Assembly: GCA_958295955.1 (NCBI GenBank)
Contig: OY282420.1
Location: 3,672,435 to 3,736,434 of the forward strand
Direction: 5' to 3'
Source: an uncultured Bryobacterales bacterium
GTDB lineage: Bacteria > Acidobacteriota > Terriglobia > Bryobacterales > UBA6623
Length of the DNA stretch: 64,000 nucleotides
Positions 1 to 64,000 of this stretch are shown piece after piece. The notes beneath the pieces were generated by a model. That model searched no databases, had not been told where the DNA came from, and saw only the letters and a program-made list of their open reading frames with translations. Each line of letters opens with the position of its first letter. The stretch's first letter is position 1. Both the position numbers and the translations under genes were made by a program.

Positions 1-953
1 TGGCCTTCACCAGCGCGCACATCAACGCCTTTTGCATCTTGAGCGGCGACAGCGACTTCATGGCGCTGGTCAACAAGCTCAAGCAGTACAACAAGCGCGT
101 CTATATCGTCGGCGGCAAAGCCTTCACGAGCACCATCCTGCAGCGCAACTGCCACGAGTTCATCAGTTACGAATCGCTTTCCGACAGCGCGCCCAAGAGT
201 TCGCGCGGCGGCGGCGGGCCGCGTTCGCAGAAGACGAAGCGGGCCGTCCTGCCGGTGTCCAAGGCGATGCCGATGATCGAACGCGCCTTGCACTCGCTGG
301 AAATCCGCAGCGCGGTTCCGCAGATGGGCTTGCTCAAGAGCACCTTGCAGCAACTCGACCCGGCCTTCGACGAACGCAACTACGGCAGTTCGTCGTTCAA
401 GATGTTCATCGACCGGCTGGCCGACAAGGGGTTGCTGGCGGTCAAGCTCGTCGAAGGGCATTTCGTGGTCGAAAGCCGCGCCGACAGCGCCGAATCGAGC
501 GACGGGCCGACCAGCGGCGACGCGCTGGCCGTGCTCTGCGGCGTCCTGCGGGAAAACACCGAACTGCTGGACATCGGCATTCCGGGCCGCGAGGTGGAAG
601 CGCTGGTGCAAGCGGCGAAACCGGGCTTCGACCCGATCGAATACGGCGTGCAAGGCTTTTCAGAGTTGCTGAACCTGGCCCGCGACAAGGGCTACGTCAC
701 GGCGGAAGCGGACGCGGCGACGGGCTTCCGCTATTTCGAGGGCGACGAGCTGGCGGGCTCCGCCCGCCCGGAAGCGGCGGACGCGACGGAATCCGCGGAC
801 GAAAACGGCGCGCCGCCGGCCCCGGCAAGACGCTCCCGCCGTGCGCCGCGGGCAGCCGCCAAAGCGCCCGAAAACGGCGAAGAGGCGCAGCGCCCCAAAC
901 GCAAGCGCGCCCCCCGCCGCCAACCCGCCGCCAAGCCCGAAGGGGCGGAGTAA
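1..953 (+). CDS. NYN-domain/LOTUS (OST-HTH) protein, 5' end missing
   Basis: The reading frame is open to the left edge, so the N-terminal part of the NYN (PIN-like RNase) domain lies outside the window. The visible part starts with the C-terminal half of the NYN fold: the acidic motif SGDSDF, then a KRVYIVGG strand. Two OST-HTH/LOTUS-like winged-helix units follow. The first starts near MIERALHSLEIRSAVPQMG and the second near LAVLCGVLRENTELLDIG. The protein ends in a basic Arg/Lys/Pro-rich tail of about 45 residues that could bind nucleic acid. In known LabA/DUF88 proteins this architecture suggests RNA binding or RNA cleavage. The stop lies only 23 bp before cas3 on the same strand, so co-transcription is possible. 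GC content is high, like the host and unlike cas3. Domain call is confident; function is inferred. Confidence 0.8.
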   Translation, partial: AFTSAHINAFCILSGDSDFMALVNKLKQYNKRVYIVGGKAFTSTILQRNCHEFISYESLSDSAPKSSRGGGGPRSQKTKRAVLPVSKAMPMIERALHSLEIRSAVPQMGLLKSTLQQLDPAFDERNYGSSSFKMFIDRLADKGLLAVKLVEGHFVVESRADSAESSDGPTSGDALAVLCGVLRENTELLDIGIPGREVEALVQAAKPGFDPIEYGVQGFSELLNLARDKGYVTAEADAATGFRYFEGDELAGSARPEAADATESADENGAPPAPARRSRRAPRAAAKAPENGEEAQRPKRKRAPRRQPAAKPEGAE

Positions 954-976
954 CGCCGCCGGGCAAAACGCAGCCA

Positions 977-3712
977 ATGGAAACGACGGAAATGGATTTT
1001 GCCAAGGCTTTTGAGGCGCTGACCGGTAATGGTCCGCTACGTTGGCAAAAGCGGCTCTTTGAATGCCTGGACTCGGACAAGATACCGTCGGTGTGCGATC
1101 TCCCGACCGGCCTTGGCAAGACATCGGTCATTCCCATCTGGATGATCGCGCTTGCTCGGCAAGCGCGCGAGTCCCGGTCCCGTATCAACCTGCCGCGGCG
1201 TTTGATCTACATCGTCAATCGGCGAACCGTCGTGGATCAGTCGACGACCCTGGTCGAACGGATCCGAAAGAGACTGTTGAACCCGAGTGACGCGGCTTGG
1301 TCGAAGCACGAAGAAATGCTATGTTCGCTGGCCTCTGCCCTCGGATGCCTGTCACCGGACGACTCGCCACTGGCTGTAAGCACGCTTCGCGGCGAGTTGG
1401 CTGATAACGAGGAGTGGAGGAATGACCCTGCCCGCGCCGCTATTGTCATTGGAACCGTCGACATGATCGGCAGTAAGCTGCTTTTCAGCGGATACGGCGA
1501 TCGACTATACAAGCGCGCGCATCACGCGGGGCTCATCGGTCAGGACGTACTGATTGTCCATGACGAAGCGCACCTCACGCCCGCCTTCAGCGACCTTCTG
1601 CATAGCGTGGAAACCACGCAGAAAAAAGACCCGCAGAAAAAAGACTATGAGCCGAAGCCCGTCCGAGTGATGGAATTGTCCGCTACCCGACGTGACTCCA
1701 GCGGTAATGACGATGTTTTCCCTTGGAAAGAGGAAGATGAACAGGACGAATTTGTCAAAGATCGTCTTGACGCGAAGAAAAAACTACACCTGCACAAACT
1801 TGAGCCACAAAAAAGCGAAAAAAAGCTGCAAACTGAAAAACGATTTATCCAAAAAATTGTGGATTGCGCGTATCGGCACGAAGCCGACACCCAAAAAGTG
1901 CTGATCTATGTCCGCCAACCGGAGATTGCCCAAGAAGTGAACAAGGGGCTACGAAGAAAACTGGGCAACGAGGACGATGACCGAGTCGCGTTGCTCACGG
2001 GTACGATCCGCGGCTATGAGCGCGACCAATTGGTGACAAGCAACCAAGTCTATAAGGAATTGCTGAACGCCCAATCGCAACCAGCGAAGACGGTTTACTT
2101 GGTAAGCACATCGGCGGGCGAAGTCGGAATTGATATCGATGCAGACCACATGGTTTGTGACCTAATGACGTTGGACTCCATGATTCAGAGACTCGGCCGC
2201 GTCAACCGTCGCGGAGGGGCGGATCGCGATGCATGTATTGACGTGGTATACACTGAAAAGGATGAGAACCTTGGAGGCAATGCTTCGGATATTGACAAAG
2301 CAATCTCTGCAACACTCAATATCCTAAAAAGTTGGGAAAAAGATAATGCACCAGGATGCTCAATTGACGTAAGCCCTCGCAACCTTAAGGAAACCTTGAG
2401 CCAAGACAAGCGGAAAGAGGCTTTTTCCCCGATGCCTGAAACCCGTCCGCTGACCGATATCCTGCTCGACGCTTGGTCGCTGACCAGTGTTGACACGATG
2501 CCGGGTCGCCCGGCGGTTGCGACATATCTTCACGGGTTGACGCACGATCCCCCTGAAACGTACGTTGTTTGGCGTCAGGAAATTGCTTTTTTTAAGAAAT
2601 ATGATATTGACGAAAGATCGTTGCTGGGTCGGTGGTTCAACGTCTGCGGAATCCGTACAGAAGAGCAATTGCGTGATCGTACCTCCCGTATAAAAAACCG
2701 GCTTGGCGCTTTGCTGAAGAGGCATGCGAGAAATAAAATTGGTTGTGATTTTCCAGTTGTTCTGTTAGACGAACGTGGCGAGGCAAAGTTGTTGAATTTG
2801 TCAGAAGTGATCAAAAACGACTTTGATCTCCAGTACAAGACAATCGTTTTACCGGTAGAGGTAGGCGGTTTGGGGCAAGACGGGATAATCGACTCCACGA
2901 TAGTTGAACCGGTCCTCGACGTGGCGGAAGTTGCCACCGGAAAGATTCAACGAAAGCGGTGGCTGCACACCCAGACAGTTGACTCTTCGCTCTACCAGCG
3001 TCTTGGTTACGCAGAGACTCTGGAATCACTGCCTCAAGGACTGCAAGAACGAGAACGGATAATGTTAAAGGAACCCGTTGAGGGAGCCGAAGGCACGGAA
3101 GAAAGGATCGACTTACTTTTATGCATGCCGGAGAAGCAATCGCCGATCGGGGATCCGGAAACCGCTAAAGTACGGCAAACCCTAGCCGAGCATACGGAAG
3201 CGATCACGAAGCATATGGATAGCATCAGCGACCGCTTGGGTTTAGGGTCACCGATCAAGGCCGCGCTCGTTGCCGCCGCGAAAATGCACGACCGGGGTAA
3301 GGACCGCGTGGTTTGGCAACGATACGCCGACAACGATAACGGCGCAGAGGCATTAGCAAAATCAACCAAGTACCGGCACTGGCGGGTGCTTGGTGGCTAT
3401 CGACACGAGTTCGGCTCGTTGCTTGAAGCGATGGATAGTGAGTACTTGCGGAACTGTTCGGAACGGGATTTGATCCTGCACTTGATCGCGGCGCACCACG
3501 GCCATGCACGACCGCACTTCGCCCCCAAGGCTTTCGACCATGAGCGGTTCACCACACGAAGCAATGAAGATGCCACTGCAGGAACAATGCGGAGATTCGG
3601 TCAACTTCAACACCGTTTCGGGCGCTGGGGCTTGGCATGGCTGGAGTCGCTGCTGCGCTGTGCTGACATTGCTGCATCCAAAGCCACACAGAACCATTCC
3701 CCTGAAGATTGA
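977..3712 (+). CDS. cas3: Cas3 helicase-nuclease, type I-G (helicase then HD)
   Basis: A 911-residue protein if started at ATG 977 (a second in-frame ATG is at 992). The frame stays open upstream to 32, but that part overlaps the NYN gene. The superfamily 2 helicase core comes first: Walker A TGLGKT at about residues 44-49, DEAH at about 196-199, and SAT in ELSATRRD. The HD nuclease domain is C-terminal, with HD at about 771-772 in KMHDRGKDR and a later HLIAAHHGH. This helicase-then-HD order is the hallmark of type I-G/I-U Cas3; most other Cas3 proteins have HD first. Its role is to unwind and degrade DNA marked by Cascade. The gene is noticeably AT-richer than the NYN gene before it and the cas2/cas4-cas1 genes after it. 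csb3 starts 3 bp downstream. Confidence 0.95.
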   Translation: METTEMDFAKAFEALTGNGPLRWQKRLFECLDSDKIPSVCDLPTGLGKTSVIPIWMIALARQARESRSRINLPRRLIYIVNRRTVVDQSTTLVERIRKRLLNPSDAAWSKHEEMLCSLASALGCLSPDDSPLAVSTLRGELADNEEWRNDPARAAIVIGTVDMIGSKLLFSGYGDRLYKRAHHAGLIGQDVLIVHDEAHLTPAFSDLLHSVETTQKKDPQKKDYEPKPVRVMELSATRRDSSGNDDVFPWKEEDEQDEFVKDRLDAKKKLHLHKLEPQKSEKKLQTEKRFIQKIVDCAYRHEADTQKVLIYVRQPEIAQEVNKGLRRKLGNEDDDRVALLTGTIRGYERDQLVTSNQVYKELLNAQSQPAKTVYLVSTSAGEVGIDIDADHMVCDLMTLDSMIQRLGRVNRRGGADRDACIDVVYTEKDENLGGNASDIDKAISATLNILKSWEKDNAPGCSIDVSPRNLKETLSQDKRKEAFSPMPETRPLTDILLDAWSLTSVDTMPGRPAVATYLHGLTHDPPETYVVWRQEIAFFKKYDIDERSLLGRWFNVCGIRTEEQLRDRTSRIKNRLGALLKRHARNKIGCDFPVVLLDERGEAKLLNLSEVIKNDFDLQYKTIVLPVEVGGLGQDGIIDSTIVEPVLDVAEVATGKIQRKRWLHTQTVDSSLYQRLGYAETLESLPQGLQERERIMLKEPVEGAEGTEERIDLLLCMPEKQSPIGDPETAKVRQTLAEHTEAITKHMDSISDRLGLGSPIKAALVAAAKMHDRGKDRVVWQRYADNDNGAEALAKSTKYRHWRVLGGYRHEFGSLLEAMDSEYLRNCSERDLILHLIAAHHGHARPHFAPKAFDHERFTTRSNEDATAGTMRRFGQLQHRFGRWGLAWLESLLRCADIAASKATQNHSPED

Positions 3713-3715
3713 GCG

Positions 3716-4525
3716 ATGAAGCAACCCGAAGTAAGTTTCAGAGTTCCCGTGGATGTAACCAACCCCGGCCAGTTTTTTGCGTGCTGCGGCCTGTTGGAAT
3801 TGGCCCACCGTCTATGGCCCGGCGCGGAGGGATGGTTCGACGACAGCGATACTTCCTTTTTTGCGATTTCCGGCGGCAGTAATGCACGGCTAGAGTGCCT
3901 CAGCGATAAATTGCGCAGATGTGAGATTAGCGGACCACCTGGCGCCGAGGCCCGCAAAGGCAAAATCGGAATCGGGCAACCATTCGATCTGATTTTGAAT
4001 TGGTGGCAGACTAACGATGATGATCCAAAATCTCCCAAGACATGGGCCGGTCGCCAGGAAGTGCGCAGGATCGCACGAGCCGCGCAGAAGGCGCTGCCAG
4101 TGAAAAGTAACATTTTCAATTACGGTGCTGTGCTGCGTAAGCGAGTGGAATGCCACACGAATAACCGGCGGCAAGCCGACACCGTTGAGCCATTCTATTT
4201 TGACGCGAGGCGTTTCGCGCATGCCCTCGATACTGGCTTCTCGCTTGATACACAGAAGGCAGAGACAACCGCACACCCGTCAGTCGAGTTATTTTGCTTG
4301 ATCGGTTTGCAGCGCTTTCGGCCTGCGCCGTCGTCAATCAAGTGGAATTTTGAGTATCAGACTTGGCCTAAACCTCTATATGCTCCAATTGCATCTGGAG
4401 TGGCATCCTGTGCTGTACCCATGCCCGGCTCGAAACGTTATCGCTTTCCGCTCTGTTTTCGTGATAATCAAAAACGGTATAAATCTTTTGGATTCTCAAC
4501 TCAATTGGAGGTAATTTATGAGTAA
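3716..4525 (+). CDS. csb3: Csb3, type I-G Cascade subunit (Cas8-like)
   Basis: A 269-residue protein with the family signature near the N-terminus: NPGQFFACCGLLELAHRLWP followed by GAEGWF. Csb3 (GSU0052 family) sits between cas3 and csb1 in type I-G loci and is regarded as the large-subunit (Cas8g/Cas8u) counterpart, contacting target DNA and Cas3. It is much shorter than a normal Cas8. The start is only 3 bp after the cas3 stop, and the 3' end overlaps csb1 by 8 bp, so translation is probably coupled. Base composition is low in GC for this genome. The family call is firm; the Cas8-equivalent role comes from published work on the subtype, not from this sequence. Confidence 0.9.
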   Translation: MKQPEVSFRVPVDVTNPGQFFACCGLLELAHRLWPGAEGWFDDSDTSFFAISGGSNARLECLSDKLRRCEISGPPGAEARKGKIGIGQPFDLILNWWQTNDDDPKSPKTWAGRQEVRRIARAAQKALPVKSNIFNYGAVLRKRVECHTNNRRQADTVEPFYFDARRFAHALDTGFSLDTQKAETTAHPSVELFCLIGLQRFRPAPSSIKWNFEYQTWPKPLYAPIASGVASCAVPMPGSKRYRFPLCFRDNQKRYKSFGFSTQLEVIYE

Positions 4526-5777
4526 CGAAAAAGTCAATGTAGAGCAATTCGATCACTGGCTTAAGGATGAGAGCGAGGTCGCTGCCTTGGTTCTACATCA
4601 ATGGCTCAAGCCCGTTGAAGAGGTTGGGCTTGAAGGCAACGCGAAGGCAGTGATCTTCCCGCCGACGTATGCTAAGCCGGAAGGGACAGCAGGCGCGGAG
4701 TGGACCGGCTACAACATCGATCACTTCGGCGACAACTCAAATGTATGCCTGATCGATAGCGTTGGCTCACAGGCCAATCGAATGGAACCGACCTTTAAGC
4801 ACAAGGATTGCATATCCCTTGTTCCGCAGGTCTCCATTAAGGCCGGAAAACACAACATTGATCTTCTCGATGCCGGCCATCGCGCCGCTGACGCCATCGT
4901 GCGCTTTGCAGGCAACATGAAAAATGAAGTGAATGAAAAAGAAGCTACCGAAAACTCCGGCGATGCGCAAGATGCTCAAGAAGATGAAAAAAGCAGTAAC
5001 GGCAAACCTCTTGGCGAGCAGTTGTGGGACGCATTTAAGGCATACCAGAAGTGTGGAAATGCCGAGCCTTTGGCGAAAATTGCACCCACCTCCATTGTTT
5101 TCGGTGTCTGGGATTCCCGTGCCACACAAGTCAAGTTGCCTCGGATCGTGCGATCGGTAATCCGTGCGTACAACGTCAAGCGACACACTCGATCTGCTCA
5201 ATTCAACACACCGCTTCATTATGTAGATGAAGGTTTGATCGACGAGAAGCACGACAAAGGCGAGGGTGACAAAAACCCACTTAGCCAAGAGGGGTTCCGT
5301 CACAGTCCGGCTACAGGGAAACACGGCGGTATCGAAGTCATGGGCGATATCCGACGTGATGCCAGCATCAATCTTGTCGCGTTGCGTAATCTTAGCGTCA
5401 CGCCACTTGAGGAGGAAGATATCGCAAAAACTACCGAGCGTATGCTGTGTCTGCGTCGCTATATTCTCGGTCTCTCACTGGTCGCATTGACACGTCGCAG
5501 TGCTCAGCAGTTCAACCTTCGTGAGGGGTGTCTGCTCCGAATCTCTAAGTCTTCTGCCTGGAAGGCCGTGCCATTTGAAGGGGACGAGAAAGATATCTCT
5601 ATCGAGCCTGCGGATGCTATCGCATTTGCCAATGAGGTTGCGCGGATTTTCGGAGTGCAATCGTTCAACAAGCCTTTTCTGTTCGAAAACAAGAAGGCAG
5701 AAAGTTGGGTAGGTCGCACAAAAGAGGATCGAGACAAGCTCCGCCGCAAGGACGCCGTGATCAAACAGAAGCTGTGA
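4518..5777 (+). CDS. csb1: Csb1, Cas7-type backbone of type I-G Cascade
   Basis: A 419-residue protein with the strongly conserved Csb1/GSU0053 block NVCLIDSVGSQANRMEP at about residues 75-91, preceded by VIFPPTYAKPEG. Csb1 is the RAMP-fold Cas7 protein that polymerises along the crRNA spacer to form the effector backbone. A good Shine-Dalgarno sequence (GGAGGT, 4507-4512) lies 5 nt before the ATG, inside the end of csb3. The gene contains a charged low-complexity stretch around residues 135-165 (Glu/Asp/Lys-rich), which is probably a loop. GC content is as low as in csb3. Its stop codon overlaps a possible GTG start for csb2. Confidence 0.95.
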   Translation: MSNEKVNVEQFDHWLKDESEVAALVLHQWLKPVEEVGLEGNAKAVIFPPTYAKPEGTAGAEWTGYNIDHFGDNSNVCLIDSVGSQANRMEPTFKHKDCISLVPQVSIKAGKHNIDLLDAGHRAADAIVRFAGNMKNEVNEKEATENSGDAQDAQEDEKSSNGKPLGEQLWDAFKAYQKCGNAEPLAKIAPTSIVFGVWDSRATQVKLPRIVRSVIRAYNVKRHTRSAQFNTPLHYVDEGLIDEKHDKGEGDKNPLSQEGFRHSPATGKHGGIEVMGDIRRDASINLVALRNLSVTPLEEEDIAKTTERMLCLRRYILGLSLVALTRRSAQQFNLREGCLLRISKSSAWKAVPFEGDEKDISIEPADAIAFANEVARIFGVQSFNKPFLFENKKAESWVGRTKEDRDKLRRKDAVIKQKL

Positions 5778-5785
5778 GTGAGAAC

Positions 5786-7560
<1,775 letters not shown>

Positions 7561-7577
7561 CAGGAGGGTCGATTGCC

Positions 7578-9356
7578 ATGAGCGCCGAGCCGCTTCCCGA
7601 ACCCGCGCTTGCCCGCCGCGCGCTTCCCGACTACCTCCCCGCGCGCAAGATCAACGAGTTCGTCTATTGCCCGCGGCTGTTCTACTTCGAGCAGGTGGAG
7701 GACGTGTTCGTTCACAACGCGCACACGCTCGAAGGCGCCGCCCAACACAAGCGCGTGGACCAAGAAGGCCGCTCCGCGCCCAAGGCGGACGAAGAGACGC
7801 AAGAACCCGTCGTGGTGCGCTCGATCACGCTGTCGTCGGAGGAACACCGCGTCATCGCCAAGCTCGACCTGGCGGAGTTCGCCGACGGCCTCGCCACGCC
7901 GGTGGACTACAAGCACGGCCGTCCGATGAAGTGGGACGAGGGTTTGCAGGCTTGGCCTGAGGACCGCGTTCAATTGGCCGTCCAGGCGCTGGTGCTGCGC
8001 GCCAACGGCTACCGCTGCGAGGAGGGCGTCGTTTTCTACCAAAAGACGCGGCAGAGGGTGCGCATCCGCTTCGACGACGAAACGATGGCCGCGGCGGAGC
8101 AAGCCGTCGCCGGCGCCTGGGAGACCGCGGCGGCGACCGAGATTCCTCCGCCGCTCGTGGACTCGCCCAAATGCCCCGGCTGTTCGCTGGTCGGCATCTG
8201 CATGCCGGACGAAGTGGGGCAATTGCAGTCGCCCGCCCCCGTCCGCGCAGCGCAACAACTGGGGCTGTTCGAAGACGGGCGGAAAATCCCCAGGAAGCCG
8301 CCGGGGAAAGCAACCAGGCTGCTCGTTGCGCCGCGCGCCGATCTGAAGCCCCTCTACCTGAATACCCAGGGGCTGCGCGTGGGCAAGACCGGCGGCGTGC
8401 TGCGCATCAAGGAACGCGACAAGGTGGTTCAAGACGCGCGCATCCACGAGATCTGTCAGGTCAATCTGATGGGCAATATCCAGATCAGCACCCAGGCCGT
8501 GCAGGAGCTCTGCCGGGACGAGACGCCGATCTGTTACTTTTCGCAGGGCGGCTGGTTTTACGGCGTCACCACCGGACTGAATACGAAGAACGTCCTGCTG
8601 CGCAGGGCGCAGTTCCGGCTGGCGGAGGAGGAGTGGTTTTGCCGCCGCATCGCGCGCCGGCTGGTGACGGGCAAGATTCGCAATCAGCGCACGATGCTGA
8701 TGCGCAATCACATCGAGCCTCCCGACAAGGCGCTGCGCCGGCTCAAGTACCTGGCCGAACGCGCCGAGGCCGCGGATTCGCTGGACGAGTTGCTCGGCAT
8801 CGAAGGCTTGGCGGCGCGGATCTATTTCGGGTTGTTCGCCGGCATGTTGAAGCGCGGCGGGGAGTGGGACGGAGAAACGGCGGTGAGCTTCGATTTCCAG
8901 GCGCGGAACCGGCGGCCGCCGCGCGATCCGGTCAATGCGCTGCTCTCGCTGGGCTACAGCCTGCTGAGCAAAGACCTGACGGTGGCCTGTTACGCGGTGG
9001 GTTTCGATCCGATGATCGGTTTCTACCACCAGCCGCGCCACGGCCGTCCGGCTCTGGCGCTGGATTTGATGGAGACGCTGCGGCCGTTGATCGCCGACTC
9101 GGCGGTATTGAGCGCGATCAACACCCGCATGGTGTCGGAGCGCGATTTCGTGACGGCGGGACAGGCGGTGTCGTTGACGCCGGGCGGCAGGAAGAGCTTC
9201 TTCCGGGCGTACGAGGCGCGGATGGACACGCTGGTCACTCATCCGCTATTCGACTACCGCGTGAGTTACCGGCGTCTGCTTGAGATTCAGACGCGGCTGC
9301 TGGCGAAAACGCTTGAGGGCGAGTTGAACGAGTACCCGGTGTTTGTCACGCGATGA
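7578..9356 (+). CDS. cas4-cas1: Cas4-Cas1 fusion, spacer acquisition integrase
   Basis: A 592-residue fusion typical of type I-G. Residues about 15-215 are Cas4: Cys31 in FVYCPRLFYFEQ, RecB nuclease residues Asp110 and Lys112 in VDYKHG, and the C-terminal cysteines 199, 202 and 208 (KCPGCSLVGIC), which together can hold an iron-sulfur cluster. Residues from about 255 are Cas1, with the metal-binding region GFYHQPRHGRPALALDLME (His about 484). Cas4 trims prespacers and selects the PAM; in a studied type I-U/I-G fusion the PAM is TTN. A good RBS (AGGAGG, 7562-7567) precedes ATG 7578. The gene is intact and ends 183 bp before the first CRISPR repeat. Confidence 0.96.
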   Translation: MSAEPLPEPALARRALPDYLPARKINEFVYCPRLFYFEQVEDVFVHNAHTLEGAAQHKRVDQEGRSAPKADEETQEPVVVRSITLSSEEHRVIAKLDLAEFADGLATPVDYKHGRPMKWDEGLQAWPEDRVQLAVQALVLRANGYRCEEGVVFYQKTRQRVRIRFDDETMAAAEQAVAGAWETAAATEIPPPLVDSPKCPGCSLVGICMPDEVGQLQSPAPVRAAQQLGLFEDGRKIPRKPPGKATRLLVAPRADLKPLYLNTQGLRVGKTGGVLRIKERDKVVQDARIHEICQVNLMGNIQISTQAVQELCRDETPICYFSQGGWFYGVTTGLNTKNVLLRRAQFRLAEEEWFCRRIARRLVTGKIRNQRTMLMRNHIEPPDKALRRLKYLAERAEAADSLDELLGIEGLAARIYFGLFAGMLKRGGEWDGETAVSFDFQARNRRPPRDPVNALLSLGYSLLSKDLTVACYAVGFDPMIGFYHQPRHGRPALALDLMETLRPLIADSAVLSAINTRMVSERDFVTAGQAVSLTPGGRKSFFRAYEARMDTLVTHPLFDYRVSYRRLLEIQTRLLAKTLEGELNEYPVFVTR

Positions 9357-9539
9357 GGGGCGCGAGCGGCGGAGCGCCGCGGAAAATAGCAGAGACGCTC
9401 GCGCCGGCCGATGTACAATGCTTGCAAGGGATTGCATTCAGGGGCGATGGATATACGCAGTGAACTTGCGCGCCGCGCAAGCCGCCGCTCGCATCCGCGC
9501 CGCAAGCTCTTTGAAAACAAAATAGTAACGGCGCAAGCT
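9357..9539 (+). promoter_or_regulatory. CRISPR leader
   Basis: The 183 bp between the cas4-cas1 stop and the first repeat hold no convincing gene. A TACAAT sequence at 9414-9419 is a candidate -10 element, although I see no clear -35 partner. The last 30 bp are A-rich (TTTGAAAACAAAATAG), as many leader ends are. Position next to the adaptation genes and the orientation of the repeat (ATTGAAGC at its 3' end on the plus strand) both make this the promoter side, so the newest spacers should be those near 9.5 kb. Confidence 0.75.
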
Positions 9540-11960
9540 ACTTCCGGGGTCGAAAGACCCCGGCCCCATTGAAGCGGCGAGAGACAAAACATGCTCGCCT
9601 AGCTTCCGCGCACTTCCGGGGTCGAAAGACCCCGGCCCCATTGAAGCCGTGCCATTGTCCGACAACCTGACGCTTCATGCGCCCGACTTCCGGGGTCGAA
9701 AGACCCCGGCCCCATTGAAGCGGAGCGGGCCGCGCTGAAAATGTTATCCCAATTGGTAACTTCCGGGGTCGAAAGACCCCGGCCCCATTGAAGCTGCCAT
9801 TCGCTTACGTCCAGCCCGTCAGCTGGCAGTAACTTCCGGGGTCGAAAGACCCCGGCCCCATTGAAGCACACAATTAACGCGGGAGCGGCGGAAACGCCCT
9901 CCCACTTCCGGGGTCGAAAGACCCCGGCCCCATTGAAGCATCGCATCCCAATTCATGGTGAGTGACATATTCATACTTCCGGGGTCGAAAGACCCCGGCC
10001 CCATTGAAGCATGGAAAATTTGGCGGGCGACCTCATCACACAAGCCACTTCCGGGGTCGAAAGACCCCGGCCCCATTGAAGCTGCACGTCGATTGCCGCC
10101 CGCGAAAGGCCCGCTGGACTTCCGGGGTCGAAAGACCCCGGCCCCATTGAAGCGCCTATCGCGGCGTTCCGAGGCGGCCGCTCGTGCGCAACTTCCGGGG
10201 TCGAAAGACCCCGGCCCCATTGAAGCTCGACAGCATCCCAATTCATGGTCAAAGACATATCCACTTCCGGGGTCGAAAGACCCCGGCCCCATTGAAGCTA
10301 AACCGTATTCGGTCCGATGCGGACGCGGGCCGCACTTCCGGGGTCGAAAGACCCCGGCCCCATTGAAGCTATCTCGACCCGCCCTATCCGGGGAGGGAAA
10401 GCAAGACTTCCGGGGTCGAAAGACCCCGGCCCCATTGAAGCCGCATCCTTGCGGCGGGCGGCCAAGGATTCGGCAACACTTCCGGGGTCGAAAGACCCCG
10501 GCCCCATTGAAGCGGTCTCCGGTAACGAGATAGCAGACGCTCTCCGCAAACTTCCGGGGTCGAAAGACCCCGGCCCCATTGAAGCTCTCGACGCCGATTG
10601 CGGCGCCGGATAACCGCTCTCACTTCCGGGGTCGAAAGACCCCGGCCCCATTGAAGCAGAATCTTGTAGATCAGGTTACGGTTCCGGCCCAAGACTTCCG
10701 GGGTCGAAAGACCCCGGCCCCATTGAAGCACCAACGATCACAGCGCCGTTATCCCGCAGCCCGATACTTCCGGGGTCGAAAGACCCCGGCCCCATTGAAG
10801 CCAGTTGATGGGCGCTTGCTCCCATCCCTTGTTAAAACTTCCGGGGTCGAAAGACCCCGGCCCCATTGAAGCATACCTCCAGTCCGCGCGGAAGTCTGTA
10901 TGTCTTGCACTTCCGGGGTCGAAAGACCCCGGCCCCATTGAAGCACCGAACAGGTTCAGAAGCTCGAAGCTCGCAACGTCACTTCCGGGGTCGAAAGACC
11001 CCGGCCCCATTGAAGCTCGCTTTCGCAGTCCGGGCACTCGTCGAGGTGGGTGACACTTCCGGGGTCGAAAGACCCCGGCCCCATTGAAGCATGTCGCCGC
11101 GCTCCAGCGCCGCGGCGGCCTCGCGGCACTTCCGGGGTCGAAAGACCCCGGCCCCATTGAAGCCGGCGCCGGATACGGCGGCAGCCGCCGCCCGCCCGCA
11201 CTTCCGGGGTCGAAAGACCCCGGCCCCATTGAAGCCCGCGATAAGCTACCTGCCCGGCTACGCTGGTCACGACTTCCGGGGTCGAAAGACCCCGGCCCCA
11301 TTGAAGCCCGCCCCGCGAACCGGCGGCGAGGGCGACGGTCCCGTCCACTTCCGGGGTCGAAAGACCCCGGCCCCATTGAAGCTGCGCAGTCACGGCCGCC
11401 GCGATCCGCGCGTCGGCCACTTCCGGGGTCGAAAGACCCCGGCCCCATTGAAGCTAGATTTGTGCGCGGCGGATGCCTGACGCGGCGGAGACTTCCGGGG
11501 TCGAAAGACCCCGGCCCCATTGAAGCCGGGTTGTCCGCGATCGCCTGCCGCAAGGCGTCGCGACTTCCGGGGTCGAAAGACCCCGGCCCCATTGAAGCGC
11601 CGGGTCCATCGTGAAGCTCGTCGGCGGCTATGCCGCACTTCCGGGGTCGAAAGACCCCGGCCCCATTGAAGCGGGCGCTCGGACTGCCCGCCGATACCGA
11701 TGAGGCGACTTCCGGGGTCGAAAGACCCCGGCCCCATTGAAGCCAGAAGTTCCCCCCGCCTTCGCGCCACCAGTCGTAGTACTTCCGGGGTCGAAAGACC
11801 CCGGCCCCATTGAAGCGGCGCAGTTCGCTGCAACGCTCCCCCGGATAATGGACTTCCGGGGTCGAAAGACCCCGGCCCCATTGAAGCGGCGACGGTAAAC
11901 GCTGCGGAGTGCTCATCGGCCCACACTTCCGGGGTCGAAAGACCCCGGCCCCATTGAAGC

Positions 11961-12068
11961 CGGTCTGTGACCGCGCTGGCAAAGGTCGGCCGCGTGACTT
12001 CCGGGGTCGAAAGACCCCGGCCCCATTGAAGCCGGTCTGTGACCGCGCTGGCAAAGGTCGGCCGCGTG
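11961..12068 (+). repeat. Duplicated spacer-repeat unit in the array
   Basis: The 36-nt spacer at 11961-11996 is repeated exactly at 12033-12068, separated by one repeat. This is a one-unit tandem duplication (72 bp), most likely from recombination or slippage between repeats. Confidence 0.95.
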
Positions 12069-15000
12069 ACTTCCGGGGTCGAAAGACCCCGGCCCCATTG
12101 AAGCGATTGAGCATCACGTCGGGCTGTTTCAGATGCCCGTCACTTCCGGGGTCGAAAGACCCCGGCCCCATTGAAGCCGCCCGGATTCGTTGGCCATGTC
12201 GGCCGCGGCCCCCAGAACTTCCGGGGTCGAAAGACCCCGGCCCCATTGAAGCTTTGCAAGTGTTCCTGAGAGCGTCTGCTATCTCGTTACTTCCGGGGTC
12301 GAAAGACCCCGGCCCCATTGAAGCCAGTTCTTTGATGCGCTTAGCCTGCTCGCTGATGATACTTCCGGGGTCGAAAGACCCCGGCCCCATTGAAGCCTGC
12401 TCTATTACTAATATACCAAATCGCAGATACCTTACTTCCGGGGTCGAAAGACCCCGGCCCCATTGAAGCCGCGGGGTGTTAAAGCGGCCCAAACATGCGC
12501 GCTGACTTCCGGGGTCGAAAGACCCCGGCCCCATTGAAGCGAGTATTCCGTGTCCACGGCAGGCAATCCGCAATACACTTCCGGGGTCGAAAGACCCCGG
12601 CCCCATTGAAGCCTCGGTCCGCCACCCGTTGCAGTTGGCAAAGCATTCACTTCCGGGGTCGAAAGACCCCGGCCCCATTGAAGCTTGATGTCATCTTTCG
12701 TGACTTCTACATCCATTTCATACTTCCGGGGTCGAAAGACCCCGGCCCCATTGAAGCGCTTTGCTGAACAACGGGTTCAGCGCGGACGACGGCACTTCCG
12801 GGGTCGAAAGACCCCGGCCCCATTGAAGCCTCGAACCCCGGAGACATGGTATTCGATCCTTTCTGACTTCCGGGGTCGAAAGACCCCGGCCCCATTGAAG
12901 CCCGCGTGCTGCGGCGGCCATCGCCCGGCTGCGGACGCACTTCCGGGGTCGAAAGACCCCGGCCCCATTGAAGCCTGGATTGCGGAACGTGAGAACTTGT
13001 GTATCAACTCACTTCCGGGGTCGAAAGACCCCGGCCCCATTGAAGCGGGTTGATGGGATTGTTAAAGATGCTGAAAGACTAACTTCCGGGGTCGAAAGAC
13101 CCCGGCCCCATTGAAGCAATTCCTGGTGGTCGAGGATGGCGGCCTTGACCTGCACTTCCGGGGTCGAAAGACCCCGGCCCCATTGAAGCGGCTACGTTGT
13201 GATCGGTCCCGGCGATGAGCTTCAGACTTCCGGGGTCGAAAGACCCCGGCCCCATTGAAGCCTGGTGAACCGAGAGGAAACCCTTGCGTCCACAGCCGCA
13301 CTTCCGGGGTCGAAAGACCCCGGCCCCATTGAAGCGACTGTTGCAAGCGCGGCGATACGCGTCCGCCAGCCACTTCCGGGGTCGAAAGACCCCGGCCCCA
13401 TTGAAGCCGTGGAAGAACTGAACGACGCGGAAATTGGCGCCGCAGACTTCCGGGGTCGAAAGACCCCGGCCCCATTGAAGCTCTAATGCTTCTTGTACTT
13501 CATCAGAATTAGCTAGAACTTCCGGGGTCGAAAGACCCCGGCCCCATTGAAGCGATTCCTACCGACTGGTGGCGAGAAGCGCACATCGCGTACTTCCGGG
13601 GTCGAAAGACCCCGGCCCCATTGAAGCGAGAAGATCAATGCGGCTGTCGAGCGGATCGGTCTGACTTCCGGGGTCGAAAGACCCCGGCCCCATTGAAGCG
13701 GAGGCCAAACGCGCTCGCCCGCGGGTGTTGTTCTACTTCCGGGGTCGAAAGACCCCGGCCCCATTGAAGCTGCCTGCGGCTGTCCTGCCGGCGCCTGCGG
13801 TGGACACTTCCGGGGTCGAAAGACCCCGGCCCCATTGAAGCTCGCCAATCTCGACTTTCGCCTCGAGCTCCTTCACCCACTTCCGGGGTCGAAAGACCCC
13901 GGCCCCATTGAAGCGCCGCGGAACATCGACGAGTTACGCGCGGGGCTGGAACTTCCGGGGTCGAAAGACCCCGGCCCCATTGAAGCAGGTTGCGGGTTGT
14001 CTCGACGCCGAACGGCAAGTCACTTCCGGGGTCGAAAGACCCCGGCCCCATTGAAGCGATGAGCGATCTTTTTCAAGATGGCGTACCGCTGGACACTTCC
14101 GGGGTCGAAAGACCCCGGCCCCATTGAAGCCGCCGCGTCGACCGCCCCATCATGCGGCTCACACTTACTTCCGGGGTCGAAAGACCCCGGCCCCATTGAA
14201 GCCCGCAAGAAATCGGGCGAGCGCTCGGTTAGCTCAGCCGACTTCCGGGGTCGAAAGACCCCGGCCCCATTGAAGCCGCTCGTGTTGAGCGGGGGGGGGG
14301 GCTTGGCGTTGCGCTACTTCCGGGGTCGAAAGACCCCGGCCCCATTGAAGCGGGCATGACGGCCGCCGCATCACTTCCCAGGTTTGCGAACTTCCGGGGT
14401 CGAAAGACCCCGGCCCCATTGAAGCGGCGGGGCTAGACGATGACGGCCATCGGGCGGCCGGCGACTTCCGGGGTCGAAAGACCCCGGCCCCATTGAAGCA
14501 CGGCTAATCATGGAGCAAAGTTTCTCTATATAAACACTTCCGGGGTCGAAAGACCCCGGCCCCATTGAAGCCGGGAGCGGCGCCGATCTCGACAGGAGTA
14601 TTACCGGGACTTCCGGGGTCGAAAGACCCCGGCCCCATTGAAGCCGATACCAGTCCGCACCAAACTCGGCGGACTCCACACTTCCGGGGTCGAAAGACCC
14701 CGGCCCCATTGAAGCATTAAGTATGCGGCCGCCGCTGTCCGCGCCAGGCCGACTTCCGGGGTCGAAAGACCCCGGCCCCATTGAAGCTATCGCGGCCCCT
14801 GTACCGGCTCGCTGCAGCGCGTGCACTTCCGGGGTCGAAAGACCCCGGCCCCATTGAAGCATGGTCAGCGCGACAGCCGCCGCGAAGCCCGATATCACTT
14901 CCGGGGTCGAAAGACCCCGGCCCCATTGAAGCGTACCTAATTGGTACAGATTGGACGACGAAACCTTGACTTCCGGGGTCGAAAGACCCCGGCCCCATTG

Positions 15001-18000
15001 AAGCCAGAGAAAGAAGAAAGCGCCCTACAGTCTGCACCATACTTCCGGGGTCGAAAGACCCCGGCCCCATTGAAGCTGATAGCCCGCGCCGTGTTGATCC
15101 GAGACATGCCGTACTTCCGGGGTCGAAAGACCCCGGCCCCATTGAAGCGGCCCGCGAGGCCGTTGCACTGGCGGACGGCGAGGGCACTTCCGGGGTCGAA
15201 AGACCCCGGCCCCATTGAAGCATGCGCCATATGTACCGCTTCAGCGTCGAATGTCGCACTTCCGGGGTCGAAAGACCCCGGCCCCATTGAAGCCGCCCGT
15301 CTCTGGATCGATCACCTTTGCCTGGCCCCACACTTCCGGGGTCGAAAGACCCCGGCCCCATTGAAGCGTTCCGGTCAAGCCCTGGCAGTGTCAGCGGGCA
15401 CTTACTTCCGGGGTCGAAAGACCCCGGCCCCATTGAAGCTTTGATCATTTTCGGCTATTCGGTTTCCTTTGCTTACTTCCGGGGTCGAAAGACCCCGGCC
15501 CCATTGAAGCGATGTCCAATTTGCCCTTGAGGCGCCGCGCCCATCTACTTCCGGGGTCGAAAGACCCCGGCCCCATTGAAGCGCGTCGGTAGCCTTCTTG
15601 CCTTCCGCACGAAGCAGTAACTTCCGGGGTCGAAAGACCCCGGCCCCATTGAAGCACTTGGCCCTACGATGCAACGTCATGTTATGCAATCACTTCCGGG
15701 GTCGAAAGACCCCGGCCCCATTGAAGCGAGCTGTTAATTCTGTTGACGGTACTATGTTACCCGACTTCCGGGGTCGAAAGACCCCGGCCCCATTGAAGCG
15801 ATTGAATAAAAAAAGCTTGAGATAATCTTATGGACACTTCCGGGGTCGAAAGACCCCGGCCCCATTGAAGCTGGAGACAAACCAGCCACCATGTTAAATC
15901 CCACTGACTTCCGGGGTCGAAAGACCCCGGCCCCATTGAAGCCACCTGGAAAGCGTGGAAGCTGATATCTTCCGCCGCACTTCCGGGGTCGAAAGACCCC
16001 GGCCCCATTGAAGCACTCTGTGGAGCGAACATGTGGACGGCATGGTTACGACTTCCGGGGTCGAAAGACCCCGGCCCCATTGAAGCTTTGCCTAATTGTG
16101 TAACCCCGCTCCATCACTCTAACACTTCCGGGGTCGAAAGACCCCGGCCCCATTGAAGCTCCTTGCCGCGCCGGGACTGGCCATGCCTTGCCCAACACTT
16201 CCGGGGTCGAAAGACCCCGGCCCCATTGAAGCCTTGCTCGCTCTACTTTTGCAGCATCCTTAGCAGGAACTTCCGGGGTCGAAAGACCCCGGCCCCATTG
16301 AAGCTTGCGGTTCGGTTGCTTGGGCGGCGCTACCCAATGCACTTCCGGGGTCGAAAGACCCCGGCCCCATTGAAGCCGATTGGCGCGATATGTGGGAGGA
16401 CGAGCATAGTTCACTTCCGGGGTCGAAAGACCCCGGCCCCATTGAAGCCGGCGCTTGGCTGCCGACGAGGGCGCCGAATCCGAACTTCCGGGGTCGAAAG
16501 ACCCCGGCCCCATTGAAGCAGTTGCGTTGGCGGACGTGTCGGTTTCCGAGTCGGGACTTCCGGGGTCGAAAGACCCCGGCCCCATTGAAGCCGGCGGGCA
16601 GTCGGCGATCGACCACTGCGTGCCGATCACTTCCGGGGTCGAAAGACCCCGGCCCCATTGAAGCGTTTTTTGGGGGGCTTTGGCGCGCCCCTGCTCTATA
16701 CTTCCGGGGTCGAAAGACCCCGGCCCCATTGAAGCGCTGCGTTGGCGACGCTCTGGAGGGCAAAACCGGCACTTCCGGGGTCGAAAGACCCCGGCCCCAT
16801 TGAAGCCGCCGGGTTCGCGGTTGTTCCCCGCCCGGACACGTTCACTTCCGGGGTCGAAAGACCCCGGCCCCATTGAAGCGACTCAGGTTTTGGGCTTCAG
16901 CGACCGCCTGCAGAAAACTTCCGGGGTCGAAAGACCCCGGCCCCATTGAAGCGTATCGACGTCGACCGTGGCGGTTTGCTTGGCGTCACTTCCGGGGTCG
17001 AAAGACCCCGGCCCCATTGAAGCCCATATACGCCGGCCCGCCGCCGTAGCGCTCCGGGTCACTTCCGGGGTCGAAAGACCCCGGCCCCATTGAAGCGTGT
17101 TGTCGACATACTCGTCGGCCACGCCAACGTATACTTCCGGGGTCGAAAGACCCCGGCCCCATTGAAGCGCGATAACGTCGGTTTTTCTAGGATTGATTAT
17201 AAAACTTCCGGGGTCGAAAGACCCCGGCCCCATTGAAGCGCCGTTTTCGCGGCGCTTCATATCGCGCTCCCAGCAACTTCCGGGGTCGAAAGACCCCGGC
17301 CCCATTGAAGCGATCAAAGATGGCGTGGTTGACCCCGCAAAAATGGACTTCCGGGGTCGAAAGACCCCGGCCCCATTGAAGCTGAGCGTTCCATTCGATA
17401 TCGCAGCCGGCGATTATGTCACTTCCGGGGTCGAAAGACCCCGGCCCCATTGAAGCAGTGCGACTGTCACAGGGGCGAATGTAACCGCGTGGTACTTCCG
17501 GGGTCGAAAGACCCCGGCCCCATTGAAGCGCGGGATCGCGATGGTAGGCGTAGGTCGTTGCCGCGACTTCCGGGGTCGAAAGACCCCGGCCCCATTGAAG
17601 CAGATGCTCTTTTTGACCTGGCGGGGGCGGCCGACTTGACTTCCGGGGTCGAAAGACCCCGGCCCCATTGAAGCTAGGCTTGGCCCCAACGGTTGGAGCA
17701 TCGGATTCTCACTTCCGGGGTCGAAAGACCCCGGCCCCATTGAAGCTTATAGTATAACCATCGGGGCAAGCCGTGGTATGGTACTTCCGGGGTCGAAAGA
17801 CCCCGGCCCCATTGAAGCAGTTCCACGACGGCGAACAGACGGCAGCCGATCCCTACACTTCCGGGGTCGAAAGACCCCGGCCCCATTGAAGCTTAAGATC
17901 TATCTATCTTAAGACTTAAGAATAATAAACTTCCGGGGTCGAAAGACCCCGGCCCCATTGAAGCCCAGTCGAGGACGTAACTACGAGCGTGCCGTTTCTC

Positions 18001-21000
18001 ACTTCCGGGGTCGAAAGACCCCGGCCCCATTGAAGCCGGGCATGGGGTAGGGGTTTGGGCGCTCCCGCCCGTACTTCCGGGGTCGAAAGACCCCGGCCCC
18101 ATTGAAGCGGCTGTTCGGCGACTACGGTGAGACCGTGGACAAAGACTTCCGGGGTCGAAAGACCCCGGCCCCATTGAAGCTGCGGGGCTTGCTGCCGTCG
18201 AATTTCGATCCCGAACACTTCCGGGGTCGAAAGACCCCGGCCCCATTGAAGCTTGCGAAGGGCTTTGATGTACCGGAAGCCGATTGCCACTTCCGGGGTC
18301 GAAAGACCCCGGCCCCATTGAAGCACTTATCCCCTGTGCTTCATCTACCCACAGGTAATCACTTCCGGGGTCGAAAGACCCCGGCCCCATTGAAGCGCAA
18401 TTCGTAAGGTACGTTTCGCCCTTCAATTCGCACTTCCGGGGTCGAAAGACCCCGGCCCCATTGAAGCGGCTGATCGCTCGATGCTTAAAGAAGCCATCAG
18501 GCTTCACTTCCGGGGTCGAAAGACCCCGGCCCCATTGAAGCGGCTATCACGCTGCGGCTGAACAACACGCCTGCGGGCACTTCCGGGGTCGAAAGACCCC
18601 GGCCCCATTGAAGCGGTAATGCTGAGATCGTCGTTCGACAAAATCTCGAACACTTCCGGGGTCGAAAGACCCCGGCCCCATTGAAGCAACGCTCCGGGGC
18701 TTTTGGGGGCGGGGCGGGATCAGGGACTTCCGGGGTCGAAAGACCCCGGCCCCATTGAAGCGTGCAGCGTCTTTGCGGTTGCCGGAAGAGAGCGAAGCAC
18801 TTCCGGGGTCGAAAGACCCCGGCCCCATTGAAGCGACTCAGCGTCGTAACGGCGGAAGCGAACGGTAAGCACTTCCGGGGTCGAAAGACCCCGGCCCCAT
18901 TGAAGCCAGCCGTATGCGTTCTTCTCTCTCGGAGGCCAGTCGACTTCCGGGGTCGAAAGACCCCGGCCCCATTGAAGCCTTCTTGAACCGGCCCGTCAGG
19001 TCGGCCCTGACCGTCACTTCCGGGGTCGAAAGACCCCGGCCCCATTGAAGCGCGGGGATAACGACCATCGCAGGATTTTGCTCAAGACTTCCGGGGTCGA
19101 AAGACCCCGGCCCCATTGAAGCATGACGTTGTTGGCTATCTGCAAAACGAAGTAAAGCACTTCCGGGGTCGAAAGACCCCGGCCCCATTGAAGCGCGTCC
19201 AGCGCGGCATCGACTACCTGCTTGAGATCGACTTCCGGGGTCGAAAGACCCCGGCCCCATTGAAGCGATGGCCTGAAGATCCTGGCGGCGATGGGCGTTA
19301 CCGACTTCCGGGGTCGAAAGACCCCGGCCCCATTGAAGCGGTTACCAGTTGAAGGGTTCTTCTTCGGGCGTGACGACTTCCGGGGTCGAAAGACCCCGGC
19401 CCCATTGAAGCGCCGGGCTGCTTATCCCAGGCGTTGAGCTTGCTCGCACTTCCGGGGTCGAAAGACCCCGGCCCCATTGAAGCCCCCACGTTGCCGCTAA
19501 AAGCGCCGATGGCCGACGTACTTCCGGGGTCGAAAGACCCCGGCCCCATTGAAGCAAGCATGAACGCCGTCGAAGTGAAGGACGTTCACATCACTTCCGG
19601 GGTCGAAAGACCCCGGCCCCATTGAAGCGAGACGACTTTTTTGCCAACCGGATGGTTGGTGGCACTTCCGGGGTCGAAAGACCCCGGCCCCATTGAAGCC
19701 AACTCTTATCCGTCGGGTCCGTCTCAAGCAACGTAACTTCCGGGGTCGAAAGACCCCGGCCCCATTGAAGCGTTGCTCCGGTGGCGCCCCAGGAAAGCTG
19801 AATGTTAGCACTTCCGGGGTCGAAAGACCCCGGCCCCATTGAAGCTGGACGGCTGGCACCGCTATCACGCCGCGCTGGAGTGCACTTCCGGGGTCGAAAG
19901 ACCCCGGCCCCATTGAAGCCAACGTCAGGACTACCCGGCTGATGGTGGCTTTGTACTTCCGGGGTCGAAAGACCCCGGCCCCATTGAAGCCGTTTGTGGG
20001 CTTTTGACTTCGCAAAAAAACAACCAACTTCCGGGGTCGAAAGACCCCGGCCCCATTGAAGCTACGGGTATCTCGGACACTTCCGGGGGATACGGAAGAC
20101 TTCCGGGGTCGAAAGACCCCGGCCCCATTGAAGCGGAGGCTAAACGAACATTAGCGAGTCGAAACGCTCCCACTTCCGGGGTCGAAAGACCCCGGCCCCA
20201 TTGAAGCAAGCCCCACCATTGCCCGTTTCTGTGCCATGCCGCTACTTCCGGGGTCGAAAGACCCCGGCCCCATTGAAGCACGAGGACGGGAAGGGAACCG
20301 GCAGCATCGTCTCGGACTTCCGGGGTCGAAAGACCCCGGCCCCATTGAAGCGAGATTGTCTCCAGCAAGATCACCTTAACCCGTTCACTTCCGGGGTCGA
20401 AAGACCCCGGCCCCATTGAAGCGGCGCCAAGCTTCTGGTGATCGATAACCTTGCCAGTACTTCCGGGGTCGAAAGACCCCGGCCCCATTGAAGCCGTCAC
20501 CATCGGCCCGCTGATCGAACCGCTAGGCGTACTTCCGGGGTCGAAAGACCCCGGCCCCATTGAAGCTTTGACGCGCTGTGCGTAGCGCTCTCTGCGCCGT
20601 GCAACTTCCGGGGTCGAAAGACCCCGGCCCCATTGAAGCTGTTCGGGGCTTTGGTGCGCCCCTGCTCTATTACTAACTTCCGGGGTCGAAAGACCCCGGC
20701 CCCATTGAAGCCGGTTCGCCAACGGACCGCTTGCCGACCGTGCAGACACTTCCGGGGTCGAAAGACCCCGGCCCCATTGAAGCAACGCCGATAGCGGTAC
20801 TGTTCCGCGCCGATCGTGACTTCCGGGGTCGAAAGACCCCGGCCCCATTGAAGCCGCGAAATTTTTGACGTCGCCGCGGGCGGACCGGTGACTTCCGGGG
20901 TCGAAAGACCCCGGCCCCATTGAAGCAAGCGAGAGGGACGCTGCAAAGCAGCGTCCCTCTCTAACTTCCGGGGTCGAAAGACCCCGGCCCCATTGAAGCC

Positions 21001-24000
21001 CCTTGATCGCGGCCCATTCGCTGGCGGCTTGCCCGACTTCCGGGGTCGAAAGACCCCGGCCCCATTGAAGCTACCGTGCGGTCGTTGAAGATTCGGAGCA
21101 TTACCGACTTCCGGGGTCGAAAGACCCCGGCCCCATTGAAGCGGGTGACTCGCTGACAATCACTTATCGCTGCGTGAACTTCCGGGGTCGAAAGACCCCG
21201 GCCCCATTGAAGCTAGCATATTCAATTAAGGCACATTGATAACAATGTCACTTCCGGGGTCGAAAGACCCCGGCCCCATTGAAGCGACGGCACGCCAAGC
21301 GCCGCGGCCTCAATCTCGTCGACTTCCGGGGTCGAAAGACCCCGGCCCCATTGAAGCCTTCCAAGTCGATTAGACGCTGCCGGGAAGTCTCCGCACTTCC
21401 GGGGTCGAAAGACCCCGGCCCCATTGAAGCACGCACGCTTCTAAAGGCGTGCTTATCAACAAGCTGACTTCCGGGGTCGAAAGACCCCGGCCCCATTGAA
21501 GCAGATTGGCGACGCGGACAATGTAGCCGTCGTCGCCACTTCCGGGGTCGAAAGACCCCGGCCCCATTGAAGCGATCCCAGACGAGCACGGGGTTACGGT
21601 CACGCAGATACTTCCGGGGTCGAAAGACCCCGGCCCCATTGAAGCCATGATTATCAATACCTAACCTTAACTCCCATTATCACTTCCGGGGTCGAAAGAC
21701 CCCGGCCCCATTGAAGCGGCTCGAGGCTGTACTCGCACCAGTCATCTGCTACACTTCCGGGGTCGAAAGACCCCGGCCCCATTGAAGCGGGGCCGGGGCC
21801 GTCGTCTTCCGCGTCGTCGTCATCACTTCCGGGGTCGAAAGACCCCGGCCCCATTGAAGCCACAGGGCATGCTGTGGCCTCGTGCGATCATCCATACTTC
21901 CGGGGTCGAAAGACCCCGGCCCCATTGAAGCTCAGCGTTCCGGTGGCGGCCGCTGTCGTTATATCTGGGGGACTTCCGGGGTCGAAAGACCCCGGCCCCA
22001 TTGAAGCGAGTCGCGCGTTTTCCATGATTTATCCTAGCTAACCACTTCCGGGGTCGAAAGACCCCGGCCCCATTGAAGCCCCGGAGGCAACGGCTGCCAG
22101 GCCGGGGTATCGCCGTACTTCCGGGGTCGAAAGACCCCGGCCCCATTGAAGCGGCGTCAAAGGCCGCGTGCTCAAGGGGCGCATCGTAACTTCCGGGGTC
22201 GAAAGACCCCGGCCCCATTGAAGCCCGCCCCGGTTTCGGCGAGCTAGTTGTCGTCGGCGAACTTCCGGGGTCGAAAGACCCCGGCCCCATTGAAGCTACA
22301 AGTTGACGATCGCCGGTGAGGTCATCCACGAAACTTCCGGGGTCGAAAGACCCCGGCCCCATTGAAGCCGGGAGGCTGGGTTTCAGTCCCGCGGCGATCG
22401 CATCACTTCCGGGGTCGAAAGACCCCGGCCCCATTGAAGCAAGCTGTCTTCGCGTTCCTGCATGGTCATGTCAGTCTACTTCCGGGGTCGAAAGACCCCG
22501 GCCCCATTGAAGCAGTGCCTGCGCAGTACTCCGCTTCGGACACCCACTTACTTCCGGGGTCGAAAGACCCCGGCCCCATTGAAGCGCGGAGATCGCGTTT
22601 CCCCCGCATTGGGTCTTGCCTACTTCCGGGGTCGAAAGACCCCGGCCCCATTGAAGCCAGAGCGATAACGTGAGCTTCCCGCCCGTGAGCGGATACTTCC
22701 GGGGTCGAAAGACCCCGGCCCCATTGAAGCTAGCGCCGCGCCCATTGGTCATTGCTGCCGTATCGACTTCCGGGGTCGAAAGACCCCGGCCCCATTGAAG
22801 CGGCTGCGGCGTAGTCCGGGTTCCAGGTTGGCATTTTTACTTCCGGGGTCGAAAGACCCCGGCCCCATTGAAGCGCTTCGTGCCGTTGACGTACAGGTTG
22901 TCCAGTGACGTAACTTCCGGGGTCGAAAGACCCCGGCCCCATTGAAGCAGGTCGTTGCGCTCCAACGCTACATTGTTCGGGGCGACTTCCGGGGTCGAAA
23001 GACCCCGGCCCCATTGAAGCTTTGGCCGGGCTGCCTGACGATAAGCGTCTTGCGTACTTCCGGGGTCGAAAGACCCCGGCCCCATTGAAGCACGTTTACT
23101 TGCGCAACAGCAATGCTCCGCTGGTGACTTCCGGGGTCGAAAGACCCCGGCCCCATTGAAGCAGCGACCCGGCGCTGCAAGCGCGGGTAGCGGCGGCCAC
23201 TTCCGGGGTCGAAAGACCCCGGCCCCATTGAAGCTTTTATTCGCATCTTTGACGCGGGTTTGCGCGTCGAACTTCCGGGGTCGAAAGACCCCGGCCCCAT
23301 TGAAGCCAGTCGATGGTTGGCGGCGGCATGGCGACAGACAAGACTTCCGGGGTCGAAAGACCCCGGCCCCATTGAAGCTCAGCATGGCAGCTAAAAAGGC
23401 ACGTCGTCATCGTCACTTCCGGGGTCGAAAGACCCCGGCCCCATTGAAGCAGTACCGCTGCGGCCAAGTCAGCCATCGCCAACGGTAACTTCCGGGGTCG
23501 AAAGACCCCGGCCCCATTGAAGCCCGCAACTCCCGGCGCGTCATAACCGAGCGCAACCGACTTCCGGGGTCGAAAGACCCCGGCCCCATTGAAGCCGACG
23601 CGTTAAGGCCGCTCTTCAAAATTTGATTTGACTTCCGGGGTCGAAAGACCCCGGCCCCATTGAAGCCGGACCGTTCCTATCGCTTCATCTCGCCGGAATT
23701 CACTTCCGGGGTCGAAAGACCCCGGCCCCATTGAAGCGCTACTTGAAGAATCCGCGTCGGGATGCGGACGGTCATACTTCCGGGGTCGAAAGACCCCGGC
23801 CCCATTGAAGCATCGCGTATCTCAAGGCGCCGCGCCGCGATGTGGACACTTCCGGGGTCGAAAGACCCCGGCCCCATTGAAGCGGCGCGGAGGCGCCGTT
23901 GCCGCGCCTGACGCTGCCGACTTCCGGGGTCGAAAGACCCCGGCCCCATTGAAGCTGTAGCTCGTGTTCCCCCCCCGCTCGTAGCTGTGTTCACTTCCGG

Positions 24001-27000
24001 GGTCGAAAGACCCCGGCCCCATTGAAGCCCTCGGTAACCTCTTCGCCGCGGTAAGTCACCGGAACTTCCGGGGTCGAAAGACCCCGGCCCCATTGAAGCG
24101 TTTCGTACTCGGCGATGTCGGGATCCATCCGGTGCACTTCCGGGGTCGAAAGACCCCGGCCCCATTGAAGCCGTTGGGCGCGGACACGGCGCAGATCCCC
24201 ATTTCGCACTTCCGGGGTCGAAAGACCCCGGCCCCATTGAAGCTGCGTTGAGCCGTGACCAGGCCGCTCTTCAAAATGTGACTTCCGGGGTCGAAAGACC
24301 CCGGCCCCATTGAAGCGACGGCCCAAAGCCCGCGATGTCGAAAAAATGGCGAACTTCCGGGGTCGAAAGACCCCGGCCCCATTGAAGCGCCCGCGCTCCG
24401 TCCGCTGGCCGTCTTGCCGGATCCACTTCCGGGGTCGAAAGACCCCGGCCCCATTGAAGCTCGAAAAAATTGGCCGCCGCCGAACGCCGCCTCCTCACTT
24501 CCGGGGTCGAAAGACCCCGGCCCCATTGAAGCGCGCGAGATGTCACGGATGGCCGGGCGTCAGTCGAACTTCCGGGGTCGAAAGACCCCGGCCCCATTGA
24601 AGCGGGTCCACGATGCCCCAGGCGGCGAGTAGGGCGTCCACTTCCGGGGTCGAAAGACCCCGGCCCCATTGAAGCCCGGCCTCGACGCCGCGCCAGGAGC
24701 CGGCCGGGTATACTTCCGGGGTCGAAAGACCCCGGCCCCATTGAAGCACTGCGGCCATCCTCGCGTTTATCGTCGCGGGGGAACTTCCGGGGTCGAAAGA
24801 CCCCGGCCCCATTGAAGCCAAGTTCACAAGGTATTGAAAGTTTAACTGACTTTACTTCCGGGGTCGAAAGACCCCGGCCCCATTGAAGCGGCACGCAGTA
24901 CGTCGCGGTTGCCGACGGCGCCGCCACTTCCGGGGTCGAAAGACCCCGGCCCCATTGAAGCTGAGGTTGCGCCGCCCTGATCGGTAAATGTACAAAAACT
25001 TCCGGGGTCGAAAGACCCCGGCCCCATTGAAGCGTGCTGGAAAACGTGGATCCGACCGACTTCTTCGTACTTCCGGGGTCGAAAGACCCCGGCCCCATTG
25101 AAGCATGTCCGTACGGCCATTGCGCGATAGGCTTGAGTTCACTTCCGGGGTCGAAAGACCCCGGCCCCATTGAAGCCGGCACTGGACCCCGTGGTGCTGG
25201 GCGGAACCCCACACTTCCGGGGTCGAAAGACCCCGGCCCCATTGAAGCGCCAATCGGCCTGCCGCGCTGTTGCGCAGGATGGACACTTCCGGGGTCGAAA
25301 GACCCCGGCCCCATTGAAGCCAGGCTGACCTGCAGCCGCTCCTGGAAAAAAAGGGCTACTTCCGGGGTCGAAAGACCCCGGCCCCATTGAAGCAGCTCAG
25401 CCTTGGCTTTTTCGTAACCGGAGAACGCTTACTTCCGGGGTCGAAAGACCCCGGCCCCATTGAAGCTTCGCGGCCTGCAGGTGGCGGGCCGTGATTTTGG
25501 GTTACTTCCGGGGTCGAAAGACCCCGGCCCCATTGAAGCCGCGCGACCCAATCGGCCCACGCCTGCAGGCGCCCGTCACTTCCGGGGTCGAAAGACCCCG
25601 GCCCCATTGAAGCTTTGCTCGTTCGTCTCGAACTCGGCGATGTCGGGGACTTCCGGGGTCGAAAGACCCCGGCCCCATTGAAGCGAGAACGCCGACCTGG
25701 GGCGCGGCCAGCCCGACGCCACTTCCGGGGTCGAAAGACCCCGGCCCCATTGAAGCCCGCCGATCATCCGGTCGGAAAAAAGAGCGTGAGCAAACTTCCG
25801 GGGTCGAAAGACCCCGGCCCCATTGAAGCGATCCGTACTCCGGTCGCATGACGCGGGAGCCTATCACTTCCGGGGTCGAAAGACCCCGGCCCCATTGAAG
25901 CGTTCGGGTTCGTTCGCTTAGCAGCATACTTCCGGGGTCGAAAGACCCCGGCCCCATTGAAGCGAGTTTTGCGGTTTGCGGCGTGTTATCCATGATAGCG
26001 ACTTCCGGGGTCGAAAGACCCCGGCCCCATTGAAGCGGTCGATATCGTGGCGGGCTGCACCGTCACTCTGTCACTTCCGGGGTCGAAAGACCCCGGCCCC
26101 ATTGAAGCGACGAAAGTGTAGCATGGGGGGGATGTTGACCGGCGACACTTCCGGGGTCGAAAGACCCCGGCCCCATTGAAGCTCCTTGCTTCTACGCCAG
26201 AAGCACCCAGGCGCCCACACTTCCGGGGTCGAAAGACCCCGGCCCCATTGAAGCCACCGGCCTCATAGCCGGCTTTGCCTCCCAAATCCCACTTCCGGGG
26301 TCGAAAGACCCCGGCCCCATTGAAGCGGCTGCGGTCAACTCTTTCACCGCGGCGGCGGCGCCACTTCCGGGGTCGAAAGACCCCGGCCCCATTGAAGCGA
26401 GATGAGCAAAACGGGGCAGGTCGAGATCGGCCGCACTTCCGGGGTCGAAAGACCCCGGCCCCATTGAAGCTTGTCTGCCGGCTGTAGTCCCAGGGGCCGG
26501 CAGGCAACTTCCGGGGTCGAAAGACCCCGGCCCCATTGAAGCTAATCAGACTTAAGGTTAGCAATCCGCTATCATGGAACTTCCGGGGTCGAAAGACCCC
26601 GGCCCCATTGAAGCCAGGCGCGTATTCCCTCGTCTAAAGCGCGGTGGAAAGCACTTCCGGGGTCGAAAGACCCCGGCCCCATTGAAGCCATCCGTTCGGC
26701 GGCGTGTGGGTCTTCCACCACGCAACTTCCGGGGTCGAAAGACCCCGGCCCCATTGAAGCCGGTTGTACAGAACCAGGGTTTTCACCTGCCGCAACCGAC
26801 TTCCGGGGTCGAAAGACCCCGGCCCCATTGAAGCCGGCCATTCTTCGCCGGTTACGACCGCCACCTTTTCACTTCCGGGGTCGAAAGACCCCGGCCCCAT
26901 TGAAGCAGGTACAGGCGGAAGGTTGAAGCATTCATTTCCATACTTCCGGGGTCGAAAGACCCCGGCCCCATTGAAGCATACGGCCGAGGAAGCATACGAC

Positions 27001-28712
27001 CAAGCCTATTCCACTTCCGGGGTCGAAAGACCCCGGCCCCATTGAAGCAAGCATGGTACTTGTTCAACGCAAAGCCACGCTGGATACTTCCGGGGTCGAA
27101 AGACCCCGGCCCCATTGAAGCGTGCAAGGTGGCGTCGAACCCGGCGAGCGTGAACGCACTTCCGGGGTCGAAAGACCCCGGCCCCATTGAAGCACAAACG
27201 CATCGGTTGCCTCCGCCAAAGCGTAGGGCACTTCCGGGGTCGAAAGACCCCGGCCCCATTGAAGCCTCGCATTGGGTCTTGCCTGCACTGCTTCGGTAGG
27301 CACTTCCGGGGTCGAAAGACCCCGGCCCCATTGAAGCACGAAGCAATCCGCAACGAAGTTGTCGGCGGCTTCCACTTCCGGGGTCGAAAGACCCCGGCCC
27401 CATTGAAGCCCGGGCAGCAAGGACACCCCCGTTTCCGGCATGAAACTTCCGGGGTCGAAAGACCCCGGCCCCATTGAAGCAGTTCTACGCATTGATTGCC
27501 ACAACCGCGATGGGGGCGAACTTCCGGGGTCGAAAGACCCCGGCCCCATTGAAGCAATCCCTTTGGAGGAAGCGAAAAAATTGAGGCTTGTACTTCCGGG
27601 GTCGAAAGACCCCGGCCCCATTGAAGCTGTTCCTCCCCCCGCGTACCGGCTTGAAAAAAAAGTGACTTCCGGGGTCGAAAGACCCCGGCCCCATTGAAGC
27701 GACTCATGCCGCCACTCTACCCCCGCCGCAGGATTTACTTCCGGGGTCGAAAGACCCCGGCCCCATTGAAGCACCGCGGGTATTCGCCGGCGACGATCAA
27801 CGCCAGACTCACTTCCGGGGTCGAAAGACCCCGGCCCCATTGAAGCAACTCGTAGAACTCGGTAATCTCTTGCTCGCTGGTGACTTCCGGGGTCGAAAGA
27901 CCCCGGCCCCATTGAAGCTGTACATAATCCGTGCAGGCGCCGCAGCGAGTACAAACTTCCGGGGTCGAAAGACCCCGGCCCCATTGAAGCGTCGTCCAGG
28001 GAAATGACGGCGTATTCGCGCCCGCACTTCCGGGGTCGAAAGACCCCGGCCCCATTGAAGCCACGCGCCCGTACCGCAAGAGCTTCGCCGGGCATATCAC
28101 TTCCGGGGTCGAAAGACCCCGGCCCCATTGAAGCTACGCCTGCGGATGCTGCCGGAGCAGGTAGCTCTACACTTCCGGGGTCGAAAGACCCCGGCCCCAT
28201 TGAAGCGGCCAGGGCTTCGGTTGCGATGGGCAGGATGTCGTTCACTTCCGGGGTCGAAAGACCCCGGCCCCATTGAAGCGGCGCCGGATGTTCCCCCGAT
28301 ACCACGTTGCCCAATACTTCCGGGGTCGAAAGACCCCGGCCCCATTGAAGCAAGCGCTATGGATTTAGGCATGATCGTAAATGCCGCAACTTCCGGGGTC
28401 GAAAGACCCCGGCCCCATTGAAGCGCGGCGGGAACCGGAGCAAGGACGATCACGATTACGACTTCCGGGGTCGAAAGACCCCGGCCCCATTGAAGCCGGG
28501 GTGGCCGGGCTGAAAACCGAGAACAGCGGGATGACTTCCGGGGTCGAAAGACCCCGGCCCCATTGAAGCTGCTTGATGTCGTCGGCGTGCAAGAACCGCT
28601 TACCACTTCCGGGGTCGAAAGACCCCGGCCCCATTGAAGCAACAAATGGTGATGGCGAGCGGCGTATTTGATTGGAACTTCCGGGGTCGAAAGACCCCGG
28701 CCCCATTGAAGC

Positions 28713-28960
28713 GGCGTTACCAGAACCTGACAATACAAGCACTAAAGACTTCCGGGGTCGAAAGACCCCGGCCCCATTGAAGCGCGCTCATCCGCCTGGC
28801 CTCGTTGATCGCAGACGGACTTCCGGGGTCGAAAGACCCCGGCCCCATTGAAGCGGCGTTACCAGAACCTGACAATACAAGCACTAAAGACTTCCGGGGT
28901 CGAAAGACCCCGGCCCCATTGAAGCGCGCTCATCCGCCTGGCCTCGTTGATCGCAGACGG
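28713..28960 (+). repeat. Duplicated two-spacer block in the array
   Basis: Spacers at 28713-28747 and 28784-28818 reappear, in the same order and with identical sequence, at 28855-28889 and 28926-28960. This is a two-unit tandem duplication of about 142 bp by unequal recombination between repeats, not independent acquisition. Confidence 0.95.
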
Positions 28961-30087
28961 ACTTCCGGGGTCGAAAGACCCCGGCCCCATTGAAGCAGAC
29001 TCCCGCCTAACTTCTGATACCGCGTGGTTCCTACTTCCGGGGTCGAAAGACCCCGGCCCCATTGAAGCCGGCGGGACAAGGATTCCGCCCATTCCATCAC
29101 CCCTTCACTTCCGGGGTCGAAAGACCCCGGCCCCATTGAAGCCGGCTTGAATCTGGGCCATCCACCGCAAAAACTTCTTACTTCCGGGGTCGAAAGACCC
29201 CGGCCCCATTGAAGCTACGCGAACCCTGGGTCGATCCCGTCGGGGACTTTGAACTTCCGGGGTCGAAAGACCCCGGCCCCATTGAAGCCGTACCTCAAGC
29301 CGGCGACTTGCGGCGACGGGCAAAAACTTCCGGGGTCGAAAGACCCCGGCCCCATTGAAGCACCCATGCCGCCGATGCTCCCCGGCCCGTCCAGGAGAAC
29401 TTCCGGGGTCGAAAGACCCCGGCCCCATTGAAGCCGTAAGTCCGCGTAGCGCTCCGGGGCGCCGCGCGATGACTTCCGGGGTCGAAAGACCCCGGCCCCA
29501 TTGAAGCACCACTTGCTCTAGGTTAGCTCCAGGGAAGTAACCTAACTTCCGGGGTCGAAAGACCCCGGCCCCATTGAAGCCGATATGCTGCGACAAGCTG
29601 CGCTTCGTCGTCCCGCACTTCCGGGGTCGAAAGACCCCGGCCCCATTGAAGCGAGACGCCCAAGCCCCGCTATCACGTCCGCCGAAACACACTTCCGGGG
29701 TCGAAAGACCCCGGCCCCATTGAAGCTATTCTGTTCGTCGCCATTATCGTGCCTCTACCCAGGACTTCCGGGGTCGAAAGACCCCGGCCCCATTGAAGCG
29801 TTCAGCTTGCGCGGAAAGCCTGCCGCTTCGAGCGCACTTCCGGGGTCGAAAGACCCCGGCCCCATTGAAGCTTGTGGTTCTCCTCGTGATCGGCCTGATC
29901 ATCGCGCACTTCCGGGGTCGAAAGACCCCGGCCCCATTGAAGCGGGCGACAGGTAGCGGTACGACTTGGCGGCGATTTTACTTCCGGGGTCGAAAGACCC
30001 CGGCCCCATTGAAGCACGAGTCCGGGGATGTCGAGAGCGGTCACCTGCTTCACTTCCGGGGTCGAAAGACCCCGGCCCCATTGAAGC

Positions 30088-30772
30088 CGCTTTCTTGGCG
30101 GCGGCGCGGATGGCGTTGCGCGTCTCGGCGTCCGCTCCGTCCGGGGCCGTGCGCATGGCGTCTTCTACGCTGCCGCCGATTACGGCGTGGACCTTGCCGC
30201 GGGGGTAGGGGCGCTTATCGGCGATGGGGTTGCGTTTCGGCTTGCCCGTTCGGTCGTCGAGGATGGTCTTGCCGTCTTCGCCGATCCACTCTCCGGCCTC
30301 GTTCGTCTGGTGCGGCTCCGGCGCCGTGATCTTCGCCTGCCACTTCTCGGCGGTGGCGATCAGCGCCTCGCCGTATTCGAGCGGCGTCAACCAGTTTTCC
30401 GAGCGGGTGGGCGGTTCGGTCTCCGGCGTGGCCGCAGCCGCGGCGGGCGGCTCCGGCTGCTTCTTCGGCGCTCCGTTGCGGTGGTTCGCGCTCGCGGGCG
30501 TGAAGTCCTTGTTCGGGGGGGCGCTCTCGCCCAGGCACGGGCGTCTTCGATCTGCCGGTGAATTTCGGCGCGGGTGCTCTCGCTCCCGTAGGCGGTCTCC
30601 GCTTCGTGCAGCAGTGCCGGGTCGATTTCCTCGAGGCGGGCTGCGGCGCGGCGGGCGCGAGGGCGGTTAGCCGCTCGACGGTGTCTGCTACCTTGCGCAG
30701 GGACTTGTCGAGGTGTTCGACGGCGGCTTCGGTGTGGGCATCGCTCTCTCTTTCGGGGTCTGTTCGTGGGCG
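30088..30772 (-). pseudogene. Degraded phage-like gene, cut off by the array end
   Basis: On the minus strand three overlapping frames each hold protein-like sequence: DAHTEAAVEHLDKSLRKV, then RLEEIDPALLHEAETAYGSE, then NWLTPLEYGEALIATAEKW continuing to DAETRNAIRAAAKK. The last switch happens at a run of seven C (minus strand, near 30517), so at least one frameshift lies in a homopolymer. The final frame runs straight into the last CRISPR repeat at 30087 without its own stop, so the true C-terminus is missing. I do not recognise the family; the sequence style (charged, helical) and the neighbour suggest a mobile-element gene. A sequencing error at the C run cannot be excluded. Confidence 0.5.
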
Positions 30773-31180
30773 CTAATCGGCCGGGGCGGCGGCTCCATTC
30801 TCCGGCGCTCCGGTCGCAGCCTTCTTGCGGCTCCGGTCGTATTGGCGGCGGAGCTTGGCATGTTGCTGTTCGGCCTCGTAGCAGGCGCGTAGCATGTTCT
30901 CGTTTGGGTCGCGGTTGACTTCGTAGAGGTCGCGGGTACCGCGCACGGGGAATCGGCCGGCGAGTTCGAGCGGCTCAATCTCGTAACCGTCCGCGTCGGT
31001 TATCCAATGCGGGTCGTATGGGTTGCGGGTCTTGGCGGCCTGTTGGCCGTCTTCTGGCGGTAGCCGCCACAAGAGTTCGTAGGTGCGGTTAAATAGGACG
31101 ATTTCGCCGGTGGCGCGGATTACGCCGGCTCCGTAGGGCAGGGCGGCCTTGCGCAGGGCGTGTTCGCGGGTTCGGGTCAT
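30773..31180 (-). CDS. Hypothetical protein, possibly phage-derived
   Basis: A 135-residue protein on the minus strand. It contains GEIVLFNRTYELLWRLPP, then NPYDPHWITDADGYEIEPLE, and a helical charged C-terminus (EAEQQHAKLRRQYDRSRKK) ending in an Ala/Pro-rich tail. No signal peptide or membrane segment is visible. I do not recognise the family. It lies between tRNA-Val and the degraded gene next to the array, in the same orientation, so the two may be remnants of one element that integrated near the tRNA. The start is the first ATG of the frame; no strong RBS was seen. Confidence 0.5.
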   Translation of the reverse strand: MTRTREHALRKAALPYGAGVIRATGEIVLFNRTYELLWRLPPEDGQQAAKTRNPYDPHWITDADGYEIEPLELAGRFPVRGTRDLYEVNRDPNENMLRACYEAEQQHAKLRRQYDRSRKKAATGAPENGAAAPAD

Positions 31181-31259
31181 AGCGGCGGCGCTCCAGTTCG
31201 GCGGCGCGGGCTGCCGACGGCGGTGGGGGGCTGTCGGTCATGCGAAGGCTTGAGAAGCG

Positions 31260-31336
31260 TGGTGGGCGCGCCCAGACTCGAACTGGGGACCTCCTGCGTG
31301 TGAAGCAGGCGCTCTAACCAACTGAGCTACGCGCCC
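31260..31336 (-). tRNA. tRNA-Val (anticodon CAC)
   Basis: The minus strand folds into a full cloverleaf: acceptor stem GGGCGCG/CGCGCCC, D-arm AGCTCAGTTGGTTAGAGC, anticodon stem CCTGC/GCAGG around loop TTCACAC, and T-loop GTTCGAGTC. The anticodon CAC reads GUG (valine). The discriminator A and CCA end are encoded (31260-31263). The mobile remnants just downstream (30.1-31.2 kb) make this tRNA a candidate integration site. Confidence 0.95.
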
Positions 31337-31445
31337 GAACCTTCAGAATCCAGACACCAGCTTAGCAGGGTTTTCAGCGAGCTCCGTCGTCAGACCGCCC
31401 GCGTAGGCCGTGCTGCTAAGCTGCCAATAGAAGCTTCGCGCGCGC

Positions 31446-32033
31446 ATGGCCTACCTGCAAAGTCTGCTGTACTCGCTTTCCAGCGCCTTCCTGTGGCCCG
31501 CGCTGCTGGCTATCCTCGGCCTGTTTCTCTATTGCGCCTACCTCGTCGGCCAAGCGCTCTCCGAAACGCTCGACCGCAAAGCCAACAAAAGCGAGTTCCG
31601 GCGGCTCTACGCCGCAACGCCCAGCCGCGAACGCTTTCTGCAATGCCGTTGGAAACTCGAAGTCGGGCGCTTCCGCCAAGCCGCAAGCGGCCCCCCCCAA
31701 CAACTCGAAAAGGCCGTCGCCGACCTCGAAAACGATATGCGCAAACGCGTCGAACGGCTGGCTATCCTCTCGCGGGCCGGGCCGATGCTGGGCCTCGTGG
31801 GCACGCTGATCCCCCTACAGCCCGCGCTGGCCGGTCTCGCCGCCGGCAACGTGCAGGCCATGGCCGCCAATCTGCTGATCGGCTTTACCACTACCGTGCT
31901 CGGCCTCATCGTCGGCGGCACGGCGTTCGCCGTCAGCACCGTCGTGCGCCACTGGTACCGCCAGGATTTGACCGAAATTCATTATTTGCTGGAACAATGG
32001 GCCGCGCCCGAGGCGCCGGCCAATGGAAAGTGA
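31446..32033 (+). CDS. MotA/TolQ/ExbB-family proton channel
   Basis: A 195-residue membrane protein. One hydrophobic segment lies near the N-terminus (ALLAILGLFLYCAYLV), followed by a helical cytoplasmic stretch, then two closely spaced membrane segments containing SRAGPMLGLVGTLIPL and LIGFTTTVLGLIVGG. This paired-helix region with a conserved Gly/Thr pattern is the MotA_ExbB core. Such proteins form proton-driven channels that energise outer-membrane or envelope functions. The gene overlaps the next one (a DUF2149 protein) by 11 bp, a pairing known from other genomes, which suggests a channel-partner complex. Substrate or task is unknown. Confidence 0.88.
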   Translation: MAYLQSLLYSLSSAFLWPALLAILGLFLYCAYLVGQALSETLDRKANKSEFRRLYAATPSRERFLQCRWKLEVGRFRQAASGPPQQLEKAVADLENDMRKRVERLAILSRAGPMLGLVGTLIPLQPALAGLAAGNVQAMAANLLIGFTTTVLGLIVGGTAFAVSTVVRHWYRQDLTEIHYLLEQWAAPEAPANGK

Positions 32034-32427
32034 CAAACGTCCGGTGGCAAGTGAAAAACAAAGCGATTGGCGGCGGCGGGCCGGCGTGGCGCTGGGGGAA
32101 TCCGGGGACGACGGCGATCCGCTGAGCGGCGTGGTCAACCTGTTCGACGCCAGCATGGCGCTCGTCGCAGCGCTGATTCTGGCCCTCGCGGGCAGCGCCG
32201 GCCTGGCCGAAGTCGCCGCCCGGATGAGCCCCGAAGATATCACCATCGTGACCAATCCCGGCAAGCCCGATATGGAGATGATTATCAAGCACGGCCGGAA
32301 AATCGAACGCCTGCGCGCCGACGACAGCCGGGGAGAAGGCCGCGGCGAACGGCTCGGCGTCGCCTACCGCCTCGATACGGGGGAAGTGATTTACGTGCCG
32401 ACGCAGCCGGTGGAAAGTGGAGAATGA
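32023..32427 (+). CDS. DUF2149 protein, partner of the MotA/TolQ channel
   Basis: A 134-residue protein with one membrane segment (ASMALVAALILALAGSAGLA, about residues 43-62) preceded by PLSGVVNLFD, the typical DUF2149 opening. A hydrophilic domain follows with ITIVTNPGKPDMEMI and ends in LDTGEVIYVP. The layout (short N-terminus, single membrane helix with an Asp just before it, periplasmic domain) resembles TolR/ExbD, so it probably completes the proton channel encoded upstream. The start overlaps the upstream gene by 11 bp. The last codons lie in a GTGGAAAGTGGAGAATGA micro-repeat of the kind found at other gene ends in this window. Confidence 0.82.
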   Translation: MESDKRPVASEKQSDWRRRAGVALGESGDDGDPLSGVVNLFDASMALVAALILALAGSAGLAEVAARMSPEDITIVTNPGKPDMEMIIKHGRKIERLRADDSRGEGRGERLGVAYRLDTGEVIYVPTQPVESGE

Positions 32428-32436
32428 AGAAAGCGG

Positions 32437-32733
32437 TCAGGCGCCGGCGGCCGCCGGTTTCGATTTGGACTCGGTTTTGGGCTTGGCTTTAGGTTTGGCT
32501 TCGCTTTTAGTCTCGGTTTCGCTTTTGGGCTTTTTGCCGCTTGGGCCGTAATCGGTCACGTACCAGCCGCTGCCCTTGAACTGGATGGCCGGCGCCGATA
32601 GCAACTTTTTCAGCGCGCCGTCGCAAAGCCGGCCGCCTCCCTCGGAGTGCCGGCGCAGCGGCGCATCGGAAAATTTCTGGATGATCTCGAAACGCTCGCC
32701 ACATTTCGCGCAGGCGTATTCATACAGCGGCAT
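32437..32733 (-). CDS. FmdB-family zinc ribbon protein
   Basis: A 98-residue protein starting MPLYEYACAKCGERFEIIQK, the standard FmdB opening with the first CxxC. The second half of the ribbon is unusual: a single Cys (GGRLCDGAL) preceded by His, instead of a CPxC knuckle. KKLLSAPAIQFKGSGWYVTDY is replaced only slightly from the family norm (written here as two parts: KKLLSAPAIQFKG and SGWYVTDY). The C-terminus is a Lys/Ser/Glu-rich tail. FmdB proteins are small putative regulators of unclear role. The gene is divergent from the secreted protein at 32798; the 64-bp gap holds an AT-rich TATATATAG stretch. Confidence 0.88.
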   Translation of the reverse strand: MPLYEYACAKCGERFEIIQKFSDAPLRRHSEGGGRLCDGALKKLLSAPAIQFKGSGWYVTDYGPSGKKPKSETETKSEAKPKAKPKTESKSKPAAAGA

Positions 32734-32797
32734 TCCTTATATATAGCAAGACAATATGGATGTAACGGTTGGCGCGGCAGCGGGGTCTAAATAGCGA

Positions 32798-33646
32798 ATG
32801 ACGCATAGCAAGACGGTTGTTGCATTTTTCCTTTTGGCGGCGGGCGTTGCGGCGCAGGCGCCGGCGGGCGAGGGACTGCAAACCCGCGAGCGCCGCGCGC
32901 AGGCGGACGTCACGCTGCCGGCGGGCACGCGCATTCCGCTGATTCTGATCAACAGCATCAGCTCCAAGCATGCCCGCGCAGGCGACAAGGTCTATCTGGA
33001 ATCAGTCTATCCCGTCGTTGTGGACGGACGGATATTGGTTCCCGTGGGCGCCTACGTCTCGGGCAGCGTGACCAACGTCAAGCGCACCGGGCGGGTCAAG
33101 GGCCGCGGCGAGTTGCACCTGCGTTTCGAGCAGATGATTTTGCCCAACGGCGTGATCCGCAGCCTGGTCGGACGGGTCGGCGCGCTTGACGGGCGATCGC
33201 CCGAGGATTTCGACCGCGAGGAGGGTACGATCGGCGCCGCGGGCGACAAAACGGGCGATGCCGGCGACGTGGCGCAGACCGCCGCCGCCGGAGCATCGGT
33301 CGGGGCCATCGCCGGCGCGGCGAGCGGCAACGCGGTTCGCGGGCTGGGCATCGGAGCGGCGGCCGGGGCGGCGGCCGGAGTGGCGCGCGTGTTGCTGACC
33401 CGCGGTCCCGAAGCCGTGTTGGAGCGCGGCGCGCAACTGGACATGACGCTCGACCGCGACCTCTACTTTACCGAGCAGGAAGTCACGTTCGAGAATCCCC
33501 TGGAGAGACCGCGCACAAACTACGGCGCAGGCCCCGACCCGACGCGCAATCAGCGCCGAGGCGGTTTGGGGCGAGGCGGTTTGGGGCGAGGCGGCCTGGG
33601 GCGAGGCGGCCTGGGGCGCTTCATGCAGCCGGCGGATAGTGAATAG
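32798..33646 (+). CDS. Secreted protein with Gly-rich core and GGLGR repeats
   Basis: A 282-residue protein with an N-terminal signal peptide (VVAFFLLAAGVAAQAPAG). The middle part (LPAGTRIPLILINSISSKHA, then GDKVYLESVYPVVVDGRILV) resembles the beta-rich region of VirB10/TrbI-like or conserved acidobacterial exported proteins. A Gly/Ala-rich stretch (GASVGAIAGAASGNAV and GIGAAAGAAAG) could be a membrane-inserting or flexible region. The C-terminus has four tandem GGLGR units encoded by a 15-bp DNA repeat at about 33557-33617. Function unknown; probably outer envelope or periplasm. It ends in front of a convergent hydrolase gene. Confidence 0.6.
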   Translation: MTHSKTVVAFFLLAAGVAAQAPAGEGLQTRERRAQADVTLPAGTRIPLILINSISSKHARAGDKVYLESVYPVVVDGRILVPVGAYVSGSVTNVKRTGRVKGRGELHLRFEQMILPNGVIRSLVGRVGALDGRSPEDFDREEGTIGAAGDKTGDAGDVAQTAAAGASVGAIAGAASGNAVRGLGIGAAAGAAAGVARVLLTRGPEAVLERGAQLDMTLDRDLYFTEQEVTFENPLERPRTNYGAGPDPTRNQRRGGLGRGGLGRGGLGRGGLGRFMQPADSE

Positions 33647-33663
33647 CGGCCGGCGCCGTCCGG

Positions 33664-34704
33664 TCAGGGGTCGCCGGCCGCGGGTTGCGCGTCGGATTCT
33701 TCGGCGCCGCCGGGGAGGCGGGCGGCGATGAAGTCGAAGAGGACGGCGCGGGCACGGTCGCGGGTTTCCGGCCAGCCGGGCGGGCGTAGGCCGTTGTCGG
33801 CGGCGGTGAGGAAGCCGGGGAACATGCCGCCGAAGCCCTGCAGATAGGCTTCCTTGCCGTTTTGCCGCAGCAGATCGACGAAGCGCCGCTGGTCGGCGTA
33901 GGCCGGGTCCGCGTCGTGGGTGAGCAGCAGCAGCGGCGTTTGCATGCGCGCGCTATGGCGGAAGGCGTCGCGTTGGCGCAGCTCGCGCATCAGTTGCCGC
34001 TCGGTCAACTCGCGGCCGTAGTCGCGCAGGTAAACCGCGCGCAGGCGGCGGATGCCGGCGAAAGAGAAGTCGGGCGAGGCGGAGAACAACACCGGCGAGA
34101 CGGCGACGGCCGCCTGAAAGATATTCGAGCGCGCGGCGGCCTGCAGCGCTACGGACGCGCCGTGGTCGAAGCCCACGACGGCTATGCGCAAGGAGTTGAC
34201 GTAGGGCAGCTTGCGCACGAGTTGCGCGGCCTGCAGCAGGTCGATGACTTCGCCTTTGGCGTACTCTTTGACGCCCTGGGAGTCGCCTTCGATGCCGCTG
34301 TGCCCGCGGAAGCTGGGGGCCATCGTCACGTAGCCGCGGCGGGCGAACTCGTAAACGATTTCGCGGAAGGGCGCGGTCACGCCGCTGTCGGAGCCGTGGG
34401 CGAGGACGACCGCCGGGTACACGGTCAGCGCTTTTTCGGGGTTTTGCTTGTCCCATTCGATAGGCGGCAGGGCGAGCAGGGCGGTCTGGCCGAGATCTTG
34501 CGATTTGAAGGCGGCGTGGTGGGCGGCGAACGATTCTTCGCGCAGGACGGGCTCGAGCAGGCGGATTTCCGCCGTGCGCACGCCGAGCCGTTCCCAGTCG
34601 GTTTGGGCGGGGGCAGGCGGCGGCGCCGTCCAGTGGAGAGCGAAGGCGAGTGCCGCCGGCGCCCGGCGCCAAGTGGAGAGTGGAAAGTGGAAAGTGGAAC
34701 GCAA
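33664..34704 (-). CDS. Secreted alpha/beta-hydrolase-fold protein, catalytic residues altered
   Basis: A 346-residue protein related to dienelactone hydrolase/prolyl oligopeptidase domains: AVVLAHGSDSGVTAPFREIV (oxyanion strand), YVTMAPSFRGHSG, then the nucleophile elbow VVGFDHGASVALQAA, and LLLLTHDADPAYADQ. The elbow has Asp where Ser or Cys is expected, and the usual C-terminal catalytic His is not visible (FGGMFPGFLTAADNG). It may therefore be a non-hydrolytic member. An N-terminal hydrophobic stretch ending PPPAPAQ suggests export. The first 13 residues are encoded by a GTGGAAAGTGG micro-repeat, so the annotated start is the only ATG but may not be ancestral. Confidence 0.75.
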   Translation of the reverse strand: MRSTFHFPLSTWRRAPAALAFALHWTAPPPAPAQTDWERLGVRTAEIRLLEPVLREESFAAHHAAFKSQDLGQTALLALPPIEWDKQNPEKALTVYPAVVLAHGSDSGVTAPFREIVYEFARRGYVTMAPSFRGHSGIEGDSQGVKEYAKGEVIDLLQAAQLVRKLPYVNSLRIAVVGFDHGASVALQAAARSNIFQAAVAVSPVLFSASPDFSFAGIRRLRAVYLRDYGRELTERQLMRELRQRDAFRHSARMQTPLLLLTHDADPAYADQRRFVDLLRQNGKEAYLQGFGGMFPGFLTAADNGLRPPGWPETRDRARAVLFDFIAARLPGGAEESDAQPAAGDP

Positions 34705-34829
34705 GACGGCGGCGAGTGGCGGCGGTTTTGGCGATTATAGCAGCGGCGGCCGGCGGCTTTGCTCGGTTCGGCGCCGTGCGCCGGGGAACGAGTGGAGAGC
34801 GGGGGCGGCTGGTATAATTCGCAAGCCCG

Positions 34830-35876
34830 ATGGCTGCGAAATTTCGAGTGGGCGTCGATCCCGGCTGGGGCGAGCGTCTGGAGGCTTTGCTCGGTCCGGC
34901 GCTGCGCGAGTTTTTCGCGCCCGGCGGGCGGATTGAGTGGGAAGTGATGCCCGCGCAGCCCGCAGGCGTTGCCCGACCGGAAACGCTTCAGGAGTACGAC
35001 GGGATTTTGGCGATGCAGATGAATTTTCCGGCTTCCAGCTTCGCCGGCGTCGACCGGCCGGCCTGCATCGCGCGCTGGGGAGTCGGGTTCGACCGCATCG
35101 ACGTTGCCGCCGCAACCGCGGCCGACGTGCTGATCGCGCTGACCCCGACGGCGATTTCCCGCGCCGTCGCCGAAGCGGAGATGGCCTTGATCTTCGCCCT
35201 GTCGAAGCAACTGCCGGCGCTGGACAAACGCACGCGGGCAGGCCGCTGGCGAGAGGACATGCCCATCGCGGGCGCGGACACGGCGGGCAAGACGCTGGCC
35301 TCGGTCGGTCTGGGCAGGATCGCCGCGGAGTTGTTCCGCATGGCGCGCGGCATCGGTTTCGGCCGCCTGCTGGCCTACGATCCGTACTGTCCGCCGCAGC
35401 GCGCCGCGGCGTTGGGCGTCGAGCCGGCCTCTCTCGAAGCGGTCATGGCGCAGGGGGATTTCATTACGGTCAACACGCTGCTCAACGCGGAGACCCGCGG
35501 CCTGATCGACGCGCGCTTGCTGGCGCTGATGAAGCCGAGCGCGTATTTCATCAATACCGCCCGCGGGCCGATCGTGGACGAACCCGCGCTGATCCGCGCG
35601 CTGCAGGAGCGGCGCATCGCCGGAGCGGGCATCGACGTTTTCGCCCGGGAGCCGCCGCGGCAAGATCATCCGTTTTTTTCCATGGACAACGTCATCGTGA
35701 CGCCGCACGCGGTTGCCTGGACGCGGGAAGGTCTGGCCGGCAACAGCCGCGAGGCCTGCGCGAACTTGGCGTGCGTTGCCTCGGGCGAGGCGCCGCCGCA
35801 TATGGCCAATCCCGAAGCCGCGGCGCGGCCGGGAGTGCGGGCGAAGCTGGCGGCGCTGCGCGCCAAGGGAGAGTGA
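34830..35876 (+). CDS. D-isomer-specific 2-hydroxyacid dehydrogenase family protein
   Basis: A 348-residue protein. The NAD-binding domain has ASVGLGRIAAELFRMARGIG (GxGxxA variant of the GxGxxG motif) followed by LLAYDPY. The catalytic elements of the family are present: the Arg in NTARGPIVDEPALIRAL, the Glu in GAGIDVFAREPP, and the His in VIVTPHAVAWTRE. Reaction: reversible NAD(P)H-dependent conversion between 2-oxoacids and 2-hydroxyacids; the substrate cannot be told from sequence. The HpcH/HpaI aldolase gene follows after 17 bp, so both probably work in one route for small hydroxy- or oxo-acids. The gene boundary carries GTGAAAAGTGGAGCGTGAAG micro-repeats. Confidence 0.88.
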   Translation: MAAKFRVGVDPGWGERLEALLGPALREFFAPGGRIEWEVMPAQPAGVARPETLQEYDGILAMQMNFPASSFAGVDRPACIARWGVGFDRIDVAAATAADVLIALTPTAISRAVAEAEMALIFALSKQLPALDKRTRAGRWREDMPIAGADTAGKTLASVGLGRIAAELFRMARGIGFGRLLAYDPYCPPQRAAALGVEPASLEAVMAQGDFITVNTLLNAETRGLIDARLLALMKPSAYFINTARGPIVDEPALIRALQERRIAGAGIDVFAREPPRQDHPFFSMDNVIVTPHAVAWTREGLAGNSREACANLACVASGEAPPHMANPEAAARPGVRAKLAALRAKGE

Positions 35877-35893
35877 AAAGTGGAGCGTGAAGC

Positions 35894-36670
35894 GTGAAGG
35901 CCAATCGGATTCGGCAGGCGGCGGCGGAGGGGCGCGTTCCCATTGGGCACATGCTGATGGAATTCGGCGCCGGCGGCATCGCCCAGCTCTGCGCGTTCGC
36001 CGATCTGGATTTCGTGCTGATCGACATGGAGCACGGGCCGTTCGGGATTCGCGAGGTCGCCGAGTTGATCGCGCGCTTCAAGGCCACGGAGATCAGCCCG
36101 ATCGTGCGCGTGCCGGCCGGCGGGCATGCGCACGTGGCCCGCGTCATGGACGCCGGCGCGCACGGAGTGATGGCCCCCGACGTGCGCACGGCCGCGCAGG
36201 CGCAGCGGCTCAATGCGGCGATGCGTTACGCTCCCGCCGGCGCCCGCGGCTTGGGGTTGGGGACGGCGCATAACGACTTCGTCCCCCCGGACCCCGTCGC
36301 CTACATGCAAGCGGCGAACGCCCGGAATCTGCTGATCTGCCAGATCGAGAGCCGGACGGCGCTGGACAACCTGGAGGCCATCGCGCAAACCCCCGGCGTC
36401 GATTGCCTGTGGGTGGGGCACATGGACCTGACGCAATCGATGGGCATCGTCGGGCAGTTGCGGCACGCGGACTTTCTGTTCGCGCTACGGCGCACGGCCG
36501 CCTGCGCCAAGGCGCACGGACTTTTCGCCGGCATCCAACCGAGCAGCGCGGAGCAGGCCGAGGAGTGGATGCGCCTGGGTTTCGATCTGATTTCGTTCAG
36601 CGCGGATATCGCCGTTTACCGCTCGGCGCTGCGCGCCGGGGTGGCGGCGCTGCGCGCCAGGGGAGCGTGA
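35894..36670 (+). CDS. HpcH/HpaI-family aldolase
   Basis: A 258-residue TIM-barrel protein. FVLIDMEHGPFG carries the conserved Glu/His of the family, SPIVRVPAGGHAHVARVMDA the conserved Arg, GAHGVMAPDV the next strand, and LLICQIESRTALDNLEAI the metal-binding Glu. VDCLWVGHMDLTQSMG holds the metal-binding Asp. These class II aldolases cleave or form 2-oxo-4-hydroxy acids such as 4-hydroxy-2-oxoheptanedioate or 2-dehydro-3-deoxyglucarate. It lies 17 bp after the 2-hydroxyacid dehydrogenase on the same strand, probably one operon. Exact substrate unknown. Confidence 0.9.
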   Translation: MKANRIRQAAAEGRVPIGHMLMEFGAGGIAQLCAFADLDFVLIDMEHGPFGIREVAELIARFKATEISPIVRVPAGGHAHVARVMDAGAHGVMAPDVRTAAQAQRLNAAMRYAPAGARGLGLGTAHNDFVPPDPVAYMQAANARNLLICQIESRTALDNLEAIAQTPGVDCLWVGHMDLTQSMGIVGQLRHADFLFALRRTAACAKAHGLFAGIQPSSAEQAEEWMRLGFDLISFSADIAVYRSALRAGVAALRARGA

Positions 36671-36718
36671 AGACGAAGCGGATTCCGCAGGCTGCGCCGC
36701 GGGGCGTTTTCGCACTCT

Positions 36719-37282
36719 TCAGCCCGAAGATTCGCCGACATCGCCGCTGCGGCTGACGGGCGTGTCGAACAGGTCGGGGTCGTCGTCCATTTGGCGTTCC
36801 CGGGACGTGCGGCGGCGCTGTTTGGTCGGCGGCGGGGCGGGGTTTTTGGCGGCGGTCATGCGGGCGTCCTCGAAGCCGCGCACGGTGTGGTAGATGGCGC
36901 GGTCGAAGAAGGCGGATACGGCCAGCAGCAATTCCAATTCGAGGTCGCGCTCGGAAGAGTCGCCTTGCGCCGATCCGCGCACGAAATCGATCAGCGCGGC
37001 CTTGGTTTCGGTGAGGGCGAAGACGAGTTGGTCGAGGGGCATGCCGTCGTGGAAGCGTTCGCGGCCCTTGCGTTCGTAGCTGGTGCGCAGGCGATGCCAG
37101 GTCTGGCTTTGCAGCCAGCTTCCCAGGTGTTGGTACAGGTCGTGGACAAGCTTGTGGTACTTGTTGTCGGGCATGGAGTGGTAAAACTCCGCGCGGCTGT
37201 CTTGCTTGACCGTTTCGACAACGTCCATGGCCAGCTTGTCGGCGTTGGCTTCGATTTGTTTGACGAGTTTGCGCGAGATCAT
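36719..37282 (-). CDS. RsbRD N-terminal-like helical domain protein
   Basis: A 187-residue all-helical protein: EANADKLAMDVVETVKQDSR, then AEFYHSMPDNKYHKLVHDLY and HLGSWLQSQTWHRLRTSYER, which resembles the globin-like RsbRD_N sensor domain. A basic Pro-rich linker (PPPTKQRRRTSRERQ) and an acidic tail (MDDDPDLFDTP) follow. There is no STAS domain, so it is only the sensor part of an RsbR-like protein. In stress-signalling systems such domains sense a signal and modulate kinases or phosphatases; here no partner gene is adjacent. Family call moderate, role unknown. Confidence 0.65.
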   Translation of the reverse strand: MISRKLVKQIEANADKLAMDVVETVKQDSRAEFYHSMPDNKYHKLVHDLYQHLGSWLQSQTWHRLRTSYERKGRERFHDGMPLDQLVFALTETKAALIDFVRGSAQGDSSERDLELELLLAVSAFFDRAIYHTVRGFEDARMTAAKNPAPPPTKQRRRTSRERQMDDDPDLFDTPVSRSGDVGESSG

Positions 37283-37343
37283 GAGGGGATGGGCGGACTA
37301 CGCCGCTACAAGGGATAGTTTAACCCAGCGGCGCCTTGACCGG

Positions 37344-37383
37344 CGCGGCTACGGCGCCCTCGGCGTTGACCGTATGGATGCGC
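37344..37383. repeat. Left 40-bp direct repeat (old 3' end of mtaB)
   Basis: These 40 bp are identical to 38142-38181, inside the 3' end of mtaB. Read on the minus strand, this left copy continues as AVAAPVKAPLG and a TAA stop at 37320-37322, which looks like the original mtaB C-terminus. The two copies flank the DUF29 gene. Confidence 0.9.
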
Positions 37384-37399
37384 CCCGGTAATCAGTATC

Positions 37400-38053
37400 T
37401 CAGCGATCCCAGCCTATGCCGCGGTCCGGCGCGCGGTCTGCGCGGACCGGGAAACCGGCGTTCATGCGGGTGTTGAGAACGCGGGCGACGCTTGGCGGCC
37501 ATACGTCATCGCGGGGCTCGCGGTCGCGCCGCGGATCGTAGGCTGTCACCTCTTCGAGGCGGTAGGGGCACTCTTGGGGCAGGATATCGTTCCATTTGCG
37601 GGGGGACTTTGCGCAATCTTCGCCGCGATGCTCGCGGTCGTATTTTTTGAATTTTTTGACGGCGAGGTAGCGCCCACGCTTCCAGGCGGCGGCGAACATC
37701 TCGGCGTACCGACCCTTGAGACCCGGGTTTTCGTCAATGAGTTCGACCATATGGTAGCGGAAAATCCCTATTTCATCCTCCCAGTGGTGCAACGCTTCTT
37801 TGCCGGCGTAGTCCCGGTATTCGATCTTCAACAGGTGTTCGAGCACGCGAGCGCAAAAGGCTTGCCAACTGTGCTGCTGCGCTTTTCCCAAGGCTTCGAT
37901 CTCCTCGATGACGTTGTCCCAATCGACCGCGGCAAGGTCGCGCCGGCGCAAGGCCTCGGCCTGCTGCCCCGTCCAGGAGTAGAAGTCGCGTTCGTAGAGG
38001 CCGCTCGGTTGGCGGATCTGCCGGATGTCGGGAGTTGGAGCAACCGTTCCCAT
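37400..38053 (-). CDS. DUF29 family protein
   Basis: About 217 residues from ATG 38053; the frame could start at 38125 but the conserved domain begins near the inner ATG. The DUF29 signature is clear: LYERDFYSWTGQQAEALRR, then DWDNVIEEIEALGKAQQHSW, and LLKIEYRDYAGKEALHHWE. DUF29 proteins are common in cyanobacteria and other bacteria, often in many copies, and their function is unknown. The gene lies between 40-bp direct repeats derived from mtaB, so it looks like an inserted cassette. The C-terminus (VARVLNTRMNAGFPV) is intact. Confidence 0.85.
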   Translation of the reverse strand: MGTVAPTPDIRQIRQPSGLYERDFYSWTGQQAEALRRRDLAAVDWDNVIEEIEALGKAQQHSWQAFCARVLEHLLKIEYRDYAGKEALHHWEDEIGIFRYHMVELIDENPGLKGRYAEMFAAAWKRGRYLAVKKFKKYDREHRGEDCAKSPRKWNDILPQECPYRLEEVTAYDPRRDREPRDDVWPPSVARVLNTRMNAGFPVRADRAPDRGIGWDR

Positions 38054-38072
38054 ATCGTTTCTCCAACCATCA

Positions 38073-39482
38073 TTAAAACACTTCTGCTCTCGATGCGCCG
38101 CGCCGCGTCCGCCCTGCGGCGGCATTGGCGGGAATCCAGGACGCGGCTACGGCGCCCTCGGCGTTGACCGTATGGATGCGCGCTTGCAGCAGGCGGCGGG
38201 GAGGCGGATCGGGCGCGTCCAGCTCGAGGGGGATGAAGTTGTCGGAGAGCGCCCGGCCGCGGCCGTTGCGCGGGGGCAGCGAGACGGCGGAAAGTTCACG
38301 TCCGAGGAAGCGCCGGCGGAAGGCCAGGTTTTTACCGGCGATCGTCTCGCGCAGGATGCGGCTGCGCTCTTTTTTGACGGCGGCGGGGACTTGCCCGGCA
38401 TGCGCCGCGGCCTCGGTTCCGGCGCGCGGCGAGAAGGGGAACACGTGCAGGTAGGTGAACGGCAGGCGGGCGATGAAGTCGCGGGTTTGGGCGAAATCGG
38501 CGTCGGTTTCGCCGGGGAAGCCGACCATCACGTCGGCGCCGATGGCGGCGTCGGGCAGGGCTTCGCGGACGGCCAGCAGGCGCTGCTCGTAGTGGCGCGC
38601 GCGGTAACGCCGGCGCATTCTCTTGAGCACGGCGTCGGCGGCCGACTGCAGCGGCATGTGGACGTGGCGGGCGATGCGCGGGGATTGGGCGATGAGCGCG
38701 ATCAATTCCTCGGTCCAATCCATCGGCTCGACGGAGCTGATGCGCAGCTTGCGCACGGGCGTTTCGTCGAGCAGGCGGCGCAGCAGGGCGGGGAAGCGCG
38801 GGCGGCCGTCGAGGTCGCGCCCCCAGCGCCCCAGGTTGATGCCGGTGAGCACCACTTCGGGGTAATCGGCGGCGAGCGCGCGCACCTGGCGGACGGCGTT
38901 TGCGGCGTCGGCGCTGCGGCTGGGGCCGCGCACGGAGGGGATGATGCAGAACGCGCAGCGGTTGTTGCAGCCGTCCTGCAGTTTGACGTTGGGGCGGCTG
39001 CGCTCGTCGCCGGGGTCGAAGACCGGCAGCGCGGCGAGGGGCGTTTGGCGGTCGATGGGGCCGACCAGCGGTTCGGCGGCGGGGATTTGCCCGTGATAGG
39101 GGAGGTTGGCGGGCGGCGCCGCGGCGGCGGCGATGCGGACCAGGCGCGGGGCGGCGATTTCGCCGATGGCTGATTTGTGGGAATTGCCGACGACCCATTG
39201 CACGCCGTCGAGGGCGGCGAGCTCGGCGGGCTTGCGCTGGGCGTAGCAGCCGGTGACGAGGATGGCCGCTTGGGGGTGTTCGCGGTGCAGCCGGCGGATT
39301 TCGCGGCGGGCGTCGCGGTCGGCCTCGGCGGTGACGGTGCAGGTGTTGACGACGTACAGGTCGGCGGCGGCGGCGCGGGCCGAGACGGCTTGCAGGCCGC
39401 GCGCGGCGAGGTCGGCGGCGATGGCGGCGCCGTCGGCCTGGGCGGCGCGGCAGCCGAAGTTCTTGACGGCGAAGCGCGGCAG
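38073..39482 (-). CDS. mtaB: MtaB-like tRNA methylthiotransferase (radical SAM)
   Basis: About 469 codons. The N-terminal UPF0004 domain has three cysteines: KNFGCRAAQAD, VNTCTVTAEAD and VTGCYAQRKP. The radical SAM motif CNNRCAFC follows in KLQDGCNNRCAFCIIPSVRG, and the SAM-binding glycines in VMVGFPGETDADF. A TRAM-like C-terminal region ends near the 40-bp repeat. MtaB adds a methylthio group to N6-threonylcarbamoyladenosine 37 in tRNAs. Odd points: no ATG, GTG or TTG precedes the first domain; the best candidate is CTG at 39482, exactly where a duplicated cassette begins. The C-terminus past 38142 appears altered by the DUF29 insertion. Confidence 0.85.
   Translation of the reverse strand: MPRFAVKNFGCRAAQADGAAIAADLAARGLQAVSARAAAADLYVVNTCTVTAEADRDARREIRRLHREHPQAAILVTGCYAQRKPAELAALDGVQWVVGNSHKSAIGEIAAPRLVRIAAAAAPPANLPYHGQIPAAEPLVGPIDRQTPLAALPVFDPGDERSRPNVKLQDGCNNRCAFCIIPSVRGPSRSADAANAVRQVRALAADYPEVVLTGINLGRWGRDLDGRPRFPALLRRLLDETPVRKLRISSVEPMDWTEELIALIAQSPRIARHVHMPLQSAADAVLKRMRRRYRARHYEQRLLAVREALPDAAIGADVMVGFPGETDADFAQTRDFIARLPFTYLHVFPFSPRAGTEAAAHAGQVPAAVKKERSRILRETIAGKNLAFRRRFLGRELSAVSLPPRNGRGRALSDNFIPLELDAPDPPPRRLLQARIHTVNAEGAVAASWIPANAAAGRTRRGASRAEVF
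38142..38181. repeat. Right 40-bp direct repeat (within mtaB)
   Basis: Exact copy of 37344-37383, encoding IHTVNAEGAVAA near the end of mtaB on the minus strand. Downstream of it mtaB continues into non-homologous sequence (WIPANAAAG...), as expected if the DUF29 segment inserted here and created or used a 40-bp duplication. Confidence 0.9.
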
Positions 39483-39487
39483 CGCGG

Positions 39488-39817
39488 TTATCCCCTATCC
39501 ATCAGGCCGATCGCGGTATTGAACAGGCCGAGCGCGGCCAGAATCGCGAGCAACACCAGGATCGCGCCGATCATCCAACGCGTGGTTCGAATCTCGCTTC
39601 CGAAGACTTCTTTTTGCGCGTCGATTTTGGTTCCTTGCGCATCGATTTTGCCATTCAATTCGACGCGCATGGCGTCGATCTTGGAACCGAGTTCGGCGGT
39701 GACGTTCTGACCGGCCATGTTACGTACCTCCTGTACAGCAGTATACGCCGAATTTTCCGATGCGCCGGCTTCCCGCAAGGCGTCGAAGAGTATCTTGTCG
39801 TCGGGGTCGGGCATCAT
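39488..39817 (-). CDS. Small coiled-coil protein with C-terminal membrane helix (copy a)
   Basis: A 109-residue protein. N-terminal helix ILFDALREAGASENSAYTAV, a coiled coil (AELGSKIDAMRVELNGKIDA...), and a C-terminal membrane segment (MIGAILVLLAILAALGLF). The layout resembles DUF1640/CCDC90-like proteins and matches copies b-f in this window. An internal ATG at 39718 has a better RBS (AGGAGG) and a TATACT box upstream, so a 76-residue form may be the main product. The gene ends next to the start of mtaB. Function unknown. Confidence 0.6.
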   Translation of the reverse strand: MMPDPDDKILFDALREAGASENSAYTAVQEVRNMAGQNVTAELGSKIDAMRVELNGKIDAQGTKIDAQKEVFGSEIRTTRWMIGAILVLLAILAALGLFNTAIGLMDRG

Positions 39818-39864
39818 TCTCAGCGTAGCAGGGAGGCGCCGCGCGCCCGGTCAGTGGAGCGCGG

Positions 39865-40074
39865 TTATCCCCTATCCATCAGGCCGAGCGCGGTATTGAA
39901 CAGGCTGAGCGCGGTCAGAATCGCGAGCAGCGCCAGGACCGCGCCGAGCAGCCGGCGCGTAGTCCGAATCTCGCTTCCGAAGACTTCTTTTTGCGCGTCG
40001 ATTTTGCCGTTCAACTCGACGCGCAGGGCGTCGATCTTGGAACCGAGTTCGGCGGTGACGCTTCGACCGGCCAT
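39865..40074 (-). CDS. Small coiled-coil membrane protein (copy b, N-terminally shortened)
   Basis: A 69-residue near-duplicate of copy a from its internal ATG onward: SVTAELGSKIDALRVELNGK, KEVFGSEIRTTRR, then membrane segment LLGAVLALLAILTALSLF. A deletion removes four residues of the coiled coil relative to copy a. An AGGAGG ribosome site lies just upstream and the same TATACT box is kept. Upstream codons still read AYTALKEAP, a remnant of the longer form. About 380 bp separate equivalent positions of a and b, a tandem duplication. Confidence 0.6.
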   Translation of the reverse strand: MAGRSVTAELGSKIDALRVELNGKIDAQKEVFGSEIRTTRRLLGAVLALLAILTALSLFNTALGLMDRG

Positions 40075-40135
40075 GTTAGGCGCCTCCTTTAAGGCAGTAT
40101 ATGCCGCAGGCGCCGCGCGCCCCGGCCGGCGGCTG

Positions 40136-42310
40136 CTATTCGCTATCCACGGCCAAAAATCCTCCGGCGGGGGTGGAGGCGGCGCCGATCGTCACGCGAA
40201 CTTCGGCTTGGCCCGCGCCCAGGCCGGGGGGGATGCGCAAGCTGACCTGGTAGAGTCCGGCGAAACCGGGGGTGACGCCCGCGTAAAAAAGCTCGACGGG
40301 GGCGCCGCCGACGGTCGCGGAAGCGGGCAGCGTCACTTGCGCCGCGGCGGAGGCGAGTCGGCCCGGCGGCAGCAGCGGCTCGGTGACGCCCAGGCCGGTC
40401 ATGAACAGCGTCACCACGTCGCGCGGCGCGGCGGGCGCGAACTGCGCTCCCGGCAGCAGCCCCGCGGCGCCGACCAGGGCGCCCGTGGTCTCGTTCACCG
40501 CGGCGATCGGGCCGCGGCCGGCCGCGGCGGGGACAAAAAAGAAGAACTGCGGGCTGCCGGCCGCCAGCGGCAGGGTGAAGGAGTCGCCGACGATTTCGTC
40601 CGCCCGATCGCAGTTGGCCAGCACGCGCACTGCGGCTTGCGCTTGGCCGGGCCGCACCGCGGCTTGCACGTTGATCTGACCGGGGAAGGCGGCGAAGATC
40701 AACGCGCGGTTTCCGTCCATTTCCACGCAGGGGGAGTTTGCGGTTGCGGCCTCGGCGGCGATGAAATCCGTTCCCCAGACGGTCAGGATGGCGTTGTACG
40801 AGGCGACGGTCACGGCGCCGGCGCCGGCGCCGACGATGGCGGCTATATGCGGCCGGGGGAGGCCGGCGCCGAAGAGGATATGCGCGATGCCGCGGTCGCC
40901 GTCCTCGCCCGGCGCGCCGACGGCCAGGTCGGCGGCGGCGTCTGCGCCGAAGTCGGCGGCGGCCATGGCGAAGGTGAAATCGTCTCCCCTTTCGGCCTGG
41001 TCGTCGAGTCCGTCGGCGCCTTGGGCGAAGACCTGATTGCCGGCGCCGGTCAGGCCGCGCGGGCTGCCCGGCAGGACGTGCAGCAGGCCGCGGTTGCCGT
41101 CTTCGCCGCGGACGCCGACGGCCAGATCGTCGAAGCCGTCGCCGTTGAAATCGGCGGAGACGAGCTCGCTGCCGAAGCGGTCGCCGTCTTCTCTGCGGTC
41201 GGGCAGGCCGTCCTGATCTTGCCGCCGGCGGTAGCTGCCGGCGCCGGTCAACGCTTGCGCGCTGCCGGGAATGACGATGACGTTGCCCTCGCCGCCGTTT
41301 TCGCCGAGCGAGGCTGCGGCCAGGTCGTCGAAGCCGTCGCCGTTGAAGTCGCCGGCGGCGAGCGTCGCGCCGAAGTTGTCGCCGCCTTCGCGGTCGTCGG
41401 GCAGGCCGTCGTTGTCTTGCTCGAAGCGGCGGTTGCCGTTGGCGATCAGGCCGCCGGAGGAGCCGAGGATCATGTTGACCGTGCCGCGGCCGCCGTTTTC
41501 GCCCGGCGTGCCGGCGATGAGATCGTCGTAGCCGTCGCCGTTGAAGTCGCCGACGGCCAATGCGGCGGAGAAGAAATCGTTCCTTTCGGTGTCGCCGCGC
41601 AGTCCGTCGTCGCCTTGGCGCCGGCGCTGGTTGCCGTTGTTGACGAGTCCGCGGTTCGAGCCGAAGATGATGGAGACCATGCCGCCGTTGTTGTTTTCGC
41701 CGTAGGCGCCGGCGGCGAGGTCGTCGAAGCCGTCGCCGTTGAAGTCGCCGGTAGCGAGCGCCGAGCCGAAGAAGTCGCCGCTTTCGGCCTCGCCGAGCAG
41801 TCCGTCGTGCCCCTGCCGCCAGGCTTGGTTGCGGTCGGCGGTCAAGCCTTGGGCGGCGCCGTAGATGACGTGGACGATGCCCCTGCCGCCGTCCTCGCCG
41901 TTTGCGCCTGCGGCCAGGTCGCAGTAGCCGTCGGCGTCGAAGTCCCCCGCGGCGAGGGCGATGCCGAACTGGTCGCCGCGTTCGGCGTTGCCGTCGATGC
42001 CGGCGACGCCCTGCTCCCAGACTTGGTTGCCCTGCGCGGTCAGGCCGGCGCCGTCGGAGTAGATGACGTGGACGATGCCCCGCGCGCCGTTTTCGCCCGG
42101 CGATCCGGCGGCGAGGTCGTCGAAGCCGTCGCCGTTGAAGTCGCCGGCGGCGAGGGCGTGGGCGAAGCGGTCGTTGCCTTCGTAATCGTCGAGGATGCCG
42201 GCGGCGCCTTGCTGCCAACGCTGGTTGCCGGCGGTGGACAGTTGCGCCGCCGCGGGAATGGCCAGGGACGAGTGGAGAGCAAGGAGCAAGACGATGCGCA
42301 GCGCGGCCAT
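40136..42310 (-). CDS. Secreted FG-GAP repeat protein with Solibacter-type C-terminal domain
   Basis: A 724-residue protein with a signal peptide (ALRIVLLLALHSSLAIPAAA). Seven FG-GAP/integrin-like repeats of about 65 residues follow, each with a calcium loop of type DFNGDGFDDLAAG and a glycine-rich strand such as GIVHVIY. The final 200 residues (PQFFFFVPAAAGRGPIAAVN, VVTLFMTGLGVTEPLLPPG, GLYQVSLRIPPGLGAGQAEV) match the C-terminal domain typical of secreted 'Solibacter' proteins. Likely an extracellular beta-propeller for adhesion or binding. It is the best taxonomic marker in the window. Repeats 6-7 are more diverged (DFGADAAADLAVG). Confidence 0.88.
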   Translation of the reverse strand: MAALRIVLLLALHSSLAIPAAAQLSTAGNQRWQQGAAGILDDYEGNDRFAHALAAGDFNGDGFDDLAAGSPGENGARGIVHVIYSDGAGLTAQGNQVWEQGVAGIDGNAERGDQFGIALAAGDFDADGYCDLAAGANGEDGGRGIVHVIYGAAQGLTADRNQAWRQGHDGLLGEAESGDFFGSALATGDFNGDGFDDLAAGAYGENNNGGMVSIIFGSNRGLVNNGNQRRRQGDDGLRGDTERNDFFSAALAVGDFNGDGYDDLIAGTPGENGGRGTVNMILGSSGGLIANGNRRFEQDNDGLPDDREGGDNFGATLAAGDFNGDGFDDLAAASLGENGGEGNVIVIPGSAQALTGAGSYRRRQDQDGLPDRREDGDRFGSELVSADFNGDGFDDLAVGVRGEDGNRGLLHVLPGSPRGLTGAGNQVFAQGADGLDDQAERGDDFTFAMAAADFGADAAADLAVGAPGEDGDRGIAHILFGAGLPRPHIAAIVGAGAGAVTVASYNAILTVWGTDFIAAEAATANSPCVEMDGNRALIFAAFPGQINVQAAVRPGQAQAAVRVLANCDRADEIVGDSFTLPLAAGSPQFFFFVPAAAGRGPIAAVNETTGALVGAAGLLPGAQFAPAAPRDVVTLFMTGLGVTEPLLPPGRLASAAAQVTLPASATVGGAPVELFYAGVTPGFAGLYQVSLRIPPGLGAGQAEVRVTIGAASTPAGGFLAVDSE

Positions 42311-42380
42311 TGCTGTCTATTATGGAAAATCAGGGCCCGGGCAGGGCGCCGCGCCGCGGGTCTCCGCTCTGCGTTCTGCG

Positions 42381-43601
42381 CTATTCCAAGCGGACGCGCG
42401 CCCATTTTTTGCCCAGTTGAATTGTCAACTCGCGGGCGCCGGGCGGCGGCTCGAAGCTCATTTCGCGGTGCTTCTTGCCGTCGATCGAGACGGCGTTCTC
42501 TTTGAGCTTGCGGTTGGCTTCGGCGCCGGAGCGGGCCAGCCCGACGGCGCGCAGCAGTTTGTCGATGCGGATGGCCGGCCCGCCGGCGAGCTCGTCCGGC
42601 AGCGTAAATTCGGGCATGGCGTCGGGCGCCTGTTTTTGCTGCACGACCTGCCGGAAAGCCGCGGCGGCGCGGCGGGCGGCGGCGGGCGAATGGAAGTCGG
42701 CCGTCAGGCGCGCGGCCAGTTCGCGCTTGGCCTCCATCGGGTGTTTTTCGCCGGCGGCGACGGCCTGCTTGAGCGCGGCCGTCGCGTCGAGCGGGAGATC
42801 GGTCAGCAACTCGTAGTAGCGGTACATCAACTCGTCGGAAATCTGCATCGTCTTGCGGTAGATGACTTCCGGCGGCTCGCTGACGCCGATGAAGTTGTTG
42901 AACGATTTCGACATTTTCCGCGCGCCGTCCAAGCCTTCGAGCAGCGGCAGGGTGATGACGATCTGGCGCCGCAGGCCGAAGTCGCTCTGGATTTCGCGTC
43001 CGACCAGCAGGTTGAATTTCTGGTCGGCGCCGCCCAATTCGACGTCGGCCTCGAGCGCGACCGAGTCGTATGCCTGCGTCAGCGGGTAGAGCAACTCGTG
43101 GACGGCGATCGGTTTTTCGGCGCGGAAACGCTTGGAGAAGTCGTCGCGCTCGAGCAGGCGGGCGACGGTGTAATGCGAGCAGAGCCGGATCAGCCCCGGG
43201 ACGCCGAGCGCCAACAGCCACTCGCTATTGAAGCGCACCTCGGTTTTTTGCGGGTCGAGGATTTTGAACACCTGCTGCTTGTAGGTTTCGGCGTTGGCGG
43301 CGATTTGCTCGCGGGTCAGGGGCGGGCGCGCCGCGTTGCGTCCGCTGGGGTCGCCGATCAGGCCGGTAACGTCGCCGATGAGGAAGATCGCCGTGTGGCC
43401 GAGGTCTTGGAAGTGCTTCATTTTGCGCAGCAGCACGGCATGGCCCAGGTGCAGGTCGGGCGCGGTGGGGTCGAAACCGGCCTTGACGCGCAGCGGGCGG
43501 CCTTCCCGCGCGCAGTCGGCGAGCCGCTGCCGGAGCTCTTCTTCGCGGATGATTTCGACGCAGCCCTTGCGCAGATAGGCCAGTTGTTCTTCGGGGGTCA
43601 C
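42381..43601 (-). CDS. tyrS: Tyrosyl-tRNA synthetase
   Basis: A 406-residue class I aminoacyl-tRNA synthetase. The HIGH-type motif is [10 protein letters not shown], followed by [17 protein letters not shown] (tyrosine/ATP site). The KMSKS motif is [13 protein letters not shown]. The C-terminus holds an S4-like RNA-binding domain ([20 protein letters not shown], then [13 protein letters not shown]). This is the shorter bacterial TyrS type (TyrZ-like). It charges tRNA-Tyr with tyrosine in the cytoplasm. Length and motifs are normal. The gene is transcribed towards the FG-GAP gene. Confidence 0.96.
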
Positions 43602-43730
43602 GGGTCGGGGGGCGCGGGTCGCGCCGGCGGTCGCGCGCCGTTTCTTCAGTATAGGCCGCGCCGACTTATACTAAAGGCGCGGCGCCGGCTTGGGCAAGCG
43701 GATCGGCCGCGAGGAAAAACGACGAGCGTC

Positions 43731-44000
43731 ATGGTTGCCGAAGTTTACCGCGCGCTGGTGGAAGCGGGCGCGCCGGAGACAAGCGCGCGGGCTGCGGCCG
43801 CGGCGATTCCCGTGGCCGGGGATATGGTCGCGAAAGAGGATCTGTGGGCGCTCAAAGAAGAACTGCCGGCAAGGATCGCGCAAGTGGAGCATGGCTTGGG
43901 CGAACGGATGGGCCGGCTGGAGCGTGATATGGCGGTTCTCAAATTCGCTTACGGTCCGATAATTATTCTCCTGTTGCTGAAGATCGCCTTCCTTGCCTAG
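43731..44000 (+). CDS. Small coiled-coil membrane protein (cassette copy c)
   Basis: An 89-residue protein: N-terminal helix VAEVYRALVEAGAPETSARA, linker AGDMVAKEDLWALKEEL, a short coiled coil (RIAQVEHGLGERMGRLERDM) and a C-terminal membrane segment (FAYGPIIILLLLKIAFLA). The cassette also carries an upstream TATACT box and ends with a short inverted repeat after the stop (AGCCGCAAGCGGC). Compared with copies d and f the first ATG is mutated (ACGAGC), so translation must start at the next ATG, 43731. It has a single coiled-coil unit, whereas copy d has about three. Function unknown. Confidence 0.6.
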   Translation: MVAEVYRALVEAGAPETSARAAAAAIPVAGDMVAKEDLWALKEELPARIAQVEHGLGERMGRLERDMAVLKFAYGPIIILLLLKIAFLA

Positions 44001-44075
44001 AGCCGCAAGCGGCAAAGACCCGTGATTCATACCTTGCGGCCGGCGGCGTCAGCCGCCGCGCAGCACGCGCGGGCT

Positions 44076-44130
44076 TATACTAAAGGCGCGGCGCCGGCTG
44101 AGGCGAGCGGGTCGGCCTGGAGGAGAAACG
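44076..44130 (+). promoter_or_regulatory. Promoter and RBS of cassette copy d
   Basis: TATACT at 44076-44081 is a good -10 candidate, and GGAGGAG (44119-44125) is a strong RBS 5 nt before ATG 44131. The same TATACTAAAGGCGCGGCG block precedes copies c, e and f, so the promoter travels with the gene. Confidence 0.5.
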
Positions 44131-44550
44131 ATGAGCATCATGGTTGCCGAAGTTTACCGTGCGCTGGTGGAAGCGGGCGCGCCGGAGACAAGCGCGCGGG
44201 CTGCGGCCGCGGCGATTCCCGTGGCCGGGGACATGGTCGTGAAAGAGGATCTGTGGGCGCTCAAAGAAGAACTACTGACGAGGATCGCGCAAGTGGAGCA
44301 TGGCTTGGGCGAGCGGATCGAGCAACAAGGCGAACGGATCGCACAAGTGGAGCATGGCTTGGGCGAGCGGATCGAGCAACAAGGCGAACGGATCGCACAA
44401 GTGGAGCATGGCTTGGGCGAGCGGATCGAGCAACAAGGGCGGGAGATGGGCGAACGGATGGGCCGGCTGGAGCGTGATATGGCGGTTCTCAAATTCGCCT
44501 ACGGTCCGATAATCATTCTCCTGTTGCTGAAGATCGCCTTCCTCCCCTAG
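44131..44550 (+). CDS. Small coiled-coil membrane protein with 18-residue repeats (copy d)
   Basis: A 139-residue member of the cassette family. The ends match copy c, but the coiled coil is expanded by an 18-residue unit (QVEHGLGERIEQQGERIA) present nearly three times, encoded by a 54-bp repeat starting at 44290, 44344 and 44398. The C-terminal membrane helix (FAYGPIIILLLLKIAFLP) is unchanged. The gene lies 130 bp after copy c and ends just before the convergent purN gene. Coil length therefore varies between copies while both ends stay fixed. Function unknown. Confidence 0.65.
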   Translation: MSIMVAEVYRALVEAGAPETSARAAAAAIPVAGDMVVKEDLWALKEELLTRIAQVEHGLGERIEQQGERIAQVEHGLGERIEQQGERIAQVEHGLGERIEQQGREMGERMGRLERDMAVLKFAYGPIIILLLLKIAFLP

Positions 44551-44599
44551 AGCCGCGAGCGGCAAAGACCCGTGACTCATGCCTTGGCGGCCGGCGGCG

Positions 44600-45205
44600 T
44601 CAGCCCCCGCGCAGCACGCGCCGGCCCTCGATGCGGTAGTCGCCGCCGAGCGCCAGGGCGATCGCTTCGCTGTAGATGCGGTGTTCTTGCGCCAGGATGC
44701 GCGCCGCGAGCGCCGCTTCGTCGTCGCCGTCGAGGACGGGCACCGCGGCTTGGGCGACGATCGGCCCGGCGTCCAGCCGCTCGTCCACGAAATGCACCGT
44801 GCAGCCCGAGAAGCGGACGCCGTGCTCCAACGCTTGGCGCTGCGCTTCGAGTCCGGGGAAGGCCGGCAGCAGGGAGGGGTGGATGTTGAGGATGCGCTGC
44901 GGAAACTGCTCGACGAAATACGCGCTGAGCAGGCGCATGAAACCGGCCAGGCAGACCAGCTCGACCCGCTCCGCGCGCAGGCGCTCGACGAGCAAGCGGT
45001 CGTAGTCCTCGCGCTCCATCGCCCGCGAGCGGATGCACTCGGCCTTGAGTCCCCGCGCGCGGGCGCGTTCGAGTCCGGCGGCGCGCGGGGTATTGGCGAT
45101 GACCAGCGCGATTTGGGCTTCGAGGCGCCCGGCGTCGATGTTGTCGGCGATGGCTTCGAGGTTGGAGCCGCGGCCGGAGATGAGGATTCCGAGGCGTTTT
45201 TTCAT
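44600..45205 (-). CDS. purN: Phosphoribosylglycinamide formyltransferase
   Basis: A 201-residue GAR transformylase: phosphate-binding loop LGILISGRGSNLEAIAD, the catalytic Asn and His in ILNIHPSLLPAFPG, and the catalytic Asp in VDERLDAGPIVAQ. It transfers a formyl group from 10-formyltetrahydrofolate to GAR, the third step of purine synthesis. purM lies immediately upstream on the same strand (49-bp gap), as in many bacteria, so the two form an operon. Length is normal. Confidence 0.96.
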   Translation of the reverse strand: MKKRLGILISGRGSNLEAIADNIDAGRLEAQIALVIANTPRAAGLERARARGLKAECIRSRAMEREDYDRLLVERLRAERVELVCLAGFMRLLSAYFVEQFPQRILNIHPSLLPAFPGLEAQRQALEHGVRFSGCTVHFVDERLDAGPIVAQAAVPVLDGDDEAALAARILAQEHRIYSEAIALALGGDYRIEGRRVLRGG

Positions 45206-45254
45206 GATGCGATCGGCGCTCAGCGGATAGTGTCCACCGCCGCGGCGGTGCCTC

Positions 45255-46303
45255 CTAGCGATAAACCACTTCCCTTGCGCCCCGCTCGACGCTGCCGACG
45301 ACCGTCGGTTTTTCGTTGAGCTCGCGCAAGACGGCGAGCGCGCGGTCGGCCTCTTCGCGGGGCGCGCAGACGATCAGCCCCAGGCCCATGTTGAAGGTTT
45401 GCAGCATTTCGGCGTCGTCGATGCCGCCGAGCCGCTGCAGCAGCTTGAAGACCGGGGGAACCCGCCACGAGCCCCATTGAATGCGCGCCCGGCAACGCGC
45501 GGGCAGCATGCGCGGCGTATTGCCGGTGATGCCGCCGCCGGTAACGTGCGCCGCGCCGAGCAGCAGCCCCGCCGCGGCCAGCGCCCGCAGCGGCCGCAGG
45601 TAGCTGCGGTGAATCTTGAGCAACTCGTTGCCGACCGTAGTGCGCAACTGCGGCACGCGGGTGTCGATCTTGTATCCGGCCGTCTCGAAAAACAGCTTGC
45701 GCGCCAGCGAATAACCGTTGGTGTGCAGCCCCGTGGAGGGCAGTCCGATGAGCACGCTGCCGGCCCGCGCCCGGCGCCCGTCGAGCAGTTCCGTCCGTTC
45801 GCAGGCGCCGACGACGAAGCCCGCCAGGTCGTATGCGCCCGGCGCGTACATGCCGGGCATTTCCGCCGTTTCGCCGCCGATCAGCGCCGCGCCGTTTTGC
45901 TTGCAGGCGCGGGCCAGCCCCTTGACGACCTGCTCGACGACGCGCGCATCGAGCTTGCCGGCGGCGAAATAGTCCAGGAAAAACAGCGGCTGCGCGCCTT
46001 GCACGGCGATGTCGTTGACGCAGTGATTGACCAGGCATTGGCCGATGGTGTCGTGCTTGTTCAGGGCGCAGGCGACGTTGAGCTTGGTGCCCACTCCGTC
46101 CGCCGAGGCGATCAGCACGGGTTGGCGGAAGCGCTCCGCGTCCAGCGCATAGGCGCCGCCGAAAGCGCCGATGCCGGCGGGCACGTTGCCGGCGAACGTC
46201 GCCCGGGCGTAACGCTTGAGGCGTTCGACGGCGCGCTCCGCCTCGTCGATGGCGACGCCGGAGGCGGCGTAAGTCGGGGCGCGCCGGGGCGCGTCGGTGG
46301 ATA
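45255..46303 (-). CDS. purM: Phosphoribosylformylglycinamidine cyclo-ligase (start uncertain)
   Basis: AIR synthetase: GIGAFGGAYAL, SADGVGTKLNVACALNKHDT, VNDIAVQGAQPLFFLDYFAA, ALIGGETAEMPGMY, and HVTGGGITGNTPRMLP are all classic PurM blocks. The protein ends near NEKPTVVGSVE. The family N-terminus (TYAASGVAIDEAERAVER) begins at about 46270, but no ATG, GTG or TTG lies in frame before it until 46526, which is inside the divergent methyltransferase gene. I therefore give an approximate 5' boundary. It catalyses ring closure of FGAM to AIR and is followed by purN. Confidence 0.9.
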
Positions 46304-46362
46304 ATGAAGAGCGGATAACCGCTAGTTTAGCGCGCTGCGCCCGCCCCGCTAGACTATCCCTT

Positions 46363-46914
46363 ATGCGCTCTCCGGCGGCGCGCGCCGCGCAGCCCACTCT
46401 CCACCGCACGGCGGCGGCCGCCCTCGATCTGCAGCCGGACGACCGCGTGCTCGACGTCGGCTGCGGCGACGGCGCGACCGTCCGCCTGCTCGCCCCGCGC
46501 CTGCCCCGGGGCGCCGTCGTCGGCATCGACCCCGACGCCGAGGCGATCCGCCAAGCCCGCCGTTTGTCCGGCGCGCTCGACAACGTGCTCTTCGCCCCGG
46601 CGCCGGCCGAGCGGATTCCCTGGGCCGAGGACTACTTTACCCACGTCCTCGCCGTCGAGTCGGCCTGCTCCTGGCCGCAGCCCGAGCGCGTGGCGCAAGA
46701 AATTTTTCGCGTGACGGCCTACGGCGGCCGTTTCCACCTGCTTTTCTCCGGCGATGCGCAAAGCCCCTGCCGCGATGCGCGGCCCGCCGACGCATGGAGC
46801 GCGCTCTTCGCCGGCTGCGGTTTCGAGCGGGTGGCGGCCAAGCGCATCCCCGGCGGAGCGGCGCCGGCGGCGCTCTACCTCGGCGGACGCAAACCCGGCG
46901 CCGGCCCCGGCTGA
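46363..46914 (+). CDS. Class I SAM-dependent methyltransferase
   Basis: A 183-residue protein with SAM motif I VLDVGCGDGATVRLLAPRLP, motif II VVGIDPDAEAIRQAR, and the later strands FTHVLAVESACSW and FRVTAYGGRFHLLF. The layout is that of small Methyltransf_11/UbiE-like enzymes. Substrate cannot be inferred. The ATG at 46363 (after TATCCCTT) is used because it directly precedes the fold. It is divergent from purM, with about 60 bp between. Confidence 0.82.
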   Translation: MRSPAARAAQPTLHRTAAAALDLQPDDRVLDVGCGDGATVRLLAPRLPRGAVVGIDPDAEAIRQARRLSGALDNVLFAPAPAERIPWAEDYFTHVLAVESACSWPQPERVAQEIFRVTAYGGRFHLLFSGDAQSPCRDARPADAWSALFAGCGFERVAAKRIPGGAAPAALYLGGRKPGAGPG

Positions 46915-46928
46915 GGCAGAGGCAGAGG

Positions 46929-47024
46929 CTAAACTATCGGTTATCCGCTATTCGTTATCTGCTATCCGTTATCCACCGACCCCTGACCATCGACCCCTGA
47001 CCACCGACTCCTGACCATCGACCC
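46929..47024. repeat. Intergenic micro-repeat block
   Basis: Two short tandem patterns fill the gap before the nitronate monooxygenase gene: variants of CGTTATCCGCTAT, then variants of CGACCCCTGACCAT (four copies). Similar fragments (GGTTATCC, GTGGAAAGTGG) occur at other gene borders in this window. Confidence 0.75.
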
Positions 47025-48002
47025 ATGTTCAACACCAAAATCACCGAAATGTTCGGCATCGAGTACCCCATCGTGCAGGGCGGGCTGATGTGGCTGGCGC
47101 GCGCCGAGTTGGCCGCCGCCGTGGCCGAAGCCGGCGGCATCGGCTTCATGACCGCCCTTACGCACCCCCATGCGGAACTGCTGCGCGACGAAATCCACAA
47201 GACGCGCGAGTTGACCGCCAAGCCCTTCGGCGTCAACCTGACCTTCCTGCCGTCGCTGCGCCCGCCCGATTTTCCGGCCTACGTCAAGGTCTGCATCGAC
47301 GAAGGCGTCAAGTTCATCGAGACCGCCGGACGCAATCCGCAGGAATTCCTGCCCATGCTCAACGAGGCCGGCGTCAAGGTTATCCACAAATGCACCTCCG
47401 TTCGCCATGCGCGCAAGGCCCAGAGCATCGGCTGCGCCGCGGTCAGCATCGACGGCTTCGAGTGCGCCGGACACCCCGGCGAAGACGACGTGACCTCGCT
47501 AATCCTGATCCCCCTGGCGGCCGATGCGCTGGACATCCCGATCGTCGCCTCGGGCGGCTTCGGCGACGGCCGCGGCCTGGTCGCCGCGCTGGCCCTGGGC
47601 GCCGACGGCATGAACATGGGCACGCGCTTCGTCGCCACGCAGGAATGCCCTCTGCACGACAACGTCAAGCAGGCGCTGGTCAACGCCTCAGAGCGCGACA
47701 CCCGCCTGCTGATGCGCACGCTGCGCAACACCGCCCGCTATCTGACCAACGAAAACACCGACAAGGTGCTCGCCATCGAAGCCCGCGGCAACGCCTCCAT
47801 CGACGACATCAAGCAGTACATGTCGGGCTTGGAGGGCAAAAAGATGATCGAGGACGGCGATCTGAACAACGGCGTCTTTTCCGCCGGCCAGATTATCGGC
47901 ATGATCCGCAGCGTGCCCACGGTGCGCGAACTGTTCGACGAAATCGTCGGCGAAGCCCGCGCGCTGATGACCGAGCGGCTGCCGCGGGTCGCGGGCGTCT
48001 AG
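47025..48002 (+). CDS. Nitronate monooxygenase family protein
   Basis: A 325-residue TIM-barrel flavoprotein: ITEMFGIEYPIVQGGLMWLA at the start, KPFGVNLTFLPS, VKVIHKCTSVRHARKAQSIG, DGFECAGHPGEDD (the conserved His region), IVASGGFGDGRGLVAALALG and GADGMNMGTRFVATQEC (FMN phosphate binding). The family oxidises nitronates using FMN and O2; many members act on other small molecules. Length and motifs are complete. It is followed after 5 bp by a convergent thioesterase gene. Confidence 0.9.
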   Translation: MFNTKITEMFGIEYPIVQGGLMWLARAELAAAVAEAGGIGFMTALTHPHAELLRDEIHKTRELTAKPFGVNLTFLPSLRPPDFPAYVKVCIDEGVKFIETAGRNPQEFLPMLNEAGVKVIHKCTSVRHARKAQSIGCAAVSIDGFECAGHPGEDDVTSLILIPLAADALDIPIVASGGFGDGRGLVAALALGADGMNMGTRFVATQECPLHDNVKQALVNASERDTRLLMRTLRNTARYLTNENTDKVLAIEARGNASIDDIKQYMSGLEGKKMIEDGDLNNGVFSAGQIIGMIRSVPTVRELFDEIVGEARALMTERLPRVAGV

Positions 48003-48007
48003 CGCCG

Positions 48008-48394
48008 TCAGGCGTCCCGGCCCCGGAGCTTCGCCGCGAAGCGGGCGACATCGATCACGAAGCGTTCGTGCGTCCCCTTGCCGATCGTCTTCTCGCCTGC
48101 GATGGCCTCGACGGCGAAGGTGACGCGGCGGCGGTCGGTTTCTTGCACCGCCGCGCGGTAGGTCACCTCGTCGCCCATCGGAACCGCCGCCAGATGCTCG
48201 ATGCAGACCTTGACGCCCACGCTGTCCTGCCCCTCCTCAAGATGGGGCAGCAGCGCCTCGCGGCAGCAAATCTCCATGTGCATGATCATGCTCGGCGTCG
48301 AAAGCGACGGCCGCACGCCGCCGCCGAGAAAGGTGATCGAATCGTCGCGGCGCACGACGCGTTTTTGTTCAAGCGCAATTCCGGAAAACGACAT
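48008..48394 (-). CDS. Hotdog-fold thioesterase, FlK-like
   Basis: A 128-residue hotdog-fold protein: TPSMIMHMEICCREALLPHL contains the active-site region of fluoroacetyl-CoA thioesterase-like proteins, with the conserved Glu and a Gly-Val-Lys-Val strand (SVGVKVCIEHLAAVPMGDEV). The C-terminal strand ERFVIDVARF completes the fold. The specific acyl-CoA substrate is unknown. It is convergent with the nitronate monooxygenase gene. Confidence 0.82.
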   Translation of the reverse strand: MSFSGIALEQKRVVRRDDSITFLGGGVRPSLSTPSMIMHMEICCREALLPHLEEGQDSVGVKVCIEHLAAVPMGDEVTYRAAVQETDRRRVTFAVEAIAGEKTIGKGTHERFVIDVARFAAKLRGRDA

Positions 48395-48463
48395 GATGAG
48401 TCCAGGGTACGCGGGTCGAGGCGCTCGACGGCGCCGAGTTGCGCTCGACTGCTTGAGCGGTCT

Positions 48464-48712
48464 CTACCGATCCGGCCCCAAGCGTTGCGTCATGGCCTCA
48501 AAAGAATCGTTCTCAACGGCAAGCTCTCGTTCGAGTCCCTTGACCCGCTCCTCACGCAGGCGAACAAGCTCGGTGCGGACAGCCGACACATGCCCAATCA
48601 AAGCGCCTTGCTCCTTCTCGAAGCCGTCCAGCCGTTTGTCCAAGCCGTCCAGCCGCCTGTCGATACCCTCCAGCCGAGACAATACAATTTGTTGAAATTC
48701 CCGGTCATTCAC
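48464..48712 (-). CDS. Small coiled-coil protein
   Basis: An 82-residue soluble coiled coil with seven-residue repeats: LEGIDRRLDGLDKRLDGFEK, then VRTELVRLREERVKGLEREL. No membrane helix or signal peptide. It differs from the cassette family (copies a-f) in lacking the C-terminal membrane segment, though similar in style. The start has GGAGAT upstream on the minus strand. Function unknown. Confidence 0.55.
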   Translation of the reverse strand: MNDREFQQIVLSRLEGIDRRLDGLDKRLDGFEKEQGALIGHVSAVRTELVRLREERVKGLERELAVENDSFEAMTQRLGPDR

Positions 48713-49050
48713 TACGATCTCCTACCTGTATGGCTTCGCCGCCGGTTTGAACCCGGCCGCCAACTCTGATTGCTACGATGGTCGCTCAGGCAGCAGCCGC
48801 CTGTCAACGGTTTTTTGTACTGAAGCCGCTTCCCGTCAAGGCGCTTGGCCGGCTTGTCGGCTATTTCCCCTTTGTTATGCGCCGCCGCGATCCGCCGGCG
48901 CGCCCCCTGCCCCAACCCCGCAAAAAATCCTTGAACGCAAATTAAACGCCGTTAAAGGGGTCTATGGGGCGCCCTGCGCAGCCCGCCGGAAAGCGGGGAG
49001 CGGAAAGCGAAGAGCAAGACGGCCGCGGCGCGGAGCATTCCCGATTTTTC
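48713..49050. other. Intergenic stretch without recognisable gene
   Basis: I see no gene supported by homology here. The right part (48964-49030) contains a GCGGGGAGCGGAAAGCGAAGAG micro-repeat-like patch. This is the area where one end of the prophage might lie, but I could not identify Mu-type terminal sequences. Confidence 0.4.
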
Positions 49051-49230
49051 AGGCGCCGGCGGCGGCCTCGACCAGCGTGGCGTAGCCCGCCGCATCGACC
49101 CGCTGCAGGGCGCCGGCGGCGACCCAAGCGCCGCCCAGTCCCTCGCGGAAGCCGGCGAAGCGCAGCTTCGCGCCGGCCCGTCGGCCCCGCCCTCGGCCTC
49201 GACGGTTTGCGCGGCCCCCGCCGCCTTTTT
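49051..49230 (-). pseudogene. Remnant of a second phage gpD (tail protein D) 3' end
   Basis: The minus strand encodes AGAKLRFAGFREGLGGAWV followed by AAGALQRVDAAGYATLVEAA, almost the same as the C-terminus of the intact gpD at 50264-51235. Just upstream the frame changes, and sequence corresponding to AAQTVEAEGGADGP (an earlier part of gpD) is joined with the middle missing. It is a deleted duplicate, separated from the intact gene by cassettes e, f and g. Confidence 0.8.
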
Positions 49231-49305
49231 CGCCGGCGCGTGCTGCGCGGCGGCTGACGCCGCCGGCCGCAAGGCATGAGTCACGGGTCTTTGCCGCTCG
49301 CGGCT

Positions 49306-49596
49306 CTAGGGAAGGAAGGCGATCTTCAGCAACAGGAGAATGATTATCGGACCGTAAGCGAATTTGAGAACCGCCAGACTGCGCTCCAGCCCGCCGATCC
49401 GTTCGCCTTGTTGCGCAATTCGTTCGCCCAAGCCATGTTCCACTTGCGCGATCCTCGTCAGCAGTTCTTCTTTGAGCGCCCACAGATCCTCTTTCACGAC
49501 CATATCCCCGGCCACGGGAATCGCCGCGGCCGCAGCCCGCGCGCTTGTCTCCGGCGCGCCCGCTTCCACCAGCGCGCGGTAAACTTCGGCAACCAT
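49306..49596 (-). CDS. Small coiled-coil membrane protein (cassette copy e)
   Basis: A 96-residue protein: MVAEVYRALVEAGAPETSAR, DMVVKEDLWALKEELLTRIA, a single coiled-coil unit (QVEHGLGERIAQQGERIGGL), then membrane segment FAYGPIIILLLLKIAFLP. Its start region reads GACGGGCATC instead of GATGAGCATC, so the first ATG of copy f is lost and 49596 is used. Nearly identical to copy f 430 bp away. The cassette carries the same promoter block and inverted repeat as copies c and d on the opposite strand. Confidence 0.65.
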   Translation of the reverse strand: MVAEVYRALVEAGAPETSARAAAAAIPVAGDMVVKEDLWALKEELLTRIAQVEHGLGERIAQQGERIGGLERSLAVLKFAYGPIIILLLLKIAFLP

Positions 49597-49735
49597 GATG
49601 CCCGTCGTTTTTCTTCCAGGCCGACCCGCTCGCCCAAGCCGGCGCCGCGCCTTTAGTATAAGCCCGCGCGTGCTGCGCGGGGGCTGACGCCGCCGGCCGT
49701 GAGGCATGAGTCACGGGTCTTTGCCGCTCGCGGCT

Positions 49736-50035
49736 CTAGGGAAGGAAGGCGATCTTCAGCAACAGGAGAATGATTATCGGACCGTAAGCGAATTTGAGAA
49801 CCGCCAGACTGCGCTCCAGCCCGCCGATCCGTTCGCCTTGTTGCGCAATTCGTTCGCCCAAGCCATGTTCCACTTGCGCGATCCTCGTCAGCAGTTCTTC
49901 TTTGAGCGCCCACAGATCCTCTTTCACGACCATATCCCCGGCCACGGGAATCGCCGCGGCCGCAGCCCGCGCGCTTGTCTCCGGCGCGCCCGCTTCCACC
50001 AGCGCGCGGTAAACTTCGGCAACCATGATGCTCAT
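49736..50035 (-). CDS. Small coiled-coil membrane protein (cassette copy f)
   Basis: A 99-residue protein beginning MSIMVAEVYRALVEAGAPET with a GGAGGAG ribosome site 5 nt upstream, identical in arrangement to copy d. It has one QVEHGLGERIAQQGERIGGL unit and the membrane tail FAYGPIIILLLLKIAFLP. It lies downstream of phage gpD in the same orientation, but its own TATACT promoter makes it independent. Function unknown; position suggests a phage 'moron' or a mobile cassette. Confidence 0.65.
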   Translation of the reverse strand: MSIMVAEVYRALVEAGAPETSARAAAAAIPVAGDMVVKEDLWALKEELLTRIAQVEHGLGERIAQQGERIGGLERSLAVLKFAYGPIIILLLLKIAFLP

Positions 50036-50140
50036 CGTTTCTCCTCCAGGCCGACCCGCTCGCCCAAGCCGGCGCCGCGCCTTTAGTATAAACCGGCGCA
50101 TGCTGCGCGGGGGCTGACGCCGCCGGCCGCAAGGCATGCG

Positions 50141-50240
50141 TCACGGGTCTTTGCCGCTCGCGGCTCTAGGGAAGGAAGGCGATCTTCAGCAACAGGACAA
50201 TGATGATCGGACCGTAAGTGAATTTGAGAACCGCCGGCGT
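50141..50240 (-). pseudogene. Truncated cassette copy g
   Basis: The last 95 bp of a cassette unit: the 3' end of the gene (coding for FTYGPIIIVLLLKIAFLP-like sequence) and its downstream inverted repeat. Homology stops at about 50235 and unrelated sequence leads into the gpD stop. Confidence 0.7.
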
Positions 50241-50263
50241 AAGCGGCCAGATGCTTTGTGCGC

Positions 50264-51235
50264 TTAGGGGGATGCCGGTTCGGCCTCGACTCTGGTGGCG
50301 TAGCCCGCCGCATCGACCCGCTGCAGGGCGGCGGTGACGACCCAGGCGCCGGCCAATCCCTCGCGGAAGCCGGCGAAGCGCAGCTTCGCTCCGGCGCGCA
50401 ACTCCGGGCGGCCGGCGACCGTGCGGCAGGCTACGCCACTCCGCGCGGCGGCTAACGCGGCCCCCGCGGCCGCCCCGGCCTCCGCCGCCGAAGCGAAGAG
50501 CTCGGGCAAGACCAGCGCCGGCCCGTCAGTCCCGCCGCCGGCCTCGACGGTTTGCGGGGCGGCCGCCGCCCAGTCCCACCAGCGCGCCCGCGCCGCGCCG
50601 TAGCGGTCGCGGTCTTCGGCGAGCAGGCGCCATTCGGCCACGTCCTCCGGGCGCAGCGTGACTTCGCCGGCGCTCCGTCCGCTCGCCGTCTGGCCGGAAC
50701 CCGCCACGACCAGCGCCAACCGCGCCCCGCGCAGCTTCAGCGCCGCGCCGTAACGCCGCGCCAGGCGCGTCAAGAAATGCGCGTCCGATTCGCCCGTCTG
50801 GTCGATATGCGCCAACGCAACCCCCGCCAAGCCGCCCGCCACGGCCGCCTCCAGGCCCGCGCCGGAGGCCACGTCCCGCGCCACGGCGCCGAGCGTCGTC
50901 TCCTCCCACGAGCGCCAACGGAGCTGCTTCAACGCCCCGCGGAAATCCGCGCCCCGCGCGCGCACGGTCAGCGCATGCCCCGGCCCCCGCGCGCCGACCT
51001 CGTCGACGACGAACTCGCCCATGTCCGTGACGCCCGGCGCGTCATAGCCCAGCGCCACCGACACCGCCACGCCCCGGCGCGGCAGCGCGAGCAGCCCGTC
51101 GCTGTCATCGAGGCGCAGCGTCAACGTATCGGCGATCAGGCCCGACCGGTCGGCAACCTCCAGCGAGACCAGCCGTTCGCGCACGGCGTCGCTGATGTCG
51201 CGGCCGTCAACCGTGACGCGGTAAGCCGGGATCAC
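50264..51235 (-). CDS. Phage tail protein D (late control/hub, P2 GpD-like)
   Basis: A 323-residue baseplate hub protein: AYRVTVDGRDISDAVRERLV, LTLRLDDSDGLLALP, VSVALGYDAPGVTDMGEFVV and GALKQLRWRSWEETTLG match Phage_GPD proteins. The middle part includes AGSGQTASGRSAGEVTLRPE. In P2-like tails GpD sits at the baseplate centre. It is the last gene of the late operon here, downstream of gpX (4-bp gap). Two CRISPR spacers in this window encode peptides of this protein (VALGYDAPGV and GSGKTASGRSAG). Confidence 0.92.
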   Translation of the reverse strand: MIPAYRVTVDGRDISDAVRERLVSLEVADRSGLIADTLTLRLDDSDGLLALPRRGVAVSVALGYDAPGVTDMGEFVVDEVGARGPGHALTVRARGADFRGALKQLRWRSWEETTLGAVARDVASGAGLEAAVAGGLAGVALAHIDQTGESDAHFLTRLARRYGAALKLRGARLALVVAGSGQTASGRSAGEVTLRPEDVAEWRLLAEDRDRYGAARARWWDWAAAAPQTVEAGGGTDGPALVLPELFASAAEAGAAAGAALAAARSGVACRTVAGRPELRAGAKLRFAGFREGLAGAWVVTAALQRVDAAGYATRVEAEPASP

Positions 51236-51239
51236 GGCC

Positions 51240-51452
51240 TCACTCCCACAGCGCGATCTGCCGGGTTATCGCTACCGGCGGGGTCAGCGTGGGCATGGCG
51301 ACGGTGACGCCGGCGGGCAGCACCGGCCCCAGCGCCGCGAGGCCGGGGTTCGCCGCGAGCACGGCTTCGACCGCGCCGGCGAAAAGCTCCCCGTAGTGCC
51401 GGCGGCATATCCAGTCCAGGCGGTCGCCGTCCGCCGTGCGCACGGTAGTCAC
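51240..51452 (-). CDS. Phage tail protein X (LysM-like)
   Basis: A 70-residue protein using GTG 51452, which overlaps the gpU stop as GTGA. TADGDRLDWICRRHYG followed by AVLAANPGLAALGPVLPAGV is the P2 GpX pattern, a LysM-like fold. P2 GpX is 67 residues, so the length fits. It acts in tail completion. Sits between gpU and gpD as in P2. Confidence 0.88.
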   Translation of the reverse strand: MTTVRTADGDRLDWICRRHYGELFAGAVEAVLAANPGLAALGPVLPAGVTVAMPTLTPPVAITRQIALWE

Positions 51453-51874
51453 AGGCCCAACCTCGCCGCGAGAAAGCGCTGCGCGTATTCGCCCAGCGAC
51501 AGCCCATAGCGGACCAGCTCCAGGCGGAACTCGATGCGCAGCGCCCGTCCGCGCCCGTCGAACCAGGTCTGATCCTCGTCGATGGAGCGCGCGCACCACA
51601 GCCCGAACACGCGGCCGTCGCCGCCGACCAGCGGCAGCGGCTTGCCCAGGCCCGCCTGAATGCGCATCAAGTCAACCTGGGCGATGCCGCCGCGATAGTC
51701 GGGGTAGATCACGCCGCGCAGGGAAATGGTTTCCTCGCCGCGCCCGGTGAACTCTTGCATCGGCAGCTTGCCGACGCGCTCTTTGCTGCTCCAGGCGTAC
51801 TTGACGCTGCGCTGCAAGCTCGCGTAGACCGCCGTGCCGACGGAAAAAACATAACCGCCCCAGGCCATCATCAT
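51449..51874 (-). CDS. Phage tail protein U (P2 GpU-like)
   Basis: A 141-residue protein: FSVGTAVYASLQRSVKYAWS, GKLPMQEFTGRGEETISLRG and IQAGLGKPLPLVGGDGRVFG are the conserved blocks of P2 GpU. It is needed for tail-tube termination/completion. Position downstream of the tape measure and overlapping gpX is the P2 order. Intact. Confidence 0.9.
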   Translation of the reverse strand: MMMAWGGYVFSVGTAVYASLQRSVKYAWSSKERVGKLPMQEFTGRGEETISLRGVIYPDYRGGIAQVDLMRIQAGLGKPLPLVGGDGRVFGLWCARSIDEDQTWFDGRGRALRIEFRLELVRYGLSLGEYAQRFLAARLGL

Positions 51875-51898
51875 CGTTGGCCGCCTCCCGCCGCCGGA

Positions 51899-54295
51899 TC
51901 AGCCATCGTACAGCCTCCCGCGCGCATCTACGCCCCGCCGCTCCTCGATGGCCTCGATGACGCGCTCCACCAGCGCCTGCGCGTCTTCGCCCGGCTGCTG
52001 ATGGATGGTGATGTTGTAGGTCGGCGCGCCTGCCGCCGCGCCCGGTCTTGCGGCCGCCGGTTCGAACCCGACGGCAGCAGGCGCGGCCAACACCGCCGTG
52101 CCCAGCGCGCCGATCAGCGGCCGCTGCAAGCCCGCGGCCCCGGCCCGCCGCACGCCTGCGCCCATCGTGCCCAGGATCGACTGCCCCGACGCGGTCAAGC
52201 GCGACAGCGGGCCTTCCTTCGCGTCCGATTGCGGCAACAGCTTGCCGATCGGCCCCAAAACCGACTTGAGCGCCTCGTACACGATCGCCGCGCCGGTTTT
52301 GAGACCGTTCGCCAGCGCCCCGATCAGCGACTTGCCCGCGGCGATCATCTTGGCGCCGATATTATCGCCGGAGAAGAAAGTGACGATCCCCTCCCAAACC
52401 GCTACGGCCGCCGCCTTGATCTTGTCCCAATAGCGGACAACGATCCCGATCGGCCCCAGAATGACCGGCAGGATGCCGCTCTCCCAGGCCGCCGCCGTAA
52501 AGGTCTTGATCCCCTCCCAAACCGCTACGGCCGCCGCCTTGATCTTGTCCCAATAGCGGATAACGATTCCGATCGGCCCCAGAATGACCGGCAAGATGCC
52601 GCTCTCCCAAGCCGCCGCCGTAAAGGTCTTGATCCCTTCCCAGGCCGCCCCCGCCGACGCCTTGAGCCCCTCCCAAATTTTGCCGAAAAATTCCTTGATC
52701 GGCTCCCAGTTCTTGTACACCACGAAGACCCCGGCCGCCAGCGCCGCGACCGCGGCGACGACGAGGCCGATGGGGTTCGCGTTCAGCGCCGCGTTCCACA
52801 GCCATTGCGCCGCCGTCACGATTTTGATCTTCGCCGCCGAAGCGCCCGCGGCGATATTCGACGCCGTCAAATGCTTCGCCAGTCCCAGCGCGCCGGAACC
52901 CGCTTTCTTCAGCCAACCGCCCGCCGTCTTCAGTCCGCCGCCCACCGTCTTCAGCCAACCGCCCGCTTTCTTCAGCCCGCCGCCCATCGCCTCCAGCGCG
53001 TCACCGACCTTGCCGCCCATCGCTATCGCCCAGACGCTCATGGCGGCCTGCGCGAGCAGCGCGCCGCCGACGAGTCCCCCGATGGCGGCGACCGTCAAGC
53101 CGATGGCCTGCCCCAGCAGCGGAAACCGCTCGATCAGTTCGCCCACCGACCCGGCGAGACCGGCCAGCGGCCCCAAGGCAAGGTTGAGGATGGGCAACAA
53201 AGTATCCGCGATCGTGCTGCCAATCGCCTCGATATTCTGCGTCAGCATCGTCCACTGACCGCCGGACGACTCCTCGAACCGCGCGATCGACTCCGCGACC
53301 GTGCCCGCGGATTGGTCCACCGCGTCGAGGTGTCCGCGCCAGGAGTCGAGGTTTTCGAGCAGCGGCTCCAGTCCCGCTTTGCCCTGGTCGCCGAACAGCC
53401 GCTGGATGGCTGCGCTGCGCGCGTCGATGTCCGCGGGGTCGGGCAGCCGCTCGTGCAACGCTTGCAGTGTGGCGCCCAAGTCGAGCGAGCCGTCGGCGCC
53501 GCGCGTCAGGCCGAACCCCAACTCGCCCGCCGCCTTGCCCAGTTGGCGCAGCACGGCGTTGAGGCTCGCGCCGGCCTCGCCGCCCGTCTGCCCGGCCGTG
53601 TTGAGCATGCCGATCGCCGCCGCCGTTTGCGCCAGCGGCAGCTTCGCGGCGACGGCCCCGGACGCGGCCTCGGCCATGCCCTCGCCGAGTTGCCCGAAGT
53701 CCAAGCTCCTAAACCGCATCTGCGTCTTGGTCAGCACGTCGCCGATGCGCTCCATCCCCCCGCCGAACGTGTTCTCGACCTGCGCCATCACCTCCGCGGC
53801 TTGGGCGCCCGAGCCGCGCGTCACTTTGCCCACGTTGGCGGCGATCACGCTGCCCAACCGCGCCGCTTCTTCGTCCAGGCCGCCCGATGAGAGCTGGTAT
53901 TGCAACTCCAGCAATTCGCTCTCGCTCGCCAACGACGTCCGCGCCGCCGCCCGCGCGTGAGCCACCGACCGCTCCAGCGCCTCGTCCTTGCCGCCCGCTA
54001 CCGGCGTAATCACCGAGCGCAGATGGATGCGCTGCTCTTCGAGATTCATCGCTTTCCCGGTTATGCGCGAGGCGCCGAAGGCGGCGCCCAGCAGGGGCAA
54101 GGCCTGCTCTTGCAGCTCCTGCCGCTTGGCCCGCGCCGCTTGCGCCCGCTGCATGCGCCCCACCTTGCCCGCCGTCTTGTCCGCCGTCTTGCCCAGTCCT
54201 TCGATCGTGTCCTGAGCAGAGCGGAAAACGCCCTTGAAGCCGGCGCCCAGCGCCGCGCCGATCACCAGACTCAAGGCCGGCGTATTATCGGGCAC
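51899..54295 (-). CDS. Phage tail tape measure protein
   Basis: A 798-residue tape measure protein. The N-terminus (LVIGAALGAGFKGVFRSAQD) leads into a helical region with EVMAQVENTFGGGMERIGDV and ALNAVLRQLGKAAGELG-like TP901 family sequence. Hydrophobic segments follow (AAIGGLVGGALLAQAAMSVW and IGLVVAAVAALAAGVFVVYK), and a 40-residue tandem repeat (FTAAAWESGILPVILGPIGI plus RYWDKIKAAAV) occurs about 2.5 times near residues 550-650. Tape length sets tail length. Upstream lies a tandem-duplicated fragment of its own 5' end. Confidence 0.93.
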   Translation of the reverse strand: MPDNTPALSLVIGAALGAGFKGVFRSAQDTIEGLGKTADKTAGKVGRMQRAQAARAKRQELQEQALPLLGAAFGASRITGKAMNLEEQRIHLRSVITPVAGGKDEALERSVAHARAAARTSLASESELLELQYQLSSGGLDEEAARLGSVIAANVGKVTRGSGAQAAEVMAQVENTFGGGMERIGDVLTKTQMRFRSLDFGQLGEGMAEAASGAVAAKLPLAQTAAAIGMLNTAGQTGGEAGASLNAVLRQLGKAAGELGFGLTRGADGSLDLGATLQALHERLPDPADIDARSAAIQRLFGDQGKAGLEPLLENLDSWRGHLDAVDQSAGTVAESIARFEESSGGQWTMLTQNIEAIGSTIADTLLPILNLALGPLAGLAGSVGELIERFPLLGQAIGLTVAAIGGLVGGALLAQAAMSVWAIAMGGKVGDALEAMGGGLKKAGGWLKTVGGGLKTAGGWLKKAGSGALGLAKHLTASNIAAGASAAKIKIVTAAQWLWNAALNANPIGLVVAAVAALAAGVFVVYKNWEPIKEFFGKIWEGLKASAGAAWEGIKTFTAAAWESGILPVILGPIGIVIRYWDKIKAAAVAVWEGIKTFTAAAWESGILPVILGPIGIVVRYWDKIKAAAVAVWEGIVTFFSGDNIGAKMIAAGKSLIGALANGLKTGAAIVYEALKSVLGPIGKLLPQSDAKEGPLSRLTASGQSILGTMGAGVRRAGAAGLQRPLIGALGTAVLAAPAAVGFEPAAARPGAAAGAPTYNITIHQQPGEDAQALVERVIEAIEERRGVDARGRLYDG

Positions 54296-54321
54296 GGCGC
54301 CTCCCTGTTATACTGCGGCTC

Positions 54322-54636
54322 ATGGCCGAGGTGCTGGAGACGGTCGTCTCTTGGATTCTCGCGGGAATGATCCTCGCGCTGGTGCTGCTGTTGTTGGCTA
54401 TCCCGGTCCTATGGGCATTGAACATAATCCTCACTCCGCTGGCGCCGTTCATCGAACGTTGGGCCAAGCGCTCCACGGAACGCTGGGCCGAACGCACGAA
54501 ACGCACCGAAGAATGGTTCGATCGCACCGAAGAATGGTTCGAGCGCGTCGAAGAATGGTTCGAGCGCGCCAAAGAATGGCTCGATCGCGCCGAAAAATCG
54601 AGGGCGCGCCGCCGCGACTCTAATTCCGACGGTTGA
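54322..54636 (+). CDS. Counter-transcribed small membrane/helical protein (moron copy i)
   Basis: A 104-residue protein on the strand opposite to the late operon. Two close hydrophobic stretches (ILALVLLLLAIPVLWALNII) are followed by LTPLAPFIERWAKR and a run of seven-residue units (TEEWFDR, TEEWFER, VEEWFER, AKEWLDR), then a basic end. A TATACT box (54309-54314) in the gap between it and the divergent tape measure gene gives it its own promoter. Such independent reverse genes inside phage operons are called morons. Function unknown; membrane localisation likely. Confidence 0.65.
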   Translation: MAEVLETVVSWILAGMILALVLLLLAIPVLWALNIILTPLAPFIERWAKRSTERWAERTKRTEEWFDRTEEWFERVEEWFERAKEWLDRAEKSRARRRDSNSDG

Positions 54637-54854
54637 GCAGCGCGATCAACTCGCCGCGCCAGGCAAGCAGTTCCTCGCCGTCGAGTTCGAGCAACTCGCC
54701 GAGACCCCAACCGGTATGCGTCGCGATCTCGACCGCCGCGCGTCGTCTTGCCCAGTCCTTCGATCGTGTCTTGAGCCGAGCGGAAAACGCCCTTGAAGCC
54801 GGCGCCCAGAGTCGCGCCGATCACCAGGCCCAACGTCATCGTTTCATCGGGCAC
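54626..54854 (-). pseudogene. Duplicated fragments of the E' frame and the tape measure 5' end
   Basis: 54741-54854 encodes a second tape measure N-terminus (LVIGATLGAGFKGVFRSAQD) that breaks off after IEGLGKT and joins a piece homologous to the E' extension (54626-54740, compare 55143-55260). Together with moron i this is a tandem duplication of the segment E'-moron-tape measure start; the fragments themselves are probably not functional. Confidence 0.8.
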
Positions 54855-54868
54855 GGCGTCTCCCTGTT

Positions 54869-55159
54869 ATGATGCGGGGCGTGGAAGCCGTCTGGCAGTT
54901 CATTAGTACCGTCATTATCTGGTTTGCCTTGGCAATGATCGCCGCGCTGGTGCTGCTGTTGTTGGCTATCCCGGTCCTGTGGGCATTGAACATAATCCTC
55001 ACTCCGCTGGCGCCGCTCATCGAACGCTTGGCCGAGCGCATCGGGCGCGCCGGAGAATGGCTCGGGCGCGCCGGAGAATGGCTCGGTCGCGCCGAAGAAC
55101 GGCTCGAGCGCGCCGAAAAATCGAGGGCGCGCCGCCGCGACTCTAATTCCGACGGTTGA
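54869..55159 (+). CDS. Counter-transcribed small membrane/helical protein (moron copy j)
   Basis: A 96-residue paralogue of moron i. VIIWFALAMIAALVLLLLAI and PVLWALNIILTPLAPLIERL form the hydrophobic part, then AGEWLGR units (twice), AEERLER and AEKSRAR. The C-terminus (RDSNSDG) is identical to copy i. A TATGAT box lies just upstream (about 54868). The 3' end overlaps the end of the E' frame on the other strand by 17 bp. Probably the original moron, with copy i made by duplication. Confidence 0.65.
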   Translation: MMRGVEAVWQFISTVIIWFALAMIAALVLLLLAIPVLWALNIILTPLAPLIERLAERIGRAGEWLGRAGEWLGRAEERLERAEKSRARRRDSNSDG

Positions 55160-55289
55160 GCAGCGCGATCAACTCGCCGCGCCAGGCAAGCAGTTCCTCG
55201 CCGTCGAGTTCGAGCAACTCGCCGAGACCCCAACCGGTATGCGTCGCGATCTCGATCGCCGCCCGCCGCGCATCGGCCGCACTCAGGAC
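55143..55289 (-). CDS. E' extension of tail chaperone, made by -1 frameshift
   Basis: A 48-codon frame without its own start: VLSAADARRAAIEIATHTGW then GLGELLELDGEELLAWRGEL. It is reached from the gpE frame by a -1 shift at the slippery heptamer T-TTT-TTG (plus-strand 55289-55295). The fused product is 134 residues. This matches the conserved G/GT or E/E' tail-assembly chaperone arrangement of lambda and P2-like phages. The E' end has no other explanation, and a duplicate of it at 54.6 kb keeps the same frame. Confidence 0.85.
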   Translation of the reverse strand, partial: VLSAADARRAAIEIATHTGWGLGELLELDGEELLAWRGELIALLNRRN

Positions 55290-55546
55290 AAAAAACCCTC
55301 ATACACCTTCTGCAGCTTCCGGTAGTCGGCCATGTCCAGCCCTTCGATCACGTCGGGGCTGACCTCGCACAAATTGGCGAAGGTACGAATTTCCTTCTCG
55401 GCGTCCGTGCCCCCGGCCTTGTCCCCGGCGAGCATGTCGCGCACCTTCGGCCGGCGCAGGAATAGCTCGCCGATCGCGACGCCCCCCGGCCCCGCAACCG
55501 GAAACTGCAACTGCAACTTCTCGCCCCGTTCTTCTCGATTGGTCAT
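55283..55546 (-). CDS. Tail assembly chaperone gpE (Mu gp41-like)
   Basis: An 87-residue protein: KLQLQFPVAGPGGVAIGELF, RPKVRDMLAGDKAGG, then FANLCEVSPDVIEGLDMADY. This is the Phage_TAC_7/Mu gp41 type. It binds the tape measure protein during tail assembly. The stop follows directly after a T6 run that serves as frameshift site for the E' extension. The start overlaps the upstream 84-residue gene (ATGA). Confidence 0.88.
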   Translation of the reverse strand: MTNREERGEKLQLQFPVAGPGGVAIGELFLRRPKVRDMLAGDKAGGTDAEKEIRTFANLCEVSPDVIEGLDMADYRKLQKVYEGFLS

Positions 55547-55797
55547 TTCGCCTCCTCTTGATCCTCGCCCTCGTGCCGGTAGTCGCGCAGGTCGTGGGCG
55601 CTCAGTCGGACGCTGCCCGCATATGTCGCGTCTCTGACCCGCCGGCAGGCCGCCGCCGCCAGCCCGCGCCGCCGCCAGGCCGCGATGTCACGCTGCATCG
55701 CGGCCATCTCCCGCGGGACGAGCCGGCAGCCCATGCCCCGCCGCCGGCAGTAATCGAGCCGCCGCGAGATCTCCCGCTGCTCGTCATCGCGCCTCAC
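55543..55797 (-). CDS. Small phage protein, unknown function
   Basis: An 84-residue Arg-rich protein starting at GTG 55797, overlapping the tail tube stop as GTGA, and overlapping gpE at its 3' end. It contains QREISRRLDYCRRRGMG, MAAMQRDIAAWRRRGL and SAHDLRDYRHEGEDQEEA. The tight overlaps on both sides show it belongs to the operon. I do not recognise the family. It occupies the place between tail tube and tail chaperone. Confidence 0.6.
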   Translation of the reverse strand: MRRDDEQREISRRLDYCRRRGMGCRLVPREMAAMQRDIAAWRRRGLAAAACRRVRDATYAGSVRLSAHDLRDYRHEGEDQEEAK

Positions 55798-56306
55798 TGC
55801 CCGATGGCCGTGCGCACGTCGGCGTTCTGGTCCGTGCCGCCGATGACGATCTTGTTGTTCTCCACGTCGATTTCGTGGATGGTCTCGCCGCCGATCGCCA
55901 GCTTGTAATAGACCACCGCGCCGAGCATGAACTTCAACGGCGCCAGCTCTCCGGGCGTGATCGTGCCCGGATCGACCTGCTTCACGTCCGCCGTGATGTT
56001 CGCCGCCAGCGCCGCGACCGTCCCGTCGGCGCGCCGCAGCGCCCCGCGGAAAGTCAACTGCGAACGCCCCGCCTCTCCGGCCAGACCCCACAGCTTCAGC
56101 GCCGCCGCGTCGTAGCCGACCAGGGTAAAGTCGCACTCCAGCTTTTCCAGCCGGCCGAGCCAGACGTCCACCGTCCCGGCCATCCCGGCCGCGGTGTAAT
56201 CCTCCACGGCCTTCGTCGGCTTGGGCAGGTTGATCTCCCGCAACCGCCCGGCGTAGCCGCGGCCATCCACAAAAAGATCGCAATCCACGATGTAGTCGCC
56301 AATCAT
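55794..56306 (-). CDS. Phage major tail tube protein (P2 FII-like)
   Basis: A 170-residue protein: YIVDCDLFVDGRGYAGRLRE, INLPKPTKAVEDYTAAGMAG and DFTLVGYDAAALKLWGL are conserved tail tube blocks; the C-terminus has PLKFMLGAVVYYKLAIGGET. It polymerises into the inner tube of the contractile tail. It lies 3 bp after the sheath gene, the standard P2/Mu order. Confidence 0.93.
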   Translation of the reverse strand: MIGDYIVDCDLFVDGRGYAGRLREINLPKPTKAVEDYTAAGMAGTVDVWLGRLEKLECDFTLVGYDAAALKLWGLAGEAGRSQLTFRGALRRADGTVAALAANITADVKQVDPGTITPGELAPLKFMLGAVVYYKLAIGGETIHEIDVENNKIVIGGTDQNADVRTAIGQ

Positions 56307-56309
56307 GGC

Positions 56310-57734
56310 TTATCCCTCCTCGTTCGGCGTGCGCACCGCGATTTTCATCACGACTTGCTCCGCAGGCCAGTACGGCCGAAATGAGATGTTGAAAAAAACT
56401 TGACCGGCCGCGCGCGCGGTGGCCGTGTTCAGCCCCTCGTCGGGCTTGCACTCGCCGGACTCGATCGCGCCCTGGCCGATCAGCCCGCGCAGGAAGGCGT
56501 TGACCGACTCGGCCACCTCGTCGAGGTAGGTCGCGGTGACGTTGCGGTCGACCGCCCAGGCGTGCGAGCGCAACAGCGCCTCGGTGATCGTGTCCCGGGT
56601 CCGCGCGATGGGCAGGAAGCGATACTTCGCGTCGCTCGTCGGCGCCCGCGATCCCCACAGCCGGAAACCGCCCTGATAGGGCACGACCGTGGCCACGGCC
56701 TGCGCGTTCAACGACGCGGCGGCCGCCGTCGGGTCGTCGATGGCGAACGAGATCGGAATCTCGGTCCCCGTGATCCCCCGGATAAGCTGGTTGCTCGGCG
56801 AAGTCCACCAGCCCCGCGCCCGGTCGTTCGCGGCGAACAGGCCGGCCACTCGCGGCGACGCCCATTCGAGGGCGATCGCCCCGCCCGCGCCGGTCGGCGC
56901 CTTGACCCGCGGCCCGACGAGCAGCGTCCGGTCGGAGTCGAAGAACGAGCGGAACTTCACCGCCGCGGCCTGATACGCGGCGGCGTTCGCGGCGCCGCCC
57001 AGAGGGACGTCGACGATCAGCACCGCGCGCAGCCGCCGCGCGACCGGCGCCAACAGCGTAGCGATCGGCGCCGCCGTCGCGCCGGCGCCCGTGCCCGTCG
57101 TCTTGCTCGCCCAGCCCGGCGCGATCAGCAACTGCGGCTTGCGGCCGAGCGTCGCCTCGGCCGTCTCCAGTTGCGCCGCCGCCACCCCGACCTCGGCGTC
57201 GGTGATCTGCGTCGCGTCGTAGTAGTCATAGGTCGCATGGACTGTCGTCGCCACTCCGCTGAGCCGCTCGATCGCGCCCGTCTCCGGGTCGACCTCGTAC
57301 ACCGCGCCGCTGACCGTCGCCCCGCTCTCCTGGATAGCCAACGCGCTGCCGCCGGACGAAGCGGCGTAGAGCTTGACCGTGCCCGGCACGACGTGCGCAT
57401 GCGCCAGGGCGCCCTCGCCGTCGGTCAGCGTGACGGCTTCGCGGGCCGAAACCGTGGTCTTGTCGTCCGCGCCCAGGGCGTTGACCACGACCACGACGGC
57501 CCGCGACTGATCGAAGATCGCGCGCAAAGCCGGATAGATCGTGCCCTCCGCGCCGAAGGCGGCGCGGCCGGTTTCGAGCGCGTTGACCAGCACCGGCGTA
57601 CCGGCCGGCGAACCGCTCGGATTGTCGTAGGCCCAGCCGACCAGCCCGATCACCGAGGGCGACGTCGCCAGACTCGGCGGCGGAGCGCTCTCGACCTGCT
57701 GGATGGTGATTCCGTGATGATATTCCGTTGCCAT
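56310..57734 (-). CDS. Phage tail sheath protein (P2 FI-like)
   Basis: A 474-residue protein. It starts YHHGITIQQVESAPPPSLA then SPSVIGLVGWAYDNPSG, the typical sheath N-terminus. Later blocks are SFFDSDRTLLVGPRVKAP, NQLIRGITGTEIPISFAIDD and GFRLWGSRAPTSDAKYRFLP, with the C-terminal FNISFRPYWPAEQVVMKI. It forms the contractile outer sheath. AAAAGGAGAAAAA gives a good RBS before ATG 57734. The longer frame upstream overlaps the gpH gene and was not used. Confidence 0.95.
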   Translation of the reverse strand: MATEYHHGITIQQVESAPPPSLATSPSVIGLVGWAYDNPSGSPAGTPVLVNALETGRAAFGAEGTIYPALRAIFDQSRAVVVVVNALGADDKTTVSAREAVTLTDGEGALAHAHVVPGTVKLYAASSGGSALAIQESGATVSGAVYEVDPETGAIERLSGVATTVHATYDYYDATQITDAEVGVAAAQLETAEATLGRKPQLLIAPGWASKTTGTGAGATAAPIATLLAPVARRLRAVLIVDVPLGGAANAAAYQAAAVKFRSFFDSDRTLLVGPRVKAPTGAGGAIALEWASPRVAGLFAANDRARGWWTSPSNQLIRGITGTEIPISFAIDDPTAAAASLNAQAVATVVPYQGGFRLWGSRAPTSDAKYRFLPIARTRDTITEALLRSHAWAVDRNVTATYLDEVAESVNAFLRGLIGQGAIESGECKPDEGLNTATARAAGQVFFNISFRPYWPAEQVVMKIAVRTPNEEG

Positions 57735-57750
57735 TTTTTCTCCTTTTGAT

Positions 57751-58680
57751 TTATGCCGGCGCATCCCCGATGCGCCGGATGAACAGCACGACCGCGTACA
57801 CGCCGGGGCTCCCGACACTAGTCCGGGAGGCCCCTGTCGCGATCGAGACCAGATCGTCGACCAGGTAGCTGTCCTTTTTGGGATGCGGCGCCTCCAGGAC
57901 CTTGACCGCGGAAAACCCGAGTTGGTGGATGACCGTCGGATCATTCGCAAATCCCGTCACGCGATAGAGCCCCGGCCCGAAGGTAACCCCCGCGGACGAT
58001 GACACGCTCACGCCTGCGACCGGCCCGCCGGCCGCCCTATGCGTCGCCGCTTGCGGATTGCCCTGCGCATCGTTGCTCGATGCCACGACGACCTTGATTT
58101 CCTGCGTCAAAATATGCTCCTTGATATTCGCCGTCGTAATCGCCGCCGCCTGCATCGCCGCCAGGTCCGTGCGCAGGCCGGCCAGCAGCGTATCCTGCCC
58201 CGTGTTTTTCGTCTCGACGGCGGTCACCCGCAGGGCCAACGCGGGGTCGCCGAACTGCACGGTCGTTGCGATCGTCACGCTGACGTCCGCCGCCGCCGCC
58301 TGCACTTCGAGCACTCCGCCGACCGTCAGCGCCGCGCCGGATACCGCCGCCGCCAGCGCATCGCCGCCGGCCGTCCAGTAGGCGATCATCGTCACCGCTC
58401 CGCTCGCGCCGACGCGCCCGAACAAGCCGGCCTCGGTGATCGAGTAGCTCGCCGACGGTGAGAAGTCCGCGCGAAACGCGATCTGCCCCGCGACCTCCGC
58501 CGCGCCGCCGAGCGCCGACCGATCGCGCTCCGTGATTAGCGCCGTCTTGGCGTCGTTCGCCGCGCCCGCCGCCGCCGACCCCGAGCCGAGCGCCAGGTGC
58601 GTCAGCGCCACCGCCGCCGTCCCCGTGTTCGTCCCGTCGGCCAATAACGCCCGGCCCGCCGTGGTCAGCCGCAAATTCAT
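57751..58680 (-). CDS. Phage tail fibre protein (GpH-like N-terminus)
   Basis: A 309-residue protein with the tail-fibre N-terminal domain: LRLTTAGRALLADGTNTGTA, LTHLALGSGSAA, then SYSITEAGLFGRVGASGAVT. The rest (TTANIKEHILTQEIKVVVAS and LYRVTGFANDPTVIH) is less conserved, as expected for a receptor-binding part. It is short for a fibre. Starts with an ATGA overlap on gpI. No separate fibre assembly gene is visible after it. Confidence 0.83.
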   Translation of the reverse strand: MNLRLTTAGRALLADGTNTGTAAVALTHLALGSGSAAAGAANDAKTALITERDRSALGGAAEVAGQIAFRADFSPSASYSITEAGLFGRVGASGAVTMIAYWTAGGDALAAAVSGAALTVGGVLEVQAAAADVSVTIATTVQFGDPALALRVTAVETKNTGQDTLLAGLRTDLAAMQAAAITTANIKEHILTQEIKVVVASSNDAQGNPQAATHRAAGGPVAGVSVSSSAGVTFGPGLYRVTGFANDPTVIHQLGFSAVKVLEAPHPKKDSYLVDDLVSIATGASRTSVGSPGVYAVVLFIRRIGDAPA

Positions 58681-59222
58681 GACCCGGCCTCCGCCGGCAT
58701 GTCCAGCCGTACCACCGTGCGCGCGCCGAGCCCGCCCGCCAGACCGACCGCGCCGGTCAACCCCGCGGTCATCGCCAGCGTGTAGCGCGCCGCCAGCCGC
58801 TTCGCGCGGTCAATCGCCGCGCCGAGGCCGGCCACGTCGTTGAGCGCCAGCGACTCGGAATTCCAGACTGCAATCCGAAATTGCAGCGGCGCCGGCTCCG
58901 AGTAGTCGTACACGGCGCCGATGCCGTCGAGCAGCCGCTTGACCGCCGCGGGCGTGCCCCGCAAGGCGTGTACGTCGTAGGCCGCGGCGATGGTTGCCCG
59001 CTTGACTTCGAGCGGCCAATCGTGGCCCCACTCCGCGACGCCCAACGCCCAGGCCAGCCAGGGCAACAGCGCTTCGGGACAATCGGCGATCGACCACAGC
59101 GAGCCGAGCGGAACGGGCGTCTCGTCGATCCGCCCCAGGGCGTAGTCCACGCCGGCTTCGAGCGGCGTCGATTGCGGCGGCAGGATCGACGGCCTGACGT
59201 GCTGCAGCGTCATGACGCCCAT
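58677..59222 (-). CDS. Phage baseplate protein I (P2 GpI-like)
   Basis: A 181-residue protein: LPPQSTPLEAGVDYALGRID, PVPLGSLWSIADCPEALLPW, LAWALGVAEWGHDWPLEVKR and HALRGTPAAVKRLLDGIGAV are the conserved GpI blocks. It belongs to the baseplate wedge. It overlaps gpJ by 13 bp. One CRISPR spacer (16592-16628) encodes IGTQWSIADCPP, homologous to LGSLWSIADCPE here. Confidence 0.93.
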   Translation of the reverse strand: MGVMTLQHVRPSILPPQSTPLEAGVDYALGRIDETPVPLGSLWSIADCPEALLPWLAWALGVAEWGHDWPLEVKRATIAAAYDVHALRGTPAAVKRLLDGIGAVYDYSEPAPLQFRIAVWNSESLALNDVAGLGAAIDRAKRLAARYTLAMTAGLTGAVGLAGGLGARTVVRLDMPAEAGS

Positions 59223-60505
59223 ATCGTCACCCCCGTGCAGCGCGCGGCCGCCGTCGCCGCAACCGCGATATCCGCGGCCGGAGCGGTCAGCGTCACCTTG
59301 CGCGCGCCCGGCACGTGCAGCGCCGCATAGATCGCGTCGAGACCGATGTCGCGTCCCAGCGCGTAGGCATCCGCCGCATAGACCCGCGCGGCCGCTTCCG
59401 CCGCCGTGCGCACCAGTTCCGCCGACGGCCCGAAGCCGGCGATTTCTATCGATGCGCTAATCGCGTAGGTCGAGATCGTCGCCGGCTGCACCGTCACCCG
59501 GTCGCCGATCGGCCGCGCGTCGTCCGCCGAAGCGGCGGCCTTGACCATAGCCGGAGTCGGCGGCGGAACGGCCGCCGGATAGGCGCCGCCGTCGGCGACG
59601 ATCGCCACCAGGGCGTCGCCGAAGTCGATATCCTCCAGCCAGGCGCGCCGCGCGGGGTCGGTCACCCGCCAGGACGCCGCGGTGGATAGCGTGTTGTCCA
59701 CGCCGGACAATTCGATGCCGCCCCACAGCCCGCCGCGAAAGAAGTACAACGACTTGCCCGCCCCCGCGCCGCCCGGCCCGAAGTACGCGCCCGCCCCGTC
59801 AGCGGTCACGAAAGCCGAGTCGTTCACATCATTCCCCGAGCGCCAGACGATCCGCGTCACCGTGACCCCGGACGCGGCCAGCACGTCGTCGCCCGCATCG
59901 GGGACGATCCGCCAGCGGTCGCTCGCCGGATACGAGCCGATCTGCGCCGCAACCGCCGAAATGCGCACGATCTCGCCGCTCATCGCCGGCACGGCGGCGT
60001 GCGTGATCGGCGACGGCAGCGCCTTCAGCGCCGTTGCGATGCGCGGCAGCACGGTCAGCGTGACGTTGCCCGCCGAGGGCGAGGCCGCCGCCACGTCCTC
60101 CACGTCGGGCGAGGCGCCCAACGCGATGCGCCGGTAGCCGGCCTCCGGGCCGGCCGTCGATTGACCCTGCAAGGCCAGCAGCACCCGCGCGCGCAGCGCC
60201 GCGTCCGTCTCGCCGTCGAGCCGGCGGACGGCGAACAGCGCGGCGAGATTGTCCAGGTCGGCGCCCGCGGCATAGGCCAGCATCACCGACCGCGCCGCGT
60301 CGTTCACCCGCTGCCGGATGACCATCTCGCGGTAGGCCGCGGCCTCGATCAGCTTGGCGATCGGATCCGACTCCGGCAGCGGGTCGACCAGCTCGGGGTA
60401 GCGCTCGCGCAGATCGGCCTCGACCGCTGAGCGCAGCGCCTCGAAGTCGAGCGTCTCGACGACGGCCGGCGGCGGCAGCAACGACAGATCGAGCGGCTCA
60501 GTCAT
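59210..60505 (-). CDS. Phage baseplate assembly protein J
   Basis: A 431-residue Baseplate_J protein: ERYPELVDPLPESDPIAKLI, AAYREMVIRQRVNDAARSVM, DLDNLAALFAVRRL at the N-terminus, and GDRVTVQPATISTYAISASI, a typical block, near residue 350. It is a wedge component. One spacer (26037-26072) encodes DRVTVQPATIST and differs from this gene at only 5 of 36 positions. Length is on the long side for P2-type GpJ (about 300) but normal for Mu-like gp47. Confidence 0.93.
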   Translation of the reverse strand: MTEPLDLSLLPPPAVVETLDFEALRSAVEADLRERYPELVDPLPESDPIAKLIEAAAYREMVIRQRVNDAARSVMLAYAAGADLDNLAALFAVRRLDGETDAALRARVLLALQGQSTAGPEAGYRRIALGASPDVEDVAAASPSAGNVTLTVLPRIATALKALPSPITHAAVPAMSGEIVRISAVAAQIGSYPASDRWRIVPDAGDDVLAASGVTVTRIVWRSGNDVNDSAFVTADGAGAYFGPGGAGAGKSLYFFRGGLWGGIELSGVDNTLSTAASWRVTDPARRAWLEDIDFGDALVAIVADGGAYPAAVPPPTPAMVKAAASADDARPIGDRVTVQPATISTYAISASIEIAGFGPSAELVRTAAEAAARVYAADAYALGRDIGLDAIYAALHVPGARKVTLTAPAADIAVAATAAARCTGVTIWAS

Positions 60506-60565
60506 GCCGGCGCCCCCCCGCCAAACCGTCTGTCACTCGCCGGTCGGCCGGCAAATACACTGCCG

Positions 60566-60904
60566 TCATATGCGCGTCTCCACGGCGACGGTCTCACTCT
60601 CCCCGCCCATTTGCCCGACAATCTCGACGACTACGCGCCCGGGCGCGGAGGCCGTGGGCGCGGCGCGGACGATCTCCGGTTCGATGCGCGGCTCCCACCG
60701 CGCCAGGGCGTCCACGACTTCGGCGGCCATCGCGACGGCCGTGCCCGGCGTGGCGGCGTCGTCCACCATGTCCGCCAGACGCGACCCATATTCGGGGCGC
60801 ATCGCCCGCGAACCGAGCGGCGTCGTCAGGATGTCTTCGATGGACTGGCGGATCGCCGCCGCCCCGTCGATCGCCGCGCCCGTGCGTCGATCCATGCCCG
60901 GCAT
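60566..60904 (-). CDS. Phage baseplate protein W (gp25-like)
   Basis: A 112-residue protein: IRQSIEDILTTPLGSRAMRP followed by EYGSRLADMVDD, the diagnostic gp25/GpW region, then ALARWEPRIEPEIVRA. The ATG overlaps the gpV stop (TGATG). It is a structural part of the baseplate with lysozyme-like fold. One spacer (25830-25865) encodes IGSRVMRPEYGS. Confidence 0.92.
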   Translation of the reverse strand: MPGMDRRTGAAIDGAAAIRQSIEDILTTPLGSRAMRPEYGSRLADMVDDAATPGTAVAMAAEVVDALARWEPRIEPEIVRAAPTASAPGRVVVEIVGQMGGESETVAVETRI

Positions 60905-61515
60905 CAGGTCATCCTCCGGTTGGGGGGCGACGGCGCCTGCGGCGGGTGCGCATGGGCGTTGTACGCCGTGCGCATCTCGCCCATGTTTCCGGTTTCGTCG
61001 GCGACGTCGCCCTCGGCCTCGATGTCGCCGGTCACCGTGAGATCGCCGTCCACCGTCACGTCGCCGGTGACCGTCACGCCTTCCGCGGCCGTGATCTCGA
61101 CCGCCGTCCCTTCCGCGGCCTCGATCGCGAGCGTCGGCCCGGCCTCGTCGAAACCGACCCGCGAACCGTCGGGAAAGACCGCGGCGGCGAGCCGCCCGTC
61201 GGTCTCCGGCGCAGGCCAGGCGTCGCAAAAAATCCCCGGCAGCGCCACCGCCGGATACGCCTCGCCGCCGGGCGCAAGCACCATCACCTGCTCGCCCACG
61301 CTTGGCGCCCGCCAGACGCGGACGCCGCCGGCCGCCGGCGCCAGCCAGGGCAGCGGCCCCGACGGCGCCGGCTCATCGGCGAGGCCGAAGTCCACGCGCA
61401 CGCGAGCGGCTGCGGCGTCCACTTCGACGACCTTCGCCGGCCGCAAGACGTTGCGCAAGCGGCGCTCGAGCTCGCCGACGCGAAAGGCCAGGTCGGTCTC
61501 ATGCTGCGGCGTCAT
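60904..61515 (-). CDS. Phage baseplate spike protein V
   Basis: A 203-residue GpV-type spike. An OB-fold domain begins near RNVLRPAKVVEVDAAAARVR; WRAPSVGEQVMVLAPGGEAY is the typical central block. A beta-helical stretch of alternating repeats (VTVTGDVTVDGDLTVTGDIE) follows, and the C-terminus AYNAHAHPPQAPSPPNRRM carries the His-x-His pair that binds iron at the tip. It pierces the outer membrane during injection. Confidence 0.93.
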   Translation of the reverse strand: MTPQHETDLAFRVGELERRLRNVLRPAKVVEVDAAAARVRVDFGLADEPAPSGPLPWLAPAAGGVRVWRAPSVGEQVMVLAPGGEAYPAVALPGIFCDAWPAPETDGRLAAAVFPDGSRVGFDEAGPTLAIEAAEGTAVEITAAEGVTVTGDVTVDGDLTVTGDIEAEGDVADETGNMGEMRTAYNAHAHPPQAPSPPNRRMT

Positions 61516-62096
61516 GCGACCCTCCCATAGGCGCCGGCCTCATCGACGTTCGGCAAACTCTGCCGCTCGTCGAAGGTGACGTAAAGCTCGCTGGGCAACG
61601 CGGCGGGCGAGTCGGGGTCGGGCAGAGCGTAGCTCAGTTCCTGATCCCACTCGATCGACCAGATGGCTACGCCGGCCTTGTCCCCCGCCGAAGAGTAGCG
61701 GTTGACGGCGCGGACATTCTCGGCGCGTCCGATCCCGGTGAGTCCCCAGCAGGCGCGGGGGATGAGCGCGAGCAGGCGGTCGACGATGTTGCGCGCGGCC
61801 GTGCCGCGGTCGAGGGCGGCCGTCGAGCGCGTGACGACGTAGGCGGCGAGGCGAACGGGCGCGATGACCTGGCGGGCGGCGGCGGAGACGCGCATCGTCC
61901 CGGTCTCCAGCGCGGCGACGTAAACCGCCGGAGTGCGCGTCGCCCGGCGGCCGACCTCGGCATGATCGATCGCGCCGTCGTGGGCGCGGCATTCGCCGAG
62001 GTCGGGCAGCACGACGGATATCTCCGCGGCCGCGGCTTCGAGCAGGGCGGACATGCGCGGGACTTGATGCGTGGTCGGCATACGCTCGCCCCTCAA
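61512..62096 (-). CDS. Mu gp37-like protein (DUF1834)
   Basis: A 194-residue protein: LLEAAAAEISVVLPDLGECR, RATRTPAVYVAALETG, VRLAAYVVTRSTAALDRGTA and IWSIEWDQELSYA. This is the DUF1834/gp37 family placed after gp36 in Mu-like phages; probably a head-tail connection/tail terminator component. A second ATG at 62081 may be the true start. It overlaps both neighbours by 4 bp. Confidence 0.8.
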   Translation of the reverse strand: MRGERMPTTHQVPRMSALLEAAAAEISVVLPDLGECRAHDGAIDHAEVGRRATRTPAVYVAALETGTMRVSAAARQVIAPVRLAAYVVTRSTAALDRGTAARNIVDRLLALIPRACWGLTGIGRAENVRAVNRYSSAGDKAGVAIWSIEWDQELSYALPDPDSPAALPSELYVTFDERQSLPNVDEAGAYGRVA

Positions 62097-62527
62097 TCGG
62101 GATACTCCCTCGCGGTCGAGACGCCGCGCCCGAATCTCCGCGGCCGCGCGCGCAGAGCGGCGGCGCCGCGCGAAGAGGACGGGTCGGCGGGGACGCCCAG
62201 CGAGACTTCGCCGCAGGCGATGCGCTGGAGCAGCGTCGTCGCGTCCTCGTAGCGCCGGCGCCGCTCGTCGGTGAGCGTGTCGGCGGTGTCCGCCAGGCGG
62301 TACGCGGCGATGTCGACGGCGAGGCGGGTCAAAATATCGGGGCAGGGGTCAAGCGGCAAGTCGTACTTGCGGCCGACGTAGGCGTCGATTTCGTTGGCGG
62401 CGTCGGACAGCGCGCGGGCGACCGCGGTTTCGTCCACCGCCTCGGCATCGTCGGGACGGGGGGCGAGCAGCAGCAGGGTCTCCGCCCCGTAGCGTTCGAC
62501 GATCTGCTGCTGCTCCGCGTAGGCCAT
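62093..62527 (-). CDS. Mu gp36-like protein (DUF1320)
   Basis: A 144-residue protein: QQIVERYGAETLLLLAPRPD, NEIDAYVGRKYDLPLDPCPD and LAVDIAAYRLADTADTLTDE, the DUF1320 signature. In Mu-like phages it acts as head completion or connector protein. The C-terminal 40 residues are Arg-rich and not conserved. Confidence 0.9.
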   Translation of the reverse strand: MAYAEQQQIVERYGAETLLLLAPRPDDAEAVDETAVARALSDAANEIDAYVGRKYDLPLDPCPDILTRLAVDIAAYRLADTADTLTDERRRRYEDATTLLQRIACGEVSLGVPADPSSSRGAAALRARPRRFGRGVSTAREYPD

Positions 62528-62551
62528 AACGTAGTGGTGGGTGGGGTGGGC

Positions 62552-62818
62552 CTACGCGATCGAGGTATCGGCCGGCGCCGGCTGCTGCGGCTGCTCGACC
62601 GGCTGTTCGGGGGACTGTTCGCGGGGCTGCTGCGGCGCCGCGAAGTCGTCGGCCAGGTCTTCGATCGCCTCGACGATGCGCCGGCGGTCGGCGCGCGCGG
62701 CGTCAAGCTCGGCCTGCGTCGCGGCGATGTCCGATCCGGCGACGATCTCGCCGAGACGGGCGCGGATGCGGGCGATGGCCGCCGCCGCGCGGGGGAACAA
62801 GGGAGTGTCGGTGGTCAT
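62552..62818 (-). CDS. Small phage protein with coiled coil and Pro/Gln tail
   Basis: An 88-residue protein starting MTTDTPLFPRAAAAIARIRA. It has a helical section (DIAATQAELDAARADRRRIV, AIEDLADDF) and a Pro/Gln/Glu tail (APQQPREQSPEQPVEQPQQP). GGAG lies upstream of ATG 62818. It occupies the slot between the major head protein region and gp36. Longer frames through this area were rejected. I do not recognise the family. Confidence 0.65.
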   Translation of the reverse strand: MTTDTPLFPRAAAAIARIRARLGEIVAGSDIAATQAELDAARADRRRIVEAIEDLADDFAAPQQPREQSPEQPVEQPQQPAPADTSIA

Positions 62819-62844
62819 GGGATTCTCCAGTGGATGGGGGATGG

Positions 62845-63288
62845 TCAAAGCGCGAAAAGCGCGGTCAGGGTCACGCGGCCGGCGGACGTCGCGACCGTAT
62901 CGATCGCGCCGGCCGGCAGATCGGCGCGCAGGTCGTAGAAGGAGCCGCCGACGGCGGCGATCGTGCCGCAGACCGCCGGGGCCTGCCGCGGGTCGCCGAT
63001 CGCCTCGGCGCCGGCTTGCGCGGCTAGGCCGCCGGCGAACTCGTCGCTCTCCGGCGCGGACCAGCGGATCGCCAGCGTCGCGCGCCCGATCTCGATGGTC
63101 AGGCCGGCGGCGAAGCGCAGCACGGCGCGGCGGCCCGCCGCATCGGCGGCGACCGCCGTCTCCAGCGGGCGCGCCGCGCCGGGCGCGACGATGTGCTCCG
63201 GGCCGCCGCCGGAGCGCAGGCGCAACTCGAGGCGCCCCTCGCCGCCGGCGAGCCGGCCCAAAATCTCGCGGATTTTTTGCGTCTCCAT
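62845..63288 (-). CDS. Phage protein of unknown function downstream of major head gene
   Basis: A 147-residue protein with a strong AGGAGGG ribosome site before ATG 63288. It contains ILGRLAGGEGRLELRLRSGG, PLETAVAADAAGRRAVLRFA and GLTIEIGRATLAIRWSAPES, mostly beta-rich. Located directly after gpT. I cannot assign a family; in Mu-like phages this place is often taken by small head decoration or unknown proteins. Confidence 0.6.
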   Translation of the reverse strand: METQKIREILGRLAGGEGRLELRLRSGGGPEHIVAPGAARPLETAVAADAAGRRAVLRFAAGLTIEIGRATLAIRWSAPESDEFAGGLAAQAGAEAIGDPRQAPAVCGTIAAVGGSFYDLRADLPAGAIDTVATSAGRVTLTALFAL

Positions 63289-63303
63289 CTTGCCCTCCTT
63301 CGC

Positions 63304-64000
63304 CTACGCGCCGGTGCTGCCGTAGGCCATCTGCCAGAAGCCGTAACCCGCCGCGCCGCGGCATTCCACGCCGTAGCGGTACTTGCGGCGCATGAACGCC
63401 GCGTCCGAATCCATTTCCGTCTGCTGCACGAACTGCGGCGCCCGCCGCTCCTGATAGATCAGCGGCTTGATCGGCTGCGTGGCGTCCAACAGGAACCAGG
63501 CCGTATCCGAGGTCAGCCGCGCGTCGGAGACTACTTCGGCCTGCCCCTTGTAGATGTTGGGCTTGCCGTCTTCCAGCCGATCGACGGCCATCAATCCGCG
63601 GGCCGTGTCTTCCAGCGCCGGGGGCACGACCAGCACCGAGGGCGTGACCCCCAGCGGCCGGCCGTCCTCGTCGGTCAGCTTGCGCAAGGCGATGCGCGCC
63701 GCGCCGAACGACGCCTTGGCCGCGGCGTAGGTCGCCGTCGAAAGCGCCGCCGAGCCCTTGTTCGAAACCGACTTCGCGCCCAGCGGATGATCGGCGGCGA
63801 AGAACGCCTTGCCGTCATAGCACTTGCCCTCGGCCGCCGAAAAGCCGTTGTTCAACAAGGCGAAAACCAACTCGTCGGCGAACTGCCGCGCGGCGTAGCC
63901 GGCCATCTGCGCCTGCGGACCGTAAATGCCCAGGTTGTCGTCTTCGATGTCGTTGCGGTCGACTTCGATGGTCGATTCCCAGTCGTCGTTGACGATCGTG
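63304..64000 (-). CDS. Mu-like major head subunit gpT, 5' end beyond window
   Basis: The frame is open to the right edge. Visible sequence: NDDWESTIEVDRNDIEDDNL, GIYGPQAQMAGYAARQFADE, LVFALLNNGFSAAEG, AFFAADHPLGAKSVSNKGSA, VVSDARLTSDTAWFLLDATQ and PIKPLIYQERRAPQFV. This is the Mu gpT (Mu_head_gpT) capsid family. Three spacers in the array encode peptides of this protein: ALLNNGFSADDG, ADHPVGKKSVS and DSRLTSDTAWF. The C-terminus is complete. Confidence 0.95.
   Translation of the reverse strand, partial: TIVNDDWESTIEVDRNDIEDDNLGIYGPQAQMAGYAARQFADELVFALLNNGFSAAEGKCYDGKAFFAADHPLGAKSVSNKGSAALSTATYAAAKASFGAARIALRKLTDEDGRPLGVTPSVLVVPPALEDTARGLMAVDRLEDGKPNIYKGQAEVVSDARLTSDTAWFLLDATQPIKPLIYQERRAPQFVQQTEMDSDAAFMRRKYRYGVECRGAAGYGFWQMAYGSTGA

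Follow-up and report, generated by a model that had tools for sequence, protein, structure and literature searches.

Type I-G CRISPR-Cas Locus

The window analyzed here is a 64,000-nucleotide stretch from the genome of an uncultured Bryobacterales bacterium (contig OY282420.1, positions 3,672,435 to 3,736,434). Its first half is taken up by a type I-G cas operon, complete as judged by profile matches, and a CRISPR array.

32-9356 (+), type I-G cas operon: cas3g, cas8g2, csb1/cas7g, csb2, cas2 and cas4g-cas1g
32-3712 (+), cas3g; NCBIfam Cas3g, above cut-off
3716-4525 (+), cas8g2; NCBIfam Cas8g2, above cut-off
4518-5777 (+), csb1/cas7g; NCBIfam Csb1, above cut-off
5705-7264 (+), csb2 (cas5-6); NCBIfam Csb2, above cut-off
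about 7282-7476 (+), cas2, in the ORF 7162-7560; PF09827 at C1:3679716-3679910, PADLOC Cas2g
7206-9356 (+), cas4g-cas1g fusion, true start probably about 7580; NF049935, 742 bits
9540-30087 (+), type I-G CRISPR array of 285 identical 36-nt repeats and 284 spacers; Rfam CRISPR-DR16

The original prediction had assigned the system to type I-U/I-G, and the curated NCBIfam cut-offs passed by all of the effector genes (Cas3g, Cas8g2, Csb1, Csb2) bear this out, as do the presence of both the Cas4-Cas1 fusion and Cas2 and a 5′ TTN PAM, seen as a TTC consensus over the 19 protospacers described below. The spacers are 26-40 nt long, mostly 36. With the leader and cas genes at the low-coordinate end, the low-numbered spacers would be the youngest under the standard polarity of arrays. 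We note that the array is exceptionally long, that all 285 repeats including the last are alike with no decay at the trailer end, and that blocks have been duplicated within it: spacers 266-267 recur as 268-269 (28713-28960), and spacer 34 recurs as 35 (11961-12068).

Resident Mu-like Prophage

The structural genes of a Mu-like prophage remnant occupy the far end of the window and continue into the adjoining sequence (L003).

48700-64000 (−), extending to about 72000 in window coordinates (L003:1-8000), structural genes of a Mu-like prophage remnant; edges approximate
50264-51235 (−), gpD-type baseplate hub gene; PF05954 Phage_GPD, 1e-12; PHROG_52 tail, 1.4e-99

Within the window lie genes for gpD, the tape measure, the sheath, the wedge, the spike and gpT, and past its end in L003 are those for the Mu protease, the Mu portal, the terminase and an M15 endolysin. 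The element is classed as Mu-like from gpT, the gpI protease, the gp29 portal and the terminase, together with a contractile tail of the P2/Mu type. Among the larger ORFs scanned from about 48 to 78 kb, no MuA/MuB, repressor, integrase or gpF head gene was seen, and we tentatively regard the prophage as a remnant that is apparently defective. In the gene order of Mu, the F head gene sits between the protease and the portal; here a low-GC segment of 1.9 kb separates these two genes.

This low-GC island (45-55%; L003:1800-3750, window 65800-67750) lies in the head-gene block and holds short plus-strand ORFs, which in a profile search gave no known family and only a weak HTH match; one of them resembles, by eye, a fragment of an IS1595 transposase. 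In Mu-like phages of Pseudomonas, acr genes occupy a comparable location. We considered the island as an anti-CRISPR site and make no such claim, as no family match supports it. Several repeats were also observed around gpD. Just downstream of the gene there is a second, truncated copy of its 3′ end (about 49063-49225), along with three direct repeats of 430 bp (within 49063-50235), and a further fragment of the gpD end is found at C1:1595089. One sequence occurs at 43783 and 44192 on the minus strand and again at 49509 on the plus strand (within 43657-44586 and 49232-50235); these inverted repeats bracket about 5 kb with host metabolic genes, a possible invertible segment.

Spacer 206 and Its Near-Match in gpD

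The feature that drew attention to this locus is a single spacer with a near-copy in the prophage.

24389-24424 (+), spacer 206 of the 284-spacer type I-G array
50666-50701 (+), resident near-protospacer in gpD; mismatches at positions 4, 19, 27 and 34
50663-50665 (+), TTC PAM, immediately 5′ of the near-protospacer

The segment had been predicted to be a CRISPR spacer with about four mismatches to gpD, and the alignment, with positions counted from the PAM side, gives 32 of 36 nucleotides identical and exactly four mismatches. The minus-strand translation is GSGKTASGRSAG for the spacer and GSGQTASGRSAG for the prophage, so that three of the changed codons are synonymous and the fourth is the single K-to-Q change that had been foreseen. 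The assignment of the target to gpD holds on the PF05954 and PHROG_52 matches, and the TTC at the resident copy agrees, as proposed, with a TTN PAM. The original prediction had named an exact match to an unrelated phage, or a different PAM, as findings that would speak against it; no such match was found in IMG/VR or in the phage or plasmid collections, and the flanks of the 19 protospacers give TTC. The match to gpD is not due to chance. When the spacers were shuffled with dinucleotide composition preserved (1,136 trials) and compared with the rest of the window, the best match had eight mismatches, and reversed spacers likewise gave eight at best.

The prediction had left the effect of the mismatches to their position relative to the seed and to every sixth base, and we mapped them accordingly. 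Type I-G pairs in a 5+1 pattern (PMC9638904), and the canonical seed was taken as positions 1-5 and 7-8 (PMC5904413). One of the four mismatches of spacer 206 falls in the seed, at position 4, and none falls at a flipped-out sixth position; spacer 206 is therefore not the strongest self-target candidate. Exact self-targeting does not describe it, given four mismatches to its genomic match, and as a self-target it is weak on account of the seed mismatch, because of which its crRNA would at most bind the resident copy weakly or prime adaptation. If type I-E is a guide, mismatches in the seed may be expected to lower binding and interference while sometimes leaving primed adaptation in place.

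At Least 19 Spacers Match the Prophage

Spacer 206 has many companions: at least 19 spacers of the I-G array match the same 23.8-kb prophage at 4-9 mismatches, a count that comprises spacers with ≤8 mismatches and those nine-mismatch matches that fit a gene frame. When all 284 spacers were compared with the window plus the 40 kb that follow it, 14 had ≤8 mismatches within the 23.8 kb of the prophage, as against 3 in about 237 kb sampled elsewhere in this genome. The targeted genes encode the hub, head-closure, sheath, tail, wedge, gpT (major head), protease, portal, terminase and M15 endolysin proteins. Examples follow.

23524-23559 (+), spacer 194; gpD, 51025-51060 (+), 6/36 mismatches, TGT flank
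22297-22332 (+), spacer 177; head-closure gene, 55872-55907 (−), 6/36 mismatches
15149-15185 (+), spacer 78; tail sheath gene, 57411-57447 (−), 6/37 mismatches, TTC, no mismatch in the seed
26037-26072 (+), spacer 229; baseplate wedge gene, 59468-59503, 5/36 mismatches, GTA flank, 12/12 residues kept
15222-15257 (+), spacer 79; gpT, 63358-63393 (−), 7/36 mismatches, TTC
23884-23919 (+), spacer 199; portal gene, L003:3988-4023 (−), 6/36 mismatches, TTC, clean seed
13915-14021 (+), adjacent spacers 61 and 62; both terminase gene, L003:5944-5979 and L003:6076-6110

The near-match of spacer 206 with its PAM stands, while gpD has no special place among the targets. Two of the six mismatches of spacer 199 fall at flipped-out positions, which leaves only four that affect pairing; with its TTC and its clean seed, this portal spacer would be the best functional candidate of the I-G array, ahead of spacer 206.

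The flanks of the 19 protospacers, which lie in a GC-rich region, carry T at −3 in 12, T at −2 in 12 and C at −1 in 13. TT occupies −3/−2 at 8 of the sites, compared with a background of 3% (p 5e-8), and the full TTC is intact at 6. The PAM of this organism, TTC, is read directly from these flanks. A TTN PAM has been described for type I-G (PMC9638904) and a GAA/TTC PAM is used in vitro by type I-G Cas4/1 (PMC10504553), whereas the Bifidobacterium I-G PAM is TAT, so that TTN is not subtype-wide (PMC12915315). From the mean divergence, 65% of sites would be expected to keep TT; the deficit at 8/19 is borderline (p 0.05) and we build nothing on it.

Two further CRISPR systems of this genome also match the prophage.

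C1:557746-560078, type II array, with Cas9, Cas1 and Cas2
51856-51885 (+), near-protospacer of type II spacer 20 in the prophage, 2/30 mismatches
C1:1062237-1063933, type I-C array of 23 spacers
50970-51004 (+), weaker near-match of type I-C spacer 2 in gpD, 7/35 mismatches

The original prediction that spacer 206 marks the closest potential self-target in the window is consequently true for the I-G array and fails once the other arrays are counted, since type II spacer 20 comes closer. Genome-wide, spacer 206 is also surpassed by I-G spacer 195 (3/35 mismatches at C1:1187251).

Origin of the Spacers

The mismatches are distributed as in coding sequence. Over the 19 protospacers, read in the gene-model frames, first, second and third codon positions mismatch at 14.5, 8.7 and 34.8%. 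Of the changed codons, 66 are synonymous and 39 nonsynonymous, and in 18 of the 19 protospacers the best conserved frame is that of the gene model. This pattern is a signature, in the sequences compared, of homologous genes that diverged under purifying selection. The prophage differs from its matching spacers by 11-25%. It is unlikely to have diverged so far since the spacers were acquired, because all 285 repeats are identical, a clock that is only rough, since each new repeat is made by copying an existing one. The matching spacers span numbers 8 to 283, which points to repeated encounters.

We consider it very probable that spacer 206 and at least 18 others were acquired beside TTC from phages related to the resident Mu-like prophage and that the resident copy is a diverged one. 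In the proposed sequence of events, relatives of the prophage would have infected the lineage repeatedly and type I-G spacers would have been acquired next to a TTC PAM, from phages about 80% identical to the prophage over the matched stretches. The prophage would carry homologous, diverged sequence, such that each crRNA would pair with it imperfectly; with 4-9 mismatches, often joined by a seed mismatch or a lost PAM, the resident copy would be tolerated by the I-G system, and the array itself would be active against related phages. Searches of IMG/VR (with a degenerate pattern covering both alleles), phage records and plasmids gave no exact source of spacer 206. The gpD protein as query found no relative in IMG/VR and one MAG locus at 44%, and the portal and terminase queries found 160 IMG/VR loci. 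None of the spacers matched 186 loci (2.58 Mb) with fewer than 6 mismatches; the nearest sampled phages match the spacers no better than the resident prophage does. In relatives of the same order, the portal and terminase genes are only 67-75% identical. Across IMG/VR, the phage and plasmid collections and the prophages of relatives, no exact or near-exact source phage was found, and for this reason the step from a phage relative to the spacer is one that we infer.

Other readings of the near-matches were weighed against this one. Fortuitous resemblance between GC-rich spacers and a GC-rich gene is conceivable in a genome of this composition (about 70% GC in the prophage, 61% in the spacers), yet the shuffled and reversed controls, which never reached seven mismatches, already refute it, and the clustering of matches in one prophage, the agreement with gene frames and the PAM leave it a negligible probability. 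It is very unlikely that the prophage itself, or an ancestor of it in the lineage, supplied the spacers and that the protospacers and PAMs later mutated to escape. The somewhat low retention of the PAM TT fits that course of events; against it, the changes are spread across the protospacers and lie mostly at synonymous third positions, seed mismatches were tested for enrichment and none was found (22% in the seed, 19% elsewhere, p 0.46), one or two changes would suffice for escape, and the array repeats show no divergence.

More weight, though still well short of an even chance, goes to active autoimmunity from near misses, in which spacer 206 or its companions would recruit Cas3 and cause sublethal damage, induction or priming. 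The six sites with intact TTC are in keeping with this, as are spacers 78 and 199, which combine TTC with no mismatch at positions 1-5 and 7-8, and the four mismatches of spacer 199 outside the flipped-out positions. A five-mismatch spacer of P. aeruginosa PA14 confers no immunity and yet damages the chromosome of the lysogen (PMC11406979), and in type I-E, seed-mismatched targets prime adaptation without detectable interference (PMC5904413). On the other side, the lineage persists with both the prophage and a complete cas operon, and no exact prophage-derived spacer is present among the matches listed, although active priming should yield some; the structural paper on type I-G uses neither "mismatch" nor "seed" (PMC9638904). 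A broader form, in which dozens of imperfect crRNAs, mainly I-G with a single I-C and a type II one, hold the prophage under graded sublethal targeting, we regard as improbable; if true, the prophage would be a standing target for priming or silencing and not an ignored one. Taken as acquisitions from relatives of the prophage, the I-G spacers are most likely antiviral memory of the ordinary kind, perhaps with weak self-recognition, and do not amount to a confirmed self-attack; what sets the locus apart is how large its array is and how many near-matches it holds.

Relation to Known Systems

The arrays of E. coli are of type I-E. The locus resembles those with a preference for prophages as targets (PMC10910852) in that spacers are mostly directed against prophage-forming phages and exact spacer-prophage pairs are rare per genome; it differs in subtype and in that imperfect matches to one resident element are here counted systematically. 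The closest likeness is to P. aeruginosa PA14, in which a type I-F spacer matches the Mu-like prophage DMS3 with five mismatches, gives no immunity and leads to genetic conflict in lysogens (PMC11406979). An imperfect type I spacer match with a PAM to a resident Mu-like prophage is likewise found here, whereas the DMS3 case concerns a single spacer, a prophage that is complete and inducible, and a phenotype that was measured, and ours a I-G system, at least 19 spacers and an apparently defective prophage, known from sequence alone. The type I-G (formerly I-U) systems of Geobacter sulfurreducens and Thioalkalivibrio sulfidiphilus (PMC9638904, PMC10504553) share Cas3g, Cas8g, Csb1, Csb2, the Cas4-Cas1 fusion and the TTN/TTC PAM, and the only structural difference seen here is the very long array. 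The locus provides a naturally occurring set of about 19 spacer-target pairs for a single type I-G system; their mismatches are graded, the state of seed and PAM is known, and the target is resident. Mismatch tolerance and priming in type I-G could be measured on this set. The array would also record that relatives of one Mu-like phage have infected the lineage over a long time.

Other Self-Matches in the Genome

Genome-wide searches were made by BLAST with joined spacers, and in part of them 40 of the first-look candidates were scored; for type I-C they covered 17 of the 23 spacers. BLAST overlooks many matches with ≥6 mismatches, spacer 8 being one that it missed, and within this scope no exact copy of any of the 284 I-G spacers outside the array was among the matches listed. 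In the type II system, at least 23 nt matching the repeat lie just upstream of cas9 (L041:4743, about C1:564742) and form a candidate tracrRNA anti-repeat. Type II spacer 11 (C1:558439-558466, L040/L041) is an exact 28-nt match to a host gene with a B12-binding domain (PF02310; L042:9703-9730, C1:3185702-3185729), a self-target by sequence. A host locus of tandem DUF29-type genes (L033:9252-9293, C1:1187251-1187292) is matched by spacer 195 (23596-23630; 3/35 mismatches, TTG flank) and by spacer 204 (24244-24280; 5/37 mismatches, TTT flank), and the 26-nt spacer 227 (25902-25927) fits the same locus with 6 mismatches.
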